Below, piece by piece: positions 1 to 64,000 of a DNA stretch of 64,000 nucleotides. The notes under the pieces are model-generated. The model had not been told where the DNA came from. It did no database searches and was given only the letters and a program-made list of their open reading frames with translations. The stretch's first letter is position 1. Every line of letters begins with the position of its first letter. Source of the stretch: Streptomyces sp. NBC_01476 (lineage in GTDB: Bacteria; Actinomycetota; Actinomycetes; Streptomycetales; Streptomycetaceae); the NCBI RefSeq assembly GCF_036227265.1, contig NZ_CP109446.1:2059501-2123500 (forward strand), given 5' to 3'. The position numbers were made by a program, and so were the translations under genes.

Positions 1-118
1 CGCTGTGCTCCCGGCCGTGCCGGCCCGCTCGGCGTGCTGCTGCGGCCGTCGCGTGGCCGCGGCCGTCGCGTGAACGTCGCCTCGCCTGAAGAACGCCGCC
101 GTTACGTGGACGTGGCCG

Positions 119-586
119 TCACAGGCGGATCTCGACCGACTTGGCCGCCTTGTCGTGCAGGCCGCGGGTGTCGCGGTCCCAGACGACGGCGGGGATGACG
201 AGCAGCAGCAGCACCGTACGGATCAGCACCGCGAGCGGCGACAGCCGGCCGCCGTCGAGCCGCGTCACCCGCAGGCGCAGCAGCAGCTTGCCGGGCGTAC
301 TCCCTACGAGGGACAGACCCACCAGGCTCAGCACGGCGAAGACAACCAGTGCCCACGGATTGGACGCGTTGTAGTCACCGTGTGCGATCAGGCCGTATGC
401 GATCAGCACGCACAGAATCCAGTCGACGAAGACCGCCGCCAGCCGCCGGCCGACCGGCGCGATCGACCCGGGGCCCTCCTCGGGCAGCCCCAGCCGTTCG
501 CCGCGATAGCCGAACTCGACGCCCATCTCTTCGGCGGCCGCGCGGGGCCCCGAGAGCCACGATCCGATGACTTCCCTGTTGTCCAC
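119..586 (-). CDS. RDD family integral membrane protein
   Basis: A 155-residue protein with a GTG start. It has about three hydrophobic segments: residues near 48-70 (starting with the R-R-L-A-A-V-F-V-D stretch typical of RDD proteins), a middle one around VVFAVLSLVGLSLVG, and one around VLIRTVLLLLVIPAVV. The STPGKLLL motif between the second and third helix is also characteristic. RDD proteins are small membrane proteins of mostly unknown role; some are linked to ion homeostasis. It is transcribed divergently from glnA, the usual arrangement in Streptomyces as I recall it. The family assignment is seen in the sequence; no specific function can be given. Confidence 0.88.
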   Translation of the reverse strand: MDNREVIGSWLSGPRAAAEEMGVEFGYRGERLGLPEEGPGSIAPVGRRLAAVFVDWILCVLIAYGLIAHGDYNASNPWALVVFAVLSLVGLSLVGSTPGKLLLRLRVTRLDGGRLSPLAVLIRTVLLLLVIPAVVWDRDTRGLHDKAAKSVEIRL

Positions 587-650
587 GCGTCCACGGTATC
601 CCCCGTACGGCGCACGGAACCGCGCGGGTGCGTACCCCTCGGCGTAGCGG

Positions 651-688
651 TTAACACCTCAGAAACAAATGGGTCATGCTGGAGAAAT
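651..688 (+). promoter_or_regulatory. GlnR-type operator upstream of glnA
   Basis: Two complete half-site pairs in phase: TTAAC, 6 nt, GAAAC (651-666), then 6 nt, then GTCAT, 6 nt, GAAAT (673-688). This fits the GlnR consensus gTnAc-n6-GaAAc repeated with an 11-nt period. It sits 95-130 bp before the glnA start, in the divergent region with the RDD gene. Regulation by nitrogen status through GlnR is inferred from the motif and from the known control of glnA in Streptomyces. Confidence 0.8.
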
Positions 689-782
689 CCCTGATCCCTA
701 TGGTCGGGGCAGTGTGCGCCACCGCACTGGCCGCATCTCGATCGCCAACCCGACCCGAGGGGCCGGGCCTAGGAGGAGTTGG

Positions 783-2192
783 ATGTTCCAGAACGCCGAC
801 GACGTCAACAAGTTCATCTCGGACGAGGGCGTCAAGTTCGTCGACGTCCGATTCTGTGACCTGCCCGGTGTGATGCAGCACTTCACGGTGCCGGTGTCGT
901 CGTTCGACCCGACCGACGAGCTTGCCTTCGACGGTTCGTCCATCCGCGGCTTCCAGGCCATCCACGAGTCGGACATGGCGCTGCGCGCCGACCTCTCCAC
1001 GGCCCGCGTCGACCCGTTCCGCAAGGACAAGACGCTCAACATCAACTTCTTCATCCACGACCCGATCACCGGCGAGCAGTACAGCCGTGACCCGCGGAAC
1101 GTGGCGAAGAAGGCCGAGACGTACCTGGCCTCCACCGGCATCGCCGACACCGCGTACTTCGGCCCCGAGGCCGAGTTCTACGTCTTCGACAGCGCGCGCT
1201 TCGCGACCCGGGCGAACGAGTCCTTCTACCACATCGACTCCGAGGCGGGCGCCTGGAACACCGGTGCGCTGGAGGACAACCGCGGCTACAAGGTCCGCTA
1301 CAAGGGCGGCTACTTCCCGACGCCCCCGGTCGACCACTTCGCCGACCTGCGCGCGGAGATCTCCCTGGAGCTGGAGGCGGGCGGCCTGCAGGTCGAGCGC
1401 CAGCACCACGAGGTCGGCACCGCCGGCCAGGCGGAGATCAACTACAAGTTCAACACGCTGCTGGCCGCGGCCGACGACCTGATGCTCTTCAAGTACATCG
1501 TGAAGAACGTCGCCTGGCGCAACGGCAAGACCGCGACCTTCATGCCCAAGCCGATCTTCGGTGACAACGGCTCCGGTATGCACGTCCACCAGTCGCTCTG
1601 GCAGGGCGGCAACCCGCTCTTCTACGACGAGGCCGGTTACGCGGGTCTGTCGGACACCGCGCGCTACTACATCGGCGGCATCCTCAAGCACGCGCCCTCG
1701 CTGCTCGCCTTCACCAACCCGACGGTGAACTCCTACCACCGCCTGGTCCCCGGCTTCGAGGCCCCGGTCAACCTGGTCTACTCGCAGCGCAACCGCTCGG
1801 CCGCGATGCGGATCCCGATCACCGGGTCCAACCCGAAGGCCAAGCGGGTCGAGTTCCGCGCCCCTGACCCGTCCTCGAACCCGTACCTCGCCTTCTCCGC
1901 CCTGCTGCTGGCCGGCCTGGACGGCGTCAAGAACAAGATCGAGCCGGCCGAGCCGATCGACAAGGACCTCTACGAGCTCGCCCCGGAAGAGCACGCGAGC
2001 GTCCCCCAGGTCCCGACGTCCCTCCCGGCCGTTCTCACCGCGCTGGAGGAGGACAACGACTACCTGCAGGCCGGCGGCGTCTTCACCGCGGACCTGATCG
2101 AGACGTGGATCGATTTCAAGCGCACCAACGAAATCGCCCCGATCCAGCTGCGCCCGCACCCGCACGAGTTCGAGCTCTACTTCGACATCTAA
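783..2192 (+). CDS. glnA: Glutamine synthetase type I (GlnA)
   Basis: ATP-dependent ligation of ammonium to glutamate, the main entry of ammonium into metabolism, as a cytoplasmic dodecamer. The start ATG lies 6 nt after AGGAGG (771-776); an upstream in-frame ATG at 669 is rejected because it falls inside the operator. The 469-residue length is typical. Visible motifs are [10 protein letters not shown], the ATP-binding [17 protein letters not shown], and the adenylylation loop DLYELAPEE, whose tyrosine is residue 397, the same number as in the E. coli enzyme. That tyrosine implies control by GlnE, whose gene is at 34554-37586. A strong hairpin follows the stop codon. Assignment is very secure. 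Confidence 0.98.
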
Positions 2193-2236
2193 ATTCCCCG
2201 GCCCCGAGCGCTCCCCCGCTCTCCCGGGCCCTCTGC

Positions 2237-2280
2237 AGGCCGTGGGCCGCACCTCCTCGCGAGGTTGCGGCCCACGGCCT
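2237..2280 (+). terminator. Terminator after glnA
   Basis: A 19-20 bp inverted repeat with one bulged base: AGGCCGTGGGCCGCACCTC (2237-2255), a 5-nt loop, and its complement at 2261-2280. It begins 45 bp after the glnA stop and precedes the convergent flavoprotein gene, so it may serve both directions. There is no long T run, as is usual in high-G+C actinomycetes. Confidence 0.85.
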
Positions 2281-2330
2281 TGTGTTCGGGTGGCTCCGCG
2301 GGATGGTGCGGCGGCGACCGCACGGCCGGC

Positions 2331-2921
2331 TCAGTGGCCGGTGGCGTGGTCGGCGGCCTGGTCGGCGGTGGCGAGGATGGCCGGCCAGGGGAGGGGGCGG
2401 TCCGCGGGGGCCTCGCGGGGTTCGTGGAGCGGCCAGACGTCGGGGCCCTGGACGAGGTGTACGCCGGCCTGGCGCAGGACCTCCAGGTGGTGGGCCCAGG
2501 CGGGGTGGCGGGCGTGGGCCGCGTTCACCTGCGGGAAGACCACGACCGGTACGTCGGGCATGCCGAGCGCCTCGCAGAGCTGGGTGAGGGCCTGGTTGTC
2601 CGCGATGCCGGTGGCGAGTTTGGCGACGGTGTTGGCGCTCGCCGGAGCGACGACGTAGCAGTCCACGGGCGGGTGCGGCCGGGGTTCGCCGGGGAACCTC
2701 CCCTGGTCGCGCACGGGCAGCCCGGTCACCTCCGCCAGCCGCTCGACCTCGCCGATCGCCCGGAGCCAGGTCCCCGCGGTGGGCGTCAGCGTGACGGCGA
2801 CCCGCCAGCCGCGCCCGATCGCGGGCTCCACCAGCCCCGTCCGCAGCCCCTCCACCCCACCGGCAGCCGCCCCCACAACCCCCAGCACCCCCCGCCCCGC
2901 CCTCGCCCCGTCCCGCACCAT
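2331..2921 (-). CDS. Flavoprotein (DFP/PPC-decarboxylase-like family)
   Basis: A 196-residue protein of the HFCD flavoprotein family, which includes phosphopantothenoylcysteine decarboxylase and peptide cysteine decarboxylases. It shows VLGVVGAAAGGVEGLRTGLV at the N-terminus (Rossmann-like first strand) and the substrate-clamp motif APASANTVAKLATGIADN near the middle. The start was chosen at MVRDGARAG because the upstream extension to 3026 lies over the Fic promoter region. Stand-alone Streptomyces members have no established substrate. It converges on glnA and is divergent from the Fic gene. The family is secure and the reaction is not known. Confidence 0.85.
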   Translation of the reverse strand: MVRDGARAGRGVLGVVGAAAGGVEGLRTGLVEPAIGRGWRVAVTLTPTAGTWLRAIGEVERLAEVTGLPVRDQGRFPGEPRPHPPVDCYVVAPASANTVAKLATGIADNQALTQLCEALGMPDVPVVVFPQVNAAHARHPAWAHHLEVLRQAGVHLVQGPDVWPLHEPREAPADRPLPWPAILATADQAADHATGH

Positions 2922-2975
2922 CTCCCGCACCCCCGCATTGTTGCCCTTGATCCCGCCGGCCGCACCCGGGCGAAA

Positions 2976-3000
2976 GTTTGACGCAGTGATTACGTCAAAC
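2976..3000. promoter_or_regulatory. Perfect 8-bp inverted repeat, candidate operator
   Basis: GTTTGACG (2976-2983) and CGTCAAAC (2993-3000) around a 9-nt spacer, lying between the divergent flavoprotein and Fic genes. Each arm contains a TTGAC-like -35 hexamer, one per strand, so the site could overlap both promoters. Its binding protein is unknown. Confidence 0.45.
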
Positions 3001-3012
3001 CATCGTTGCCGC

Positions 3013-4145
3013 ATGCTCTTCCCCACCCCTTCTCTGCGGCCAGACGATGAGCGCGTGCTCGGCGACGTTGAGCAGATGCGCCGGGCACTGCGGCATCAGG
3101 TGCGCGCAACGCCGGCCAGGTGGGTCGCGCGGCTGCGGAAGTTCCTCACCGCCGACGCGGTGGCCGCGTCGAACTCGATCGAGGGGTTCAAGGTCTCCAC
3201 GGTCGACGTGGAGGACCTGATGGAGGGCGAGCACGAGGTCGACGTGTCCGAGGAGAACCGTGAGGAGACCCTCGCGTACCAGCGGATGATGACCTACGTG
3301 CAGACGCTCCATGACGTCGAGGACTTCGGTTACAGCAAGGGCCTGCTCAACGGGATGCACTGGATGCTGCAAGGGCACCGCCACAGCGTGCGCCGGCCGG
3401 CCAGTGGCGCCGGGGTCCGGTCTATGTGACGGACGCCCGCGATCCCAGCATCGCCGCGTACACCGCACCGGACGCGGAAGGCGTCCCGGACCTCATGCGG
3501 CAACTCGTGGACTGGCTCAACACCGACGACGGGTCGCACCCGCTCGTGCGCGCTGCCATGGCACACCTGCATCTCGTCTCCATCCACCCGTGGGCCGACG
3601 GCAACGGCCGGATGTCCCGCTCGCTGCAGACGCTCCTGATCGCCCGGGAGGGCGTCCTCGCCCCGGAGTTCTCCTCTGTCGAGGCGTGGCTGGGACGGCC
3701 CGGCAACACCTGGGAGTATTACCGCGAACTCCAGAACCGCGGCGCCGAATACCTCCCCGACCAGGACGTCTCCAGCTGGATCCGCTTCAATCTGACCGCC
3801 TACCACCAGCAGACCCAGACGGTCCGAGGGCGGCTCCACCGTTCGGGGCGGGTGTGGGAGACACTCACGGAATTCGCGGAGAGCAGCGGCTTCGACGAGC
3901 GCACGGTGGCCGCGCTGCACGACGTGGCCATGGCAGGGCGGGTCCGCCGCAGTCGCTACGAGCATGCCGAGGGTCTCAGCACACAGCAGGCCCAGCGTGA
4001 CCTCCGCGAGCTCGTGACGGCACACGTCCTTGAGCCGGTCGGCCGCACCCGGGCCCGGTACTACACGGCCGGCGACCGGTTCCCCGGGACTTCCCTGGAG
4101 ATCGCCCGCACTCCCATGACGCTGGCGGATCCGTACGCGCGGTGA
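3013..4145 (+). pseudogene. Fic/DOC family protein, broken by a frameshift
   Basis: Two frames together make one Fic protein. The first part (3013-3429) carries the inhibitory helix SNSIEGF, matching the S/T-x-x-x-E-G/N pattern of self-inhibited Fic enzymes. The second (from about 3399 to 4145) carries the active site HPWADGNGRMSRS and a C-terminal winged-helix-like segment. Fic enzymes transfer AMP to target protein hydroxyls. The expected continuation RPGQWRRGPVYVTD is recovered only by shifting frame within 3391-3404, consistent with one missing base in the CGGCCGGCC run. Without the shift the first frame stops at 3427-3429. This may be true decay or a sequencing error. The start at 3013 is uncertain; a GTG at 2986 is in frame. 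Confidence 0.8.
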
Positions 4146-4208
4146 GCCCGCCGGGCGTCGGGGGGCGGGAGCTGGGGGGTGGGGGGAGGGGTGGGGCAGA
4201 CTGGGGGT

Positions 4209-5069
4209 ATGCCTGAATTGCCGGAGGTGGAGGCCCTGCGGGGGTTTTTGGGGGAGAGAGTTGTCGGGAGGAGTGTTGAGCGGGTGTGGCCGGTGGCGGT
4301 GCACGCGCTGAAGACCTATGAGCCGGCGGTGACCGCTTTTGAAGGGGTCACCTTCGATGGGGTGGAGCGGTACGGGAAGTTCCTGGGGTTGCGGGGCGGG
4401 GGGCTGTATCTGGTGATGCACCTGGCCCGGGCGGGGTGGGTGCGGTGGAGTGAGGAGCTGGCGGAGGGGGCGCCGCGGCCGGGGAAGGGGCCACTGGCGC
4501 TGCGGGTCCGGCTGGAGGGCGGCGCCGGGTTCGATGTGACCGAGGCCGGGACGCAGAAGCGGCTGGCCGTCTATGTGGTGCGGGATCCGCAGGAGGTGCC
4601 GGGGGTGGCGCGGCTGGGTCCCGATCCGTTCGACGAGGCGTTCACGCTGGAGGTCTTCACGGGGATGCTGACCGGCGAGCGGCGCCAGATCAAGGGCGTG
4701 CTCCGGGACCAGGGGGTGATCGCCGGCATCGGGAACGCGTACTCGGACGAGATCCTGCACGCGGCCCGGATGTCCCCGTTCAAGCTGGCCGCCAAGCTCT
4801 CCGAGGAGGAGACCCGGCGGCTGTACGAGGCCATCGGGACGACACTCGGCGAGGCCGTGGAACGGTCCCGGGGGCTGCCGCTGCGTGATCTGAAGGCCGA
4901 GAAGAAGAGCGGGCTGCGGGTGCACGGACGCAAGGGCGAGGCGTGCCCGGTCTGCGGAGACACCATCCGCGAGGTGTCGTTCAGCGACTCCGCGCTCCAG
5001 TACTGCCCCACCTGCCAGACCGGCGGCAAACCGCTGGCCGACCGGCGGATGTCCCGGCTGCTGAAGTAG
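4209..5069 (+). CDS. Fpg/Nei family DNA glycosylase
   Basis: A 286-residue base-excision repair glycosylase/AP lyase. The mature N-terminus PELPEVEALR supplies the catalytic proline and glutamate after removal of Met, fixing the start at 4209. The H2TH region around IKGVLRDQGVIAGIGNAYSDEILH and the C-terminal zinc finger CPVCGDTIREVSF...YCPTCQTGG are both present. Whether it is closer to Fpg (8-oxoguanine) or to actinobacterial Nei (oxidised pyrimidines) cannot be decided by eye. The run of G around the start gives a weak ribosome site. It stands alone between the Fic gene and a convergent regulator. Confidence 0.92.
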   Translation: MPELPEVEALRGFLGERVVGRSVERVWPVAVHALKTYEPAVTAFEGVTFDGVERYGKFLGLRGGGLYLVMHLARAGWVRWSEELAEGAPRPGKGPLALRVRLEGGAGFDVTEAGTQKRLAVYVVRDPQEVPGVARLGPDPFDEAFTLEVFTGMLTGERRQIKGVLRDQGVIAGIGNAYSDEILHAARMSPFKLAAKLSEEETRRLYEAIGTTLGEAVERSRGLPLRDLKAEKKSGLRVHGRKGEACPVCGDTIREVSFSDSALQYCPTCQTGGKPLADRRMSRLLK

Positions 5070-5232
5070 CGCCCGCCGCCCCCGTACGCCCGCCGCCGGC
5101 CCGCGCTCCCGGGCGACACCCGGCCGCATGCACGCCCGCACCCCCGCCACACGCAACGGCAGGGCACCGCGGCACGCGAAGGCCGGGGCACACCCGCCCC
5201 CCGCACCCGTGACGTAGGTCACGCACAAGCGG

Positions 5233-5631
5233 TCAGACGCGGTCGATATGGACGTTTGTCGACTTGACCCGGGCGATCGCCTCCGCGCCCACCTCCAGGC
5301 CCAGCTCCTCCACTGCCTCGCGGGTGACCAGGGAGACCAGGCGGTGCGGGCCGGCCTGGATCTCCACCTGCGCGGCGACGTCACCGAGTTTGACCGCGGT
5401 CACGATGCCGGGGAAGGCGTTGCGGACCGTGGTGCGGGAGGACTCGGGGTCGGAGTCACCGGGCGACTGGGCGAGTTCCACCGAGAAGGCGGCCAGGTCA
5501 CGTCCGTCGATGAGGCGCCGGCCGGCCTCGTCGCGGTGCGTGGCGACGCGACCCGCGTCGGCCCAGCGGCGGGCGGTGTCCGGGCTGACGCCCAGCAGGC
5601 GGGCGGCCTGCCCGATGGTGTACGACTGCAT
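5233..5631 (-). CDS. HTH and TOBE (molybdenum-pterin) binding protein
   Basis: A 132-residue protein. Residues 1-50 (SYTIGQAARLLGVSPDTARRWADAGRV) form an excisionase/MerR-like helix-turn-helix. Residues 68-132 (NAFPGIVTAVKLGDVAAQVEIQAG...VTREAVEELGLEVGAEAIARVKSTNVHIDRV) form a TOBE/Mop domain that binds molybdate or a related oxyanion. This architecture is that of a ModE-like molybdate-responsive regulator of actinobacteria. No molybdate transporter gene is adjacent, so the target is unknown. It converges with the glycosylase gene. Confidence 0.88.
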   Translation of the reverse strand: MQSYTIGQAARLLGVSPDTARRWADAGRVATHRDEAGRRLIDGRDLAAFSVELAQSPGDSDPESSRTTVRNAFPGIVTAVKLGDVAAQVEIQAGPHRLVSLVTREAVEELGLEVGAEAIARVKSTNVHIDRV

Positions 5632-5780
5632 GCCGCCACCCTAGGCCCAGGCCGCCGCGGAAAAGCCGCACGGACGCCGGAAGGACGCCGCACACACGCC
5701 GCGAGGACGCGGCACGGTCACGGCCACCGGCACAGCAGGGACACAGGCAGGGACGCCCCCGCATCCCCGGCGGCCAGGGG

Positions 5781-6650
5781 TCAGGCCCCCTGCTGGAGGA
5801 TGTCCCGCCAGGAGTGCTCGGGAACGTAGCCAAGGGCCTCGCGGGCCCGCTCGATGCTGAGCAGCGTCTCGAACTCGCCTATCTTCCGGGTGAGTTCGAC
5901 CTCGGGAAAGACCTCCGCCAGAAGCTCCGCGGAGGGGCGGTTCATGATCGTGTCCGCCGCCGCGATGACAAAGGACGGGGCGCCGGTGAGCGGCGCGTTC
6001 AGAGCGAGCCGGCAGGCCAGCGCCACATCGCGCGCGTCCACGTAACCCCACAGGTTCCACTTGCGCAGCTGCGCGTCGCCCCAGTAGCCGGGGACGAAGC
6101 GGTAGTCCCGCTCGACGTGGACGTTGGAGAGCCGCAGGGCGACGAAGGGGATGCCGGACCAGTCGGCTATGTGCCCCGCCGTGGTCTCGCTTGCCGTCTT
6201 GGACAGGGCATAGGTCGAGGTGGGGTACGGGTAGTGGTCCTCGTCGACCGGCGCGTAGCGGGGCGGGGTGTCGAAGGGCAGGCCCAGCGTGGTCTCGCTG
6301 GACGCCCAGACCACCCGGCTCAGCTTGTTCTGGGCGGCGGCCAGGAAGACGTTGTTGTTCATCGCCAGGTTGGCGTTGAGGGTGTGGGCCGCAGGGAAGA
6401 GGCCGGGCGCCGGGATGTTGGCGAGGTGGATCACCGTGTCGGCGTCCTGCAGCGCGTCGACCGTCTGCCCGTAGTCGGTGAGGTCGGCGCAGAGCAGCGG
6501 GGCCCCCAGCTCCGCCATCCGTTCCCGGTCGCCCGGGCCGGCCACGATGTCCACGGCGAGGACCTCGTGGCCGTGCGCCAGCAGATCTGCCACGACGACG
6601 CGGCCGGTCTTACCGCTGGCTCCGGTGACGGCGACTGTGCTGCTGCTCAT
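5781..6650 (-). CDS. NAD-dependent epimerase/dehydratase (SDR family)
   Basis: A 289-residue extended short-chain dehydrogenase/reductase. The N-terminal VAVTGASGKTGRVVVADLL is the NAD(P)-binding glycine motif. DADTVIHLANIP marks the fourth strand, and SSETT plus YALSK provide the catalytic Ser-Tyr-x-x-x-Lys set. It probably acts on a sugar or nucleotide-sugar, but the substrate cannot be told from sequence. The start at 6650 gives the motif at residue 6. It is separated from its neighbours by a short spacer and a gene remnant. Confidence 0.85.
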   Translation of the reverse strand: MSSSTVAVTGASGKTGRVVVADLLAHGHEVLAVDIVAGPGDRERMAELGAPLLCADLTDYGQTVDALQDADTVIHLANIPAPGLFPAAHTLNANLAMNNNVFLAAAQNKLSRVVWASSETTLGLPFDTPPRYAPVDEDHYPYPTSTYALSKTASETTAGHIADWSGIPFVALRLSNVHVERDYRFVPGYWGDAQLRKWNLWGYVDARDVALACRLALNAPLTGAPSFVIAAADTIMNRPSAELLAEVFPEVELTRKIGEFETLLSIERAREALGYVPEHSWRDILQQGA

Positions 6651-6857
6651 GAGCGGGCTCCGTGCTTCTCTCTTGCGCTGGCTTCGCGTGCGTGCGTGCG
6701 GATCTTCTTCTGCGTACCGACTGCTCCCGGCCGTTCGACGCCCGACCGATCCGCCCTGTTCAGGCGGCCCCCGCCGTTCGACCGGCGCGGCTCCAACAGC
6801 TTGCCACAGCCGTCCGCCCGCCCGTTTCGCCCCCTGTGGACAACTCCCGGCAACGAC

Positions 6858-7043
6858 GCGTACCCGTTCTGGGCGACCGAGTACGCGTACACCTACGGCG
6901 ATCCGCGGGCCGGTTCGCCGGCTGCCGCTTTCCTGCGCTACCTCACCAACTCGGTCGGCCAGGACATCATCCGCTCCCACGGCGACCGCCCCTGCGCGGA
7001 GCCGGCCAACCCGGTGCTCTGCCGGCCGTCGCCGGCGAAGTGA
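6858..7043 (+). pseudogene. C-terminal remnant of a PstS-like substrate-binding protein
   Basis: One frame from about 6858 to the TGA at 7041-7043 encodes YPFWATEYAYTYGDPRAG followed by AAAFLRYLTNSVGQD and a Cys-containing end (HGDRPCAEPANPVLCRP). I recognise this as the C-terminus of Streptomyces phosphate-binding-like (PBP-domain) membrane proteins. No start codon with a ribosome site and no upstream homology precede it; the frame runs into sequence antisense to the epimerase region. It is best read as the tail left by a deletion. Confidence 0.5.
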
Positions 7044-7130
7044 CGGTCCGCGACGGGGACGGGGACGGGTGAACCCGGGCCCCGGTGTCGGGGGGTCCCC
7101 GTAGTCTGAGGGGGGTCGAGGGAGGGGATC

Positions 7131-9452
7131 GTGGACGAGGGTGTCGGGGTCGGGCGCGAAGCCACCGCCCTGTTCGCGCGGGCGGCGCGGCTGCGCGGGA
7201 CCGCGCGGCACGTCGTCACGGAGTACGACGCGGCGCGCGCGGCGGTCGAGGAGGCGCTCGCGCCGATCCGGATGAGGCTGGTGCGCCGCGAGCTGGCCGC
7301 GATGCCCGTCGGACGGCTGGCCGACGCCACCGAGGGGCGGCTGCGGATCACCGCGCTGGAGAAGGCCGGGTACGACAGCGTCGGGCAGGTTTTCGACGCG
7401 AGCCCTTACGAGCTGAGCCGGCTTCCCGGGGTCGGTCCCACCACCGTCGCGCAGGCGCGGGCCGCCGCCACCCAACTGGCGCTTGCCGTGCAGGAGACCG
7501 TGTCGGTCCCGCTGGACGTGGAGCTCCGCGAGGACGAACTCACCGGGGCGCTGGTGGTACGCCTGCACCGGCTGGTGGAAGCGGGCCCGGAGACGGTCAG
7601 GGCGCGGGAGACCGCGGGGCGTACGGAGCAGCGGCTGCTCGCACTGGCGACGTCGGCCCGGCCGGCCCGGGGGCGGCTGAGCATGCTGCTGGCCGGGCGC
7701 GAGCGCCGGGAAGTGGCCCGCACGGCGCTGGCCGAACTGGACGCGACGCTGCGGGCGGCGGAGAAGGACGACCTCGCGCTGATGTTCACGCAGGCGTCGG
7801 TGGACCTGATGCGGGCGTCGGGCTCGGGACCGGACGCCGCCACCGAGGCGTGGATCGACTTCGAACTGCGCGCCCCCGAATACCACGGGCTGCTGGGCGA
7901 GTTCGGCGGTCCGGCGCCGGACGCCGCCGCGGCACAGGGCTTCCTGCCCACCGAACTGGCCGACCGGGTACGGGCGCAGCCGCTGGACGACACGCACCGC
8001 CGGGTGTCGCTGCGCGGGTATCAGGCGTTCGGGGCCCGCTTCGCGCTGGCCCAGCGGCGGGTGGTGCTCGGTGACGAGATGGGCCTGGGCAAGACGGTGC
8101 AGGCCGTCGCGGCGCTGGCGCATCTCAAGGCGGAGGGGCGGACGCACTTCCTGGTGGTCTGCCCGGCGAGCGTGCTGGTGAACTGGCTGCGCGAGATCGA
8201 GTCCCGCAGCACCCTGCGCGCCTACCGGGTGCACGGCCCCGACCGGGCGCTCGCGCTCAAGGAGTGGCTGTCGGCGGGTGATGTGGCGGTGACCACCTAC
8301 GAGGCGCTGCGGGCGCTGGATCCGGTGCGGGACGCGCCGGGCGAGCCGCTGGGCATGCTCGTCGCCGACGAGGCGCACTACGTCAAGAACCCCGAGGCGC
8401 GCAGGTCGGTGGCGCTGGCGGCCTGGATGACGCGGGCGGACCGGGTGCTGCTGCTCACCGGCACCCCGATGGAGAACCGCGTCGAGGAGTTCCGCAATCT
8501 GGTCGGTTATGTCTCGCCCGAGCTGCTGCCGCAGGTCCGCCGGAGCCTGGCGGCGGCCGGACCGCAGGCGTTCCGCAAGGCGGTCGGTCCGGCGTATCTG
8601 CGGCGCAATCAGGTCGATGTGCTCAGCGAACTCCCCGAGCTGGTCCGGGTGGACGAGTGGGAGGACCTCTCCAGGGCCGATCTGGCGGCCTACCGGCAGG
8701 CGGTCGCGGCCGGGAACTTCATGGCGATGCGGCGGGCCGCGTACGCCGATCCGGTCCGGTCGGCGAAGCTGACGCGGTTGCGGGAGGTCGTGAAGGAGGC
8801 CGCCGAGAACGGGCTGAAGGTGGTGGTCTTCTCCTACTTCCGCGAGGTGCTGGAGACGGTGACCGCGGCACTCGGCGGTGCGGTGGCCGGCACGATCACC
8901 GGCAGTACGCCCGCGACCGAACGGCAGCGGCTGGCCGACGCGTTCGCCTCCTCCCCCGGCCACGCGGTGCTGGTCGCGCAGATCCAGGCCGGCGGGGTCG
9001 GGCTCAATCTGCAGGCGGCCTCGGTGGTGGTGCTCTGCGAGCCGCAGATCAAGCCGACGATGGAGGAGCAGGCGATCGCCAGGGCGCACCGGATGGGCCA
9101 GGTCCGCCGGGTGCAGGTGCACCGGCTGCTCGGCGCGGACAGTGTGGATCAGCGGATGCTGGAGATCCTGGCAGGCAAGAGCCGTGCGTTCGACGCGTAT
9201 GCCCGGCTCAGTGACACCGCCGACTCGGCGCCGGAGGCCCTCGACATATCGGAGCAGTCGCTGGCCCGTCTGGTCGTGGAGGCGGAACAGCTGCGGCTGT
9301 CCGGCGAAGTGGCTCCCGCCGGGGACCGGGTGAGCCTGACGAAGGCCGCGAACGCCGTCGGCGCGGCGGAAGCCCCCGAGGCCAGGGAGACCGCCGGGAG
9401 CACCGAGCCCGCCGAACCCGCCGAGACCTCCGGGCAGCCGGGCGGGCGGTGA
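7131..9452 (+). CDS. SNF2-family DEAD/DEAH helicase
   Basis: A 773-residue ATP-dependent DNA translocase. Residues about 75-125 contain a helix-hairpin-helix (ELSRLPGVGPTTVAQARAAA). The SNF2 ATPase core follows: Q-region near SLRGYQAFGARFA, Walker A GDEMGLGKT, Walker B ADEAH (a DEAH box), and motif III LLTGTPMENR. The second lobe holds VVVFSYFREVLE, AQIQAGGVGLNLQAA and the arginine-finger region AIARAHRMGQVRRV. The C-terminal 50 residues are Ala/Glu/Pro-rich and probably disordered. The GTG start follows a GAGGGAGGGG site. A role in DNA repair or chromosome maintenance is likely but not shown by context. Confidence 0.93.
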   Translation: MDEGVGVGREATALFARAARLRGTARHVVTEYDAARAAVEEALAPIRMRLVRRELAAMPVGRLADATEGRLRITALEKAGYDSVGQVFDASPYELSRLPGVGPTTVAQARAAATQLALAVQETVSVPLDVELREDELTGALVVRLHRLVEAGPETVRARETAGRTEQRLLALATSARPARGRLSMLLAGRERREVARTALAELDATLRAAEKDDLALMFTQASVDLMRASGSGPDAATEAWIDFELRAPEYHGLLGEFGGPAPDAAAAQGFLPTELADRVRAQPLDDTHRRVSLRGYQAFGARFALAQRRVVLGDEMGLGKTVQAVAALAHLKAEGRTHFLVVCPASVLVNWLREIESRSTLRAYRVHGPDRALALKEWLSAGDVAVTTYEALRALDPVRDAPGEPLGMLVADEAHYVKNPEARRSVALAAWMTRADRVLLLTGTPMENRVEEFRNLVGYVSPELLPQVRRSLAAAGPQAFRKAVGPAYLRRNQVDVLSELPELVRVDEWEDLSRADLAAYRQAVAAGNFMAMRRAAYADPVRSAKLTRLREVVKEAAENGLKVVVFSYFREVLETVTAALGGAVAGTITGSTPATERQRLADAFASSPGHAVLVAQIQAGGVGLNLQAASVVVLCEPQIKPTMEEQAIARAHRMGQVRRVQVHRLLGADSVDQRMLEILAGKSRAFDAYARLSDTADSAPEALDISEQSLARLVVEAEQLRLSGEVAPAGDRVSLTKAANAVGAAEAPEARETAGSTEPAEPAETSGQPGGR

Positions 9453-9593
9453 TCGGGCCGGCGGCCGGCGGGGCACCCGGCAGCGCGCTGATGGACCGGG
9501 TACGGACAACGGCACCCGCTGGGCCGGCCACGTGCGGGGCGGCGACGACGCGAGACACCGCACCGCACGTGGCCGGGGTGAGAGGACCGCCGG

Positions 9594-11585
9594 TCAGGTG
9601 CTGTAGACCTCGAACTCGGCGATCTGGGCGGCGGGCCAGCCGGTGTTGGCGGTGAAGTTGAGCCGGATGTAGCGGGCGCTGACCGTGGCCGGCAGGCTGA
9701 TCGTCACGGTGTTGCCGGACGCCGGGTCGAACGTGTAGGCGGCGTTGGGCAGTTGGGTGGCCGGCGGCAGTGAGGTGCCGGCCTGGACGGAGATGGTCTG
9801 GGTACGGGTGGCCCAGGCGGTGGCCGGCGGCAGCTTCAGCACCAGCCGCTTGACCGGGTAGGGGGAACCGCCGAGGTCGACCTGGAGCCACTGCGGGAAC
9901 GCGTTGTTGGCCGATTCCCAGTAGGTGCTGGGGTTGCCGTCGTTGGCGTTGCCCGGGAAGTACACCTGGGTCTGGCTGCTGGCCGAAATGGCCTTGCCCG
10001 CCGCGAGGTTGCCGGCCGGCGGGGCACCGGCGTCGGTGGTGACGGTGACCTGGTTGGAGGGCTGCGAGATGTCGCCGGCGGCGTCCAGGGCCTGTACGTC
10101 GTAGGTGTAGGAGGTGGACGGGGTCAGGCCGGTGACCGTGAAGGCGGTGACGTTGCCCGCGGTGCTGCCGACCGGGGTGGTGGAGGCGCCAGTGACGCTC
10201 ATCACCCGGTAGCCGGTGACGGCGACATTGTCGGTCGCGGCGTTCCAGGCCAGGGAGACGGAGTTGCTGGTGTGCGCGGTGACGCGGAGGTTGCCGGGCG
10301 CGGTCGGCGGTACGGTGTCGCCGCCGGTGACGACGGGCTGGGTGGGGCGGGTCGCGGTCAGCGCGATCTGTCCCTTGAGCATCCGGCCACCGTCCCCGGT
10401 CAGCCGCAGATAGTAGTCCGACGAGCACGCCGTACCGTCCTCGTCCAGCGCCAGCATCCCCGAATCAGTGGGCAGCCACGCCGCGGACTCCGCGGTCTTG
10501 GCGATCTGATTGCCCTCGTTGAACTCGTCGAACATCGAGATGTAGATCCCCTGCACCCCCGCCCGCTTCATGTTGTAGAACTGCCGCCACATGAAATCCC
10601 CGTGCGCCCGCTGCCGCAGCGTCACCGCACCCGGCAGCACACACGGCAGATAGTCGATGCCGTGCGCCGCACAGTCCGCCAGATCCGGAACCGTCGCCAC
10701 GTTGTAGAAGTTGTCCGCGTCCCCGACATTCCCGATCCGGCCCACCAGCCACGGCGACAGCGCGTGGAAGGCGTGGTAGACATCGATGAACCCGGGACGG
10801 GAATCACGGTCACCGGTACGCCACCAGGTCGGCACCCCGCCGATCACATAACACCCCTGGTCCTTGAACCAGTTGACGACATCCAGACACGGCGCCGGCG
10901 CGAACGGCCGCTTGTCGTCACTGAAGCCGAAGCCCCAGATACACACCACCGGCTTGCCGTTCTGCGTGGCATACGCCGACGACGCGGTGTGCGCCTTCAT
11001 CTTGGCGGTCCAGTCGTTCTTGATCTCCGACTGCATGGTCGTCCAGTCGGTCACGTCGTACATGATGTAGAACTTCCGGCCGTGCGACTCCGCCGCACTG
11101 CGCACCTTGGCCGCCATCGCGTCCCGCGTCGGCCCCTCACCGCCCACCGGGTTGAACCGCTGCAGCGCCGCGGTGTCGATGCCGTTCTGCTGCATCCACA
11201 GGAAATGCGTGTCCACGGTCTGCTGGTCGTAGGAGGAGAAGAGGTCCGCCGGCTGCCCGTTGCCGAGATTCGCGTACCCCGAGTGATACGTCCGGCTGAA
11301 CTCCCGCACATCCGGCCACGCCACGATCGTGGTGTTCGACGGCGCCGGCGGCTGCCCGCCGTTCGCACTGTAATGCCACCAGGAGTTGATCGGCGCACCG
11401 TCACCCGGGCACGCGAACCACCCCTGATACCCGACCGAGACCTTGCCGACGACATCACCCGGACCACTCGCCGCCGGCGCCGCACCGGCCGACGACACCG
11501 GACCGACCACACCCAGCGCGGCCAGACCCACAGCGGCCGAACCTCCGGCCGCCGTGCCCAGGAACATACGACGTGACACACCCAT
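9594..11585 (-). CDS. Secreted GH71/99-like glycoside hydrolase with FN3 and discoidin-type module
   Basis: A 663-residue exported protein. The start at 11585 has GGAGGAG 6 nt upstream. Residues 1-36 form a Tat-type signal (SRRMFLGT, then a hydrophobic run ending AGAAPA). Residues about 45-415 resemble the GH71/GH99-like (xylosidase/arabinosidase-type) TIM barrel, with VGYQGWF near the N-terminus, the strand FYIMYDVTDW and MFDEFNEGNQ near the end. An FN3 domain (about 430-515) and an F5/8 type C (discoidin) module (about 525-663) follow. The discoidin module closely resembles both modules on the GH87 enzyme at 56765-59527, hinting at a shared alpha-glucan target. The catalytic specificity is not established. 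Confidence 0.8.
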   Translation of the reverse strand: MGVSRRMFLGTAAGGSAAVGLAALGVVGPVSSAGAAPAASGPGDVVGKVSVGYQGWFACPGDGAPINSWWHYSANGGQPPAPSNTTIVAWPDVREFSRTYHSGYANLGNGQPADLFSSYDQQTVDTHFLWMQQNGIDTAALQRFNPVGGEGPTRDAMAAKVRSAAESHGRKFYIMYDVTDWTTMQSEIKNDWTAKMKAHTASSAYATQNGKPVVCIWGFGFSDDKRPFAPAPCLDVVNWFKDQGCYVIGGVPTWWRTGDRDSRPGFIDVYHAFHALSPWLVGRIGNVGDADNFYNVATVPDLADCAAHGIDYLPCVLPGAVTLRQRAHGDFMWRQFYNMKRAGVQGIYISMFDEFNEGNQIAKTAESAAWLPTDSGMLALDEDGTACSSDYYLRLTGDGGRMLKGQIALTATRPTQPVVTGGDTVPPTAPGNLRVTAHTSNSVSLAWNAATDNVAVTGYRVMSVTGASTTPVGSTAGNVTAFTVTGLTPSTSYTYDVQALDAAGDISQPSNQVTVTTDAGAPPAGNLAAGKAISASSQTQVYFPGNANDGNPSTYWESANNAFPQWLQVDLGGSPYPVKRLVLKLPPATAWATRTQTISVQAGTSLPPATQLPNAAYTFDPASGNTVTISLPATVSARYIRLNFTANTGWPAAQIAEFEVYST

Positions 11586-11673
11586 CTGGACTCTCCTCCG
11601 ATCGGCGTCGACTCCCGCCGGTGCGCGGCTGATGGGGGGATCGGCAGCGGATCGGAAGTCTGGTGCGGGGGAT

Positions 11674-11712
11674 CGTAACGAAGGGGTTACGTTCGCGCAA
11701 TAGATCGAACGT
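11674..11712. promoter_or_regulatory. Two overlapping palindromes in a divergent promoter region
   Basis: CGTAAC-N6-GTTACG at 11674-11691 is a perfect inverted repeat. ACGTTC-N12-GAACGT at 11689-11712 overlaps it. Both lie 90-130 bp upstream of the secreted hydrolase and in the 248-bp gap shared with the divergent serine hydrolase gene. A TTGACA hexamer follows at 11725-11730. They are probably operators; the regulator is unknown. Confidence 0.45.
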
Positions 11713-11833
11713 AAGGCGAAATAATTGACAGAAGTCGCGCAAGAAGCGCCCAGATGGCGGTCTCGCACGGGATTCACACGATTGAGACCGGGATCTCAGC
11801 GCAGGCAAAGAATTCGTTCATACGGTGCTCCCC

Positions 11834-13078
11834 ATGAGCCAGGAACGGTCGCCGGACACCAGCGCGGACGGCGGGGACAGTGGGGACAGCGAGGGCGGCA
11901 CAGCCCCGCCGGACGGCATAACCACGCCGGACCGCCTGGTCCCGCCGGACGGCATAACCACGCCGGACCGCCTGGTCCCGCCGGACGGCATAACCACGCC
12001 GGACCGCCTGGTCCCGTCGGCGGACGACGACGCGCAGACCCCGGGCAGCGACGGGCGGGAGCGGCTGTGGTCCCGGCAGATGGTCCTGTCGGTCAGCGCC
12101 CTGGCCGTGATGGCCGCGCTGACCCTGACCACGATCGTCCAGTCGCCGGCCCACTCGTCAACACCCGGGCCCGGTACGGAAGATGCCAAGCCGGCCGCCG
12201 AACTCACCCAGGCCGCGCGAGCGCCCGCCCCGGCCGCCGAGTCACCGGTGTCCAGCCCGGCGCCGAGCCGGACCCCGGCCACCACGCCGCCCCCGGCCAC
12301 AACACCCGCGGCCCCGTCGCCGTCCCCCTCCGCCACCACGGCCGACCCGCGCACGTCCCTGTCCCGGGCGGTCAAGGACCTCGGCGGCAGCGGCACGATG
12401 TCGGTGGGCGTCGCCGACCTGGACGGCACCGCGAGCGCCACGTACGACAGCGACCGCGACGACCGCGCGTACGACACCGCCAGCATCGTCAAGGTCGACA
12501 TCCTCGCCACGCTGCTGCTCCGGCACCAGCGCAGGGGAACGTCGCTGAGCGCCGGGGAGCGGAATCTGGCCACGTCGATGATCGAGGTGAGCGACAACGA
12601 CGCGGCCGAGGAACTGTGGGAGACCATCGGCGGTGCATCAGGGCTCGCCGCCGGCAACGCCACCCTCGGGCTGCACCACACCGTGGGCGGCCCGGGTGAT
12701 CTGTGGGGCCTCACCCAGACCACCGCGGTCGATCAACTCGCCCTGCTTCGGGCGGTCTTCGGCAGCTCCGGCTCACCGCTGTCGGCCGCCTCGCGCAGCT
12801 ATGTGAAGTCGCTGATGACCTCGGTGTCGGCCGGGCAGCGCTGGGGCGTCTCGGCCGCCGACTCCGACGGCGCCGGCTTCGCCCTGAAGAACGGCTGGCT
12901 GCAGCGCACCGCCACCGGGCTGTGGGATATCAACAGCATCGGCCTGGTGACCTATCACGGCCACCGGCTGCTGATCTGCGTGCTGTCGTCGGGGCAGCGC
13001 TCGGAGCAGAAGGGCATCGATCTGGTGGAGGACGCGGCGAGCGCGGCGGCTACGTCCTTCGTGGCCGGCCTGTCGTGA
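11834..13078 (+). CDS. Membrane-anchored class A beta-lactamase-like serine hydrolase
   Basis: A 414-residue protein. The first 60 residues are Asp/Pro-rich and contain three copies of [13 protein letters not shown] single transmembrane segment (residues about 82-102, [18 protein letters not shown]) and a Pro/Ala/Thr-rich linker to about residue 170 follow. The catalytic domain has S217-I-V-K220 (SxxK), S253-D-N, and K352-N-G in place of KTG. The fold is that of penicillin-recognising serine hydrolases, exposed outside the cell. The variant third motif and lack of an obvious Glu166 region make antibiotic hydrolysis uncertain; a peptidoglycan-related or uncharacterised role is as likely. Confidence 0.82.
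11906..12013 (+). repeat. Three exact 36-bp tandem repeats, in frame
   Basis: Units at 11906-11941, 11942-11977 and 11978-12013 are identical and encode [12 protein letters not shown] three times in the cytoplasmic N-terminus of the serine hydrolase. Exact identity at the DNA level indicates recent expansion by slippage or unequal recombination. Confidence 0.95.
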
Positions 13079-13243
13079 TCCGGCCATGACCGGGGCCGGG
13101 CCGTGACGTGGATGCCGTCATGGCCGGGGAAGCCGGGAGGGGCGGCGCAGGAGCGGCCGGGCAGCCGCGCACCGTGGAGCGTGAGCACGACGGGGAGCGC
13201 GGAGAAGGTCACCCGGCCATGGTGCCCGGACCGTACGACATCC

Positions 13244-13291
13244 GTCAGTCTGGATTGACAGCCCTCCGCTTGTCAGTCTAGATTGACAGTT
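13244..13291 (+). promoter_or_regulatory. Promoter with twin operators for a leaderless HTH gene
   Basis: GTCAGTCTGGATTGACA (13244-13260) recurs as GTCAGTCTAGATTGACA (13272-13288), 28 bp apart; each copy is an imperfect palindrome TGTCARTCTAGAYTGACA. The first supplies a -35 TTGACA (13255-13260) and the second a -10 TAGATT (13279-13284), 18 bp apart. Transcription would start at about 13291-13292, on the ATG itself. Confidence 0.75.
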
Positions 13292-13486
13292 ATGGACCTC
13301 ACTGCGGTCATGCATACGGACGATCCCGCCGTCGGCCTGCGCGCCGTCGGAGCGCTGCACCGGCTCGCCGAGCAGGTGGAGGCGGCGCATGTGGCGCTGG
13401 CCCGCCGGCAGGGGTGGTCGTGGGAGCAGATCGGTGACGCCCTCGGGGTGTCGCGCCAGTCGGTACACGCGAAGTACGGAAAGTGA
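13292..13486 (+). CDS. Small helix-turn-helix protein
   Basis: A 64-residue protein with a C-terminal helix-turn-helix: GWSWEQIGDALGVSRQSVHAKYGK. The N-terminal part (LRAVGALHRLAEQVEAAHVALARRQ) is an amphipathic helix. There is no Shine-Dalgarno site; the promoter geometry predicts a leaderless mRNA. The gene lies next to a Clp N-domain gene, a pairing I recall as conserved in Streptomyces. The twin palindromes over its promoter suggest autoregulation. The exact role is unknown. Confidence 0.85.
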   Translation: MDLTAVMHTDDPAVGLRAVGALHRLAEQVEAAHVALARRQGWSWEQIGDALGVSRQSVHAKYGK

Positions 13487-13494
13487 GGCCGCTC

Positions 13495-13962
13495 ATGCCG
13501 GACACCGCCACCACCCGTCTCAAGCCCGTACTCGACCTGGCCAGGGAGGAGGCGAACCTGCGGGGGGACCGCCGGATCGGCACCGATCACCTGCTGCTCG
13601 CGCTGCTGCACGACCCCGCCGCCCCGCCGGCCCGCGCGCTCGGTGTCACGCTCACCGAGGGGCGGGACGCCCTGGAGTCGCTGGACCGCGGCGCGCTGGC
13701 CTCGCTCGGCATCCGGCTGGACGGCCCGTTGGCGCCGCCCCCGGTGCGCGGCCAGCGCCGCCTGCCCTTCAACTCCGCGGCCCGCACGGCGATCGGCGCC
13801 GCCAAGCACGAGGCGGAGCACGAGCGCAGGGGCCGCCGGATCGAGCCCCGGCACCTGCTGCTCGCGCTCCTCAACGCCCGCCATCCCGACCCGGCCGCCG
13901 ACCTGCTCTCCGCGCTGAATCTGCGCGGTCCCGCGGTACGCGAACGGCTCGCGGGCTGCTGA
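13495..13962 (+). CDS. Clp amino-terminal domain protein
   Basis: A 155-residue protein consisting of two Clp-N repeats and no AAA ATPase module. The repeats are marked by DLAREEANLRGDRRIGTDHLLLALLHD and by AAKHEAEHERRGRRIEPRHLLLALLN. In ClpA/ClpC this domain binds adaptors and substrates; as a stand-alone unit it may act as an adaptor or anti-adaptor. The ATG is preceded by AAGTGAGG; a GTG at 13483 overlapping the stop of the HTH gene (GTGA) is an alternative start. Either way the two genes form one transcription unit. Confidence 0.85.
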   Translation: MPDTATTRLKPVLDLAREEANLRGDRRIGTDHLLLALLHDPAAPPARALGVTLTEGRDALESLDRGALASLGIRLDGPLAPPPVRGQRRLPFNSAARTAIGAAKHEAEHERRGRRIEPRHLLLALLNARHPDPAADLLSALNLRGPAVRERLAGC

Positions 13963-14013
13963 TCCGCGGCGTACGGCCGCCCGGACGCCGGTGCGGCGCA
14001 CGGGCGCAGACCA

Positions 14014-15021
14014 CTACTCCGCCACCTCCACCAGCACCTTGCCGACCGCCCCGGCCTCGACCGCCGCGTGCGCGTCCCCGGTCCTCGCCAGCGGGAAGCG
14101 GTGCAGCGGCAGCCCCGCCTCCTCGCCGACCCGGACCGCCCCGTCGGCGACCGCCGCCGTCACCGCGGCCACCGCGTGGTCCTTGGCGGTCCGCGGCACC
14201 GTGTAGACCAGGACACCCTGCCAGCGGATGTTGGTGAACATCGAAGGCCGGACCGGAACGGTCATCGTGCCGCTGTCGTCGGCGTAGAAGGCGACGACCG
14301 CGTCAGGGGCGGTCACCGCGACATCGAGTGCGGCGTTGGCGCCGGGGGCGACCTCGGCCACGATGTGCACACCGTCGGGGGCGATCCGGCGGATCTCGGC
14401 GGCGGCGTCCCGCTCCCGGTAGTTGACGACGTGGTGCGCGCCGGCCGCGGTGGCGAGCGCCGCCTTCTCGGCGCTGCTCACCGTCGTGATCACGGTGGCG
14501 CCGGCCCAGCGCGCGAGCTGGATCGCCGCGTTGCCGACCGCGCCCGCGCCGCCGGCCACCAGCACCGTACGGCCGTCGAGCGCGCCGACCGCGAGCCGCT
14601 GCGGCCCGCCGTCCGCGACGGTCAGCAGCCGGTGGGCGGTGAGCGCCGGGATGCCGAGGCTCGCGCCGAGTTCGAAGGAGGCGTGCTCCGGCAGCGCGAC
14701 GGCCTGCCGGGAGGGCAGCGTCACATACTCCTGGGCGGTGCCGCCCGCCCTTTTGTACGCCGCCTCCCAGATCCAGACCCGCTCGCCGATCCGGTTCTCC
14801 GGGACGCCGGGGCCGACGGCGTCGATCACCCCGGCGCCGTCCTGGTTCGGGACCTGCTCCGCGTCCGGGGACGCGTTCTGCCGGACCTTCCAGTCGGTCG
14901 GATTGACGCCGGAGAGCCATACCCGCACGCGCACTTCGCCCGGCCCCGGCTCCGGCTGCGGCCGGTCGGCGAGGGAGAGCACGTCGCTGCTGCCACTGGT
15001 GGTGTAGATGATCGCCTTCAT
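14014..15021 (-). CDS. NADPH:quinone reductase-like zinc-independent oxidoreductase
   Basis: A 335-residue medium-chain dehydrogenase/reductase. The N-terminal GroES-like fold begins MKAIIYTTSGSSDVLSLADRP with the SGVNPTDWKVR motif of quinone oxidoreductases. The nucleotide-binding motif VLVAGGAGAVGNAAIQLARWAG follows near residue 150. The zinc-ligand cysteines of alcohol dehydrogenases are absent. It likely reduces quinones or enones with NADPH; the substrate is not predictable. It stands alone, separated by about 130 bp from the next gene on the same strand. Confidence 0.88.
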   Translation of the reverse strand: MKAIIYTTSGSSDVLSLADRPQPEPGPGEVRVRVWLSGVNPTDWKVRQNASPDAEQVPNQDGAGVIDAVGPGVPENRIGERVWIWEAAYKRAGGTAQEYVTLPSRQAVALPEHASFELGASLGIPALTAHRLLTVADGGPQRLAVGALDGRTVLVAGGAGAVGNAAIQLARWAGATVITTVSSAEKAALATAAGAHHVVNYRERDAAAEIRRIAPDGVHIVAEVAPGANAALDVAVTAPDAVVAFYADDSGTMTVPVRPSMFTNIRWQGVLVYTVPRTAKDHAVAAVTAAVADGAVRVGEEAGLPLHRFPLARTGDAHAAVEAGAVGKVLVEVAE

Positions 15022-15153
15022 GAGCCGTACAAGGTACCGGCAGGCGCGATTCTTCCCGGACTCCGCTGCTCCGTTCGGTGCGCCGTCCGCGGCATCCGCC
15101 CCGCCGCACGCCCCGGACGGACGGGCTGAGCCGGCGTCACACCGGCCCGGTGC

Positions 15154-15519
15154 TCAGGACGGTTCCGGCAGCGCGACCCGGTCGGCGGCCGGTGCGATCC
15201 GCGGCACGCGGGGGACGTACGTCCCCGAGGCGCCGCCGTGGCCGCGGTGGATGAGCAGGCCGGAGAGCGGATCGGGGACCGCGTCCAGGGCGGCCTGGGT
15301 GCCGGGCAGTGACTTCCACAGGAGCCAGTCGCGTTCCTTGGTGAACGCCACTTCGAGCACCACACCCCAGCTGTGCTCGAACCATTTCCAGCCTGCCGCG
15401 CCATTGGTCACCAGCGACTCGGCGAGCGTCTGCGCGTACGCGTCACGCCAGGACGCGGCCGGGATCACCGCGTGTTCGGCGTCCAGGATCTCTATCGACC
15501 ACCAGTCCGCAGCCTTCAT
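15154..15519 (-). CDS. Conserved hypothetical protein
   Basis: A 121-residue soluble protein that I do not assign to a named family. It starts MKAADWWSIEILDAEHAVIPAASWRDAYAQTLAESLVTNGA; in-frame starts 12 and 18 bases further upstream are possible. It is rich in tryptophan (about six) and has a central segment KWFEHSWGVVLEVAFTKERDWLLWKSLPGTQAALDAVPDP. Codon-position bias supports real coding. There is no signal peptide or membrane segment, and no operon partner. Confidence 0.65.
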   Translation of the reverse strand: MKAADWWSIEILDAEHAVIPAASWRDAYAQTLAESLVTNGAAGWKWFEHSWGVVLEVAFTKERDWLLWKSLPGTQAALDAVPDPLSGLLIHRGHGGASGTYVPRVPRIAPAADRVALPEPS

Positions 15520-15642
15520 GCCAACGACCATAGACACCGGTCCCGGCGACCGGAAGGGGTGAGAGCGCGCCCTTGGCCTGATCTTTTACGTACGTCAGGT
15601 TTGCGGTGGTTTCCCGCCAGGGCACGCTCCCGCTCCCCCTGG

Positions 15643-16524
15643 TTACCGCAAGCCCGCCTCCGCCGCCGCGAGGATCTCGGTGACCCGCGCACCGAACCGC
15701 GCGTCGCACGGGTTGGGGCCGCCGGCGACCGCCGCGATCAGCGTGTCGATCGCGTGGCCGAAGGATTCGGTGGCAGGCCCGCTGACGCCCTCCGGGTAGG
15801 TGGCGACCCCGTGCGTGCCGCGGAACTCGATCGCCACGCCGGCGCCGGCTCGCGGCGCGGTCAGGGTGAGCACCGCGGTACTCGACGCGCCGCTCTCATG
15901 ACGAAGCGTCAGATGCGTGGTGTCGCCCGCCCCGCGGGCGCTGTGCACCTCGGTGACGTCGCCGAGCACCGGCAGCAGGACGGACAGCGCGTGCGGGCCC
16001 ACGTCCCACAGGCCGCCTTTCTCCCGGCGCCAGGGCGAGTCGGCGAACGGGCTCGCGCCGTCGCCGAACACCGACCCGTACCAGTCGGCGCGGCCGAGGT
16101 ACCAGTCGCCGGTCGCCGCCTGCTGGTCGATCCACCGGGCGGAGGCCGGGTCGAAGCGCAGGGTGAAGAAGACCACGGAGGCCACCCCGCTCCCGGTTAC
16201 CGCGTCGGCCACCGCGTGCGCGTCATCGACGGTCGCCGCCAGCGGCTTGTCCAGCAGCAGATGACGGCCGGCCTTCGCCGCCCTGACCGCGAGCGGCGCC
16301 TGGAACGCGGGCGGCAGGGCGACCGCCACCGCGTCGACGTCCGCGATCAGGGCTTCCACGTCGTCATAGGCCCGCACCCCGAAGGCGCCCGCGACCTCGG
16401 CTGCCGCCTCGGGCCTGCGGCCCCACACCCCGGCGAATTCCACCCCGGGGTGGGCGGCGAGCGCGGGGCCGTGGGTCATCGAGGCCCAAGGGCCGGTGCC
16501 GAGCAGGCCGAAACGGATCGTCAT
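15643..16524 (-). CDS. Gfo/Idh/MocA family oxidoreductase
   Basis: A 293-residue NAD(P)-dependent dehydrogenase. The Rossmann motif is RFGLLGTGPWA. LLLDKPLAATVDDA holds the E/D-K-P lysine typical of the family, and GGLWDVGPHALSVLLPVLGDV contains the conserved D-x-G-x-H active-site stretch. These enzymes oxidise or reduce sugars, cyclitols and related substrates. The start codon overlaps the stop of the upstream gene (ATGA), so both are co-translated. The substrate is unknown. Confidence 0.9.
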   Translation of the reverse strand: MTIRFGLLGTGPWASMTHGPALAAHPGVEFAGVWGRRPEAAAEVAGAFGVRAYDDVEALIADVDAVAVALPPAFQAPLAVRAAKAGRHLLLDKPLAATVDDAHAVADAVTGSGVASVVFFTLRFDPASARWIDQQAATGDWYLGRADWYGSVFGDGASPFADSPWRREKGGLWDVGPHALSVLLPVLGDVTEVHSARGAGDTTHLTLRHESGASSTAVLTLTAPRAGAGVAIEFRGTHGVATYPEGVSGPATESFGHAIDTLIAAVAGGPNPCDARFGARVTEILAAAEAGLR

Positions 16525-16895
16525 GAGGTCACCTTGGGCTCGTCGTGCCTGGCATAGGAGTCGCCGTCCACATCCCGCCACTCGACGGAGAACTGCACTT
16601 CCACCGCGGGGATCACGGCGGTGTGCCGCCGCAGCAGGGCGAGCACCGCCCCGGTCGTCTCGCGCTTGACCTCCGCGGTGCGGCCGGCCAGCAGGGCCAG
16701 TTCGGCATGGATCATCGCGTAGTACGGCGAGCCGTCGGCGATCCAGGTCTCCTCCAGCCGCAGGAAGCGGGTCTTGCAGCCCTGGAGGCGGCCCCCGGCG
16801 ACAGTGACCAGCGTCTCGTGCAGATCCTTGGCGAAGGCGGGGCGGTCGAAGGCGTCGGCGACGGTCCCGGAGTACACGACGGTGATGTGCGGCAT
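16521..16895 (-). CDS. Tautomerase-like small protein (CHMI family-like)
   Basis: A 124-residue protein beginning MPHITVVYSGTVADAFDRPAFAKDLHETLV. After Met removal Pro would be the N-terminal residue, as in the tautomerase superfamily and 5-carboxymethyl-2-hydroxymuconate isomerase. Further on it has GGRLQGCKTRFLRLEETWIADGS and a C-terminal VEVQFSVEWRDVDGDSY. It is translationally coupled (ATGA) to the downstream Gfo/Idh/MocA enzyme, suggesting a joint catabolic step. The start at 16895 is chosen for the Pro-1 N-terminus; a longer frame to 16997 is rejected. Confidence 0.75.
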   Translation of the reverse strand: MPHITVVYSGTVADAFDRPAFAKDLHETLVTVAGGRLQGCKTRFLRLEETWIADGSPYYAMIHAELALLAGRTAEVKRETTGAVLALLRRHTAVIPAVEVQFSVEWRDVDGDSYARHDEPKVTS

Positions 16896-17018
16896 GCCGC
16901 CCATTGTGCCGCCCGCCCGGATGCGGCCCGCCGCCGGTACGTTCACCGGGTGACGCACGTGACCGCAAGTTGCGGTTGAGCCGTACCCGCTGGTCACCCT
17001 GGTGGTGCCGGGTCCGCG

Positions 17019-17056
17019 TTCACACGTGGTTAACGGCCGGGCAACAGCCGGGAAAA
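17019..17056 (+). promoter_or_regulatory. GlnR-like operator upstream of glnII
   Basis: Four half-sites with 11-nt periodicity: TTCAC (17019), TTAAC (17030), GCAAC (17041) and GAAAA (17052), each followed by a 6-nt spacer. The match to gTnAc-n6-GaAAc is weaker than at glnA, with one to two deviations per half-site. It lies about 90-125 bp before the glnII start. Confidence 0.6.
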
Positions 17057-17145
17057 GCGGACTTGCGACGCTGCACCCGGCCGATCAGTGCCGCTCGGCA
17101 GCCCGGCCCGCACCCGCGATCACGTTCGTTAAGGATGGCTTCACC

Positions 17146-18165
17146 GTGACCTACAAGGCTGAGTACATCTGGATAGACGGCACCGAGCCGACCGCGAAGC
17201 TGCGCTCAAAGACGAGGATCCTCGCCGATGGCGCCGAGCTCCCCATCTGGGGCTTCGACGGTTCCAGCACCAACCAGGCCGAGGGTCACGCCTCGGACCG
17301 CGTACTCAAGCCGGTGGCTTCCTACAAGGACCCGTTCCGCGGCGAGAACGACGTGCTGGTGATGTGTGAGGTCTTCAACATCGACGGCACCCCGCACGAG
17401 TCCAACACCCGCGCCGCGCTGCGCGATGTCGCGGAGAAGTTCGCCGGGCAGGAGTCGCTGTTCGGCATCGAGCAGGAGTACACCTTCTTCAAGGGCTCGC
17501 GCCCGCTCGGCTTCCCCGAGGGCGGCTTCCCCGCCCCGCAGGGCGGCTACTACTGCGGTGTCGGCGCCGACGAGATCTTCGGCCGCGAGATCGTCGAGAA
17601 GCACCTCGACAACTGCCTGACCGCGGGGCTCGGCATCTCCGGCATCAACGCCGAGGTCATGCCCGGCCAGTGGGAGTTCCAGGTCGGCCCGCTCAGCCCG
17701 CTGGACGTCTCCGACCAGCTGTGGGTGGCCCGTTGGCTGCTCTACCGCACCGCCGAGGAGTTCGGCGTCTCCGCCACCCTGGACGCCAAGCCGGCCAAGG
17801 GCGACTGGAACGGCGCGGGCGCGCACACCAACTTCTCCACCAAGGCGATGCGCGAGAACTACGCGGCGATCATCGAGGCCGCCGAGTCGCTCGGCCGCGA
17901 CGAGAAGCCGCTGGAGCACATCAAGCACTACGGCTCCGGTGTCGAGGCCCGGCTGACCGGTGCGCACGAGACCGCGCCGTGGAACGAGTACAGCTACGGC
18001 GTCTCCAACCGCGGCGCCTCGGTCCGTATCCCGTGGCAGGTCGAGGTGGACCAGAAGGGCTACATCGAGGACCGCCGCCCGAACGCCAACATGGACCCGT
18101 ACGTCGTCACCCGGCTGATCGTGGACACCTGCGGCACGGCCCTGGAGAAGGCCGGACTGGTCTGA
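17146..18165 (+). CDS. glnII: Glutamine synthetase type II (GlnII)
   Basis: The eukaryotic-type glutamine synthetase found in Streptomyces, rhizobia and Frankia, a second ATP-dependent ammonium-assimilating enzyme that is not adenylylated. The 339-residue protein starts MTYKAEYIWIDGTEPTAKLRSKTRI at a GTG preceded by AAGGA. Recognisable motifs are WGFDGSSTNQAEGHASDR, GIEQEYTFF, GINAEVMPGQWEFQVGP (catalytic loop) and GDWNGAGAHTNFSTKAMR. The GlnR-like operator upstream suggests nitrogen-limited expression. A perfect hairpin terminator follows. Confidence 0.97.
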   Translation: MTYKAEYIWIDGTEPTAKLRSKTRILADGAELPIWGFDGSSTNQAEGHASDRVLKPVASYKDPFRGENDVLVMCEVFNIDGTPHESNTRAALRDVAEKFAGQESLFGIEQEYTFFKGSRPLGFPEGGFPAPQGGYYCGVGADEIFGREIVEKHLDNCLTAGLGISGINAEVMPGQWEFQVGPLSPLDVSDQLWVARWLLYRTAEEFGVSATLDAKPAKGDWNGAGAHTNFSTKAMRENYAAIIEAAESLGRDEKPLEHIKHYGSGVEARLTGAHETAPWNEYSYGVSNRGASVRIPWQVEVDQKGYIEDRRPNANMDPYVVTRLIVDTCGTALEKAGLV

Positions 18166-18181
18166 CCGGTCGGTTCCGTAC

Positions 18182-18237
18182 GGCAGTTGTGACACGGCAG
18201 TGCTGACACGGCAGTCGTGACAGAGCAGTTGTGACAG
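18182..18237 (+). repeat. Four 14-bp tandem repeats after glnII
   Basis: Units at 18182, 18196, 18210 and 18224 follow the pattern GGCAGTNSTGACAS. They occupy the space between the glnII stop and its terminator. They are non-coding and diverged by one to three bases, so older than the exact repeats elsewhere in the window. A role is not evident. Confidence 0.8.
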
Positions 18238-18271
18238 GAAGGGCGCCCGCCGGGAGGTGGGCGCCCTTCCT
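18236..18271 (+). terminator. Terminator after glnII
   Basis: A perfect 13-bp stem: AGGAAGGGCGCCC (18236-18248) with its complement at 18259-18271 and a 10-nt loop. It stands 71 bp after the glnII stop. Confidence 0.9.
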
Positions 18272-18345
18272 GTGTGCTCCGCCCTTCCGGTGCCGCCCGG
18301 CGCCGTTTCGAGTGACCATCGGATGAACCACTCGTTTGACACCGC

Positions 18346-20298
18346 GTGAACACGCGACCACAACAAGCCACCACGTCCGCCTCCGGGATTCCCGCCGGCT
18401 CCCGTCCCGTCGCGGTGGAAGAGGCGGAAGCCGCGCTGGTCGAGCACTATCCGCGGCTGGTACGGCTGGCGTATCTGACCCTGCCGGCCGGCCTCGGCAA
18501 GCACCGCAGAGTGCTGGTGGCACACCGCCTCGTGCAGCGGGCGCTGCCCCGGTCCGGCACCCCGGCACCCGTCGCGGGCGGGGCGTACGGCCTCCTGCGC
18601 CGCGAAGTGCTCCGCGGGGCACTGGAGTTCGGGGCGTACGGCCGGTGGCGTACGGCGCTGGAAGCGGTACGGCCGCCGCAGGTGCTGGGGCTCCGGGTGC
18701 ACCCCCGGGTCGGGGACGACGGCGAACTCGCCCTGGACCGCGCGCTGTCCGCGCTGCGGCCCGAGGCCCGGGCGGCCTTCGCGCTGCGGACGGCCGAGCG
18801 GCTGGACGCGGCGCACGCCCGGGCACTGCTGGCGGCGGCGGGGGCGGCCGACCCGCCGGGCGCGCTGCGCGCTGCGGCCGCGGTGGCGGCCGTACCTGAT
18901 GTGCAACGGCTGCTGGCATCGGCGGAGTTCGACCCCGCCACGGTCCAGGCCCGCCCGACGGACCTGCTCCGCCGCAGGCAGCGGGTGCGGATCGGGCTCG
19001 CGGCGGTCGTGATGGTGGTGGCCGGCGGGCTGCTCATGTCGGTGTGGAGCGACGGGAGCACACCCCAGTACACGGCCGCCGCCGGTACGCCCGCGGGCGC
19101 CTCGTACGACACCGACCCGGCGGCGCTGGTCCGGGTGGCGCCGGACGCCTGGACGAGAACGGACCGGATGGACTTCACCGCCTGGCCGGCCCGCGGCGGC
19201 CGCACCTCCGACAAGGCGCTGCTGGCACGGGCGTTGGCGGTCTGGGCGAACCCGGGGCCGGATGTGGACGTCAGCGCCACGCCCGGCACCCCGCGTACCG
19301 GACCCGCCCGGCCGCCCCAGCTGCTCTTCGCGGGCGACGTCGACAACGCGACCGTGGTCCTGTTCCACGACGGTCTGCGGCTGGTCCGCTTCGCCCAGCC
19401 GCGCAGCGGCAACGGCCGGGCCGCGCTGGACTTCGCCCAGGTGCAGGACGCGGACATCACCACCGCGGCCGCGGTCGTGGTCAACCGGGTGGACGGCAAC
19501 GCCCGCTTCCTGACCGCGCCCTGGGTGGCGGACGCGCAGTACCGCGACCTGCTCCGGCCGGACCGGCGGGGAACCGCGCTGCACCGCTCGGCGGACGGGG
19601 TGACCGACCCGGTGGCGATGCCCGGTGCGGGCGCGCCGGCCGGGAGCTGCGGCACGGCGTGGCCGGTGATGCGGCTGCGCTCCTCCCCCGAGGTCGCCCA
19701 GCGGCAGACGTTCCTCCTCACCGACCTCGGTGACCTCACCCCCGTCCACCTCACCTTCAGCCCGCCGCCCACCGCCGGGGTGCCCGCCGGGCAGCCGGGG
19801 GAGGTCACCGGCACGCAGGCGCTGGAGAGCTGGGCGCACGGCGCATGCCGGCTGGGCGGCTTGCGCGGGCAGGGCGTGCGGTCGGTCGACGCGTGGGAGT
19901 TCGCCAGGACCCCGCTGCCCGAAGGCCGCGGCGACGCGGCCTGGACCTGCGACCGCGCCGACACCTGGCGCGGCCCGGGGCAGGCGACGGTGCGGTTCGT
20001 ACCCCCGGACGTCGCGGCGACCGCGCCCGGCACGGTGGCCGGTCAGCAGACCGGCGGGCGCGCGTGCGGCCCCTTCGGGCGGGAGGTGATGGCCGGGGTG
20101 ATGTGGAAGTCCCCGGCCGGGCACTGGTATCTGCTCGCCGCCGGCAGCCGGGACGTCACCCGGATCACCGCTTCCGACGGGGTGGACGCCACCGCGGACG
20201 GACCGTTTCTCGCCACCCCGGCGCCGCCCGGGAGCCGTCCGGCGCTCAGCGCCAGGCTGAAGAGCGGCGGCACGCTCTCCCCGCTGACCGGGGACTGA
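18346..20298 (+). CDS. Membrane-anchored protein with sigma-factor-like N-terminus
   Basis: A 650-residue protein starting at GTG 18346. Residues 25-200 resemble a degenerate ECF sigma factor: EAALVEHYPRLVRLAYLTLP matches the region 2 start, and LDRALSALRPEARAAFALRTAERLDAAHARALLAAAG lies where region 4 would be. One transmembrane segment follows (about 212-234, RIGLAAVVMVVAGGLLMSVW). The remaining 415 residues are predicted outside the cell, contain several cysteines, and match no family I know. A sensor linking the envelope to a cytoplasmic binding domain is one reading. It is monocistronic, after the glnII terminator. Confidence 0.75.
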   Translation: MNTRPQQATTSASGIPAGSRPVAVEEAEAALVEHYPRLVRLAYLTLPAGLGKHRRVLVAHRLVQRALPRSGTPAPVAGGAYGLLRREVLRGALEFGAYGRWRTALEAVRPPQVLGLRVHPRVGDDGELALDRALSALRPEARAAFALRTAERLDAAHARALLAAAGAADPPGALRAAAAVAAVPDVQRLLASAEFDPATVQARPTDLLRRRQRVRIGLAAVVMVVAGGLLMSVWSDGSTPQYTAAAGTPAGASYDTDPAALVRVAPDAWTRTDRMDFTAWPARGGRTSDKALLARALAVWANPGPDVDVSATPGTPRTGPARPPQLLFAGDVDNATVVLFHDGLRLVRFAQPRSGNGRAALDFAQVQDADITTAAAVVVNRVDGNARFLTAPWVADAQYRDLLRPDRRGTALHRSADGVTDPVAMPGAGAPAGSCGTAWPVMRLRSSPEVAQRQTFLLTDLGDLTPVHLTFSPPPTAGVPAGQPGEVTGTQALESWAHGACRLGGLRGQGVRSVDAWEFARTPLPEGRGDAAWTCDRADTWRGPGQATVRFVPPDVAATAPGTVAGQQTGGRACGPFGREVMAGVMWKSPAGHWYLLAAGSRDVTRITASDGVDATADGPFLATPAPPGSRPALSARLKSGGTLSPLTGD

Positions 20299-20319
20299 CC
20301 CGGCCGGCGGGCGGAGCGC

Positions 20320-20808
20320 TCACTCTCCGGTCCGCAGCCGCAGCACCATCGTCACGTTGTCACCCTCCCGGGTGTCCTCGTCCCAGCCCTGACTGGCGTA
20401 GAAGGCCCGGGCCCTGGCGTTCGGCGCGAAGACGTCCAGACTGGCGACCGCGAGCTTGGCGGCCCGCCACACCTCGACGCAGGCGCGGTGCAGGGCGGTG
20501 CCGGTGCCGGTGCGCCACACCTCGGGGTCGATGTGGAAGTGGAAGAGCTTGTCGCCGTCGAAGCGGGCGCCGAGGACGGCGAAGCCCACCACGTGGTCGT
20601 CGCGGACCGCGCAGAGTACGGTCCGCTCCCGCGAGGTGATCGCCTGCTGGGTGCCGACGCGCTGCCGTTCGAGTTCCTCGGGGCCGCTGTACGCCTCGGG
20701 CGGCAGGTGGCCCCGGTAGTACGTCGCCCGGGCCCGGGCGTGGACGTCGCAGATGGCGTCCAGGTCCTCGATGAGGGCGGGCCGGATCACGACGGGCGAT
20801 TTGCTCAT
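20320..20808 (-). CDS. GNAT family N-acetyltransferase
   Basis: A 162-residue acetyl-CoA-dependent acetyltransferase. The N-terminal VVIRPALIEDLDAICDVHARAR, the central LCAVRDDHVVGFAVLG strand and the acetyl-CoA-binding motif A (IDPEVWRTGTGTALHRA) are clear, followed by LDVFAPNARARAFYASQGW (motif B). The substrate could be an amine, antibiotic or protein N-terminus. It converges with the preceding gene and is separated from the amylopullulanase by its terminator. Confidence 0.92.
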   Translation of the reverse strand: MSKSPVVIRPALIEDLDAICDVHARARATYYRGHLPPEAYSGPEELERQRVGTQQAITSRERTVLCAVRDDHVVGFAVLGARFDGDKLFHFHIDPEVWRTGTGTALHRACVEVWRAAKLAVASLDVFAPNARARAFYASQGWDEDTREGDNVTMVLRLRTGE

Positions 20809-20905
20809 GGGTACATGGACGCCCAGGGCGGCGATTCAGTTCCCCGGAAGTGGCCGGAAGTGACGCTTCTCACCGTTTGGGTAACCGGTCGCCGGCGGAA
20901 GGGAC

Positions 20906-20953
20906 CCGCGGCGGGCCGGACCGGGGGTCAGGACCCGGACCGGCCCGCCGCGG
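20906..20953 (-). terminator. Terminator after the amylopullulanase gene
   Basis: A perfect 14-bp inverted repeat: CCGCGGCGGGCCGG (20906-20919) and its complement (20940-20953), with a partial inner stem (CCGGG/CCCGG). It starts two bases after the amylopullulanase stop codon. Confidence 0.8.
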
Positions 20954-20954
20954 A

Positions 20955-23900
20955 TCAGCCGGAGGTCGTCCGGCCGTCGTGAACGCCGAGTTGAACGCCG
21001 AGTTGAACGCCGCCTCGAACGCCGTCTTGAACACCCTGTTGGAATACCGCCACCGTACGCGCGGGCACCGTGAAGGTGCCGGACGAGGGGGCGTAGCCGG
21101 CGGTCCTCACCACCGGGTCGGCCCCGTGCGCCTGCACCGGGTGCAGGGCGTAGCGCGTGCCGGCCAGGGAGGCGATCCGCTGGTCCTGGCGCTGCGGGGT
21201 GGCGTTGATGACGACGACGAGGTCACCGGTCTTCATGGTGATCACGCCGGGCGTCTCGCCGGTGCCGGACAGCGGGAAGGAGAGCTGCCGCTGGACCTCG
21301 GCCGACGTACTGAGGTGGAACGCGGGCTCGGCGGTGCGGATCCGCAGCAGGTCCTGGTACGCGGCCGAGGCGGCGTTGATCTGCGCGCAGCCGGGGGTGG
21401 CGGTGGGATTGGTCAACAAGGGCCTGGCGTAGGGCCACTTGTCCTGGTTGTCGGCGGCCGGGGGCAGACCCCGGCCGAAGCCGTTGCCCTGGTCGCAGGT
21501 CCAGTGGATGGCGTTGAACCAGTCGCCCGACTCGTAGGAGTTGCGGTCGAGCGACTTGGAGCGCAGCAGGTCGGAGCCCGCCTGGTAGAGCGCGGGGCCC
21601 TGGGAGAGGGCGGCGGTGGACTCGGCGACGACCTGCATCCTGGCCCGGTCGGCGGCTGAGGTGGCGGCCGGGAGTTTGTAGGTGAGGGCGTCGTAGAGGG
21701 TTTCGTTGTCGTGCGCGTCCACATAGGCGAGGGCGTCGCCTGGCGCGTCGGCGTAGCCGGCGGGGGCGCCGTTGTAGTCGACCTCGGCGCCGGTGACCTG
21801 TCGGCCGTCGGAGCCGGTGAAGGTGAAGCGGCTCAGATTGCCGGTGAGGCCGACTTTGATCAGATCCTGGTAGTGCAGCAGGCGCGCCTTCTGCTCCGCC
21901 GGAGTGCCGTTGGCGGCCGAGGAGTTGGGGTCGGTGTAGAGGCCGGAGCCGAAGCCCTGGACGCCCGGGTCGGCATCGAAGGGGCTGCCGCCGCGCACCG
22001 CGTCGCGGGCCCGGTCGGAGAAGGTGGCGACGCCGGTGCCGGCCATGTTGGCCTGGGTGGCCTGGACGAAGCGGGCGTCGTCGGCGACTTCGCCGAAGTT
22101 CCAGCCCTCGCCGTAAAGGATGATGTTCTTGCCGTCGACTCCGTCCTGGGCGACGGTGAGGGCGTCGAGCGCCCTGCGGACGGCGAGGATGTTCTCCTTC
22201 GGGTGGAAGCCCATCAGGTCGAACCGGAAGCCGTCGACCTTGTACTCCCTTGCCCAGGTGACGATCGAGTCGACCACGAGCTTGCCCATCATCGTGTTCT
22301 CGGGCGCGGTGTCGGAGCAGCAGGTGCCGGTGGCCACCGAACCGTCGGGCATGAGCCGCTGGTAGTAGCCGGGCACGATCTTGTCGAGCACGGAGGCGCC
22401 GTCCTGGCCACTGGCCGCGGTGTGGTTGTAGACCACGTCCATCACCACACGCAGCCCGGCGTTGTTGAGCCCCTGCACCATCTGCCGGAACTCCACCGTC
22501 CGGCCGGCCCCTTCGGGGTCCTTGGCGTACGAGCCCTCGGGGACGGTGTAGTGGAAGGGGTCGTAGCCCCAGTTGTACGCGTCGGTGGCCTTGGTCCAGG
22601 CCACGCACGCCTGTTGCCGGTCGCTGTCGGGGGCGTAGGAGGCCAGGTCGCAGTCGGGGGCGCTCTGGTCCTTCGCCTGTTCGGGGACGCTGGAGAAGTC
22701 GAAGGCGGGCAGCAGGTGGACATGGGTGATGCCGGCCTTGGCGAGGTCGGTCAGATGGGTCATGCCGGCCGAGTGGGTGGCGGTGAACGCGGTGTACTTG
22801 CCGCGGTCCGGCGCCGGGACGGTGGCGTCGGCGATCGAGAAGTCCCGGATGTGCAGCTCCTGGATCTGGGCCCGGCTGATCGGCACGGCCGCGGGTTTAC
22901 GCTGCCGCGCCCAGCCCGCGGGGGCGAGTTCCGGGTCGTCCAGGTCCACCAGCAGGCTCTGCCGCGAGTCGGCGGTCAGCGCGACCGCGTACGGATCGGT
23001 GACCTTGTTGACCACCAACTGCCCGGCGCTGGGCGCCCAGACGGTCACGTCGTAGAGATACGCCTTCCCCGTCCAGGACGTGGGACCGGTCACCGACCAG
23101 ACGCCGCTCGCCGGATCCCGCCGCATCGGCACGGTCCGGCCGGCGATCTCCACCGAGACGGTGCGGGCGGTCGGCGCCCACAGCGACAGGCTGGGGGTGC
23201 CGTGCCGGAACACCGGCCCGAGAGCCGCGTGCTGGGCCTTGCCCGCGTAGAGGTCGTCGAGGACGCCCTGGGTCTGTACGCCGGTGGCGGCCAGCAGCGC
23301 GCCGTTGGCGGCGCGCCGGGTGGCGATCAGCTGGCCGCGCAGCGCGTCGTCGGTCCTGCCGCGGTCGCGGGGGTCGACGGTGAAGGCGGTGTAGCCCTTC
23401 AGCTGCGGGAACCTGGCGAGTTGCGCCGCGGTGAGGTCGGTCTTCGCCAGCCGCAGCCAGTGGCCTTCGCCGGACAGGGCGCCGTCCTTGACGGTGATGC
23501 CGCCGTCGGGGGCGTAGACGAGCTGCTGGGAGGCGGAGGGGACGGCGGTCCGCCAGGCGACGGTGTTCCGGTCGATCCACTGGGCCGCGGACGTGGAGAG
23601 GTCCACGTCGGCTTCCGGTCCCTTGGGTTGCGGCAGCAGGTGGTTGGCCGTGCCGTCCAGCAGCCACACCTCGTGACCGGTGCCGGTGAGGTCCAGCGAC
23701 TGGTCGCTGGGCAGGTCCTTGGTGTCGCCGTTGTGGATGATGTAACTGAGCGCGGTGGCCCCGGCGGCCAGCGGTACGTCGAACTCGGCGCCGTACGGGT
23801 CGATTCTGGTCGGCCGCAGCGGCGCCGTCCACTCGGTCGGCTCGGCGGCGCCGGCCCACACGTGCAGGCCCCAGCCGGTGTAGTCGCCGTCGGCCCGGTG

Positions 23901-26450
23901 GTAGTGGATCACCGCCTTGGCGGGGTCCTGCGGCGGGTAGGCGCCGTCCGGTGGGGTGGTGGCGACGTCCGGGCTGCCCTGCTTGATCCAGACCTCGCCG
24001 GTGGCGGAGAGGTCGATGGTGCGGTCGGCGGCGGTGTCCTTCACGCCGTTCTTGTCGACCACGAGGAAGCCGGCCCCGGTGGCGCCGGGCTTCAGCTTCA
24101 CATAGGCGAAGGCCCCGTAGGCGTCGCGGCCGGTGAAGGGGTGGCCGGCCGGGAAGGTGGTGGCTTCGCCGTCGGCGAGGTCGCCCCAGGCGTACAGGTT
24201 CCAGTCGGCGTAGGCGCCGTCGCCGCGCTGGTAGTGCACGACCGCGTAGTCGCGGCTGACCGCGGTGGGCGGCGTGGTGACCGGCGGGGCGCCGGCCACC
24301 GTGGCGGCGGTGGCGGCTGCCGTGCGGCCGGCCGAGTCGACGACAACGGCCTTGTACCGTACGGGTGTTCCGGCCGGGGCCGTGAGGACCTGGGTGACCC
24401 GGTAGGGGGCGTGGTCGGCCGAACCCAGCACCTGCCAGGGCGCGTTGCCGGTCTGGGCGGCGAAGACCACCCGGTTGAGGCCGCCGCCGGTCACGTCCGC
24501 GCCGATGACGGTGGTGCCGGTCGCCCCGGGGGCGGGGGCGGTCAGGGTGATCGCGGGCCCGGACGGTGCCACGGGCAGGGGCGTGGTGGCCTGGTAGACG
24601 ACGGCTCGCAGGGGCGGCACTGTGATCGTCACGGTGCCACCGGTGGCATTCAGCGAACCGCCGGCGCCGTAAATGCCGCGGTAGACGCCCTTGTTGCCGG
24701 TCGGCACGGTGACGGTCCGCGCGGTGGTGGCGTTGTTGACGGCCACCAGGTAGTCGTCGCGGGTACGCGGGTCGGTGCGCGAGTAGGCGTAGACGCCCGC
24801 GGCGGTGCCGGGTGCGGTGTACCGCTCGGTCTGTACGCCGTCCCGGAGCGCCGGGTGGTCCTTGGTGAGCTTCGACAGGGCGGCGATGGTCCGGTAGAGC
24901 GGGTGGGTGGGGTCGTACGCGTCCCTGGCCGCCGTGCGGTCCGTGCCGATCTCGTCGTCGTCGAGGTAGTCGGGCACCTGCGAGGCGAACATCGTCTGCC
25001 GGGCGTCCTTGTCGCCGCCCGCGCCGGTGAAGCCCTGCTCGTCGCCGTAGTAGACCACCGGGTTGCCGCGGCCGAGGAACATCACCTCGTCGGCGAACTG
25101 GTCGCGGCGCAGGAGTTCGGCGTCGTCCGCGTGCGGGTTGTCCTGCCGGAGGAAGGAGCCGATCCGGCCCATGTCGTGGTTGCCGAGGAAGGTGACCTCC
25201 TCGTACGCGTTGGCCTTGTCGGTGGTGTAGCGGTAGTCCTGCCCGTAGACGTTGGCGAGCCGGCTCGGCGGTGCGCCCTGTGAGGCGTAGGCGCGGGCCG
25301 CGTCCTGGAACGGGAAGTCGAGGGTCGCGTCCAGCCGCCCCTGGGTGACGTACGGCGAGGTGACGGCCGGGTCGGCGTCGTACGTCTCACCGAACATGAA
25401 GAAGTTCTTCCGGCCGTGCCGGGCCGCGTAGGTGTCGAGTGCGGTGGCCCACTGGGTCCAGAACGGCAGGTCGACGTTCTTGACGGTGTCGATCCGGAAG
25501 CCGTCGACGGCGTAGTCCGCGACCCACTTCTGGTAGATCCTCTCCATGCCGCGCACGACCTCGGGCCGCTGTGTCCACAGGTCGTCGAGCCCGCTGAAGT
25601 CGCCCTGGTCGGCGCTCTCGCCGGCGAAGGCCGAGTCGCCCCGGTTGTGGTACATCGCCGGGTCGTTGAGCCACGCCGGGACCTTGGCGTCCTTCCGGTC
25701 CGCGGGCACGGTCGGGGTGCGCGGGAAGGAGGCGGTGGTGACGGCCGGGAAGGGGCGGCTGCCGTCGGCGTAGGCGTCGTCGTCGAAGGGGGTGCCGTCC
25801 TTGTCGAGGTACGGGAAAGCGCCCTTGGAGAGGTAGTCGTAGGTGGCGGCGGTGTTGCCGACCACGTCCGCGGTGTGGTTGGTGATGACGTCGAAGAAGA
25901 TCTTCATGCCCTTGGCGTGGGCGGTCGCGATCAGTCTTCTCAGGTCGTCGTTGGTGCCGAAGTGCGGGTCGACCTGGGTGAAGTCGGTTATCCAGTAGCC
26001 GTGGTAGCCCGCCGAGGCGTCGGTACCCGTCCCCTGCACCGGCTGGTTCTTGAAGATCGGCGCCATCCAGATGGCGGTGGTGCCCAGGCCCTTGATGTAA
26101 TCCAGCTTCCGCGTCAGCCCCTTGAGGTCGCCGCCCTGGTAGAACCCCTTGTCGGTGGGGTCGTAACCGGTCGTCAGCCGGCTCCCGGTCAGCCCGCCCC
26201 GGTCGTTGGACGGGTCGCCGTCGGCGAACCGGTCCGGCATGACGAAGTAGAACTGTTCGCGCGTGTCGTCGTGCCGCGCGGGCTGCGCGGCGAGCGCCTT
26301 GTCGGACGGGGGCGGCGGCGGATTCCGGGGCGCGCCGTGCGCGGACGCGTTCGGCCCCAGCAGGGCCACCAGCGCGGTGAGTGCGGTGACGGCGGCGGCG
26401 CGGCGGCGCCGGGGGGAAGGCGGCGGGGGCAGCCTGAGCTGCTGGGCCAC
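20955..26450 (-). CDS. Secreted bifunctional amylopullulanase (two GH13 modules)
   Basis: An 1831-residue secreted enzyme that cleaves alpha-1,4 and alpha-1,6 bonds of starch or pullulan to feed the maltodextrin transporter next door. GTG start with AAGGAG 8 nt upstream; residues 1-45 form the signal peptide. The N-terminal GH13 module (about 60-590) has catalytic [18 protein letters not shown] and FLGNHDMGR. Two CBM41-like starch-binding units follow near residues 735 and 850 ([38 protein letters not shown]). The C-terminal GH13 module has the pullulanase signature [33 protein letters not shown] and [11 protein letters not shown]. The extreme C-terminus ends in degenerate GVQLG repeats. S. 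coelicolor has a similar enzyme at this place, as I recall. Confidence 0.93.
20981..21040 (-). repeat. Five 12-bp tandem repeats at the end of the amylopullulanase gene
   Basis: Units of the form GAACGCCGAGTT begin at 20981, 20993, 21005, 21017 and 21029; the first two are identical and the others differ by two to four bases. In the reverse frame they encode a [10 protein letters not shown]-like tail at the C-terminus, beyond the catalytic module. Confidence 0.85.
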
Positions 26451-26595
26451 GGGCGGTTCTCCTTGCGGCTGTCCGCCGCCGGGGCGACGGAGAAGGGGAG
26501 GCCTCGCGCCCGGACCCACGCGCCTGGAAACCGGGTGCCGCTCCGGCGTCGGTGCCGGAGTTGACCGGGACGGTATCCCTCCCGGGCGGATTTCA

Positions 26596-26606
26596 GCAAG
26601 ATGTTG
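26596..26606. promoter_or_regulatory. Possible MalR half-operator near the amylopullulanase start
   Basis: GCAAGATGTTG at 26596-26606 repeats, with one change, the GCAAGCTGTTG found in the malE operator region (26731-26741). It lies 146 bp upstream of the amylopullulanase start. The functional assignment is inference from the shared motif. Confidence 0.35.
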
Positions 26607-26715
26607 TAAGGGTTTCCAGGGCGGCCGTGTCCCCCGGTGCCACAGCGCCCCGGCACTCCGTGCCGCCGCAACAGGTGCGCTCACAGGGCTGTTTGACGGG
26701 TCCTGAGGAAAGTTT

Positions 26716-26741
26716 CTTGCAACCACTTTCGCAAGCTGTTG
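26716..26741. promoter_or_regulatory. Probable MalR operator upstream of malE
   Basis: CTTGCAACCACTTTCGCAAG (26716-26735) is an inverted repeat with CTTGC and GCAAG ends; GCAAGCTGTTGC overlaps it to 26742. The site lies in the divergent region between the amylopullulanase and malE, 85-110 bp before malE. Streptomyces MalR sites are known to contain TTGCA/TGCAA elements, so control by the LacI-type product of 32435-33595 is likely. Confidence 0.6.
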
Positions 26742-26825
26742 CATCGCTGTTACGGTCCTCCCCAGCCCGAGCCGAAACAGCAGGAACAGGGCCAACGGGC
26801 ACTTCCCTCTTCAAGGAGCACAGGT

Positions 26826-28124
26826 ATGCGACGCGGCATATCCGCCGTGGCGATGGCCGCGGCCGTCGTTCTCGGAGTCACCGCTTGTGGTGGCGGCAGT
26901 GACAGCAAGGGTGACAAGGCCGGGGCGGCCAAGGACCCGCAGGCGGTCTCGGGGACCCTCACGTACTGGGACACCTCCGACGCCAAGAACGAGGCTCCGG
27001 CGTATCAGGCACTCGTCAAGGACTTCGAGGCGAAGTACCCGAAGATCAAGGTCAATTACCAGAACGTGGACTTCACCACCGTGGAGCAGAAGTTCAAGGC
27101 GTCGGCGCAGAGCGGGAAGGGCGCGCCGGACGTGATCCGCACCGACGTCGGGCTGATCCCGGAGTACGCGAGCCTGCACTACATCGCCCCGCTGGACGGG
27201 ACCGCGGCGCTGCAGGACACGCAGGACTTCGTGCCGGGCCCGCTGGACACCACCAAATACGACGGGAAGACCTACGGCGTCCCGTCGGTCACCGACACCC
27301 TGGCGCTCCTCTACAACAAGGACATCTTCAGCAAGGCGGGGATCAGCACACCGCCGGCCACCTGGGACGAACTGATCGCGGACGCCGCCACCATCAAGGC
27401 CAAGGTGCCGGGCGTCACGGGCACTTACGTCAACCCGGACGCGTACTTCCTGCTGCCGCTGCTCTTCGGGGAGAACGCCGACCTCGCCGACCCGGCCGGC
27501 AAGAAGGTCACCGTCAACTCCCCCGAGGCGGTCAAGGCGGTGACCGAGGCGAAGAAGATCTACGACACCTCCTCGCTGAAGGTGGACTTCGCCAGCGCCT
27601 ACGACAACATGCAGACGTCGTTCCGGACCGGCAAGGTCGCCATGCTCATCCAGGGCCCCTGGTCGGTGGGGGACGACCTGACCGGCTCCGCCTTCCAGGG
27701 CAAGGCGGACAACCTCGGGTACGCGCCGGTGCCGGCCGGCTCCTCCGGCAAGGCGCTGGCGCCCACCGGCGGCCACGACCTCGCGGTCTACCAGGGCTCC
27801 AAGAACATCGACGCCGCCTATCTGTTCACGCAGTTCATGACGTCCTCACAGGCGCAGCAGCAGATCGCGCTGAAGAACGGCACGCTGCCCACCCGTACCT
27901 CCGCCTACACCGACGCGGTGCTGAAGAACCAGACCATCGCCGGCTTCAAGCCGATCATGGACACCGCCCGGCCGCGGGTCGCGCTCCCCCAGGTCGGCAG
28001 CCTCTTCACGCCGCTGCAGCAGCAGTACATCAAGATCCTCCAGGGCCAGGTCACGGTGCAGGCCGGGCTCGACGCCGCCGCGAAGGAGTTCGGCAAGCTG
28101 CTGCCCGGCTTCACCGTGCAGTAG
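26826..28124 (+). CDS. malE: Maltose/maltodextrin ABC transporter, binding lipoprotein
   Basis: A 432-residue extracellular solute-binding lipoprotein. AAGGAG lies 7 nt before the ATG. The signal ends in the lipobox VTACGGG (Cys at about residue 20), giving membrane anchoring. The body is a family 1 sugar-binding protein: GTLTYWDTSDAKNEAPAYQALVKDFEAKYP, PDVIRTDVGLIPEYA, YGVPSVTDTLALLYNKDIF and MLIQGPWSVGD. It is first in malE-malF-malG-aglA. A strong hairpin separates it from malF, which should favour excess binding protein. Identity as MalE rests on the adjacent amylopullulanase, alpha-glucosidase and MalR genes. Confidence 0.93.
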   Translation: MRRGISAVAMAAAVVLGVTACGGGSDSKGDKAGAAKDPQAVSGTLTYWDTSDAKNEAPAYQALVKDFEAKYPKIKVNYQNVDFTTVEQKFKASAQSGKGAPDVIRTDVGLIPEYASLHYIAPLDGTAALQDTQDFVPGPLDTTKYDGKTYGVPSVTDTLALLYNKDIFSKAGISTPPATWDELIADAATIKAKVPGVTGTYVNPDAYFLLPLLFGENADLADPAGKKVTVNSPEAVKAVTEAKKIYDTSSLKVDFASAYDNMQTSFRTGKVAMLIQGPWSVGDDLTGSAFQGKADNLGYAPVPAGSSGKALAPTGGHDLAVYQGSKNIDAAYLFTQFMTSSQAQQQIALKNGTLPTRTSAYTDAVLKNQTIAGFKPIMDTARPRVALPQVGSLFTPLQQQYIKILQGQVTVQAGLDAAAKEFGKLLPGFTVQ

Positions 28125-28139
28125 CCGCCCCCGCCAGTT

Positions 28140-28201
28140 CCGGACCGGCCGGCCGGGGTCCCCGTACACCCGGGGCCCACGCGCCCGGCCGGCCGGTCCG
28201 G
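28140..28201 (+). terminator. Intercistronic hairpin between malE and malF
   Basis: An 18-bp perfect stem (28140-28157 with 28184-28201; left arm CCGGACCGGCCGGCCGGG). The 26-nt loop contains a smaller CCCCG/CGGGG stem. It probably acts as a partial terminator or as a block to 3' exonuclease decay, leaving more malE than malF mRNA. Confidence 0.8.
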
Positions 28202-28283
28202 TCAGCCCGCCCCGTGCGGCCCACCGGCCCAGGCGGCCGGCACCCGCCGTACGACGATCAGAGACGAGAAGAGCCGAGGAGCG

Positions 28284-29276
28284 ATGACCACCGCAACCAT
28301 GGACGAACCCGCCCGGCGCACGGCCCGCCCGCCGCGCGCTCCACGGCCCGGTCCGGTGACGTCGATCAGGCGGTCGTGGGACAGGCACTGGTACGCCTGG
28401 GCGATGGTCGCCCCGGTGGTCATCGTGATCGGCGTGCTGGTGCTGTACCCGCTGGGATACGGCCTGTACTTGTCGTTCACCGACGCCACCGAACTCAACG
28501 TCGCCAAGGACATCGGCCCGGTCCACATCGGCGCCGGCTACCACTTCGTGGGCCTGCACAACTACTGGCAGATCATCTCCGGCCAGGACGGGGACTTCTA
28601 CCCGCGCCTGGAGTGGACGGTGGTGTGGACGGTCTCCTGCGTGGCGATCACCTATGCCATCGGCCTCGGCATGGCGATGCTGCTCAACCGCCCGGTGAAG
28701 TTCCGGCTCTTCTACCGGCTGGCGCTGATCCTCCCCTGGGCGGTGCCCGCCTTCATCGGGGTCTTCGCCTGGCGGCTGATGTTCAACTCGCAGTACGGCG
28801 TCTTCAACGACATCGTCACCAGCGTCGGGCTGCCCGCCCAGGACTGGCTGGGCACGCCCTTCGCCCAGAAGGTCGCGGTGATCATCGTGAACGTCTGGTG
28901 CGGGGTGCCGTTCATGATGGTGGCGCTGCTCGGCGGGCTGCAGTCGATCCCCGGCGAGCTCTTCGAGGCGGCCGAGATGGACGGCGCCTCCCCGCTCCAG
29001 CGCTTCCTCAACGTGACGCTGCCCGGGGTACGGCCGGTCACCAGCACGGTCGTGCTGCTGAGCACCGTGTGGACATTCAATATGTTCCCGATCATTTTCT
29101 TGCTGCTCGGCAACAACACCACGGGCGACACCGACATTCTGGTGACCTTCGCCTACACGAAGGCTTTCACGGGAGTGTCCGACTACTCCGGGGCCGCCAC
29201 CTACGGCATCGTCATTCTTCTGATCCTGGTGGCCTTCTCCACGTTCTACCGCCGCCAGTTGAAGACGCAGGACTAG
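28284..29276 (+). CDS. malF: Maltose/maltodextrin ABC transporter permease MalF
   Basis: A 330-residue inner-membrane permease with six predicted helices; the first is WAMVAPVVIVIGVLVLYPLGYGLYLSF. The EAA loop EAAEMDGASPLQRFLNVTLPGVRP contacts the ATPase. The N-terminal 35 residues are basic and cytoplasmic. It pairs with MalG, whose ribosome site AGGAG overlaps the malF stop codon. No ATPase gene lies in the operon; in Streptomyces the shared ATPase MsiK serves several sugar importers, and that is presumed here. Confidence 0.94.
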   Translation: MTTATMDEPARRTARPPRAPRPGPVTSIRRSWDRHWYAWAMVAPVVIVIGVLVLYPLGYGLYLSFTDATELNVAKDIGPVHIGAGYHFVGLHNYWQIISGQDGDFYPRLEWTVVWTVSCVAITYAIGLGMAMLLNRPVKFRLFYRLALILPWAVPAFIGVFAWRLMFNSQYGVFNDIVTSVGLPAQDWLGTPFAQKVAVIIVNVWCGVPFMMVALLGGLQSIPGELFEAAEMDGASPLQRFLNVTLPGVRPVTSTVVLLSTVWTFNMFPIIFLLLGNNTTGDTDILVTFAYTKAFTGVSDYSGAATYGIVILLILVAFSTFYRRQLKTQD

Positions 29277-29287
29277 GAGCCGCCGCC

Positions 29288-30202
29288 ATGAGCGCCACCA
29301 CAGAAAGCGGCTCCGCCGCCCGCCCCCGTAGCACCGCGCCCACCGCCCGGCGGACCGGGCGGCGGGCCTACCGCGGCCGCGGCCGGCGCAGCCCCGGCAT
29401 GTCGGTCGCCCTGCACGCCACCTTGATCGCCGCCAGCGCCACCGCGGTCTTCCCGGTGCTGTGGATCGTCTTCATCTCGCTGGGCCCCAGCAGCGCCTGG
29501 CAGCAGCCGGGTGAGGTCGTCCACCATCTGGGCCTGGAGAACTACCGCTTCGTCCTGCTGCACAGCGACTTCCCCACCTGGTTCCTCAACTCGGTGATCG
29601 TCGCCGCGGCCACCACCGTGGTGGGGGTGCTGATCGCCGCCAGCGCCGGGTACGCGATCTCCCGGATGCGCTTCCCCGGCCACCGGTCGCTGATGTGGAC
29701 CTTTCTGATCACCCAGATGTTCCCGGTGGCGGTGCTGATCGTGCCGCTCTACAACCTGCTGGCGCAGCTGGACCTGCTCGACACCTACCTCGGGCTGGTG
29801 CTGGTGTACTGCACCATCGCGGTGCCGTTCTGCGCCTGGATGCTCAAGGGCTACTTCGACACCATCCCCCGCGAGATCGACGAGGCGGGCCGGGTGGACG
29901 GCCTCAACCCGTTCGGCACCTTCTGGCGGCTGATCGTGCCGCTGGCCCGGCCGGGACTGGCGGTCACCGCCTTCTACACCTTCCTCACCGCGTGGGGCGA
30001 GGTCGCCTACTCCAACCAGTTCATGCGCGGCGGGCACACCACGCTGGCGGTCGGCATCCGTACCTTTGCCGCGGACCAGCGCGCCGACTGGGGCTCGCTG
30101 ACGGCCGCCTCCGTGGTCATCGCGATACCCGCGGGACTGGTCTTCCTGCTCGTCCAACGGCACCTGGTGACCGGCCTGACGGCCGGCGGCACCAAGGGCT
30201 GA
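29288..30202 (+). CDS. malG: Maltose/maltodextrin ABC transporter permease MalG
   Basis: A 304-residue permease with about six helices. The first 38 residues are Arg/Ser-rich and cytoplasmic. The EAA-type loop is REIDEAGRVDGLNPFGTFWRLIVPLARPG. AGGAG (29275-29279), overlapping the malF stop, lies 8 nt before the ATG, so the two genes are translationally linked. The C-terminus QRHLVTGLTAGGTKG is typical of MalG proteins, whose tail docks on the ATPase. Confidence 0.94.
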   Translation: MSATTESGSAARPRSTAPTARRTGRRAYRGRGRRSPGMSVALHATLIAASATAVFPVLWIVFISLGPSSAWQQPGEVVHHLGLENYRFVLLHSDFPTWFLNSVIVAAATTVVGVLIAASAGYAISRMRFPGHRSLMWTFLITQMFPVAVLIVPLYNLLAQLDLLDTYLGLVLVYCTIAVPFCAWMLKGYFDTIPREIDEAGRVDGLNPFGTFWRLIVPLARPGLAVTAFYTFLTAWGEVAYSNQFMRGGHTTLAVGIRTFAADQRADWGSLTAASVVIAIPAGLVFLLVQRHLVTGLTAGGTKG

Positions 30203-30258
30203 CACCCCATCGGATCCCTTCAACGGCACCTCCGCACAGGCCCCTCGCAAAGGAAGTC

Positions 30259-32400
30259 ATGAGCCAGCACCTCACCGACGCGCCCAGCTCCGCCGCCGAC
30301 AACGCCGACGCCCCAGCCCCAGCCGCTGCCGACGACGCTGCCGCCGACGACGCTGCCGCCGCCGAGCGCGGAGACTGGTGGCGCGACGCGGTCATCTACC
30401 AGGTGTACCCGCGCAGTTTCGCCGACGGGAACGGTGACGGCATGGGCGACCTGCCGGGCATCACCGCCCGGCTGCCGTACCTGCGGGACCTGGGTGTGGA
30501 CGCGGTGTGGCTGTCCCCCTTCTACGCGTCCCCGCAGGCCGACGCGGGCTACGACGTGGCGGACTACCGTGCGGTGGACCCGATGTTCGGCAGCCTGACG
30601 GACGCCGACGAGCTGGTACGGGCCGCGCACGAGCTGGGTCTGCGGGTGATCGTGGACCTGGTGCCGAACCACTGCTCGGACCAGCACGAGTGGTTCAAGC
30701 GGGCGCTGCGCGAGGGCCCGGGATCGCCGCTGCGGGAACGCTTCCACTTCCGGCCCGGCAAGGGCGCGCACGGTGAACTCCCGCCCAACGACTGGGAGTC
30801 CATCTTCGGCGGCCCGGCCTGGACCCGTACGACCGACCCGGACGGTACGCCCGGCGAGTGGTATCTGCACCTGTTCGCGCCGGAGCAGCCGGACTTCAAC
30901 TGGCAGCATCCCGCGGTGCACGACGAGTTCCGCTCCGTACTGCGCTTCTGGCTGGACCTGGGCACCGACGGCTTCCGGGTCGACGTGGCGCACGGCCTGA
31001 TCAAGGCGGAGGGACTGCCGGACATCGGGCACGCCGAACAGCTGTCCCTGCTGGGCACGTCGGCGATGCCGTACTTCGACCAGGACGGGGTGCACGAGAT
31101 CTACCGGGACTGGCGGCGGGTGCTGGACGAGTACGCCCCCAGGCTCCGTCCGGGAGGCGCGCCCAGCGACCGGATCGCGGTGGCCGAGGCGTGGACGCCG
31201 ACGATCGAGCGGGCGGCGCTCTACCTGCGGCCCGACGAGCTGCACCAGGCGTTCAACTTCGAGTATCTGACGACCTCCTGGGACGCGGGGGCGCTCCGCG
31301 AGGTGATCGACAAGTCGCTGGGCGCGATGTCGGCGGTGGGCGCGCCCGCGACCTGGGTGCTCTCCAACCACGATGTCACCCGCCACACCACGCGGTTGGG
31401 CAACCCCCCTGGTGCGGGAACGCAGTTGCGTGAGGCGGGCGACCGCGAGCTGGGGCTGCGCCGGGCCCGGGCGGCCACCTTGCTGATGCTGGCACTGCCC
31501 GGTTCTGCCTACCTCTACCAGGGCGAGGAGCTGGGACTGCCGGACGTCACGGACCTGCCGGACGAGGTACGGCAGGACCCGTCGTTCTTCCGCGCCGCCG
31601 GGCAGGACGGCTTCCGCGACGGGTGCCGGGTGCCGCTGCCGTGGTCGGGCACCGAGCCGCCGTACGGCTTCGGGCCGCGGCCGGGCGGCCCGAGCTGGCT
31701 GCCGCAGCCGCCGAGCTGGGCGGCGCTGAGCGTCGAGGCGCAGACCGGCGACCCGGAGTCCACGCTGGAGCTCTACCGGGCGGCGCTCGCGCTGCGCCGC
31801 GAGCACCCGGCGCTGGGCGCGGGCACCGCGGTCACCTGGCTGAACGCCCCCGACGGGGTGCTCGCCTTCCGCCGCGACAGCGCCGACGGCCGCGCCTTCG
31901 TCTGCACGGTCAACCTCACCGGGGCCCCGGTGACGCTCCCGGCCCCCGGCCGCGAACTCCTCTCCAGCGGCGCCCCGGCGACCTCGGTGGCCGCCCCATC
32001 CGCCCAGGACGCCGCTTCCCCGGCCACGACGGCGGCACTCGCCCCCGCCACCGGTCAGCAGGGAGACCCCGCCACCCCGCCGGCTGAAACGTCCGCCGCC
32101 ATCCCGGCCCCCGCGGACCCGCCCGCGGCGGAAGCGGCCCCCACCGACGGCCGCGATCCCGCTCACACCGCACCCCGGCCCGCGGCCCCGGCCGCCGGTC
32201 CCGGGCAGGCCCCGCCCGCGGCCCGGGCGGCGAGTCCAGCCGCGGGCCCGGCGCCGGCACCCCTCACCGGCAGCGCCGCGGCCCGCTCCGGGGAGGCCCC
32301 GGCCGCCGGGGCGGGGGCGGAGGGGGGCGGGGCGGTTCGTGGTGATTACGCCATCTGTGTCGCCATCGCGGCAGACACGGCAATTTGGTGGGCGATCTGA
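30259..32400 (+). CDS. aglA: Alpha-glucosidase (GH13) with an internal low-complexity insertion
   Basis: A cytoplasmic oligo-alpha-glucosidase that splits imported maltodextrins. The GH13 signatures are clear: VIYQVYPRSFADGNGDGMGDLPG, the nucleophile in DGFRVDVAHG, the acid/base in VAEAWTP and the third carboxylate in LSNHDVTRH. The family is usually about 530-570 residues, but this protein has 713. The extra sequence is a Pro/Ala/Gly-rich stretch at about residues 573-695, placed between GRELLSSG and the expected C-terminal end AADTAIWWAI. The N-terminus also has a short Ala/Asp repeat (DDAAA twice, 30331-30360). The last 60 bases double as the malR promoter region. Confidence 0.9.
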   Translation: MSQHLTDAPSSAADNADAPAPAAADDAAADDAAAAERGDWWRDAVIYQVYPRSFADGNGDGMGDLPGITARLPYLRDLGVDAVWLSPFYASPQADAGYDVADYRAVDPMFGSLTDADELVRAAHELGLRVIVDLVPNHCSDQHEWFKRALREGPGSPLRERFHFRPGKGAHGELPPNDWESIFGGPAWTRTTDPDGTPGEWYLHLFAPEQPDFNWQHPAVHDEFRSVLRFWLDLGTDGFRVDVAHGLIKAEGLPDIGHAEQLSLLGTSAMPYFDQDGVHEIYRDWRRVLDEYAPRLRPGGAPSDRIAVAEAWTPTIERAALYLRPDELHQAFNFEYLTTSWDAGALREVIDKSLGAMSAVGAPATWVLSNHDVTRHTTRLGNPPGAGTQLREAGDRELGLRRARAATLLMLALPGSAYLYQGEELGLPDVTDLPDEVRQDPSFFRAAGQDGFRDGCRVPLPWSGTEPPYGFGPRPGGPSWLPQPPSWAALSVEAQTGDPESTLELYRAALALRREHPALGAGTAVTWLNAPDGVLAFRRDSADGRAFVCTVNLTGAPVTLPAPGRELLSSGAPATSVAAPSAQDAASPATTAALAPATGQQGDPATPPAETSAAIPAPADPPAAEAAPTDGRDPAHTAPRPAAPAAGPGQAPPAARAASPAAGPAPAPLTGSAAARSGEAPAAGAGAEGGGAVRGDYAICVAIAADTAIWWAI

Positions 32401-32426
32401 CGTGGTGGCCTTCCGTCCCCTAGCAT
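32397..32426 (+). promoter_or_regulatory. Candidate malR promoter within the end of aglA
   Basis: CTGACG (32397-32402, overlapping the aglA stop) and TAGCAT (32421-32426) are 18 bp apart. The -10 element ends 8 bp before the GTG of malR and no ribosome site intervenes, so the transcript is probably leaderless. Confidence 0.5.
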
Positions 32427-32434
32427 CCGGTGCT

Positions 32435-33595
32435 GTGACCGCGCGGCTCGCTGATATCGCAGCCCAGGCGGGGGTCAGTGAAGCAACGGTCAGCCGGGTG
32501 CTCAACGGCAAGCCCGGAGTCAGCGCGGCCACCCGTGAATCCGTGCTGGCCGCGCTCGACCTGCTGGGCTACGAACGGCCGGTGCGGCTGCGCCAGCGCA
32601 GCGCCGGTCTGGTCGGGCTGATCACCCCCGAGCTGGAGAACCCGATCTTCCCGGCCTTCGCCCAGATCATCGGGCAGGCCCTCACCCGGCAGGGCTACAC
32701 CCCGGTGCTCGCCACCCAGACACCCGGCGGTTCCACCGAGGACGAACTCGTGGAGATGCTGGTGGAGCGCGGGGTGGCCGGCATCATCTTCGCCTCCGGC
32801 CTGCACGCCGACTCCACCGCCGACACCGAGCGGTACGCCCGCCTGCACGGCCAGGGCGTCCCCTTCGTCCTGATCAACGGCTACTCCGAGAAGATCGACG
32901 CCCCCTTCGTGTCGCCGGACGACGGCGGGGCGGTCCGGCTGGCCGTCACCCATTTGGCGGCGCTCGGGCACCGCAGGATCGGCCTGGCGGTCGGGCAGAG
33001 ACGTTTCGTCCCCGTACAGCGCAAGATCGAGGGCTTCGTGGCGTCCACCGGCGACGTACTCGGCTGGTCGCCCGAGGAGGCGATGGCCCGGGTCCAGCAC
33101 TCGCTCTTCACCCTGGAGGGCGGGCAGGCCGCCGCGGGCGCGCTCATCGCGGCCGGCTGCACCGCGATCGTCTGCGCCTCCGACATGATGGCGCTCGGCG
33201 CGATCCGGTCGGCCAGGGCGATGGGGCTCAAGGTGCCCTCCGACGTGTCGGTGGTCGGCTTCGACGACTCGCCGCTGATCGCGTTCACCGACCCGCCGCT
33301 GACCACCATCCGCCAGCCGGTGGCGGCGATGAGCCAGGCCGCGGTGAACGCCCTGCTGGAGGAGATCGGCGGCACCCCGGCACCGCACAGCGAATTCGTC
33401 TTCATGCCGGAGCTGGTGGTCCGCGGCTCGACCGCCGCGGTGCCGGCCGGCGACCCGGCGCATGGTTCCTCCTCCGGCGCACCCGCCGCCACCGGGCAGA
33501 ACACGCGGCAGAGCACCCCGCACAACAGCCAGTTCCCGCCCCAGCGGCCTGCCTCCCGCACCCACCGCGGAACGTCCGGCCCCGCGGCCGGCTGA
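32435..33595 (+). CDS. malR: LacI-family maltose repressor MalR
   Basis: A 386-residue LacI/GalR regulator. Residues 1-50 hold the helix-turn-helix ARLADIAAQAGVSEATVSRVLNGKPGVS and the hinge helix. The effector domain starts at GLVGLITPELENPIFPAFAQIIG and ends with FMPELVVRGST. A Ser/Thr/Pro-rich tail of about 45 residues extends beyond the usual end of about 340 residues. The GTG start has no Shine-Dalgarno site, so leaderless translation is likely. It should repress the mal genes and the amylopullulanase in the absence of maltose. Its position directly after aglA and the separate promoter suggest both co-transcription and independent expression. Confidence 0.92.
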   Translation: MTARLADIAAQAGVSEATVSRVLNGKPGVSAATRESVLAALDLLGYERPVRLRQRSAGLVGLITPELENPIFPAFAQIIGQALTRQGYTPVLATQTPGGSTEDELVEMLVERGVAGIIFASGLHADSTADTERYARLHGQGVPFVLINGYSEKIDAPFVSPDDGGAVRLAVTHLAALGHRRIGLAVGQRRFVPVQRKIEGFVASTGDVLGWSPEEAMARVQHSLFTLEGGQAAAGALIAAGCTAIVCASDMMALGAIRSARAMGLKVPSDVSVVGFDDSPLIAFTDPPLTTIRQPVAAMSQAAVNALLEEIGGTPAPHSEFVFMPELVVRGSTAAVPAGDPAHGSSSGAPAATGQNTRQSTPHNSQFPPQRPASRTHRGTSGPAAG

Positions 33596-33633
33596 ACCTG
33601 CGGAACGCCCCGAATCTGGCAGACTGGGGTCCT

Positions 33634-34542
33634 ATGGGGGAACCGAGGACCGCGAACGGCCGATCGGACACCCCGCCGGACCCGACGGGGTCCCGGTCGA
33701 CCCGGTCCGGATCAGGCGGATCCGGCTCGACGCAGTTCACCGCGTCCACCCCGGTGGGAGCCAGCGGGGTGGTCCACGAGGAGCCCCGCAACGCCCTGCT
33801 CACCCGCATCCGCCGGCCGCGCAGCCCGCGTGTCTGGTTCGAGGTGCTGCTGATCGGCTTCAGCTACTGGCTCTACTCCCAGATCAGGAACGCGGTCCCG
33901 GAGCAGCGGGGCGTGGCCCTGCGGCACGCGGATTCGGTCTGGTCCTTCGAGCAGCGCATCGGCCTGGGCGTCGAGCACGCCGTCAACCACGCGGTGAACT
34001 CCGTGACCTGGCTGATCGTCGGGATGAACTACTACTACGCCACGTTGCACTTCGTCATCACCATCGCGGTGCTGGTGTGGCTCTACCTCCGCCATCCCGG
34101 CCGTTTCGGGCCGGCCCGCTCGGTGCTCTTCCTCACCACCTGGCTGGCCCTGGTCGGCTTCTGGCTCTATCCGCTGGCGCCGCCCCGGCTGCTGCCGGGC
34201 GCCGGCTTCATCGACACCGTCCGGGTCCACGACACCTGGGGCTCGATGTCGCAGGGCGGCCTGTCGGAGGTCTCCAACCAGTACGCGGCGATGCCGTCGA
34301 TGCACATCGGCTGGTCGCTGTGGTGCGGGATCACCGTCGCGACGCTGGCCAGACCGCTGTGGGTACGGATCCTTGCGGTGCTCTACCCGGTGGTGACCCT
34401 GGTGGTGATCGTCTCCACCGGCAACCACTTCTGGATGGACGCGGTGGGCGGCGCGGTCTGCCTGGCCGTCGGATACGCCGTGGTCTACCTGGTGTACGGG
34501 CGGTGGGTGTACCGGCTGCCGCGTTATCCCGAACCGGCGTGA
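33634..34542 (+). CDS. PAP2-family membrane phosphatase/phosphotransferase
   Basis: A 302-residue membrane protein of the PAP2 superfamily, closest by eye to the inositolphosphotransferase-like (AUR1) branch. The first 50 residues are Ser/Thr/Gly-rich. About six helices follow. The phosphatase motif parts are QYAAMPSMHIGWSLW (C2, catalytic His) and STGNHFWMDAVGG (C3, His and Asp). It probably acts on a lipid phosphate headgroup at the membrane. It converges with glnE, with only 11 bp between the stops and no visible terminator. Confidence 0.87.
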   Translation: MGEPRTANGRSDTPPDPTGSRSTRSGSGGSGSTQFTASTPVGASGVVHEEPRNALLTRIRRPRSPRVWFEVLLIGFSYWLYSQIRNAVPEQRGVALRHADSVWSFEQRIGLGVEHAVNHAVNSVTWLIVGMNYYYATLHFVITIAVLVWLYLRHPGRFGPARSVLFLTTWLALVGFWLYPLAPPRLLPGAGFIDTVRVHDTWGSMSQGGLSEVSNQYAAMPSMHIGWSLWCGITVATLARPLWVRILAVLYPVVTLVVIVSTGNHFWMDAVGGAVCLAVGYAVVYLVYGRWVYRLPRYPEPA

Positions 34543-34553
34543 GCCACCGGCGC

Positions 34554-37500
34554 TCACCCGCCCTCGTAGAAGAGCCGTTCCACCACCGCGCGGGCCCGCC
34601 GGGTGCGCCGCCGGTAGTCGTCGAGCATGTCGCCGACGTGCCCCTCGGGGAAGCCGAGGTAGCGGGCGACGGCGGCCAGCTCGCGGGTGTCGCCCGGGAA
34701 GGCGTCGCCGGAGCGGCCGCGTACCAGCATCACCGCGTTGCGCACCCGGGTGGCCAGCACCCACGCCTCGTCCAGGACGGCGGCGTCGGCCGGGTCGATC
34801 AGCCCCTCGTCCCGGGCCGCGGCCAGCGCCGCTCGGGTGCCGGTGGTGCGCAGTGACGGCAGCCGGGCGGCGTGCTGGAGCTGGAGCAGCTGTACGGTCC
34901 ACTCGACGTCGGAGAGCCCGCCGCGGCCCAGCTTGGCGTGGGTGGTGCGGTCGCTGCCGCGCGGGATGCGTTCGGACTCCATCCGCGCCTTGAGCCGGCG
35001 GATCTCGCGTACCGCGTCCTCCTCCAGACCGCCCGCGGGGTAGCGCAGCGGGTCGATCAGCCCGATGAAGCGCGCCCCGAGGTCCCGGTCGCCGGCCACC
35101 GGGGTGGCCCGCAGCAGCGCGTGGCGCTCCCAGACCAGCGACCAGCGCTTGTAGTAGGCGGCGTAGGAGGCCAGGGTGCGGACCAGCGGGCCGCTCTTGC
35201 CCTCGGGCCGCAGATCGGCGTCGATCAGCAGCGGCGGGTCGGCGGTGGGGATCTGCAGCAGCCGGCGCAGCTCGTCGGCGACGGCCACCGCGGTGCGGCT
35301 CGCCTCGCTCGGGTCGGCTCCCTCGTGCGGGTCGTGGACGAAGAGCACATCGGCGTCGGAGCCGTAGCCGAGCTCCCGGCCGCCGAACCGGCCCATCGCT
35401 ATCACCGCGAACCGGGTGGGCAGCGGGCGTACGTCGTGGCCGGTGACGGAGTAGACCGCGGTGCGCAGCGCGCCGGCCAGGGTGGCGGTGGTGAGGCCGT
35501 AGATGGCGCTGCCGACCCGGTCGACCAGCGCGCCGGCGTCCAGTACCCGCTCTCCGTCGACCGACTGGGCGACCGGGGCGCTGACCTCGGAGGGGTCGTC
35601 GCCGTAGGTGTCGATCAGGTCGGCGGCGGCGGTACGGAACAGCTCGCGGCGGCGCACCCCGCGGACCGCGGTGATCGCCTGCTCGGGGGTCTCGGCGCGG
35701 CCGACGGCGGCCATCACCTCCTGCTCAAGAGAGGCGTGGTCGCGCGGCGCCAGGCCGTCGGTGGAGCCGAGCATCGCCACCGCCTCTGGGGCGCGCAGCA
35801 GCAGGTCGGGGGCGAGGCGGCCGGAGGAGAGCACCCGGGCCAGCCGCTGGGCGGCGGCGCCCTCGTCACGCAGCAGCCGCAGGTACCAGGGCGTCTGGCC
35901 GAGCGCGTCGGAGACCTTGCGGAAGCCGAGCAGCCCGGAGTCGGGGTCGGCGGAGTCGGCGAACCAGCCGAGCAGCACCGGCAGCAGGGTGCGCTGGATG
36001 GCGGCCTTGCGGCTGACCCCGCTGGCCAGCGCCTCCAGGTGGCGCATCGCGGCGGCCGGGTCGGCGTACCCGAGGGCCTTGAGGCGCTGGCGGGCCGCGT
36101 CGGTGCTGAGCCGGGTGTCCTCGCTGCCGAGCTGGGCGACGGCGTCCAGCAGCGGGCGGTAGAACAGCTTCTCGTGCAGCCGCCGCACCTCGCGGGCGTG
36201 CCGCTTCCACTCCCGGTTCAGCTCCGCGACCGGGTCCGCGCGCAGGCCGAGCGAGCGGCCGAGGCGGCGCAGGTCGGCCTCGTCGTCGGGGACGAGGTGG
36301 GTGCGGCGCAGCTTCTGCAGCTGGATGCGGTGTTCCATCAGCCGCAGGAAGCGGTAGGCGGCGTCCAGCGCGGCGGCGTCGGCGCGGCCCACGTAACCGC
36401 CGGCGGCGAGCTGGGCCAGCGCGGTCAGGGTGGTGCCGCTGCGCAGCGAGGAGTCGGTACGGCCGTGCACCAGCTGGAGCAGCTGCACCGCGAACTCGAC
36501 GTCCCGCAGGCCGCCGGGCCCCAGTTTCAGCTCGCGGTCGACCTGGGCGAGGGGGATGTTGTCCACCACCCGGCGGCGCATCTGCTGGACGTCGGAGACG
36601 AAGTGCTCGCGGGCGGCGGCCTCCCAGACCATCGGCCGGATCTCGTCGAGGTACGTAGCACCGAGTTCCCGGTCGCCGGCCACCGTCCTGGCCTTGAGCA
36701 GCGCCTGGAACTCCCAGGTCTTGGCCCACCGCCGGTAATAGGCGACGTGGCTGGCGAGGGTACGGACCAGGGGGCCGTTCTTGCCTTCGGGCCGGAGGTT
36801 GGCGTCGACCGGCCAGATGGTGCCCTCGGCTGTGGTGTCGGAGCAGATCCGCATCATCCGGGCGGCCAGCCGGGTGGCGGCCTGCACCGCCCTGCCCTCG
36901 TCGGGCTGCCCCTCGACTGTGTCCGTCACGAAGATCACGTCCACGTCGGAGACGTAGTTCAGCTCGTGGCCGCCGCACTTGCCCATGCCGATCACCGCGA
37001 GGCGGCAGGCGGCGGCGTCCCGCGGCTGCTCGGCGGCGGCGATGGCGAGCGCGGAGCGCAGGGTGGCGGTGGCCAGGTCGGCGAGTTCGGCCGCGGTCCG
37101 TACCAGGTCGGAGGTGCCGCAGACGTCCCGGGCGGCGATGCCGAGCAGACAGCGCCGGTAGGCGGCGCGCAGCTTGTCGGGGTCGTCGGCGCCGGCCAGA
37201 CCGCGTTCGAACTCCACGATGCCGGGGTTGAGGTCGGCGGATTCGTAGGTGACCAGGGCGTGCCAGTCCGCCGGGTGCCGGCTCAGGTGGTCGCCCAGCG
37301 CCTCGGATGCGCCGAGGACCCCGAGCAGGCGGTCCCGCAGCGGTTTGCCGGTGACCAGCGTGTCGAGCAGGGCGTGGCGCTCCGCCGGGTCCAGCGCCTC
37401 GGCCAGCCGGACGAGGCCGCGCAGCGCCTGGTCGGGGTCGGCGGTGGCGCCGAGCGCGTCCAGCAGTACCGGGTCGCCCCTGACGCCGCTGAGCACGTCG

Positions 37501-37586
37501 GCCTCCAGCAGGCGTTCGGCGGCGCCGGCGTCCGTGAAGCCGTGCCGCAGCAGCCGGCTGAACGTACTGCTGCGGCGCCCCTGCAT
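34554..37586 (-). CDS. glnE: Glutamine synthetase adenylyltransferase/deadenylase GlnE
   Basis: A 1010-residue bifunctional regulator that attaches AMP to, and removes it from, Tyr397 of GlnA. It consists of two nucleotidyltransferase halves. The N-terminal (deadenylase) one has GKCGGHELNYVSDVDVIFV near residue 208, the C-terminal (adenylylating) one GRFGGRELGYGSDADVLFV near residue 735; both keep the G-G-x-E-L and S-D-x-D metal sites. The ATG at 37586 follows GGGAGG. Its substrate gene is at 783-2192. In Streptomyces adenylylation responds to ammonium shock, as I recall it. Assignment is secure. Confidence 0.97.
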   Translation of the reverse strand: MQGRRSSTFSRLLRHGFTDAGAAERLLEADVLSGVRGDPVLLDALGATADPDQALRGLVRLAEALDPAERHALLDTLVTGKPLRDRLLGVLGASEALGDHLSRHPADWHALVTYESADLNPGIVEFERGLAGADDPDKLRAAYRRCLLGIAARDVCGTSDLVRTAAELADLATATLRSALAIAAAEQPRDAAACRLAVIGMGKCGGHELNYVSDVDVIFVTDTVEGQPDEGRAVQAATRLAARMMRICSDTTAEGTIWPVDANLRPEGKNGPLVRTLASHVAYYRRWAKTWEFQALLKARTVAGDRELGATYLDEIRPMVWEAAAREHFVSDVQQMRRRVVDNIPLAQVDRELKLGPGGLRDVEFAVQLLQLVHGRTDSSLRSGTTLTALAQLAAGGYVGRADAAALDAAYRFLRLMEHRIQLQKLRRTHLVPDDEADLRRLGRSLGLRADPVAELNREWKRHAREVRRLHEKLFYRPLLDAVAQLGSEDTRLSTDAARQRLKALGYADPAAAMRHLEALASGVSRKAAIQRTLLPVLLGWFADSADPDSGLLGFRKVSDALGQTPWYLRLLRDEGAAAQRLARVLSSGRLAPDLLLRAPEAVAMLGSTDGLAPRDHASLEQEVMAAVGRAETPEQAITAVRGVRRRELFRTAAADLIDTYGDDPSEVSAPVAQSVDGERVLDAGALVDRVGSAIYGLTTATLAGALRTAVYSVTGHDVRPLPTRFAVIAMGRFGGRELGYGSDADVLFVHDPHEGADPSEASRTAVAVADELRRLLQIPTADPPLLIDADLRPEGKSGPLVRTLASYAAYYKRWSLVWERHALLRATPVAGDRDLGARFIGLIDPLRYPAGGLEEDAVREIRRLKARMESERIPRGSDRTTHAKLGRGGLSDVEWTVQLLQLQHAARLPSLRTTGTRAALAAARDEGLIDPADAAVLDEAWVLATRVRNAVMLVRGRSGDAFPGDTRELAAVARYLGFPEGHVGDMLDDYRRRTRRARAVVERLFYEGG

Positions 37587-37754
37587 CGGCCCTCCCGGCG
37601 GTCCCTGACGATCTCCGTCAGGCCCGAGCGTAACGCTCCAGGGGTCCCCCCGGATGCCCCGCGCACCGCCCTCACCGCCCGCGCCCGGCGTGCCGCGGGG
37701 CGCGCTCCGCAGGGGAGCCGGGCCGCCGGGTGAGGCGCCGCGCCGTCTCCGCAA

Positions 37755-37776
37755 CGTTCGGAAAGCGTTCACCTGC
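37755..37776 (+). promoter_or_regulatory. Possible PHO box upstream of the phosphoesterase gene
   Basis: Two adjacent 11-nt units, CGTTCGGAAAG and CGTTCACCTGC, resemble the direct repeats of Streptomyces PhoP sites (GTTCACC core), though only the second keeps the core. The site is about 90 bp upstream of the phosphoesterase start. PhoP control would fit a secreted phosphate-scavenging enzyme. This is inference. Confidence 0.35.
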
Positions 37777-37864
37777 GCACGGGTCACCCCGAAGGCCGCC
37801 GCACTCTAATTTTGGCATGCTCACCGCACATCCCCCGTATCCCGCTTCCGTACCGGAGGTCCCC

Positions 37865-38746
37865 GTGCCCGGGTGGACTCTGCCCCGCCGCAGCCGTACC
37901 GCCGTCCTGTCCGCCGCCGGCCTCGCCGCCGCCTCCGCCGGCCTGTGGGCCGGCCTCGGCGGCGACGCCCAGGCGGCCGGCGCGGTACCGACGCCCGACC
38001 ACACCCTCGTGGTCGTCCTGGAGAACCACGCGTACAGCCAGGTCATCGGCAGTTCCAGCGCCCCGTACCTCAACTCCCTGAAGACCGGCGGGGCCAATCT
38101 GACCCAGAGCCACGCCATCACCCACCCGAGCCAGCCGAACTACTACGCCCTCTTCTCCGGCTCGACGCAGGGTGTCACCTCCGACTCCTGCGTGCAGACC
38201 GGCTTCAGCTCCGCCGCCAACCTCGGCTCCGAGGTGATCGCCGCGGGCAAGACATGGGGCAGCTACAACGAGACCCTGCCCAGCCAGGGCTCCACCGTCT
38301 GCAGCAGCGGGAAGTACGCCCAGAAGCACAACCCCTGGTTCGGCTTCAGCAACGTCCCGGTCTCCTCGGCGAAGACCTTCGCCCAGTTCCCGGCCGACTA
38401 CGCGACGCTGCCCGCGCTCTCCTTCGTCACGCCGAACCTCTGCAGCGACATGCACGACTGCTCGGTCTCCACCGGCGACACCTGGGTGAAGAACAACCTC
38501 GGCGCGTACGCCACCTGGGCGAAGACCCACAACAGCCTGCTCGTCGTCACCTTCGACGAGGACAACTCGCTCAGCGGCAACCGCATCCCGACCGTCTTCT
38601 ACGGCCAGCCGGTCAAGGCGGGCAGCTCCACCGCCACCACCTACAACCACTACAACCTGCTGCGCACCCTGGAGGACCTGGCGGGCACCTCGTCCCACGC
38701 CGGCCAGGCCGCCTCCGCCGGCGACATCACGGGCATCTGGAACTGA
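37865..38746 (+). CDS. Secreted phosphoesterase (acid phosphatase/phospholipase C-like)
   Basis: A 293-residue exported protein. The GTG at 37865 is preferred over the ATG at 37817 because GGAGG lies 5 nt before it and the signal peptide then starts directly (PGWTLPRRSRTAVLSAAGLAAAS...AQAAGA). The mature part is a PF04185-type phosphoesterase: HTLVVVLENHAYSQVIG (metal-binding E-N-H), ITHPSQPNYYALFSGS (nucleophile region), TPNLCSDMHDC and VVTFDEDNS (second metal site). It probably releases phosphate from organic esters outside the cell. The MFS gene follows after 4 bp. Confidence 0.88.
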   Translation: MPGWTLPRRSRTAVLSAAGLAAASAGLWAGLGGDAQAAGAVPTPDHTLVVVLENHAYSQVIGSSSAPYLNSLKTGGANLTQSHAITHPSQPNYYALFSGSTQGVTSDSCVQTGFSSAANLGSEVIAAGKTWGSYNETLPSQGSTVCSSGKYAQKHNPWFGFSNVPVSSAKTFAQFPADYATLPALSFVTPNLCSDMHDCSVSTGDTWVKNNLGAYATWAKTHNSLLVVTFDEDNSLSGNRIPTVFYGQPVKAGSSTATTYNHYNLLRTLEDLAGTSSHAGQAASAGDITGIWN

Positions 38747-38750
38747 CCCG

Positions 38751-40136
38751 GTGTACGTCAGCGAGAGCCGCGGCAGCACGCCCGCGGTGACCGCGCCTGC
38801 CGCCCGGGGTGGACTCCCCGGGCGGCCGGGCGTCACCGCCACGGTCTCCGGCGCCGCTACGGTCTCCGGCACGGCCACGGTCTCCGGCGCCGCCATGGTC
38901 TCCGGCACGGCCACCGTCTCCGGCGCCGCCATGGTCTCCGGCACGGCCACCGTCTCCGGCACCGTCCTCGCGCTCGGCGCGGTCAGCCTGATCACCGACG
39001 TCTCCTCGGAGATGGTGACCGCCGTGCTGCCCCTGTACCTGGTCACCGGGCTCGGCCTGTCCCCGCTCGGCTTCGGTCTGCTCGACGGCGTCTACAACGG
39101 TTTCAGCGCGCTGGTCCGGCTGGTCGGCGGCCATCTGGCCGACCGCGGCGGCCGGCACAAACCGGTGGCCGCCTTCGGCTACGCCCTGTCCGCGCTCTGC
39201 AAACCCCTGCTGCTGATGGCGCACACGCTGCCGCTGATCGGCGCGGTGCTGGCGGCCGACCGCACCGGCAAGGGGCTGCGCACCGCACCGCGCGACGCGC
39301 TGATCTCCCTGTCCTCGTCGCCCGAGTCGCGGGGCCGGGCCTTCGGGGTGCACCGGGCGATGGACACCACGGGCGCCCTCCTGGGGCCGCTGGTCGCCTT
39401 CCTGATCCTGCGTCAGGCGGCCGACGGCTACGACGCGGTCTTCACCGTCAGCTTCTGCGTGGCGGCGGTCGGGGTGGTCGTCCTGCTGCTGTTCGTGCCG
39501 TCACGGGCGCGGGAGTCGGTGCCGCCCGCAGCTCAACGGCCTTCCCTGCGGGCGGCGGTGGCGCTGCTCGGCCGCCGCGAGCTGCGGAACCTGTCGCTGT
39601 GCGCGGTGGCGCTCGGCCTGGCCACGGTCAGCGACTCCTTCGTCTATCTGATGCTGCAGCGGCGCCTCGGGGTGCCCGACCGGTGGTTCGCGCTGCTGCC
39701 GCTGGGCACCGCCGCCGCGTTCCTGCTGCTGGCGGTGCCGCTGGGCCGGTGGGCGGACCGCATCGGCCGCCGGCAGGTGTTCATCGGCGGACATGTGGCG
39801 CTGCTGTGCGCGTACGGTCTGCTCCTGGCCCAACTGCGCTCCGGGGTCCTGCCGTACGCGGTGCTCGCGCTGCACGGTGCGTTCTACGCGGCCACCGACG
39901 GCGTACTGATGGCGGCGGCGGCCGGTTCCGTACCGGCGGAGCTGCGTTCCAGCGGGCTGGCGCTGGTGCAGACCGGTCAGGCGGGTGCGCGGTTCTGCTG
40001 CTCGATCGCCTTCGGGGCGGCGTGGACGGCGTTCGGTGACCGCTCCGCGCTGGCCGGGGCGGCGGTGGCGCTGCTGGTGAGCGTGGCGCTTTCGGTCGGA
40101 CTGCGGACCGGCGCCGCGCCGGAGGGAGCCGGGTGA
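38751..40136 (+). CDS. MFS transporter
   Basis: A 461-residue major facilitator protein of about 12 helices. The N-terminal 70 residues precede the first helix and carry six-residue repeats (TVSGAA/TVSGTA/MVSGTA). Helices begin at VLALGAVSLITDVSSEMVTAVLPLYLV, a stretch typical of the MFS branch with ADRTGKGLRTAPRDALIS after helix 4. The substrate is unknown. The gene follows the phosphoesterase after 4 bp and overlaps the next gene (GTGA), so all three form one operon. The start could instead be one of the in-frame Met codons within the repeats (for example 38895 or 38931). Confidence 0.88.
   Translation: MYVSESRGSTPAVTAPAARGGLPGRPGVTATVSGAATVSGTATVSGAAMVSGTATVSGAAMVSGTATVSGTVLALGAVSLITDVSSEMVTAVLPLYLVTGLGLSPLGFGLLDGVYNGFSALVRLVGGHLADRGGRHKPVAAFGYALSALCKPLLLMAHTLPLIGAVLAADRTGKGLRTAPRDALISLSSSPESRGRAFGVHRAMDTTGALLGPLVAFLILRQAADGYDAVFTVSFCVAAVGVVVLLLFVPSRARESVPPAAQRPSLRAAVALLGRRELRNLSLCAVALGLATVSDSFVYLMLQRRLGVPDRWFALLPLGTAAAFLLLAVPLGRWADRIGRRQVFIGGHVALLCAYGLLLAQLRSGVLPYAVLALHGAFYAATDGVLMAAAAGSVPAELRSSGLALVQTGQAGARFCCSIAFGAAWTAFGDRSALAGAAVALLVSVALSVGLRTGAAPEGAG
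38841..38966 (+). repeat. Seven 18-bp tandem repeats in the MFS gene
   Basis: Units of ACGGTCTCCGGCNNNGCN begin at 38841 and recur every 18 bp to 38966, alternating GCC-GCC/T and ACG-GCC endings. They encode TVSGAA, TVSGTA and MVSGTA in the cytoplasmic N-terminus. Two 36-bp blocks (38895-38930 and 38931-38966) are nearly the same, indicating recent duplication of paired units. Confidence 0.9.
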
Positions 40137-41206
40137 GCCGGGTGAGCCGGGTGTCCGCCGCGGAGGGGCCGTCCGCCCCGATGAGCATCCGCGGCAAGCT
40201 GCTGGTGCTGCTCGCCTGTGTGCTGGTCCTGTCGTGCGTCGCGGGGGCCGCGGTGTGGCGGGCCGCGGACCGGGCCGACCGCAGGAACCAGGTGCAGGCG
40301 GGCGGGCCCGCGGTCCATGCCGGCGCGGTCTCGCTCGCCGCGGGGGCGCCCCGGGAGATCGTCTTCCGCTCCATGGCGTGGGGCCCGCACCGGGACGAGC
40401 TGACCAGCGTGCCCGCCGCCGACCCGAACGGGCCGCGGACCGCCTCCGGTGTGAAGTGCCTGCGGTTCTTCGCGGCGGGCGGCACCGGGATCTGCCTGCA
40501 GGCCGAGCGGGGGCCGGTCACCGACACGTACCGGGCGCTGGTGCTGGACTCCCGGCTGCGGGTGACCCGGCGGGTGGACCTGGCGGGCATCCCGACCCGG
40601 GCCCGGGTCTCCCCGAGCGGGCGGATGGTCGCGTGGACGGTCTTCGTCGGCGGTGACTCGTACGCGGGGACCGACTTCTCGACCCGGGCGTCGATCCTCG
40701 ACACCACGACGGGGGCGCTCCAGCCGACGCTGGAGGACTACACCGTGACGCGGGGCGGCAAGGTCATCCGGGCCGCGGACTTCAACTTCTGGGGGGTCAC
40801 GTTCGCGGACGACGACCACTTCTACGCGACCCTCGGCACGGCCGGCCACACGTACTTGGTCCGGGGCACGGTCTCCACGCGCAGCGCGGTCACGCTGCGC
40901 ACCAACGTCGAGTGCCCGTCCCTGTCCCCCGACGGCACGCGCATCGCCTTCAAGAAGCGCGTCCCCGGCCTCCCGGCCGAGGCTCCCTGGCGCCTTTACG
41001 TCCTCGACCTGGCGACCCTCCGCGACCACCCCACCGCGGAAACCCGGAACGTCGACGACCAGGCGGTCTGGTCCGACGACCACACGCTCGTCTACTCCCT
41101 CCCCGGCGACTACGGCTCCGACCTCTACGAGGTTTCCGCCACGGGTTCCGCCGCTCCCCCCACCCTCCTCACCCCCTCCGCCCTCTCCCCCGCCTACCTC
41201 CCCTGA
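40133..41206 (+). CDS. Membrane-anchored beta-propeller (TolB/PD40-like) protein
   Basis: A 357-residue protein with one N-terminal transmembrane helix (about residues 20-43, GKLLVLLACVLVLSCVAGAAVW) and an extracytoplasmic body of short beta repeats. The blades include ARVSPSGRMVAWTVF, CPSLSPDGTRIAFKKR and QAVWSDDHTLVYSLPG, resembling WD40-like PD40 repeats. The start overlaps the MFS stop (GTGA), pointing to a shared operon. A scaffolding or sensing role is possible; nothing specific is known. Confidence 0.8.
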   Translation: MSRVSRVSAAEGPSAPMSIRGKLLVLLACVLVLSCVAGAAVWRAADRADRRNQVQAGGPAVHAGAVSLAAGAPREIVFRSMAWGPHRDELTSVPAADPNGPRTASGVKCLRFFAAGGTGICLQAERGPVTDTYRALVLDSRLRVTRRVDLAGIPTRARVSPSGRMVAWTVFVGGDSYAGTDFSTRASILDTTTGALQPTLEDYTVTRGGKVIRAADFNFWGVTFADDDHFYATLGTAGHTYLVRGTVSTRSAVTLRTNVECPSLSPDGTRIAFKKRVPGLPAEAPWRLYVLDLATLRDHPTAETRNVDDQAVWSDDHTLVYSLPGDYGSDLYEVSATGSAAPPTLLTPSALSPAYLP

Positions 41207-41693
41207 CCCGGCCCACCGGCCCGCCAAGGTCCTCGTCGGCCGCATCCAGCACACCAGCCGTAACCCCGTACCCAATCGGCGAGTTGAGGCCCGCCCTCCT
41301 CCGCTCTCGGACAGCTGCGTCATATCCGCCTTGCCCAGGGGTGAGTCCGCCGAAGTTGCCCCCAGCCAGCCGCCTGCCCGCTGCCGATCGTCATCCTCCC
41401 CGCCGGTAGAACGCCGTCAGGGAGGCGAACACCGGTCCTCGCTTCGCCGAAGAGAGTGCCCACAGGCGACAACGGGCAAGAAGCTCCGACGCCGGTCGGC
41501 GGTACCGAAAGGGGCCTGCACGGATTCTGACCTCCGTGTGATCGGATGGCGGGACGCCGCCACCCGTCGGGTGAGGCGGGCTGTGGTCTTGCAGGTACCG
41601 TCGGAATCGTTGGCGTGGTGCGGGCGCCGCGGTACAGGCGTCGAGCAGCAGCCGACAGTGCGGAGTCGGATAAGCCTTGGGAGTGGTCGCGAA
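41207..41693. other. 487-bp gap at the left edge of the accessory island
   Basis: No convincing gene, RNA or repeat was found. The open frames here lack ribosome sites and protein-like composition, and G+C and codon-position bias fall off compared with the flanks. It marks the change from the conserved chromosomal order to the lanthipeptide island and may contain an insertion junction, but no direct repeat or tRNA was seen. Confidence 0.5.
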
Positions 41694-42611
41694 ATGCCGT
41701 CGTCCGGTGCGGCACTCGGGCGAGCATTGACCTCTGCTCGCGCGCGTCAGGTAATGACTGAGGCGTGTCGAGCGGCGGGTTTGGATGCCGATGGCGCGTG
41801 CATGATCCGGCTCGGTGAGAACGCGCTGTTCCGCCTGGAGCGCCGGCCGGTGATCGTGCGGATCGCCCGCTCTGTGGAGTACCTGGGCGCGGCGCGGCTG
41901 GAGGTACGCGTCTCGCGGTGGCTCGCGGCTGAGGGGTTCCCCGCGTCGCGGGTGGTGGAGAACGTCGAGCAGGCCGTCGTGGTGTCCGGCCATCCGGTGA
42001 CGTTCTGGCATCTCATCGAAGAGGGCGATCGGGCGGCGACGTACGGTGAACTCGGCGCGGTGCTGCGTGAGCTGCACGCGCTGCGGGTGCCGGACAGCCT
42101 GGATCTTCCCCGCTTCGACCCGTTGGGGCGGTCGGCGCTGCGGATCGAGAGGGCGGTCGGCATCCCGGCGGAGGATCGGGCCTTCTTGCGCAAGCGCCAC
42201 GCCGAACTGAGCGGCCGGCTGCCGGAGTTGCGGTTGACACTGCCACTAGGACCGGTCCACGGCGACGCCCACACGAACAACCTCATGGTCGACCGGCAGG
42301 GCCGCGTCCACTTGATCGACTTCGAGACCTTCTGCCACGACCACGGGGAGTGGGACCTCATGGTGACCGCTCACGAGTACGACCGGCTGGGGTGGGTTTC
42401 GGACGAGCAGTACGCGGCGTTCAGCGGCGCGTACGGCCGGGACCTGCGGGAGTGGCCCGGCTTCGACACGCTCTGCGCTGTCCAGGAGTTCAAGATGACC
42501 ACCTGGCTCATGCAGAACATCGGCGAGAGCAGCACAACCCGCGAGGAGTACAAACGGCGGATCGCCTCCCTACGAGACGATCACGCACCGCGCAACTGGC
42601 AACCGGGATGA
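41694..42611 (+). CDS. Aminoglycoside phosphotransferase/choline kinase-like protein
   Basis: A 305-residue kinase-fold protein. After a variable N-lobe (MIRLGENALFRLERRPVIVRIAR, with the lysine replaced by the RPVIVR strand), it has the catalytic loop LGPVHGDAHTNNLMVD and the metal-binding LIDFETFCHDHGEWD. This is the APH family, which phosphorylates small molecules; members near biosynthetic clusters can serve resistance or tailoring. The start was set at 41694, where protein-like sequence begins. It is convergent with the XRE regulator (9 bp between the stops). Its role in the lanthipeptide cluster is unknown. Confidence 0.82.
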   Translation: MPSSGAALGRALTSARARQVMTEACRAAGLDADGACMIRLGENALFRLERRPVIVRIARSVEYLGAARLEVRVSRWLAAEGFPASRVVENVEQAVVVSGHPVTFWHLIEEGDRAATYGELGAVLRELHALRVPDSLDLPRFDPLGRSALRIERAVGIPAEDRAFLRKRHAELSGRLPELRLTLPLGPVHGDAHTNNLMVDRQGRVHLIDFETFCHDHGEWDLMVTAHEYDRLGWVSDEQYAAFSGAYGRDLREWPGFDTLCAVQEFKMTTWLMQNIGESSTTREEYKRRIASLRDDHAPRNWQPG

Positions 42612-42620
42612 GACAGCCCC

Positions 42621-43991
42621 CTACTCGTCGTCGGGGTCGGCGAGCGCGACCCGCACGTGGTCGTTGAAGTCCCGTACGGCAGAGTTGGATGCTTGCGGCG
42701 AGACCTGGCGCTGGAAGTCGGAGACGTAGCGCCGGAAGCGGGCCGACTGCACGGACTCGCCTTCCCGCACGGCAGTGGTCGCGGTGGCGACGGCGGCCCC
42801 CACGTCGCCGTGCAGGTAGTGGCTCTGGGCGAGAACCATCCGGCAGAAGGCAAGGGTCCGGGCGTACTGGGGTTCGGTCTTGCCGACCGCGAGTTCCGCG
42901 AACCGCAGGGACTCGGCGGGGCGTTGGAGATCGCGGAAGCAGTGCGAGAACTCGCCGATCAGCTCCGCTTCGTCGAAGTAGGCAAGCCATTCCGGGTCCG
43001 TGGCGGAGTCCGCCCGCTCGAAGTGGCGTTCGGCCTCGTTCAGGGCCCGCGAGGCCCCCACATGATCGTGCGCGTTCGACAGCGCGCGGGCTTCGTGGGC
43101 GGCGAACATGGCCTGGGCGCGCGGCGTGGTCCTGCCCCGGCCGCCTTCCACGGCCGCCCGCGCCAGCCGCGCGGCGCGCGGCACATCCCCCAAGTAGTTC
43201 GCCTGGTGGCTCATGTTGGCAAGGAGGGCCGCACCCATCATCCGGTCGTCGGTGATCTGCGTGAGGCGAAGCGCGGCCAGGAGATAGCGGTTGGCCAGAT
43301 GGTGGTTTCCGACGTCGTACGCCGTCCACGCCAGGACTTCGCCCATCTCGGCCGCTGCGGTGAAGAGCGCCTGGCCGACCTTCTCCGAGTAGCCGGCGCT
43401 CAGCAGCGGCAGAACCTCGTGGCGGAAGTAGTGCCGCAGCGCCGCGTGTCCGTGTCCACCGCCGAAGAGGAAGTCCAGCCGCATGAACATCGCGTTGGCG
43501 GTCCGCACCGCCGCGACATCCCGCATCCCGATCCGCCGGGGCGCTCCCCGGTCGCTGGGCAGACCGTCCGGACGCGCGACGAGCCAGGACAGAACGGCCG
43601 AGCTGACCTCGTTGTCATGCAGCAGCTCGTCGGTGAACGGCTCGTCCTCGGGACGCAGTTGGGTCAGCCCGTCCAGGACGCCGAGTGCCTCGGCGAGGGA
43701 TGCCGCGTAACTCGTGCCGATCGGCGAGGGGTTGATCGTGACCCCGGAGAAGCCGAGGTCGGATGCGGTGACCCGGCGGCCTAACTTCGCGCTGAGGGCT
43801 TCGGCGAGGTAGGCCGCGTTGTCCGCTTGGATGCCGGCGCCGTCGAGCCAGCGCTGTACGGACACATGGGTGGTGCCGACGCGGACGCCGTGCCGTAACG
43901 CGACATCGCGCACACGGCGGGCCAGGCCCTTGTTGGATGCCCCGGCGTCGGCCATCAGCGCGGCGAGACGGTGATTGGGCTCTCGGTTCAT
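42621..43991 (-). CDS. XRE-type regulator with helical repeats
   Basis: A 456-residue cytoplasmic protein. The first 80 residues contain a helix-turn-helix (ASNKGLARRVRDVALRHGVRVGTTHVSVQRWLDGAGIQADNAAYLAEALSAKLG). The remainder is a set of TPR-like helices (GDVPRAARLARAAVEGG, ALNEAERHFERADSATDPEWLAYFDEAELIGEF). This two-part layout is common in Streptomyces cluster-linked regulators that sit next to HATPase genes, as here. It probably controls the lanthipeptide genes and itself through the palindrome at 44013-44036. A GTG at 44012 is an alternative start. Confidence 0.8.
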   Translation of the reverse strand: MNREPNHRLAALMADAGASNKGLARRVRDVALRHGVRVGTTHVSVQRWLDGAGIQADNAAYLAEALSAKLGRRVTASDLGFSGVTINPSPIGTSYAASLAEALGVLDGLTQLRPEDEPFTDELLHDNEVSSAVLSWLVARPDGLPSDRGAPRRIGMRDVAAVRTANAMFMRLDFLFGGGHGHAALRHYFRHEVLPLLSAGYSEKVGQALFTAAAEMGEVLAWTAYDVGNHHLANRYLLAALRLTQITDDRMMGAALLANMSHQANYLGDVPRAARLARAAVEGGRGRTTPRAQAMFAAHEARALSNAHDHVGASRALNEAERHFERADSATDPEWLAYFDEAELIGEFSHCFRDLQRPAESLRFAELAVGKTEPQYARTLAFCRMVLAQSHYLHGDVGAAVATATTAVREGESVQSARFRRYVSDFQRQVSPQASNSAVRDFNDHVRVALADPDDE

Positions 43992-44012
43992 ACTCCCCCT
44001 GCCGTCGGTCAC

Positions 44013-44036
44013 TGACAGTAAGTGGCAATCCTGTCA
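44013..44036. promoter_or_regulatory. Inverted repeat upstream of the XRE regulator
   Basis: TGACAG (44013-44018) and CTGTCA (44031-44036) with a 12-nt spacer, placed 22 bp before the regulator start in the divergent region with the HATPase gene. Size and position suit an operator for an HTH dimer. Confidence 0.5.
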
Positions 44037-44270
44037 CCCTCTGGTCTCTCCAGGCAGGGGGTTCATGAGCGAACCCCCTCGACGTGCGGCGAACCTCCCG
44101 TGCACACGAACTCCCTCGTGAACTCTGCCGTCGCCCCTTGATGAGCCGTTGACTTGCGGACACACCCGCCGGAGCAGTCGGCACGGGCTTGACCCGCTGC
44201 TGGTTCCGCTACGTGCAACCGCGTGGTCGATACGTCCCCCGGGTGCCTGTCACAGCAAGGAGGTGAAGCG

Positions 44271-44795
44271 ATGGTTTCGGGAGCGGTGGATCTCCGCAGC
44301 CGGCTGGACCTGGCGTGCGAGCCCGGTGCCATTCGGCATGCCCGATCCCACGCCCGCGATGTCCTCAGGAAGTGGAGTGTGCCCGCCGAGGTGTTGTTCG
44401 ACGCCCTCACCATCGTGGCGGAACTCGCGACCAACGCGGTCCGGCACGGGGGAATCGAGCCGGGTCCGCGTGCCGCGGAAGGGGATGCCACGATCTCGCC
44501 CGTCTGTGCCTTGGACCTGCGCGTTCACAACGACCGCCTCTACGTGGCCATGTACGACGAGAGTCGGCGGGCCCCGGTCCTCCAACCGCCGTCCGACGAC
44601 GCGGAGAACGGCCGAGGGCTGCGGCTCGTCGCCGGCCTGAGCGACGGTGTGTGGGGCTACGCCTACACCACAGACCGCCCCGGGAAGCTGGTCTGGGCGA
44701 GCCTGCCCTTCCCGGTGTCGGGCAAGCTACCCGAGCCATCGCCCGTTGGCCGAACCTCCCCCGGGCGGTATCGGCCGACTCCCAGTACCAGTTGA
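44271..44795 (+). CDS. ATP-binding protein (RsbW-like HATPase)
   Basis: A 174-residue single-domain GHKL ATPase. AAGGAGGT lies 6 nt before the ATG. The N-box is LTIVAELATNAVRHGG and the glycine box is ENGRGLRLVAGL, followed by WGYAYTTDRPGKLVWASLPF. Such proteins are anti-sigma-factor-like or regulatory kinases and are abundant in Streptomyces, often beside helical-repeat XRE regulators. It is transcribed away from that regulator. The target protein is not known. Confidence 0.85.
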   Translation: MVSGAVDLRSRLDLACEPGAIRHARSHARDVLRKWSVPAEVLFDALTIVAELATNAVRHGGIEPGPRAAEGDATISPVCALDLRVHNDRLYVAMYDESRRAPVLQPPSDDAENGRGLRLVAGLSDGVWGYAYTTDRPGKLVWASLPFPVSGKLPEPSPVGRTSPGRYRPTPSTS

Positions 44796-44915
44796 CGCCG
44801 CAGCCGGCTTCCACACTGGGCAAGCGACGACGCAACCGCCACAGAACGCATCCATACAGAAAAGCCACCGCCATGACGTTGTTCCCCCATTTGCGGCGAG
44901 ACCGCGCGACTCCCG

Positions 44916-45233
44916 GTGTTCCTCATCCAGCCGGCCTTCCGCCTCGCAGCAGCGTGCGGGACGCCGGACGACGCCGACGTGGAGCGGGACTTACGGGGCC
45001 ACTTCCAAGTTCACGGCGCCGAGGCTCACTTCGCACACGTACTGAATTTGCCCGGCGAGTCCACCGGTGCACTGTGGGCCCACTGGGCCGACGGCGCCAA
45101 GCCCACCACCCTTGACGTACTTCTGGACTGCACGTCAGTCGAACCCGAAACACGCGATCCATGTTGTGAGTTCGTCGATCACCCTGGGGCGCACAGCTCC
45201 CGCCTCACAGCCGCCGAGACTCATTCCTCCTGA
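44916..45233 (+). CDS. Small hypothetical protein with a C-terminal Cys-His motif
   Basis: A possible 105-residue protein starting at a GTG (VFLIQPAFRLAAACGTPDDADVERDL by sequence). The C-terminal part DPCCEFVDHPGAHS has adjacent cysteines and two histidines that could bind metal. No clear ribosome site is present, and an ATG at 44873 lies in another frame, so either the start is not obvious or the gene is damaged. I do not recognise the family. It lies between the HATPase and the DUF6907-like gene in the same direction. Confidence 0.45.
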   Translation: MFLIQPAFRLAAACGTPDDADVERDLRGHFQVHGAEAHFAHVLNLPGESTGALWAHWADGAKPTTLDVLLDCTSVEPETRDPCCEFVDHPGAHSSRLTAAETHSS

Positions 45234-45368
45234 ATCCGATCCTCGAGCGGCACCCGCCGACCACGCGCCGCACCGTCCCTTGGCTGGTGACAGCAGGTAC
45301 TGATCATTTCAGTGCAATGCGTCAAGAAATCCTTTCCCATTACCACTCCCGAAAAAGAGGAACACCTG

Positions 45369-45923
45369 ATGACCACCGCCTCAATAGGTGCGAGGCCCAC
45401 CCCCATCGAGGAGCCCACTCAGCAACCGGCGGCCGACAAAGCCGCCTTTCCAAGCCGGACCTGGTCCATCAACACCACGGTCGGAATCACCCTCACCGGC
45501 TACCTGCCACCCTGGGCCGAAGGGGACCCCAGCGCATCGGACGTCCCCCTGGAAAAGCTTTCCGTCGAGTTGATCGACCTGTCGCACTGGATGCCCTTCG
45601 ACGGACAGCCGATGCGCATCCACTACCCCTCCTATGCGGACGGTAACGGCAAGGCAGGTGAGAGTGAGGAGATCGTCTTCAGCGGCAACATCACCTGCTA
45701 TCCATACAGCGAGAACCTGCGCGAACGGACTCCGTTCGCCAACGTCCGCGTCGTCGACGATTTTTGGATGAACAACCTCATCCCCGACGAAGTCGCTGGC
45801 CTCGCCGCCAAGCTCCGCACCCAAGCCGATTACCTCGAAAAGAGCGTCGTCCCGACTCTCGAAGCAGCCCGCAGCGACTGGGAAGTTCACCAGATTTCGC
45901 GTGCGAACCACATTCTCCCGTAG
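45369..45923 (+). CDS. DUF6907-like protein
   Basis: A 184-residue soluble protein. AGAGGAA lies 6 nt before the ATG. The first 35 residues are variable, then a conserved-looking core follows: TWSINTTVGITLTGYLPPWAEGDPSASDVPLEKLSVELIDLSHW, later GNITCYPYSENLRERTPFANVRVVDDFWMN and AAKLRTQADYLEKSVVPTLEAARSDWE. From memory this matches a Streptomyces family labelled DUF6907, common on mobile or accessory regions. Its function is unknown. It precedes the lanthipeptide precursor by 288 bp, a stretch in which I see no other gene. Confidence 0.65.
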   Translation: MTTASIGARPTPIEEPTQQPAADKAAFPSRTWSINTTVGITLTGYLPPWAEGDPSASDVPLEKLSVELIDLSHWMPFDGQPMRIHYPSYADGNGKAGESEEIVFSGNITCYPYSENLRERTPFANVRVVDDFWMNNLIPDEVAGLAAKLRTQADYLEKSVVPTLEAARSDWEVHQISRANHILP

Positions 45924-46211
45924 GCGCCAGAGAGAAGATCGCAAAAAGCGGTGAGCAGGTACGATCTTCGGCTGACGACCACCGATCTAAGTTTCCGGCC
46001 GATCGAAATTCTTCCGCCAAGCGATCGGCCCGGACCAGAGGAAGGTTTCCGGCTCGGGAACAAGCGGCCCTGCGCAGAATCAAGTTGTGGGGCACCGCCT
46101 TTGGGCCGGTGGCCGGGGGCGCTTCCGCTGCGTGGCTGTCTCAATCCGCGACGCGTAAGGGCGTTTTCTGGCAGCACCACCCGTAATTCACACCCATGAA
46201 GAGGAGTTGGC

Positions 46212-46382
46212 ATGAGTCCCACCATCGCGCGCACCACGAAGGCGAACACGGGCACCACCGCAGTGGACGGCTTCGAGCTGGACGTCACGCTGGTCGAGGT
46301 CGGCGATGTCGCCGGCCTGGTCAGTCTGACGGACGACGGCTGCGGCGAGACCTGCGGCGCCTGCACCACCAACGTGGCCTGA
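46212..46382 (+). CDS. FxLD-family lanthipeptide precursor
   Basis: A 56-residue precursor peptide. GAGGAG lies just before the ATG. The leader contains F21-E-L-D24, the FxLD motif that names the family, followed by VTLVEVGDVAGLV. The core has Ser38, Thr40, Thr47, Thr52 and Thr53 as dehydration candidates, and Cys44, Cys48 and Cys51 as thioether partners, within the family-typical pattern TDDGCGETCGACTT. Up to three rings are possible. Asp42-Gly43 is a chemically favoured site for aspartimide formation by the isoaspartyl-type methyltransferase at 50838-52916. LanB and LanC genes follow directly. The leader cleavage site is not determined. Confidence 0.9.
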   Translation: MSPTIARTTKANTGTTAVDGFELDVTLVEVGDVAGLVSLTDDGCGETCGACTTNVA

Positions 46383-46467
46383 CCCCAGGCGCACGGAACC
46401 CGGGCCGGTGTCTTCGTGACCCGAAGTGCGAAGTCACCGGCCGCCCATCTTGGAGCAGGAGGTTGTG

Positions 46468-49400
46468 ATGGCTTCGAGCACCGCGTTCCGTGCCGGTAGG
46501 ACCGCGCTCGTCCGTGCGGTCGCCCGGCCGGAACTCCCTGTCCCCCCGGTCCCTGATCTCGATGACCCTTCCCCTCATGGCGCGGCTGTCCGGCTGGCGT
46601 GGTTGCGAGAGGTCTGGTCCGAGGGGGACGTTGCCGAGGCGCTGGAGCACGCCAGCCCGGTCCTCGCCTCCCAGGTGCGGGCCTTATGTTCCTCAGGTGC
46701 TCCAGCAGATCGTGATGTGCGGCGCGCCGCCGCCTCGGTGACCCGCTACGTGTTGCGTGCCGAGCAGCGGGCAACTCCCTTCGGTCTGTTCGCCGGCGTT
46801 GCGTCGGCCACCATCGGACCAGGGGCCGGGACGACGTGGGGTTCGGACCATAGGGTCATCGCTCGGGCGAGCGCGGAATGGCTGACGGCCGTCATCGAAC
46901 GGCTGGAGTCCTGCCCCGAGCTGTTGGAGCGCCTTCCGGTGGTCCTCAACAACACCGCACAGGTACGCGGCGGACAGCTGGTCGTGCCGTACAACTCCGA
47001 CACACACCGCGACCAGCGGCGCGCGGTCGAGACATCCATCGTGGTCACCGAACCGGTGCGGGCGATCCTCGACGCAGCCCGCGAACCCATCTGCGGGGGC
47101 GTCCTCGCCGACAAGCTGGCCGCGGGCTTCCCCGGGGCAGGTCCGGGAAGGGCGCAGCGGCTCGTGCGGGGGCTGATCCACAACCAGGTGTTGATCACCA
47201 GCCTGCACGCACCGAGCACCGAGACCGATGCCCTGGACTACCTGCTGGGCCGGCTCGACGCAGTCAACGCCGACACGGTCGCTCCGGTCGCCGATACCGT
47301 CCGCGAACTACGCGCCGTACAAGCCGACCTGCGAGGCTGCGACTCCCCCGCCGGCCGGGCCCGCGCCGCCTCGCGGATGCGGGCTGTGGTCCCGGGGCTG
47401 CGCCGCCATCCCCTCGCGCTCGACCTACGCCTGGACGCCGAGATCACGCTGTCGCACCAGGTCGCCCGCGAGGTCGAGCGCGCCGCCGAAGTCCTGACCC
47501 GGATTAGCGCCCTGCCGTACGGGACCGCAGCGTGGAAGGCGTACCAACGAAGGTTCTACGAGCGGTACGGCATCGGCACGATGGTGCCGCTCACCGAGGT
47601 CGTCGCCGATAGCGGCACCGGCTTCCCCGACGGGTATCCGGGCGCCCCCGCCGACGGCCGACGCTCCCGCGTTTCGGTGCGGGACGACGCCCTGGTGCGG
47701 CTGGCGCAGGCAGCCGTCCTCGACGGCCGCGACGAAGTGGTCCTCACCAATGAGCTGATCGCCGCGATGGACCTGGGGCCCGAACGTCCCAGGGTGCCGC
47801 CGCACCTGGAAGTCAGCGTTCGGGTGCACGCTGCCAGCGCCGGGGAGCTGCGACGCGGTCGGTTCCGGTTGGAAGTGGCGAGCGTGTCCCGCGGCGTCGG
47901 CGTCACCATCGGCCGGTTCCTCAGTGTGCTGGCCCCCGAGGACCGCGAACGGCTGGCAGCAGAGTTGGCCGCCCTCCCGACCGCCGACGCCGGCACCATC
48001 GTTGCCCAGTTGTCCTTCCCGCCGCTGCACCCCGCCAGCGCACACGTCACACGCGCTCCGCAGGTGCTGCCCACCGTGATCAGCGTCCAGGAGCACCGCG
48101 CCACGAGCGGCGACGTGCTCGATCCGGCCGATCTGGCAGTGGCGTGCGACGGCCGGCGCATGTACCTGGCCGCGCCCTCGTGCGGGCAGCGGATCGAGGC
48201 CGTAGGCATGCACGCGCTGAACCTCAAGGAGCACACACCGCCGCTGGTCCGGTTCCTCACCGAGCTGTCCCGCGCCCAGTGCGCGCAGGTCGCCTTGTTC
48301 GACTGGGGTGCCGCGAACGCGATGCCGTTCCTGCCGCGGCTGCGCTACGGCCGTACGGTGCTCGCCCCGGCCCGGTGGCGGCTGGAGGCCGCCGAACTGC
48401 CCGGCCGCGACCGCCCACAATCCCTGTGGAATACCGCCCTTGAGGACTGGAGGACCCGGCGGCGGATGCCGCACCGGGTCCACCTGGCCGAAGGCGATCA
48501 ACGCCTCCTCCTCGACCTCGACCATGCCGCGCACCGAACCCTGCTGCGCCAACACCTGAACCGCACCCCCTTGGCGGTGCTCGTGGAAGCGCCGGACGCC
48601 GACGCGTACGGCTGGTGCGACGGCCGTGCGCACGAGGTCGTCGTGCCGCTCAAAGCGGCCCGGCTCCCGACCTGGCCCGCGCTGCCGACCCCCACCCCGG
48701 CCCGTACCTTCTCTCCGGAACAGATCCAGACGCCCGGTCTCTCCTCGCTTCTGCTCGCCACGCTCTACGGCGACCTACGCCGCCAGGACGTTCTCCTCGC
48801 TAAGCACATCCCCGACCTGCTGGACCGGCTCGGTGGGCCGCCCTGGTGGTTCATCCGCTTCCGCGACCCCGCCCACCACCTGCGGCTGCGTATCGCGCTG
48901 CCCGATCCCGACGCCTTCGCCGAGACCGCCCGTACCGTCGGCGCCTGGGCCGACGAACTGCGCGCCGCCGGACTGCTGTCGGACCTGCGCTTCCCCACCT
49001 CCTACCGCGAGATGGGCCGCTGGGGATCGGGTTCGGCCTGGGACGCCGCCGAGGAGGTGTTCCGTGCCGACTCGCGGGCCGTCGTCACCCAACTCGCCCA
49101 GCGCCAACGACCGCCGCAGCGCGCGCTGGTGGCCGCACACAGCATCGGCATCGCCACCGCGTTCCTCGGCAGCACCGAGGCCGCGATGCGCTGGCTGACC
49201 GACCATATTCCCTCCACCGCGCCCGCACCGGTTCCGCGCCCACAGTTCGCCGAGACCGTACGACTGGCCGACCCGTCCAACGACTGGGCGGCGCTGCGCG
49301 ACGTAACCGGTGGGCAGGCCATCGTGAAAGCGTGGGCCGACCGGGACGCGGCGCTTGCCGCCTACCGACCCCATCTCCCCGGCCCTGACACCCAGGGCAT

Positions 49401-49539
49401 CGGCCTGGACGACGTCCTCTCCTCACTCCTGCACGTCCACTTCGTACGGCACGTCGCGGTCGACTTCCCCGAGGAAGAGGTCTGCCTCTACCTCACCCGC
49501 GCCGCAGCCCTGGCCTGGCTCTCCCGGAGGGCACGGTGA
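46468..49539 (+). CDS. Lantibiotic dehydratase (LanB)
   Basis: A 1023-residue class I dehydratase that uses glutamyl-tRNA to dehydrate Ser/Thr of the precursor. AGGAGG lies 5 nt before the ATG. The N-terminal glutamylation domain shows YVLRAEQRATPFGLFAGVASA, containing the R-x-TPFG-F motif, and runs to about residue 740. The C-terminal elimination domain (about 750-1023) contains WWFIRFRDPAHHLRLRI and YREMGRWGSGSAWDAAEEVF, similar to thiopeptide-type SpaB-C. Both halves are on one chain, unlike split LanBs. The stop overlaps the LanC start (GTGA). It lies 85 bp downstream of the precursor gene. Confidence 0.95.
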   Translation: MASSTAFRAGRTALVRAVARPELPVPPVPDLDDPSPHGAAVRLAWLREVWSEGDVAEALEHASPVLASQVRALCSSGAPADRDVRRAAASVTRYVLRAEQRATPFGLFAGVASATIGPGAGTTWGSDHRVIARASAEWLTAVIERLESCPELLERLPVVLNNTAQVRGGQLVVPYNSDTHRDQRRAVETSIVVTEPVRAILDAAREPICGGVLADKLAAGFPGAGPGRAQRLVRGLIHNQVLITSLHAPSTETDALDYLLGRLDAVNADTVAPVADTVRELRAVQADLRGCDSPAGRARAASRMRAVVPGLRRHPLALDLRLDAEITLSHQVAREVERAAEVLTRISALPYGTAAWKAYQRRFYERYGIGTMVPLTEVVADSGTGFPDGYPGAPADGRRSRVSVRDDALVRLAQAAVLDGRDEVVLTNELIAAMDLGPERPRVPPHLEVSVRVHAASAGELRRGRFRLEVASVSRGVGVTIGRFLSVLAPEDRERLAAELAALPTADAGTIVAQLSFPPLHPASAHVTRAPQVLPTVISVQEHRATSGDVLDPADLAVACDGRRMYLAAPSCGQRIEAVGMHALNLKEHTPPLVRFLTELSRAQCAQVALFDWGAANAMPFLPRLRYGRTVLAPARWRLEAAELPGRDRPQSLWNTALEDWRTRRRMPHRVHLAEGDQRLLLDLDHAAHRTLLRQHLNRTPLAVLVEAPDADAYGWCDGRAHEVVVPLKAARLPTWPALPTPTPARTFSPEQIQTPGLSSLLLATLYGDLRRQDVLLAKHIPDLLDRLGGPPWWFIRFRDPAHHLRLRIALPDPDAFAETARTVGAWADELRAAGLLSDLRFPTSYREMGRWGSGSAWDAAEEVFRADSRAVVTQLAQRQRPPQRALVAAHSIGIATAFLGSTEAAMRWLTDHIPSTAPAPVPRPQFAETVRLADPSNDWAALRDVTGGQAIVKAWADRDAALAAYRPHLPGPDTQGIGLDDVLSSLLHVHFVRHVAVDFPEEEVCLYLTRAAALAWLSRRAR

Positions 49540-50810
49540 CCGATCCCCACACGCTGAAGGTGGCGGACGCCATCGCCGACCTCCTGGCCGACCCCGACAC
49601 CGCCCCGGTGAGTCCGCGCACCACAACCACCGACCGGCAGCAGCTCGCGTACGGGCCCCTGGGGATCGCGCTGCTGCACATCGAACGCGCCGGAGCCGAT
49701 CTGGGACCATGGCAGCGCGCCCACGCCTGGCTCGCCGCCACCACCCGGCAGCCGTTCACCAGCGGACCCGACAGCCATCCCTTCTACGGCGCCCCGGCCC
49801 TTGCCCACGCCGTGGCCTGCGCAGCCGAGCACCAACCGGTCCCCTACCAGCGAGCCCTTCTCCACCTCGACGCGCAGATCGACCGAGACGTACGCCGGCG
49901 CCTCGACGCCGTGCATCGCCGCGTCGACGCCGGCGGCATGCCTGAGCTGGCCGAGTTCGACGCGATCCGAGGACTCGCCGGCTACGGCGCCTACCTGCTG
50001 CACCGCGACCCGCTCAGCTCCACCCTGAACAGGCTCCTCGACTACTGCGTCCGCCTCACCGCGCCGGTCGCCCACGACGGCGAGACTCTGCCTGGTTGGT
50101 GGACAGCCTCCGGGCCTTCCGGCCGCCCGGACAAGCGGTTCCCCGGCGGGCACGCCAACAACGGTATGGCGCACGGCATCGGCGGAGTGCTCGCACTGCT
50201 GGCCCTCGCCGCCCGGCACGGCAACACCGTCGACGGCCACCACGCCGCCCTCCGAACAATCCTGGCGTGGCTCGACCGGTGGCAGGAAGAGACCGGCCCC
50301 GGCGTTGTCTGGCCCTATTGGGTCACCCGCGCCGAACTCCGCGAAGGGCATCTCGCCCCCTCTGCGCCGCGCCGTCCCTCATGGTGCTACGGCACAGCCG
50401 GCCTCGCCCGTGCCCAGCAACTCGGCGCCCTCGCCCTCGGCGACACTCGCCGTCAAGTCAAGGCCGAGGCGGCGCTCGTGGCCGCCCTCACCGACTTCGC
50501 GCAGCTCAAGGCCACCACGGACAACGGCCTGTGCCACGGTTACGCCGGGCTCGCCCACGTCGCGGCCCGCGCTGCCGCTCACGCACACCCTTCGACGACT
50601 GGGCAGCTTCGCGTCGCAATTCCACCGCTCCTGCGCGCGGTGTGCCAGCCGGGCACCGACTCCGCCACCGTCGCCGCGGCCCTGGTGCAGGACGAGGTAG
50701 CCGGACCGGGGTTCCTCGATGGCGCCGCAGGTATCGCTCTGGCACTCCTCGCGCCCGCCACCGAGACATCGCCCATATCCGCCTGGGACTCCTGCCTGCT
50801 CATCGCCTGA
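49536..50810 (+). CDS. Lanthionine cyclase (LanC)
   Basis: A 424-residue zinc-dependent cyclase that adds Cys thiols to dehydroamino acids. The zinc ligands are visible: Cys284 in SWCYGTAGL and Cys333-His334 in NGLCHGYAGL. GHANNGMAHGIGGVLALL carries the conserved histidine region. The alpha-toroid repeat pattern (G-x-x-G-x-x-x-A/L) is evident throughout. The start codon overlaps the LanB stop, so the two enzymes are coupled in translation. The methyltransferase gene follows after 27 bp. Confidence 0.94.
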   Translation: MTDPHTLKVADAIADLLADPDTAPVSPRTTTTDRQQLAYGPLGIALLHIERAGADLGPWQRAHAWLAATTRQPFTSGPDSHPFYGAPALAHAVACAAEHQPVPYQRALLHLDAQIDRDVRRRLDAVHRRVDAGGMPELAEFDAIRGLAGYGAYLLHRDPLSSTLNRLLDYCVRLTAPVAHDGETLPGWWTASGPSGRPDKRFPGGHANNGMAHGIGGVLALLALAARHGNTVDGHHAALRTILAWLDRWQEETGPGVVWPYWVTRAELREGHLAPSAPRRPSWCYGTAGLARAQQLGALALGDTRRQVKAEAALVAALTDFAQLKATTDNGLCHGYAGLAHVAARAAAHAHPSTTGQLRVAIPPLLRAVCQPGTDSATVAAALVQDEVAGPGFLDGAAGIALALLAPATETSPISAWDSCLLIA

Positions 50811-50837
50811 CCCCGCCGATCGAAAGAACCCCTGCTC

Positions 50838-52916
50838 ATGAACTCGGACCGCTGGCAGCAGCACAACGTCGTCTTCACCGACCGCGAGAGCGGCAAGCGC
50901 GCCATCACCGAACGCCTCGGCCCCGCCCTCCTCGCGGCGGAAGAAGCCGGGCAGCTCGACGGCTGGTGGTTCATGAACAAGCAGCCCTGGCCGCTGCGTT
51001 ACCGCGCCGCGCAACCCTCATCGCTGGTCCGCGCGGTCCTGAGCGAACTCGTCGACAACGGCACGGTGAAGTCTTGGCTGCCCGGCATCTACGAGCCGGA
51101 ATCCACCGCCTTCGGTGGTGCCCTTGCTATGGACGCCGCCCACGACCTGTTCCACAAGGACAGCCGGCACCTGCTCACTTACGAGCCCGGCCCCGGACAC
51201 GTGGGCCGCCGAGAGACCGCCGTCCTCCTGCTCAGCGGCATGATGCGTGCCGCCAACCTGGACTGGTTCGAGCAGGGCGACGTCTGGGCGAAGGCCGCCG
51301 CGCTGCGGCCGGCCACGGACTTCCCGGTGGCGCGGGCCGCCGCCCTGACACCGGCGATGCGCACGCTGATGACCGTTGATGCCCGCAGCCTGTGCCGTCC
51401 GGACGGCCCGCTCGACGGGCACGCCGAGTGGGTGGCTGCCTTCGAACGGGCCGGGACGACGCTTGCCTACTTCGCCAAGGGGAGCGGGCTCTCGCGCGGT
51501 CTGCGCGCCGTCATCGCCCACCACGTGATCTTCCACGCCAACCGCGCCGGTCTCCTCCCAGAGGACCAAAGCGCCCTGTTCACCACCGCACGAGAGGCAG
51601 TCATGGGATCGAGTGACAACACCGCGTCGTCCATCGGGGCCGTGCCGGACACCATTAGCGTCGGGGCGGTGACCACCGACACGATCGCTCACAACGGGGT
51701 CGAGGCCGCTCGGCTCCGCAACGCCCTGGTCGACCAGATCCGCGAGTACGGATACGCCCGCACGCCCGCCGTCGAAGCAGCGCTGCGCGCCGTCCCCCGC
51801 CACCTGTTTGTACCCGATACACCGCTCGAAGTCGCCTACGCCAACGCGACGGTCGGCATCAAGCAGGACACCGACGGCACCGTGATCTCCTGCGCCTCCC
51901 AGCCCAGCGTCGTCGCCGCCATGCTGGATCAGTTGGAGGCCCAGCCCGGCGACCGGATTCTCGAACTCGGCGCCGGAACCGGATACAACGCCGCACTGCT
52001 TGCTCGTCTCGTTGGCGACGCCGGTTTCGTCACCACCGTCGACGTCGACGGGGACCTCGTGGAAGGCGCCCGCGCGCACCTCGCCACCGCCGGCTTCACC
52101 AACGTCGACGTACTGACCGGCGACGGCGCACTCGGCCATACCGAAGGCGCCCCCTACGACAGGATCATCGCCACCGTCGGCGCACACGGCGTCCCCCACG
52201 CCTGGCTCGACCAACTCGCACCCGGCGGACGCCTCGTCGTCCCCCAACGACTCAAGGGCAGCGTGTCCCGCTCCATCGCCTACGAGCAGCACGACGGCCG
52301 CTGGACCAGCGTCAGCAGCAAGATGAACACCTTCATGCCGCTCCGACGCGGCATCGCCGACGACGACCGCCGCGTCATCCCCCTCAGCACCGACGGCACC
52401 GTACGGCTCCAGGCTCCCGCCGGCCAGCCGATCGACGCCGACGCCCTGGCCGGAGTCCTGGACCTGCCGCGCACCGAGGAATGGACCGGCATGACGGTCC
52501 GGGCCATGGAAAATCCGGAGTGGATGGAGCTGTTCGTCGCCTGCTCCCTGCCCAGCGGCCTGATCCGGATGCTGTTCCCGAAGGAAGCCAAGGGCACGCT
52601 GCTCACCGAGGACCCCTATCCGTCCTCCACTGCAGCCGTTCACGGCGGCGCCGTCACCTATCTCGCCCGCCGCGTGTCGGAGAAGAAGACCCCTGAGGGC
52701 GAAAAGCTCTGGGAGTTCGGCGTCATCGGCCACGGCCCCGGCAGCGACGAACTGGCCGCGCAGGTGGCCGACATGATCCACACCTGGGACCGCGACTACC
52801 GGGGCCGTGAGGCGTCCTTCGAGATCCAGCATCTCGACGCCCCCGCCATCGAGCAGCGGCCCGGCCTCTTCGCCATCGACACCCCGCTGAACCGCATCGT
52901 CGCCGACTGGCAGTAG
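50838..52916 (+). CDS. FxLD-system methyltransferase fused to a LanB-C-like domain
   Basis: A 692-residue two-part protein. Residues 1-260 resemble the thiopeptide-type/SpaB-C elimination domain (SDRWQQHNVVFTDRESGKRA, GWWFMNKQPWPLRYR, DLFHKDSRHLLTY). Residues about 290-540 are a protein-L-isoaspartate O-methyltransferase: AVPRHLFVPDTPLEVAYANATVGIKQD, the SAM motif LELGAGTGYNAALLARL at 375-391, then YDRIIATVGAHGVPHAWL. The last 150 residues are a family-specific extension. Related lanthipeptide enzymes (OlvS type) methylate Asp so that a succinimide or isoaspartate forms. The natural partner is Asp42-Gly43 of the precursor. The first domain may recognise the leader. Confidence 0.9.
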   Translation: MNSDRWQQHNVVFTDRESGKRAITERLGPALLAAEEAGQLDGWWFMNKQPWPLRYRAAQPSSLVRAVLSELVDNGTVKSWLPGIYEPESTAFGGALAMDAAHDLFHKDSRHLLTYEPGPGHVGRRETAVLLLSGMMRAANLDWFEQGDVWAKAAALRPATDFPVARAAALTPAMRTLMTVDARSLCRPDGPLDGHAEWVAAFERAGTTLAYFAKGSGLSRGLRAVIAHHVIFHANRAGLLPEDQSALFTTAREAVMGSSDNTASSIGAVPDTISVGAVTTDTIAHNGVEAARLRNALVDQIREYGYARTPAVEAALRAVPRHLFVPDTPLEVAYANATVGIKQDTDGTVISCASQPSVVAAMLDQLEAQPGDRILELGAGTGYNAALLARLVGDAGFVTTVDVDGDLVEGARAHLATAGFTNVDVLTGDGALGHTEGAPYDRIIATVGAHGVPHAWLDQLAPGGRLVVPQRLKGSVSRSIAYEQHDGRWTSVSSKMNTFMPLRRGIADDDRRVIPLSTDGTVRLQAPAGQPIDADALAGVLDLPRTEEWTGMTVRAMENPEWMELFVACSLPSGLIRMLFPKEAKGTLLTEDPYPSSTAAVHGGAVTYLARRVSEKKTPEGEKLWEFGVIGHGPGSDELAAQVADMIHTWDRDYRGREASFEIQHLDAPAIEQRPGLFAIDTPLNRIVADWQ

Positions 52917-52934
52917 AACCAACGACCGGATGGA

Positions 52935-52969
52935 GGTGGAGCCCGCAGGCGCAGCCGACGGGCTCCACC
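52935..52969 (+). terminator. Hairpin after the methyltransferase gene
   Basis: GGTGGAGCCCG (52935-52945) and its complement (52959-52969) form an 11-bp stem with a 13-nt loop, 19 bp after the stop. It may terminate or attenuate transcription into the helical-repeat gene. Confidence 0.6.
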
Positions 52970-53003
52970 GGTCCCGACCCGCATCGTCACCCCCGGAGAG
53001 CAC

Positions 53004-54128
53004 ATGGACCCGCACGGCCCAATAGCCCGGCGCTTCCCGCTCGTCGCCCGATTCCGTCCCGCCTGCCTGCCGCTGCCCGACCGCGTGCGGGCCCTGGTCG
53101 ACCTGGCTGACCGGGCCGCGGAACAACTCGACCAGGGCTTGGCCTCCACCATCTTCAACCAGGCTGCCCTCCTCGCTTCCGACATCGGCCTCCCCGACCT
53201 CGCCCGGTCCATGTGCCACCGTCACGCCCAGGCGTATCTGACCGCAGGCCCGCTGCCCGCCATGAGCGCCATCCGCGGCCTCGAACCCCTGATCAACCTC
53301 GCCCGCTTACAAATCCGCGCCGGCCACCCCGACGACGCCCGCCAACGCCTCCTCGACCTCTACGAAGCCGTCGGGGCCGGCACCCCCGCCACCTTCGAGG
53401 GCATCACCGTCCCAGCCGACCTCACCCGCACCGACGAAGACCGCCACGAAGTCCACGCCTGGCTATGGCGCGTCCTCCTCGCCGACGGCACCCGCACTCT
53501 CACCACCACCGGCCGCTGGCAGGAAGCCCTCACCCACATCGAGCGACACCGAGGCGTGGGCACCCGCATGCTCGACGGCCGCCAAGTCGCCGTCGTCGCA
53601 GCCCTCACCGAAGGCAACACCGACCGATCTGCGGAACTACTCAACACCACAGCGCCAGGAGAACCGTGGGAACAGGCCGTCACCGCCTGCCTGACCACCC
53701 TGTGCCACCGCGACGCGGGGCAAGACATCGACAACCACCTGTCCGACCTGGCGAGCATGTACCTGACCCACGAAGCCAAGCCAGCGCTCACGGTCTTCGA
53801 CATCCGCCTCGGCCTCACCGCCCTCGACGCGGTCGCGTCCATCGAGCATCCCGCAGCGCGCAGACTCGTCGAAGACATAGCCCGCCGAACCGCGGATGCC
53901 CGTGACGGCTACGCAGCCCGCGAGTTCGTCACGCATCCCCAGGCCGCCTCGCTCGCTACGGCACGGCAGACCCAGGACTGCCGTGAACTGATCGAAGCCA
54001 GCGCTCTCGGAGCCGCTGCCCTCCCGGGCAGCCTCCACGCCAGCCTTTCGGCTGCGCTGGACACCGCCGGAGAAGTGCTCACACGAGCAGTCTCACCTGC
54101 CAGGAGGACGATATGGCCATCAGGGTGA
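53004..54128 (+). CDS. Helical-repeat protein of the FxLD cluster
   Basis: A 374-residue soluble protein with no named family that I recognise. It begins MDPHGPIARRFPLVARFRPA, with GGAG 5 nt before the ATG. The body is almost all alpha-helical with TPR-like spacing (QLDQGLASTIFNQAALLASDIGLPDLARSMCHRHAQAYLT; RLQIRAGHPDDARQRLLDLYEA; WQEALTHIERHR). Such proteins often follow the methyltransferase in FxLD-type clusters in my recollection; a role as regulator or scaffold is possible. Its end overlaps the ribosome site and start of the next small reading frame. Confidence 0.75.
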   Translation: MDPHGPIARRFPLVARFRPACLPLPDRVRALVDLADRAAEQLDQGLASTIFNQAALLASDIGLPDLARSMCHRHAQAYLTAGPLPAMSAIRGLEPLINLARLQIRAGHPDDARQRLLDLYEAVGAGTPATFEGITVPADLTRTDEDRHEVHAWLWRVLLADGTRTLTTTGRWQEALTHIERHRGVGTRMLDGRQVAVVAALTEGNTDRSAELLNTTAPGEPWEQAVTACLTTLCHRDAGQDIDNHLSDLASMYLTHEAKPALTVFDIRLGLTALDAVASIEHPAARRLVEDIARRTADARDGYAAREFVTHPQAASLATARQTQDCRELIEASALGAAALPGSLHASLSAALDTAGEVLTRAVSPARRTIWPSG

Positions 54129-54438
54129 GCTGACGTGGGATAAGAGCACCACCCTCGGCGAGGTCGAGCGGTTCATCGCTCAGGCCAAGTCCGCCGGTGC
54201 TGACGCCGGCACCGTGACCGAGGACATCACCCACGACCAAGACCCCGATCTGACGCTCGGGCGGCAGATCGAGGTTGAAGGACGAACCGGCGCCCACCGG
54301 CCAGCGAGGTGGCGATGCCGCACCGCCGTATGTGGAACCTGCACAGCCTGCTGGAGCAGATCACCGGCGGAGACGGCGACGTACGGGCTCTGCAGGACGA
54401 CATGCGCCAGATGGACACAAAGTTGTCGGATGCGCTGA
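54113..54438 (+). pseudogene. Small hypothetical gene interrupted by a frameshift
   Basis: AGGAGG (54102-54107) and ATG at 54113 begin a frame that stops after six codons. Shifting frame inside the GGG run at 54123-54125 gives MAIR-GELTWDKSTTLGEVERFIAQAK, then GADAGTVTEDITHDQDPDLTL and IEVEG, which is protein-like. One missing G would explain it. The normal end is unclear; the restored frame stays open to 54438 but loses protein character after about 54282. It could be real decay or a base-call error. Confidence 0.5.
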
Positions 54439-54497
54439 CGAAGCATGTCGGCTGGCCCGCCCTGGCCGAGCCCCGAGGGGGCTCAATCACGACTTGA
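54315..54497 (+). CDS. Small hypothetical protein
   Basis: A possible 60-residue protein, MPHRRMWNLHSLLEQITGGD followed by DVRALQDDMRQMDTKLSDALTKHVGWPA, with GAGGTG before the ATG. It is mostly amphipathic helix, a possible coiled coil. It overlaps the decayed preceding frame. The family is unknown and it may be a fragment of a larger gene. Confidence 0.4.
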   Translation: MPHRRMWNLHSLLEQITGGDGDVRALQDDMRQMDTKLSDALTKHVGWPALAEPRGGSITT

Positions 54498-54674
54498 GCG
54501 GCAGGCCACAGCCACAGGCATACGACAGGTCGGTGTACCCGCCACGCAAGGCACCCGCATCAATCATGGACTGTGGTTGCAGCAACAAGAACCTCGGCGT
54601 CCTGGGCCTCGACACCGTCACCGGCAGTGTCACCGCGTCCCGGGTGATCGCGAGGATCGACCACTCCCACCCTG

Positions 54675-55028
54675 GTGGCCGACGGACTGGTGCAGGCGGT
54701 GGCCACTGCGGCACTGGCCGTCCTCGGCGACAACCGGGGCTGGCTGCGTCTGCTGCTGACCGCGACCTTCGTCGGCGTCGGCTTCATAGTGACCACCACC
54801 TCCGGCCTGTCCGACGCCGAGCAGGGCATGGCCAATGGTGTGGCCACCATGAGCCAGCAGGTCGGTATCACCATGGGTACGCCGGTCGTGGGCGCCGTCG
54901 TCACGGCGCACGCCGGCACCTCGGCCGACCGGAACGTGATTCTCGACGGCATCAGCACCGCCGTCCTGCTCGACGCGGCCCTCGTCCTCCCCGCCGCGCT
55001 CTTCCTGCGCCCCCGGCCCCCGGTCTGA
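54675..55028 (+). pseudogene. C-terminal remnant of an MFS drug exporter (DHA2 type)
   Basis: One frame encodes about 115 residues of the end of an EmrB/QacA-like MFS exporter. The segment GLSDAEQGMANGVATMSQQVGITMGTPVVGAVVTA is the characteristic 13th-helix region of 14-helix exporters, and the last helix is LLDAALVLPAALFLRPRP. The N-terminal ten or so helices are missing. The break lies at the island/chromosome junction near glnA2, so this is either the remains of a chromosomal gene cut by the island or a lost exporter of the cluster. Confidence 0.75.
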
Positions 55029-55030
55029 CC

Positions 55031-55052
55031 CCGGGCCGGGCCCCCGGCCCGG
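55031..55052. terminator. Hairpin between the MFS remnant and glnA2
   Basis: CCGGGCCGGG (55031-55040) and CCCGGCCCGG (55043-55052) form a 10-bp stem with a very short loop, 4 bp after the glnA2 stop. It could end transcription from both sides. Confidence 0.65.
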
Positions 55053-55055
55053 CGC

Positions 55056-56417
55056 CTACAGGTTCGGGAGGTTCTTGCGGAGTTCGAAGGCGGTGACCTC
55101 GCTGCGGTACTCCTCCCACTCCTGCTTCTTGTTGCGGAGGAAGAAGTCGAAGACGTGCTCGCCCAGGGTCTCGGCGACGAGTTCGCTGCGCTGCATGAGG
55201 TCGATCGCCTCGCCGAGGTTCTGCGGGAGGGGCTGGATGCCCAGGGCGCGGCGTTCCGCGTCGGTGAGGGCCCAGACGTCGTCGTCGGCGCCCGGGGGGA
55301 GCTCGTAGCCGTCCTGGATGCCCTTCATGCCGGCGGCGAGCAGGACGGCGTAGGCGAGGTAGGGGTTGCAGCCGGAGTCCAGGGAGCGGACCTCGACGCG
55401 GGTGGAGCCGGTCTTGCCGGGCTTGTACATCGGGACCCGGATGAGGGCCGAGCGGTTGTTGTGGCCCCAGCAGATGTACGAGGGGGCCTCGCCGCCGGCG
55501 CCCGCGGTGCGCTGGGAGCCGCCCCAGATCCGCTTGTAGGAGTTCACCCACTGGTTGGTGACCGCGGAGATCTCACCCGCGTGCCGCAGCAGACCCGCGA
55601 TGAAGGAGCGCCCCACCTTGGAGAGCTGGAACTCCGAGCCGGACTCGTAGAACGCGTTCCGGTCCCCCTCGAAGAGCGAGAGGTGGGAGTGCATCCCGGA
55701 GCCGGGGTGCTCGGAGAACGGCTTGGGCATGAACGTCGCGTGCACGCCCTGCTCCAGCGCGACCTGCTTCATCACCAGCCGGAAGGTCATGATGTTGTCG
55801 GCGGTGGAGAGCGCGTCAGCGTACCGCAGATCGATCTCCTGCTGGCCGGGGGCGCCCTCGTGGTGCGAGAACTCCACCGAGATGCCCATGGACTCCAGCA
55901 TGGTGATGGCGGTCCGGCGGAAGTCCATGCCGACGTTCTGCGGGGTGTGGTCGAAGTAGCCGGAGTTGTCCGCCGGCGTCGGCCGGGCGCCGTCCAGCGG
56001 CTTGTCCTTCAGGAGGTAGAACTCGATCTCGGGGTGCGTGTAGAAGGTGAAGCCGAGGTCGGAGGTCTTGGCCAGCGCGCGCTTGAGGACGTAGCGCGGG
56101 TCGGCGTACGACGGGGAGCCGTCGGGCATCAGGATGTCGCAGAACATCCGGGCGGTGCCGGGGGCCTCGGCACGCCAGGGCAGCACCTGGAAGGTCGCGG
56201 GGTCCGGCTTGGCGATCATGTCCGACTCGTAGACCCGGGCGAAGCCCTCGATGGCGGAGCCGTCGAAGCCGATGCCCTCGTCGAACGCCTGCTCAAGCTC
56301 GGCGGGGGCCACCGCGACCGACTTCAGGTAGCCGAGTACGTCGGTGAACCACAGCCGAACGAAGCGGATGTCCCGCTCCTCCAGGGTGCGGAGGACGAAC
56401 TCCTGCTGCTTATCCAT
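55056..56417 (-). CDS. glnA2: Glutamine synthetase-like GlnA2 (probable gamma-glutamylpolyamine synthetase)
   Basis: A 453-residue type I glutamine synthetase homologue. The start MDKQQEFVLRTLEERDIRFVR is placed 9 nt after AAGGA; an ATG 6 bases earlier is too close to that site. Catalytic motifs are FDGSAIEGFARVYESDM, SHHEGAPGQQEIDLRYADALS and PKPFSEHPGSGMHSHLS. The position of the GlnA adenylylation tyrosine is Trp382 (DDVWALTDAERR), so GlnE should not act on it. The S. coelicolor counterpart (SCO2241) is reported to glutamylate polyamines rather than assimilate ammonium; that function is inferred here from close resemblance and position. Confidence 0.92.
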   Translation of the reverse strand: MDKQQEFVLRTLEERDIRFVRLWFTDVLGYLKSVAVAPAELEQAFDEGIGFDGSAIEGFARVYESDMIAKPDPATFQVLPWRAEAPGTARMFCDILMPDGSPSYADPRYVLKRALAKTSDLGFTFYTHPEIEFYLLKDKPLDGARPTPADNSGYFDHTPQNVGMDFRRTAITMLESMGISVEFSHHEGAPGQQEIDLRYADALSTADNIMTFRLVMKQVALEQGVHATFMPKPFSEHPGSGMHSHLSLFEGDRNAFYESGSEFQLSKVGRSFIAGLLRHAGEISAVTNQWVNSYKRIWGGSQRTAGAGGEAPSYICWGHNNRSALIRVPMYKPGKTGSTRVEVRSLDSGCNPYLAYAVLLAAGMKGIQDGYELPPGADDDVWALTDAERRALGIQPLPQNLGEAIDLMQRSELVAETLGEHVFDFFLRNKKQEWEEYRSEVTAFELRKNLPNL

Positions 56418-56764
56418 AACCATCCATCCTTGCCGGTCAGGCCATCCCCCGGCGCGGGCGGCAACGGGGATCAGGAGCATTGCACCACACCGTTTCGGGT
56501 GCGTTGCAGGTACCACTCACCCCCCATAGTGCACGCCGGTGCGACTCAGCCGAAGCTGTCGATGGGAGCGATCTTCCGGCGGACCTTCCCGCGGCCGTCC
56601 CCGGCACTCTCCCGGCCGCTCGCCGGCCGCCGCGCCACCGGCCCGCCCTTCCCGCCGCACCGTGCCGGACGCCGGACGGCGGACGGCGGCTCCCCGGAGG
56701 GAACCGCCGTCCGCTGCGCCATCGGCGTTACGGGGCGGGGACCGCAGCGGCCCCCACGCCCGGC
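56418..56764. other. 347-bp gap with a GH87 terminator
   Basis: This holds the leader and promoter of glnA2 (near 56430-56530) and then non-coding sequence. A GlnR-like half pair, GTTTC-N6-GTTGC on this strand (56492-56507), is noted but weak. The hairpin at 56679-56714 is listed separately. No gene is visible. Confidence 0.5.
56679..56714 (-). terminator. Terminator after the GH87 gene
   Basis: GCGGACGGCGG (56679-56689) pairs with CCGCCGTCCGC (56704-56714) around a 14-nt loop, about 50 bp beyond the GH87 stop. Confidence 0.7.
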
Positions 56765-59527
56765 CTACGAGGCGTAGACGCCCACCTCGGAGAGCTGTCC
56801 GGCCGGCCAGCCGGTGTTCCCGGTGATGGTGAGCCGGACGTAGCGCTGCGACGACGGCGTGAAGGAGATCGCCACGTCATTGCCGCTGCTGGGGTTGAAG
56901 GTGTAGCCGGCTGACGCCTTCAGCGTGGTGTAGCTGGTGTTGTCGGTGGAGCCGAGGACGCTGAGGGTTTCGGTGCGGGTGCCCCAGCCCGCCGGCAGCT
57001 TGAGGTCCAGGCGGCCGATGGTGTGGGTGGCGCCGAGGTCGACGGTGAGGGACTGGGGGAAGGCGTTGTTGGTGCTTTCCCAGTAGGTGGCGGTGTTGCC
57101 GTCGACGGCGTTGCCCGCGGTGTAGATGTCGGAGTGGCCGGTGTCGGTGGCGGGGTGGCCCTGGGCGAGGTTGGGGTTGCCGGCCGGCGGGGTGGTCGGC
57201 GGGGTGGTCGTGGGCGGGGGTGTGGTGGGCGGCGGGGTGGTGGTGCCGTCGGGTGCGTAGATCTGGAATTCGGAGATCTGGCCGGCGGTCCAGCCGGTGT
57301 TGGCGGTGATGTTGAGGCGGACGTAGCGGGTGTTGGCGGTGGTGAAGGTCACGGTGGCGGTGTTGCCGGTGGCGGGGTTGAAGGTGACGCCGCCGGAGGG
57401 CTTGAGGGTGGTCCAGGTGGCGTTGTCGGTGGAGCCGAGGACACTGAGGGTTTCGGTGCGGGTGGCCCAGTCACTGGAGGGCGGGAGTTTGAGGGTGACC
57501 TTCCCGACCGGGGTGGCGGTGCCGAGGTCGACGGTGAGGGTCTGCGGGAACGCCCCGCTGGCTGATTCCCAGTAGGTGGCGGCGTTGCCGTCCACCGCGT
57601 TGGCCGGGGTGTAGCTCTGCACCGAGGACGACGCCGACGCCGGACGGCCCTGCGCCAGATTCCCACCCGCCGGCGGCGTGGTCGTGCCCCCGGTGGCACC
57701 GCTGACAGTGCTGCCGCCGCTGACGGTACCGCCCGAGGTGGAGCCGGAGCCCGGCTGCGGCCAGGTGCTGCAGTCGGCCCAGTTGCCGTCCCAACCGCTG
57801 TTGCCCGCGCCCTTGTTGATGGTGAAGGCGGGCAGGTTCGCCGGGTAGGAGCAGTTGTAGACGCCGGTCGCTCCGGTGCCGGTGGCGGTCACATTGCTGA
57901 AGCTCGCCGAACCGGGGGTCTCGGCCTGCACCACGACGGTGCCGGTGCCGGAGGCGGTCGCGCCGTTCACCGTGACGCCGTTGATGGTGTAGCCGTGGCC
58001 GCCGCCCGAGACGAACTCGAAGTCGCTGTACGGGCTGTCGATGAACGCGGTGTTGCTGATCTGGATGCTGTTGTTGATCGCGTAGTCATAGCTGTCGACG
58101 CGCAACGCACCCATCGGGTGGCCCCAGTTGGGGTTGAGCGCACCGGTACGGATCAGGGTGTTGCCGGAGACCGTGACGGTACCGGAGAGCGGGTTGAACG
58201 GCTGCAGGAACGCCTGGTTGGAGATCGCGATGCCGCCGCCGAGCGCGTTGGTGTCGGCGATGACGTTGTTGGAGACGGTGTTGTCGCTGCCGCCGTAGAT
58301 GGCGATGCCGTTGGCCAGGTTCGGCTGCACGATGGTGTTGTTGGCGAAGGTGTTGCCCGTGTCGGGCGAGCCCAGCGACCACATGGCGAGCGAGTCGTCA
58401 CCCTGGTTGCGCAGGAAGTTGTTCTTCACCTGTACGCCCTGGGCGCTGCCGTCCAGGTTGAGGCCGTCGGCGGTGGTGCCGATGATCCGGTTGTTCTGCA
58501 CCAGCAGGTTGGTGTTGTTGCCGGTCAGCCAGAGGCCGCACTTCTCCCGCTGGATCCACATGCCCTGGACCACGGAGTTGGGGCCGAGCGAGCCGGTGAC
58601 GAAGCTGTCCGGCGAGTTGTCGTTGCGGACACTCACCTCACCGATGACCGCGAAGTCGTACAGCTTGGTGTTGCCGGTGGCGCTGGTCTGGTCGATGAAG
58701 TGCGAACTGTGCACCACCGAGTACCAGTTGCCGGCGCCGCGCAGCGTGACGTTGTCGACCGGCAGGTTGGAGGTGATCTTGAAGTTCCCGGACGGGATCC
58801 AGACCTCCTTGCCCTGGGCCTTGGCGTCGGAGATGGCCTGCCGGAACGCCTGGGTGGAGTCGCCGCTGCCGCTGGCGTCGGCGCCGTCGGTGACCACCGA
58901 GATGGAGTTCGCGGGCTGCCCGGCGGCGGCCGCCACCTGCTCGAAGTCGGCCACGTCGATGGTGGCGGAGCCGGTGTCGCCGGAATCCAGCTGGAGCCTG
59001 ACCTTGCCGCCCGCAGCCACATTCTGGCCGAGTTGTATACGGGAGTCGTCGAAGAAGTGGTGCGTCTTCGAGCCGGCGATCCAGCTGGTGTCCAGGTAGC
59101 TGTACTGGGCGGTGACGGCGAGTTTCTGGCTGATCTTGGTCCCGTTGACGTAGACCGAGACGGTGCCGGAGGCGCCGCGGGGCAGGTTGTACGCCACGTC
59201 CACCGCGTTGGCGGCCTTGGTGAGGGTGAACTCGACGTACTTTCCCTGGCCGTTCAGGGTGACCGCACGGCGGCCCGATGCCTCGGAGGCCACCGTCGAC
59301 TGGGTGTAATCCGGGCCGGTGACCGAGCCGTTGGTGGCCGCGGCCTCGGCCTCGTACTCGGTGAACGGCACGGTGGCGCCACCGCTCACATCGAACGGCG
59401 AGACGGTCGATACCGTGGGGGCGGCATGGGCTGTCTGTGTGGTGATCGCCAGGGCGAGTCCGCCGGCCGCGACCGCGGCCGCGGTGGCCGTAGCGAGCCA
59501 GACCGAGGAGCGACGTCTGGTGTCCAT
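56765..59527 (-). CDS. Secreted GH87 alpha-1,3-glucanase (mycodextranase type) with discoidin modules
   Basis: A 920-residue exported enzyme. Residues 1-36 are a signal peptide (RRRSSVWLATATAAAVAAGGLALAI...AHAAPT). A CBM35/CBM6-like domain covers about 45-175. The GH87 beta-helix covers about 185-600 and contains D354 in TADGLNLDG and D377-D378 in NQGDDS. Their spacing of 23 and 24 residues equals that of the catalytic Asp triad of the GH87 enzyme Agl-FH1 as I remember it (1067, 1090, 1091). Two F5/8 type C modules (about 640-770 and 795-920), joined by a Pro/Thr linker, would bind insoluble alpha-1,3-glucan. It is divergent from a LacI repressor and an oligosaccharide importer. Confidence 0.88.
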   Translation of the reverse strand: MDTRRRSSVWLATATAAAVAAGGLALAITTQTAHAAPTVSTVSPFDVSGGATVPFTEYEAEAAATNGSVTGPDYTQSTVASEASGRRAVTLNGQGKYVEFTLTKAANAVDVAYNLPRGASGTVSVYVNGTKISQKLAVTAQYSYLDTSWIAGSKTHHFFDDSRIQLGQNVAAGGKVRLQLDSGDTGSATIDVADFEQVAAAAGQPANSISVVTDGADASGSGDSTQAFRQAISDAKAQGKEVWIPSGNFKITSNLPVDNVTLRGAGNWYSVVHSSHFIDQTSATGNTKLYDFAVIGEVSVRNDNSPDSFVTGSLGPNSVVQGMWIQREKCGLWLTGNNTNLLVQNNRIIGTTADGLNLDGSAQGVQVKNNFLRNQGDDSLAMWSLGSPDTGNTFANNTIVQPNLANGIAIYGGSDNTVSNNVIADTNALGGGIAISNQAFLQPFNPLSGTVTVSGNTLIRTGALNPNWGHPMGALRVDSYDYAINNSIQISNTAFIDSPYSDFEFVSGGGHGYTINGVTVNGATASGTGTVVVQAETPGSASFSNVTATGTGATGVYNCSYPANLPAFTINKGAGNSGWDGNWADCSTWPQPGSGSTSGGTVSGGSTVSGATGGTTTPPAGGNLAQGRPASASSSVQSYTPANAVDGNAATYWESASGAFPQTLTVDLGTATPVGKVTLKLPPSSDWATRTETLSVLGSTDNATWTTLKPSGGVTFNPATGNTATVTFTTANTRYVRLNITANTGWTAGQISEFQIYAPDGTTTPPPTTPPPTTTPPTTPPAGNPNLAQGHPATDTGHSDIYTAGNAVDGNTATYWESTNNAFPQSLTVDLGATHTIGRLDLKLPAGWGTRTETLSVLGSTDNTSYTTLKASAGYTFNPSSGNDVAISFTPSSQRYVRLTITGNTGWPAGQLSEVGVYAS

Positions 59528-59617
59528 GGGGTGGGGGGTGTCCCTTCTGGCGTGTGTCGCTTGAGATGCGGGCCACCATACGGATGACGAACATGGCACA
59601 GCAATATCTCGATCGGA

Positions 59618-59675
59618 TTTCGCAAAAATTGGATGGCTTGCAGAGATCTCGCAAAATGACCGCAAGAAACTTGCG
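59618..59675. promoter_or_regulatory. Operator cluster between GH87 and lacI-type genes
   Basis: Three related elements: TTTCGCAAA (59618-59626); TTGC-N9-GCAA (59638-59654, within CTTGCAGAGATCTCGCAA); and the perfect palindrome CGCAAGAAACTTGCG (59661-59675). A -10-like TAGAAT (59686-59691) follows, ending 7 bp before the repressor ATG. The CTTGC/CGCAA elements match those of the malE operator at 26716. Binding by the adjacent LacI protein is inferred. Confidence 0.65.
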
Positions 59676-59698
59676 TCTCCTGTACTAGAATCGACGCC

Positions 59699-60727
59699 AT
59701 GACACGACGACTTGCCGAGGTGGCAAAGAAGGTCGGGGTGAGTGAGGCCACCGTCAGCCGCGTGCTGAACGGGAAGCCTGGAGTCTCCGACGCGACACGG
59801 GCCGCCGTCCTTACCGCCCTTGACGTGCTCGGATACGAACGGCCCACCCAGCTGCGCGGAGAACGCGCCCGGCTGGTCGGCATGGTCATGCCCGAGCTGC
59901 AGAATCCGATTTTCCCCGCTTTCGCAGAAGTCGTCGGCGGTGCACTGGCTCAGCAGGGTTTCACCCCTGTGCTGTGCACACAGACCGCCGGCGGCGTCTC
60001 CGAGGCCGACTACGTGGAGCTGCTGCTGCAGCAGCATGTGTCGGGGGTGGTCTTCTTCGGCGGCCTGTACGCCCAGGCCGAGTCACCGCACGACCACTAC
60101 GCGCGACTGGCCGAACGCAACCTGCCGACCGTCCTGATGAACGCCGCCATCGACCACCTGGACTTCCCCCGGGTCTCCTGTGACGACGCGGTGGCGGTGG
60201 AGCAGGCGATGAACCACCTGATCTCGCTCGGCCACCAGCGGATCGCGCTGGTGCTCGGCCCACCCGACCACGTACCCTCCCGCCGCAAACTGGCCGCCGC
60301 CCGCCGGGTCGACCCCTCGGTCACCGTCGAGCACGCGCTCTTCACCCTGGAGGGCGGGCAGGCCGCCGCCAGCCGGCTGCTGACCCGCGGCATCACCGCC
60401 TTCATCTGCGCCTCCGACCTGCTGGCGCTCGGCTGCATCCGGGCCGCCCGCCGGCGCCGGCTCTCGGTGCCCGGTGACGTGTCGGTCATCGGTTACGACG
60501 ACTCCTCGCTGATGAACTGCACCGAGCCGCCGCTGACCACCGTCCGGCAGCCGATCGAGGCGATGGGCCGGGCCGCGGTGGATCTGCTGGCCGGCGAGAT
60601 CAGCGGCGCCTCGGTCGACCACGACGAGCTCTTCTTCGAACCGGAACTGGTGGTCCGCGGTTCCACCGGGCCGGCTCCGCACGCCGCCCGCATCCCGCAT
60701 CCGGAGCCGCGCGCCGCCAACGCGTAA
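59699..60727 (+). CDS. LacI-family repressor of the GH87 locus
   Basis: A 342-residue LacI/GalR regulator. The helix-turn-helix RRLAEVAKKVGVSEATVSRVLNGKPGVS is almost the same as that of MalR (32435-33595), and the two proteins align along their full length (GMVMPELQNPIFPAFAEVVG; LFTLEGGQAAASRLL; PPLTTVRQPIEAMG). There is no Shine-Dalgarno site before the ATG, so a leaderless transcript is likely. It probably represses the GH87 gene and the downstream importer until an alpha-glucan oligosaccharide is present. A terminator follows the gene. Confidence 0.92.
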   Translation: MTRRLAEVAKKVGVSEATVSRVLNGKPGVSDATRAAVLTALDVLGYERPTQLRGERARLVGMVMPELQNPIFPAFAEVVGGALAQQGFTPVLCTQTAGGVSEADYVELLLQQHVSGVVFFGGLYAQAESPHDHYARLAERNLPTVLMNAAIDHLDFPRVSCDDAVAVEQAMNHLISLGHQRIALVLGPPDHVPSRRKLAAARRVDPSVTVEHALFTLEGGQAAASRLLTRGITAFICASDLLALGCIRAARRRRLSVPGDVSVIGYDDSSLMNCTEPPLTTVRQPIEAMGRAAVDLLAGEISGASVDHDELFFEPELVVRGSTGPAPHAARIPHPEPRAANA

Positions 60728-60747
60728 CGGCACATCCATCACCGGCA

Positions 60748-60784
60748 GGCGCCGGGGCAGGGGACCTCCCCCTGCCCCGGCGCC
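60748..60784 (+). terminator. Terminator after the lacI-type gene
   Basis: GGCGCCGGGGCAGGGG (60748-60763) and its exact complement (60769-60784) form a 16-bp stem with a 5-nt loop, 20 bp after the stop. Confidence 0.9.
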
Positions 60785-60894
60785 GTCGTTTCCGGCCCCT
60801 ACGCGGGCCGGGAGGAGGCCGCCCCGGGGCTGTGACGAGCGGTGGCACGCTGTCTCCGTACTGCTGCGCAGCGTCGTGACCGAGTCGTGTCTTT

Positions 60895-60905
60895 GCGAAA
60901 TTCGC
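60895..60905. promoter_or_regulatory. Palindrome upstream of the second binding-protein gene
   Basis: GCGAAATTCGC is a perfect palindrome, with TTTGCGAAA on its left and CTTGCGG at 60913-60919. It lies about 155 bp before the binding-protein start and shares CTTGCG/CGAAA elements with the operators at 59618-59675. It is a candidate site for the neighbouring LacI repressor. Confidence 0.45.
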
Positions 60906-61059
60906 GCGACATCTTGCGGACATCTATCGGGTTAAGTACGTTGAGCCAACCCGGACGGCGGCGCAAACCAGCGCCGGACATCATGTGCATCATGTGCCGC
61001 GGGGGTCCCAGATCGCAGTCCAACGACGCGCAGTGGTTCAGGGGAAGGGTAAGAAGAGG

Positions 61060-62472
61060 ATGACTAAAAACGGCTACCGCAGACTGGTGGCAGTCGCACT
61101 GGTCGCGGGCATCGGCTTGACCGGCGCCGCTTGTTCCAGCAGCAGCGACAACAAGGGCGACGGCGGCACCAAGACGAGCGCCGCGGGATCGAGTGCCGGC
61201 ACCCCCTTGGACCCGAAGACCAAGGTGACCATCAGCGTCGACTGCGAGCCGCCGACCACCAAGCCGGCCGAGCGCAAGCAGTGGATCGACGACGTCGCGG
61301 AGTTCAACAAGACCTACCCGAACGTCACGATCCAGAGCAAGGACGCGTTCCCTTGTGAGGACCCGGCCAAGTTCACCGCCCAGCTCCAGGCGGGCAGCGA
61401 GACCGACACCTTCTACTCCTACATGACCGACCTGCAGCAGGTGCTCGACGCCGGCCAGGCCGAGGACATCACGGACTACGTCAACGACAAGACGATCCCG
61501 GCCCTCAACGACATCGACCCCGGCGTCATCGGCGTCCTCAAGGACGGCGGGAAGCTCTACGGTCTGCCCACCTCGAACTACCAGATGGGCCTGATCTACA
61601 ACCGGAAGATCTTCCAGGACGCCGGCCTCGACCCCAACAAGCCCCCGACCACCTGGGACGAGATCCGCCAGGACGCCAAGGTCATCCAGGACAAGCTCGG
61701 CAGCAAGGGCATCAACGGCTTCATGGAGAACGCCGGCGGCAACCAGGGCGGTTGGCACCTGGTCTCGGAGATGTTCGGCGTCGGCAGCAAGGCCGTGAAC
61801 GACGACGGCACCAAGGCCGCGTTCAACAACGACCAGACCAAGTCCATCCTCAGCACCCTGCAGCAGATGCGCTGGACCGACAAGAGCCTGCCCGCCGCCC
61901 CCGGTCTGCAGTGGGGTGACGTCCAGAAGGCGATGGGCACCGGCAAGATCGGTATGTACGTCGGCGCCCCCGACGACATCCCGCTGGTCGTCCAGCAGTA
62001 CAAGGCCGACTACAAGAACCTCGGCATGGCCCCGATCCCCGGGGGTCAGACCGCGCTCTTCGGCGGCAACGACTACATGTTCAAGAAGGGGTCCTCGCCG
62101 GACCAGATCAAGGCCGGTATCGCCTGGGTCAACTTCAAGTTCCTGACCGTCGGCAAGGGCCAGTTCAACTACGCCCGCAACAAGACGGACAACCTGCCCG
62201 TGGGTCTGCCGGAGCCGTTCTTCTTCACCGGCGCCTCGAAGGACAAGGACAACGCCAACAAGGCGGCCAGCGCCACCATCCCGGTCGACAACTTCAAGAC
62301 CTACGTCGACGCGCAGGTGCCGGTGCTCCCCGAACCGCCGAACGCGCAGAAGATCTACACCGTGCTCGACACCGTGATGTCCGGCGTGCTGACCAACAAG
62401 AGCGCCAACATCGACAAGCTGCTCTCGACCGCTGAGACGCAGGTCAACTCGCTGCTCGCCGCCAGCCAGTAA
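61060..62472 (+). CDS. Sugar ABC transporter binding lipoprotein (alpha-glucan locus)
   Basis: A 470-residue extracellular solute-binding lipoprotein. The signal is MTKNGYRRLVAVALVAGIGLTGAAC with the lipid-attached Cys at about residue 25, followed by a Ser/Gly/Thr linker. The body is a family 1 sugar-binding protein: KQWIDDVAEFNKTYPNVTIQS, YGLPTSNYQMGLIYNRKIFQDAGLDP, PPTTWDEIRQDA and IGMYVGAPDD. Its place between a GH87 gene with a LacI repressor and two permease genes suggests nigero-oligosaccharides as ligands; this is inference. A strong hairpin separates it from the permeases. Confidence 0.88.
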   Translation: MTKNGYRRLVAVALVAGIGLTGAACSSSSDNKGDGGTKTSAAGSSAGTPLDPKTKVTISVDCEPPTTKPAERKQWIDDVAEFNKTYPNVTIQSKDAFPCEDPAKFTAQLQAGSETDTFYSYMTDLQQVLDAGQAEDITDYVNDKTIPALNDIDPGVIGVLKDGGKLYGLPTSNYQMGLIYNRKIFQDAGLDPNKPPTTWDEIRQDAKVIQDKLGSKGINGFMENAGGNQGGWHLVSEMFGVGSKAVNDDGTKAAFNNDQTKSILSTLQQMRWTDKSLPAAPGLQWGDVQKAMGTGKIGMYVGAPDDIPLVVQQYKADYKNLGMAPIPGGQTALFGGNDYMFKKGSSPDQIKAGIAWVNFKFLTVGKGQFNYARNKTDNLPVGLPEPFFFTGASKDKDNANKAASATIPVDNFKTYVDAQVPVLPEPPNAQKIYTVLDTVMSGVLTNKSANIDKLLSTAETQVNSLLAASQ

Positions 62473-62479
62473 CAGCGCA

Positions 62480-62520
62480 GCCCGAGCGGGGGCCGGTCGG
62501 CGACCGGTCCCCGCTCGGGC
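62480..62520 (+). terminator. Intercistronic hairpin after the second binding-protein gene
   Basis: GCCCGAGCGGGG (62480-62491) pairs with CCCCGCTCGGGC (62509-62520), and an inner CCGGTCG/CGACCGG stem continues it through a G-T pair. It begins 8 bp after the stop, the same position as the malE-malF hairpin, and probably sets a high binding-protein to permease ratio. Confidence 0.8.
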
Positions 62521-62597
62521 GGCGTCGGGCGAGGGCCCGTCCTGCGGTTCAGGGCCTGGAGCCCTGCCAGGCATCCGAATTGAGTCGAGGAGTACCC

Positions 62598-63557
62598 ATG
62601 GCGGCGACGACCGTCCCCGAGAAACTGACCAAGCGCCACGCCGGGCGTCCCTCCGGTCCTGCCGGCGGAGCGGCCCGCGACGGCTTGAGCCGCAAAATCC
62701 GGCAGAATCTGCAGGCCCATGGGTTCCTCATCGGCGCGGTCCTCTGCTTCCTGATGTTCTCGTGGTATCCGATGGTCCGCGAATTCATCATGAGCTTCCA
62801 GGAGACGAAGCGCGGCGAGACCCACTGGGTCGGCTGGAAGAACCTGGACCGCGTCTACCACGACCCGTACTTCTGGACCGCCTGGAAGAACACCGCGGAG
62901 TTCACCGGCATGGCGCTGGTGATCGGCTTCGCGGTGCCGTTCGTGGTAGCGATCGTGCTCAATGAACTGAAGCACGCGCAGGCTTATCTGCGCATTCTGG
63001 TGTACTTGCCGGTGATGCTCCCGCCGGTGGCCGGCGTGCTGCTCTTCAAGTACTTCTACAACCCTGACTACGGGCTCTTCGACCACGTTCTCAAGGTCCT
63101 GCACCTGCCGACGTCGCAATTCCTCAACTCGTCGAGCACCGCGATGATCTCGGTGGTCGTCGCGGCCACCTGGCTGAACATGGGCGGCGCGACCCTGGTC
63201 TACCTGGCCGCGCTGCAGAACATCCCCGGCGAGCTGTACGAGGCCGCCGACCTGGACGGCGCCGGCCTGCTCAGCAAGATCTGGCACGTCACCATCCCGC
63301 AGACCAGGATGGTGCTCTCGCTGATGCTGCTGCTCCAGATCGTGGCGACCATGCAGGAATTCACCAATGTCTTCCTGCTGACCGGCGGCAACGGTCCGGA
63401 GAACTCCACCATGACCGTGGTGTACATGATCTACCAGTACGGATTCCGCTACAACAACCTCGGCAGCGCGGCGGCGCTGGGACTCTTCCTGATGGTGCTC
63501 CTGGCCATTCTCTCGGCTGTGTACACACGGCTGAGCCGGAACAGCGACAGCGAATAG
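62598..63557 (+). CDS. Sugar ABC transporter permease (MalF-like)
   Basis: A 319-residue permease of about six helices. GAGGAG lies 5 nt before the ATG. The first helix is GFLIGAVLCFLMFSWYPMVREFIMSF, and the EAA loop is LYEAADLDGAGLLSKIWHVTIPQTR. LTGGNGPENSTMTVVYMIYQYGFR is typical of sugar permeases of the CUT1 class. It pairs with the following gene. No ATPase gene is seen before the window ends. Confidence 0.92.
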   Translation: MAATTVPEKLTKRHAGRPSGPAGGAARDGLSRKIRQNLQAHGFLIGAVLCFLMFSWYPMVREFIMSFQETKRGETHWVGWKNLDRVYHDPYFWTAWKNTAEFTGMALVIGFAVPFVVAIVLNELKHAQAYLRILVYLPVMLPPVAGVLLFKYFYNPDYGLFDHVLKVLHLPTSQFLNSSSTAMISVVVAATWLNMGGATLVYLAALQNIPGELYEAADLDGAGLLSKIWHVTIPQTRMVLSLMLLLQIVATMQEFTNVFLLTGGNGPENSTMTVVYMIYQYGFRYNNLGSAAALGLFLMVLLAILSAVYTRLSRNSDSE

Positions 63558-63572
63558 GCAGGGAAAAGGACC

Positions 63573-64000
63573 ATGGCAGCGTCATTCACCCCGCAGAACC
63601 GGACCCTGATCTCCCCGGCCTCGCTCACCCGCCGGAAAGGGAAAATAGCCTACTGGACCGTGCTCAGTGTGGTCCTGGTGGTCTTCACCCTGGTCTTCCT
63701 CGGCCCGCTCTACTGGATGGTCACCGGCGGTTTCAAGTCGGCGCAGGAAGTGGTCGCCGACCCGCCGACCCTCTTCCCGAAGCACCCCGAACCGGGCACC
63801 TACCACACCGCGTGGACGGAGTTGAAGCTCGCCCGGCTGCTCTTCAACACCCTGTACTACGCGTTCGGCGCGCTCGCCCTCCAACTGGTCTTCGACGTGG
63901 CGGCGGCGTACGCCATCTCCAAACTCCGGCCGGTGCTGGGCAATCTGATCCTCGGCGGCATGCTCGCCACGCTGATGATCCCGGCCACCGTGCTGATCGT
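63573..64000 (+). CDS. Sugar ABC transporter permease (MalG-like), cut by window end
   Basis: The first 142 codons of a CUT1 permease. AAAAGGA lies just before the ATG. The sequence MAASFTPQNRTLISPASLTR leads into a first helix around VLSVVLVVFTLVFLGPLYWMVTGGFK. Further on, LLFNTLYYAFGALALQLVFD and AAYAISKLRPVLGN match the region before the EAA loop of MalG-type proteins. The frame remains open at the window edge, so the EAA loop is not visible. It starts 15 bp after the preceding permease and belongs to the same operon. Confidence 0.9.
   Translation, partial: MAASFTPQNRTLISPASLTRRKGKIAYWTVLSVVLVVFTLVFLGPLYWMVTGGFKSAQEVVADPPTLFPKHPEPGTYHTAWTELKLARLLFNTLYYAFGALALQLVFDVAAAYAISKLRPVLGNLILGGMLATLMIPATVLI

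Follow-up and report, generated by a model that had tools for sequence, protein, structure and literature searches.

A probable coi-type class I lanthipeptide cluster with a glutamyl lyase-methyltransferase fusion between glnE and glutamine synthetase in Streptomyces sp. NBC_01476

The locus described here lies in the window, the whole stretch of 64,000 nucleotides that was analysed from Streptomyces sp. NBC_01476, and it raises the question of which lanthipeptide pathway is encoded and which rings its product would carry. The original prediction placed a complete FxLD-type cluster at 46212-54128 in the glnE-glnA2 interval, with LanB, LanC and methyltransferase genes following a precursor gene on one strand. 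All of these genes were recovered and passed the curated models; they share the plus strand, with small gaps or overlaps between them. The cluster does lie between glnE and a type I glutamine synthetase gene, both on the minus strand. The span was corrected in one respect, as its end at 54128 takes in a fifth gene that had not been named. The features are:

34554-37787, minus strand: glnE, the left border, outside the pathway (PF03710, two matches)
46212-46382, plus strand: LanA precursor of 56 aa (TIGR04363)
46468-49539, plus strand: LanB dehydratase with glutamyl-transferase and anti-type glutamyl-lyase domains (PF04738, PF14028)
49536-50810, plus strand: LanC cyclase (PF05147, 125 bits)
50838-52916, plus strand: CoiSA-like fusion of 692 aa, a syn-type glutamyl lyase (residues ~6-255) joined to a PIMT-like O-methyltransferase with a C-terminal domain (residues 290-691)
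53004-54128, plus strand: gene 5, a conserved helical/TPR-like repeat protein and candidate CoiH counterpart, which follows the fusion gene in relatives
55056-56516, minus strand: type I glutamine synthetase, the right border, outside the pathway (PF00120; TIGR00653, 441 bits against a cut-off of 429)

The precursor and LanB genes are separated by 85 nt, LanB and LanC overlap by 4 nt, and gaps of 27 nt and 87 nt precede the methyltransferase gene and gene 5, respectively. Promoter and terminator scans gave nothing above shuffles, and a tRNA search of the 64-kb window found none. The glutamine synthetase gene is adjoined by a gene for a large alpha-1,3-glucanase-type protein with two F5/8 type C domains (56765-60037, minus strand).

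The precursor open reading frame is preceded by the ribosome site GAGGAG and encodes the sequence MSPTIARTTKANTGTTAVDGFELDVTLVEVGDVAGLVSLTDDGCGETCGACTTNVA, with the predicted F-E-L-D leader motif at residues 21-24. The proposed check against the FxLD family profile was passed, with TIGR04363 giving 49.1 bits against a curated cut-off of 30 (E 4.2e-13) and covering residues 19-53 and all 37 model positions. A search of PDB sequences with the precursor returned only chance matches to armadillo repeats. The calculated monoisotopic mass of the unmodified peptide is 5546.60 Da. The core reads S38 L T40 D D42 G C44 G E T47 C48 G A C51 T52 T53 NVA, in which T40 to C44 (T-D-D-G-C) forms the TxDGC motif of the lanthimiditides, with a PIMT encoded in the same cluster; the chemistry associated with this motif and the PIMT has been described (PMC10787088, PMC13001092).

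LanB most likely starts at ATG 46468 and not at GTG 46426, where the longest open reading frame begins, because a strong ribosome site, GGAGCAGGAGG, precedes the former and the latter has none comparable. The protein matched PF04738 with 706 bits and PF14028 with 125 bits. Its lyase domain contains the equivalents of all four NisB residues R784, R786, R826 and H961, so the idea that the lyase of this LanB is dead was rejected. The R826 and H961 equivalents were kept in all 73 full-length LanBs from the window and 80 fetched loci. In LanC the expected metal-binding and active-site motifs (HGIGG, WCYG and CHG) are present.

The methyltransferase had been predicted to be of the isoaspartyl type. 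That assignment stood, as residues 290-691 matched TIGR04364 ('methyltransferase, FxLD system') with 455.8 bits against an equivalog-domain cut-off of 320, but the protein proved to be a fusion whose N-terminal part, about residues 6-255, is a second glutamyl lyase (TIGR03891/PF14028), with TIGR03891 itself matching residues 14-255. Residue signatures that separate anti- from syn-glutamyl lyases have been published (PMC9011353, PMC9486935), and the fused lyase has a lysine, K48, for the usual aromatic residue, an alanine at the R826 equivalent and no H961 equivalent. The R826 and H961 equivalents are both absent in 77 of 77 methyltransferase-fused lyases from the window and the 80 loci, and the catalytic-lysine motif WWFMNKQPWPLR, or a near variant, is found in 73 of the 77. 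In CoiSA the catalytic lysine is required, as judged from K46A (PMC9486935, PMC9011353), while the arginine R51 is non-essential; the position aligned with R51 is proline in the window-type fusions. No match to the fused lyase was found among PDB sequences, and the fusion protein gave an AlphaFold model of low confidence (pLDDT 64), which was left out of the analysis. Three fused lyases (L061, L063 and L065) have an arginine at the R826 position together with the syn-type lysine and fit neither lyase class cleanly; their loci encode short precursors with two cysteines only.

In nearly every complete relative, gene 5 comes after the fusion gene. Its AlphaFold model, built with 31 homologues, had a mean pLDDT of 93.1 and was almost entirely helical. 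Pfam gave weak TPR matches only, and a Foldseek search with the model returned nothing at E<=0.001, only generic helical repeats and no specific PDB relative. The protein is a candidate counterpart of CoiH, to which it is likened by position and description only, and one might guess that it serves as a scaffold or chaperone of the enzyme complex.

When the cluster was compared with known systems the closest was coi from S. coelicolor A3(2) (CoiA1/B/C/SA and CoiH; PMC9486935, PMC9011353), which likewise comprises a full-length LanB, LanC, a syn-lyase/PIMT fusion and an additional unknown protein. The two share an equivalent T-x-D-x-C ring and T-C pair, and neither contains a protease gene; coi has three precursor genes and the window has one. 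The SapT cluster (PMC9011353) contains a lyase, SptBb, of the same syn type as the fused lyase, but its LanB is split (SptBa/SptBb), whereas that of the window is full length, and no methyltransferase fusion is described for it. The lanthimiditides, or class I families I 1-4 (Walker et al. 2020; PMC7268733, PMC13001092, PMC10787088), are actinobacterial class I systems with a PIMT and the TxDGC motif; no feature separates the window cluster from them, and it would be one more member. Given the glutamyl-lyase/PIMT fusion and the conserved gene 5 behind it, the locus is assigned with high confidence as a complete coi-type class I lanthipeptide cluster, in which a LanB anti-lyase and a fused syn-lyase would together support the chemistry proposed below. 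The idea of an FxLD architecture of unknown kind was dropped, since the coi papers already describe the architecture (PMC9486935, PMC9011353).

The genes, domains, catalytic-residue patterns and conservation observed here allow a pathway to be proposed, all of its chemistry being taken by analogy from the reconstituted coi and olv pathways. LanB would glutamylate the core threonines using Glu-tRNA, and its own lyase would eliminate at T40 and T47 to give (Z)-Dhb. The architecture of coi gives the extra lyase a known role, the supply of (E)-Dhb for a D-allo-L-methyllanthionine; the fused syn-lyase may therefore act at T53. LanC would then form T40-C44, T47-C51 and a reversed C48-T53 D-allo-L-methyllanthionine. 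In the cyclised peptide the PIMT-like domain would methylate D42 within the T-x-D-G-C ring, and the methyl ester would collapse to an aspartimide and then mostly to isoAsp; OlvSA-type enzymes take the core Asp through ester and aspartimide mostly to isoAsp, only after cyclisation (PMC10787088, PMC13001092). Conservation supports D42 as this site. Leader removal and export would, at a guess, be carried out by proteins from outside the cluster.

The anti-type active site of LanB is complete, and the olv product is made without an extra lyase (PMC9486935), so that LanB could in principle perform every elimination with anti geometry, the fused domain being structural only and no allo-methyllanthionine being formed. 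The olv cluster of S. olivaceus NRRL B-3009 (OlvA/B/C/SA) resembles the window in its LanB, LanC, PIMT-like methyltransferase and conserved core Asp, but it lacks a second lyase, which is present here, and a CoiH counterpart, and its product has an extra N-terminal Lan ring. The window retains the lysine that is important in CoiSA, and the syn-type pattern of residues holds across the 77 examined fusions. Moreover, coi reached threefold dehydration and formed the D-allo-L-methyllanthionine ring only with its fused lyase, LanB and LanC alone stalling at one dehydration (PMC9486935), and sister clusters without a LanB lyase retain the fused lyase as their only one. Elimination by LanB alone is accordingly regarded as improbable, and the coi-type assignment is retained.

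The expectation of up to three thioether rings was reasonable in number, but the likeliest third ring is a reversed one joining C48 to T53 rather than one starting from S38. Position 53 is Ser or Thr in 59 of 59 relatives (position 52 in 56 of 59), whereas position 38 is Ser or Thr in 12 of 59 and Asn in 46. The search pattern behind this set itself demanded T40, D42, C44, C48 and C51, so their constancy among the 59 is no evidence; in an alignment of 19 divergent FxLD precursors T40, D42, C44 and C51 were invariant. The peptide mCoiA1 contains T43-C47, T50-C55 and C51-T57 rings, of which the last runs from an N-terminal Cys onto a C-terminal Dhb (PMC9486935, PMC9011353). The spacing of T40, C44, T47 and C48 fits that of T43, C47, T50 and C51, while C51 and T53 fall one residue earlier than C55 and T57, and the overlapping pair T47-C51 and C48-T53 would correspond to T50-C55 and C51-T57. 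Because C51 is shifted and the predicted C48-T53 ring is one residue shorter than its mCoiA1 counterpart, we can only infer the ring topology here. The presence of S38 and of three cysteines also allows products with just the two rings T40-C44 and T47-C51 and a free C48, or with S38 supplying the third ring from the N-terminal side; OlvA uses a Ser near this position for its extra Lan ring, and CoiA1 has the Ser but leaves it undehydrated (PMC9486935). The frequent Asn at position 38 and the constant Ser or Thr at position 53 make these outcomes unlikely. Conservation supports the three rings T40-C44, T47-C51 and C48-T53.

At least 595 genome-contig stretches matched window-type fusion proteins, and 573 of those listed were confirmed relatives; 80 loci were kept from the matched stretches for the counts of gene order and residues. 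The order LanB, LanC, fusion and gene 5 is identical to that of the window in 62 of the 80. The 17-residue core TDDGCGETCGACTTNVA recurs unchanged in ten of them; the DNA carries one to three silent changes in nine and is identical in the tenth. The occurrence of ten identical cores in other species indicates that the product is under strong constraint. This identity and the silent differences also weigh against the cluster being a decaying, non-functional remnant, as the missing dedicated genes for a transporter and a protease might suggest. None of the five frames is interrupted, the catalytic motifs are retained, and a missing protease is usual in coi and olv (PMC9486935), so decay appears very improbable.

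The spacing between glnE and the glutamine synthetase gene is 17.3 kb in the window (37787-55056), about 1.1-1.4 kb in five other genomes (G029, G027, G033, G009 and G012) and 40-44 kb in two (G006 and G015), and in relatives the window-type cluster also occurs at other chromosomal places (e.g. G025, G030 and G012). The interval is therefore variable within the genus, and the cluster is not tied to one chromosomal location. The product had been thought probably undescribed within a class with few characterised members. It is correct that no product has been reported from any native producer of the family (PMC9486935), but reconstitution and structural characterisation have been achieved for olv and coi (PMC9486935, PMC13001092), and ten further genomes encode an identical core. 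As the type is common in Streptomyces relatives and two sister clusters have already been reconstituted, the cluster is ordinary in kind, one more coi-type member and no new type of system. The most abundant actinobacterial class I lanthipeptide families gain with it a well-conserved member whose rings, stereochemistry and aspartimide site are exactly predicted.

The genome contains two FxLD clusters besides that of the window:

Cluster 2, L038:8402-15567, genome 2148.4-2155.6 kb: about 42 kb downstream of the window LanB
Cluster 3, L039:7416-13984, genome 6.505-6.512 Mb, minus strand

Cluster 2 encodes a separate methyltransferase, a full-length LanB and a separate syn-lyase. Both glutamate-binding arginines (R784/R786) of its LanB lyase are gone, with QYLALY in place of HLRLR. 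The same loss was seen in eight loci (L041, L043, L044, L045, L046, L047, L049 and L050), the two positions aligning as Thr/His and Ala/Tyr in L043 and L045. These LanBs keep H961 and, except in L041, R826, and a separate syn-lyase gene is always present; they possibly represent a step towards a short-LanB type.

The LanB of cluster 3 has 681 aa and stops where the lyase should start; LanC overlaps it by 4 nt and is followed by a syn-lyase/PIMT fusion and a gene 5 homologue. All five PF14028 matches in the whole genome fall within the three FxLD clusters, leaving cluster 3 with no lyase besides its fused one. Of 298 family genomes, 14, belonging to four genera, contain a short-form LanB without a lyase domain. 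The cluster 3-type loci (L074, L077, L174, L175, L177, L178 and L180-L184) encode no lyase other than the methyltransferase-fused syn type. Most short LanBs in the loci read end at the same place before LanC, and the fusion and gene 5 follow where stretch and frames allow, the frames of L176 and L185 being broken and the stretch read for L179 containing no later genes. In published descriptions, methyltransferase-fused syn-lyases occur together with a full-length dehydratase in the same cluster (PMC9486935), and 'almost all' such clusters have two elimination domains (PMC9011353); the short-LanB type is thus a small new variant or else the exception that is not listed.

We slightly favour the view that the three clusters form a graded series, in which the LanB anti-lyase is intact in the window, lacks two arginines in cluster 2 and is deleted in cluster 3, the syn-lyase being kept throughout. 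Because the only lyase of the cluster 3 type is fused to the aspartate methyltransferase, one protein would both complete dehydration and install the aspartimide. All thioethers of this type would then derive from (E)-Dhb or Dha, a class I arrangement absent from the syn-lyase survey of PMC9486935, and the stereochemical effect of anti-lyase loss would be testable across three natural pathways in one organism.

Mixed arrangements were also seen among the relatives. In Streptomyces sp. SPB162 (L078 / L132) an apparent hybrid combines a stand-alone methyltransferase, precursor, LanB and LanC of one type with a window-type fusion (77-82% identical) whose reading frame breaks off near the end. In S. 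longwoodensis (L137) a short-LanB-type precursor ending in CSTGDTCGSSCPSACTTS lies just upstream of LanB in a cluster with window-type enzymes.
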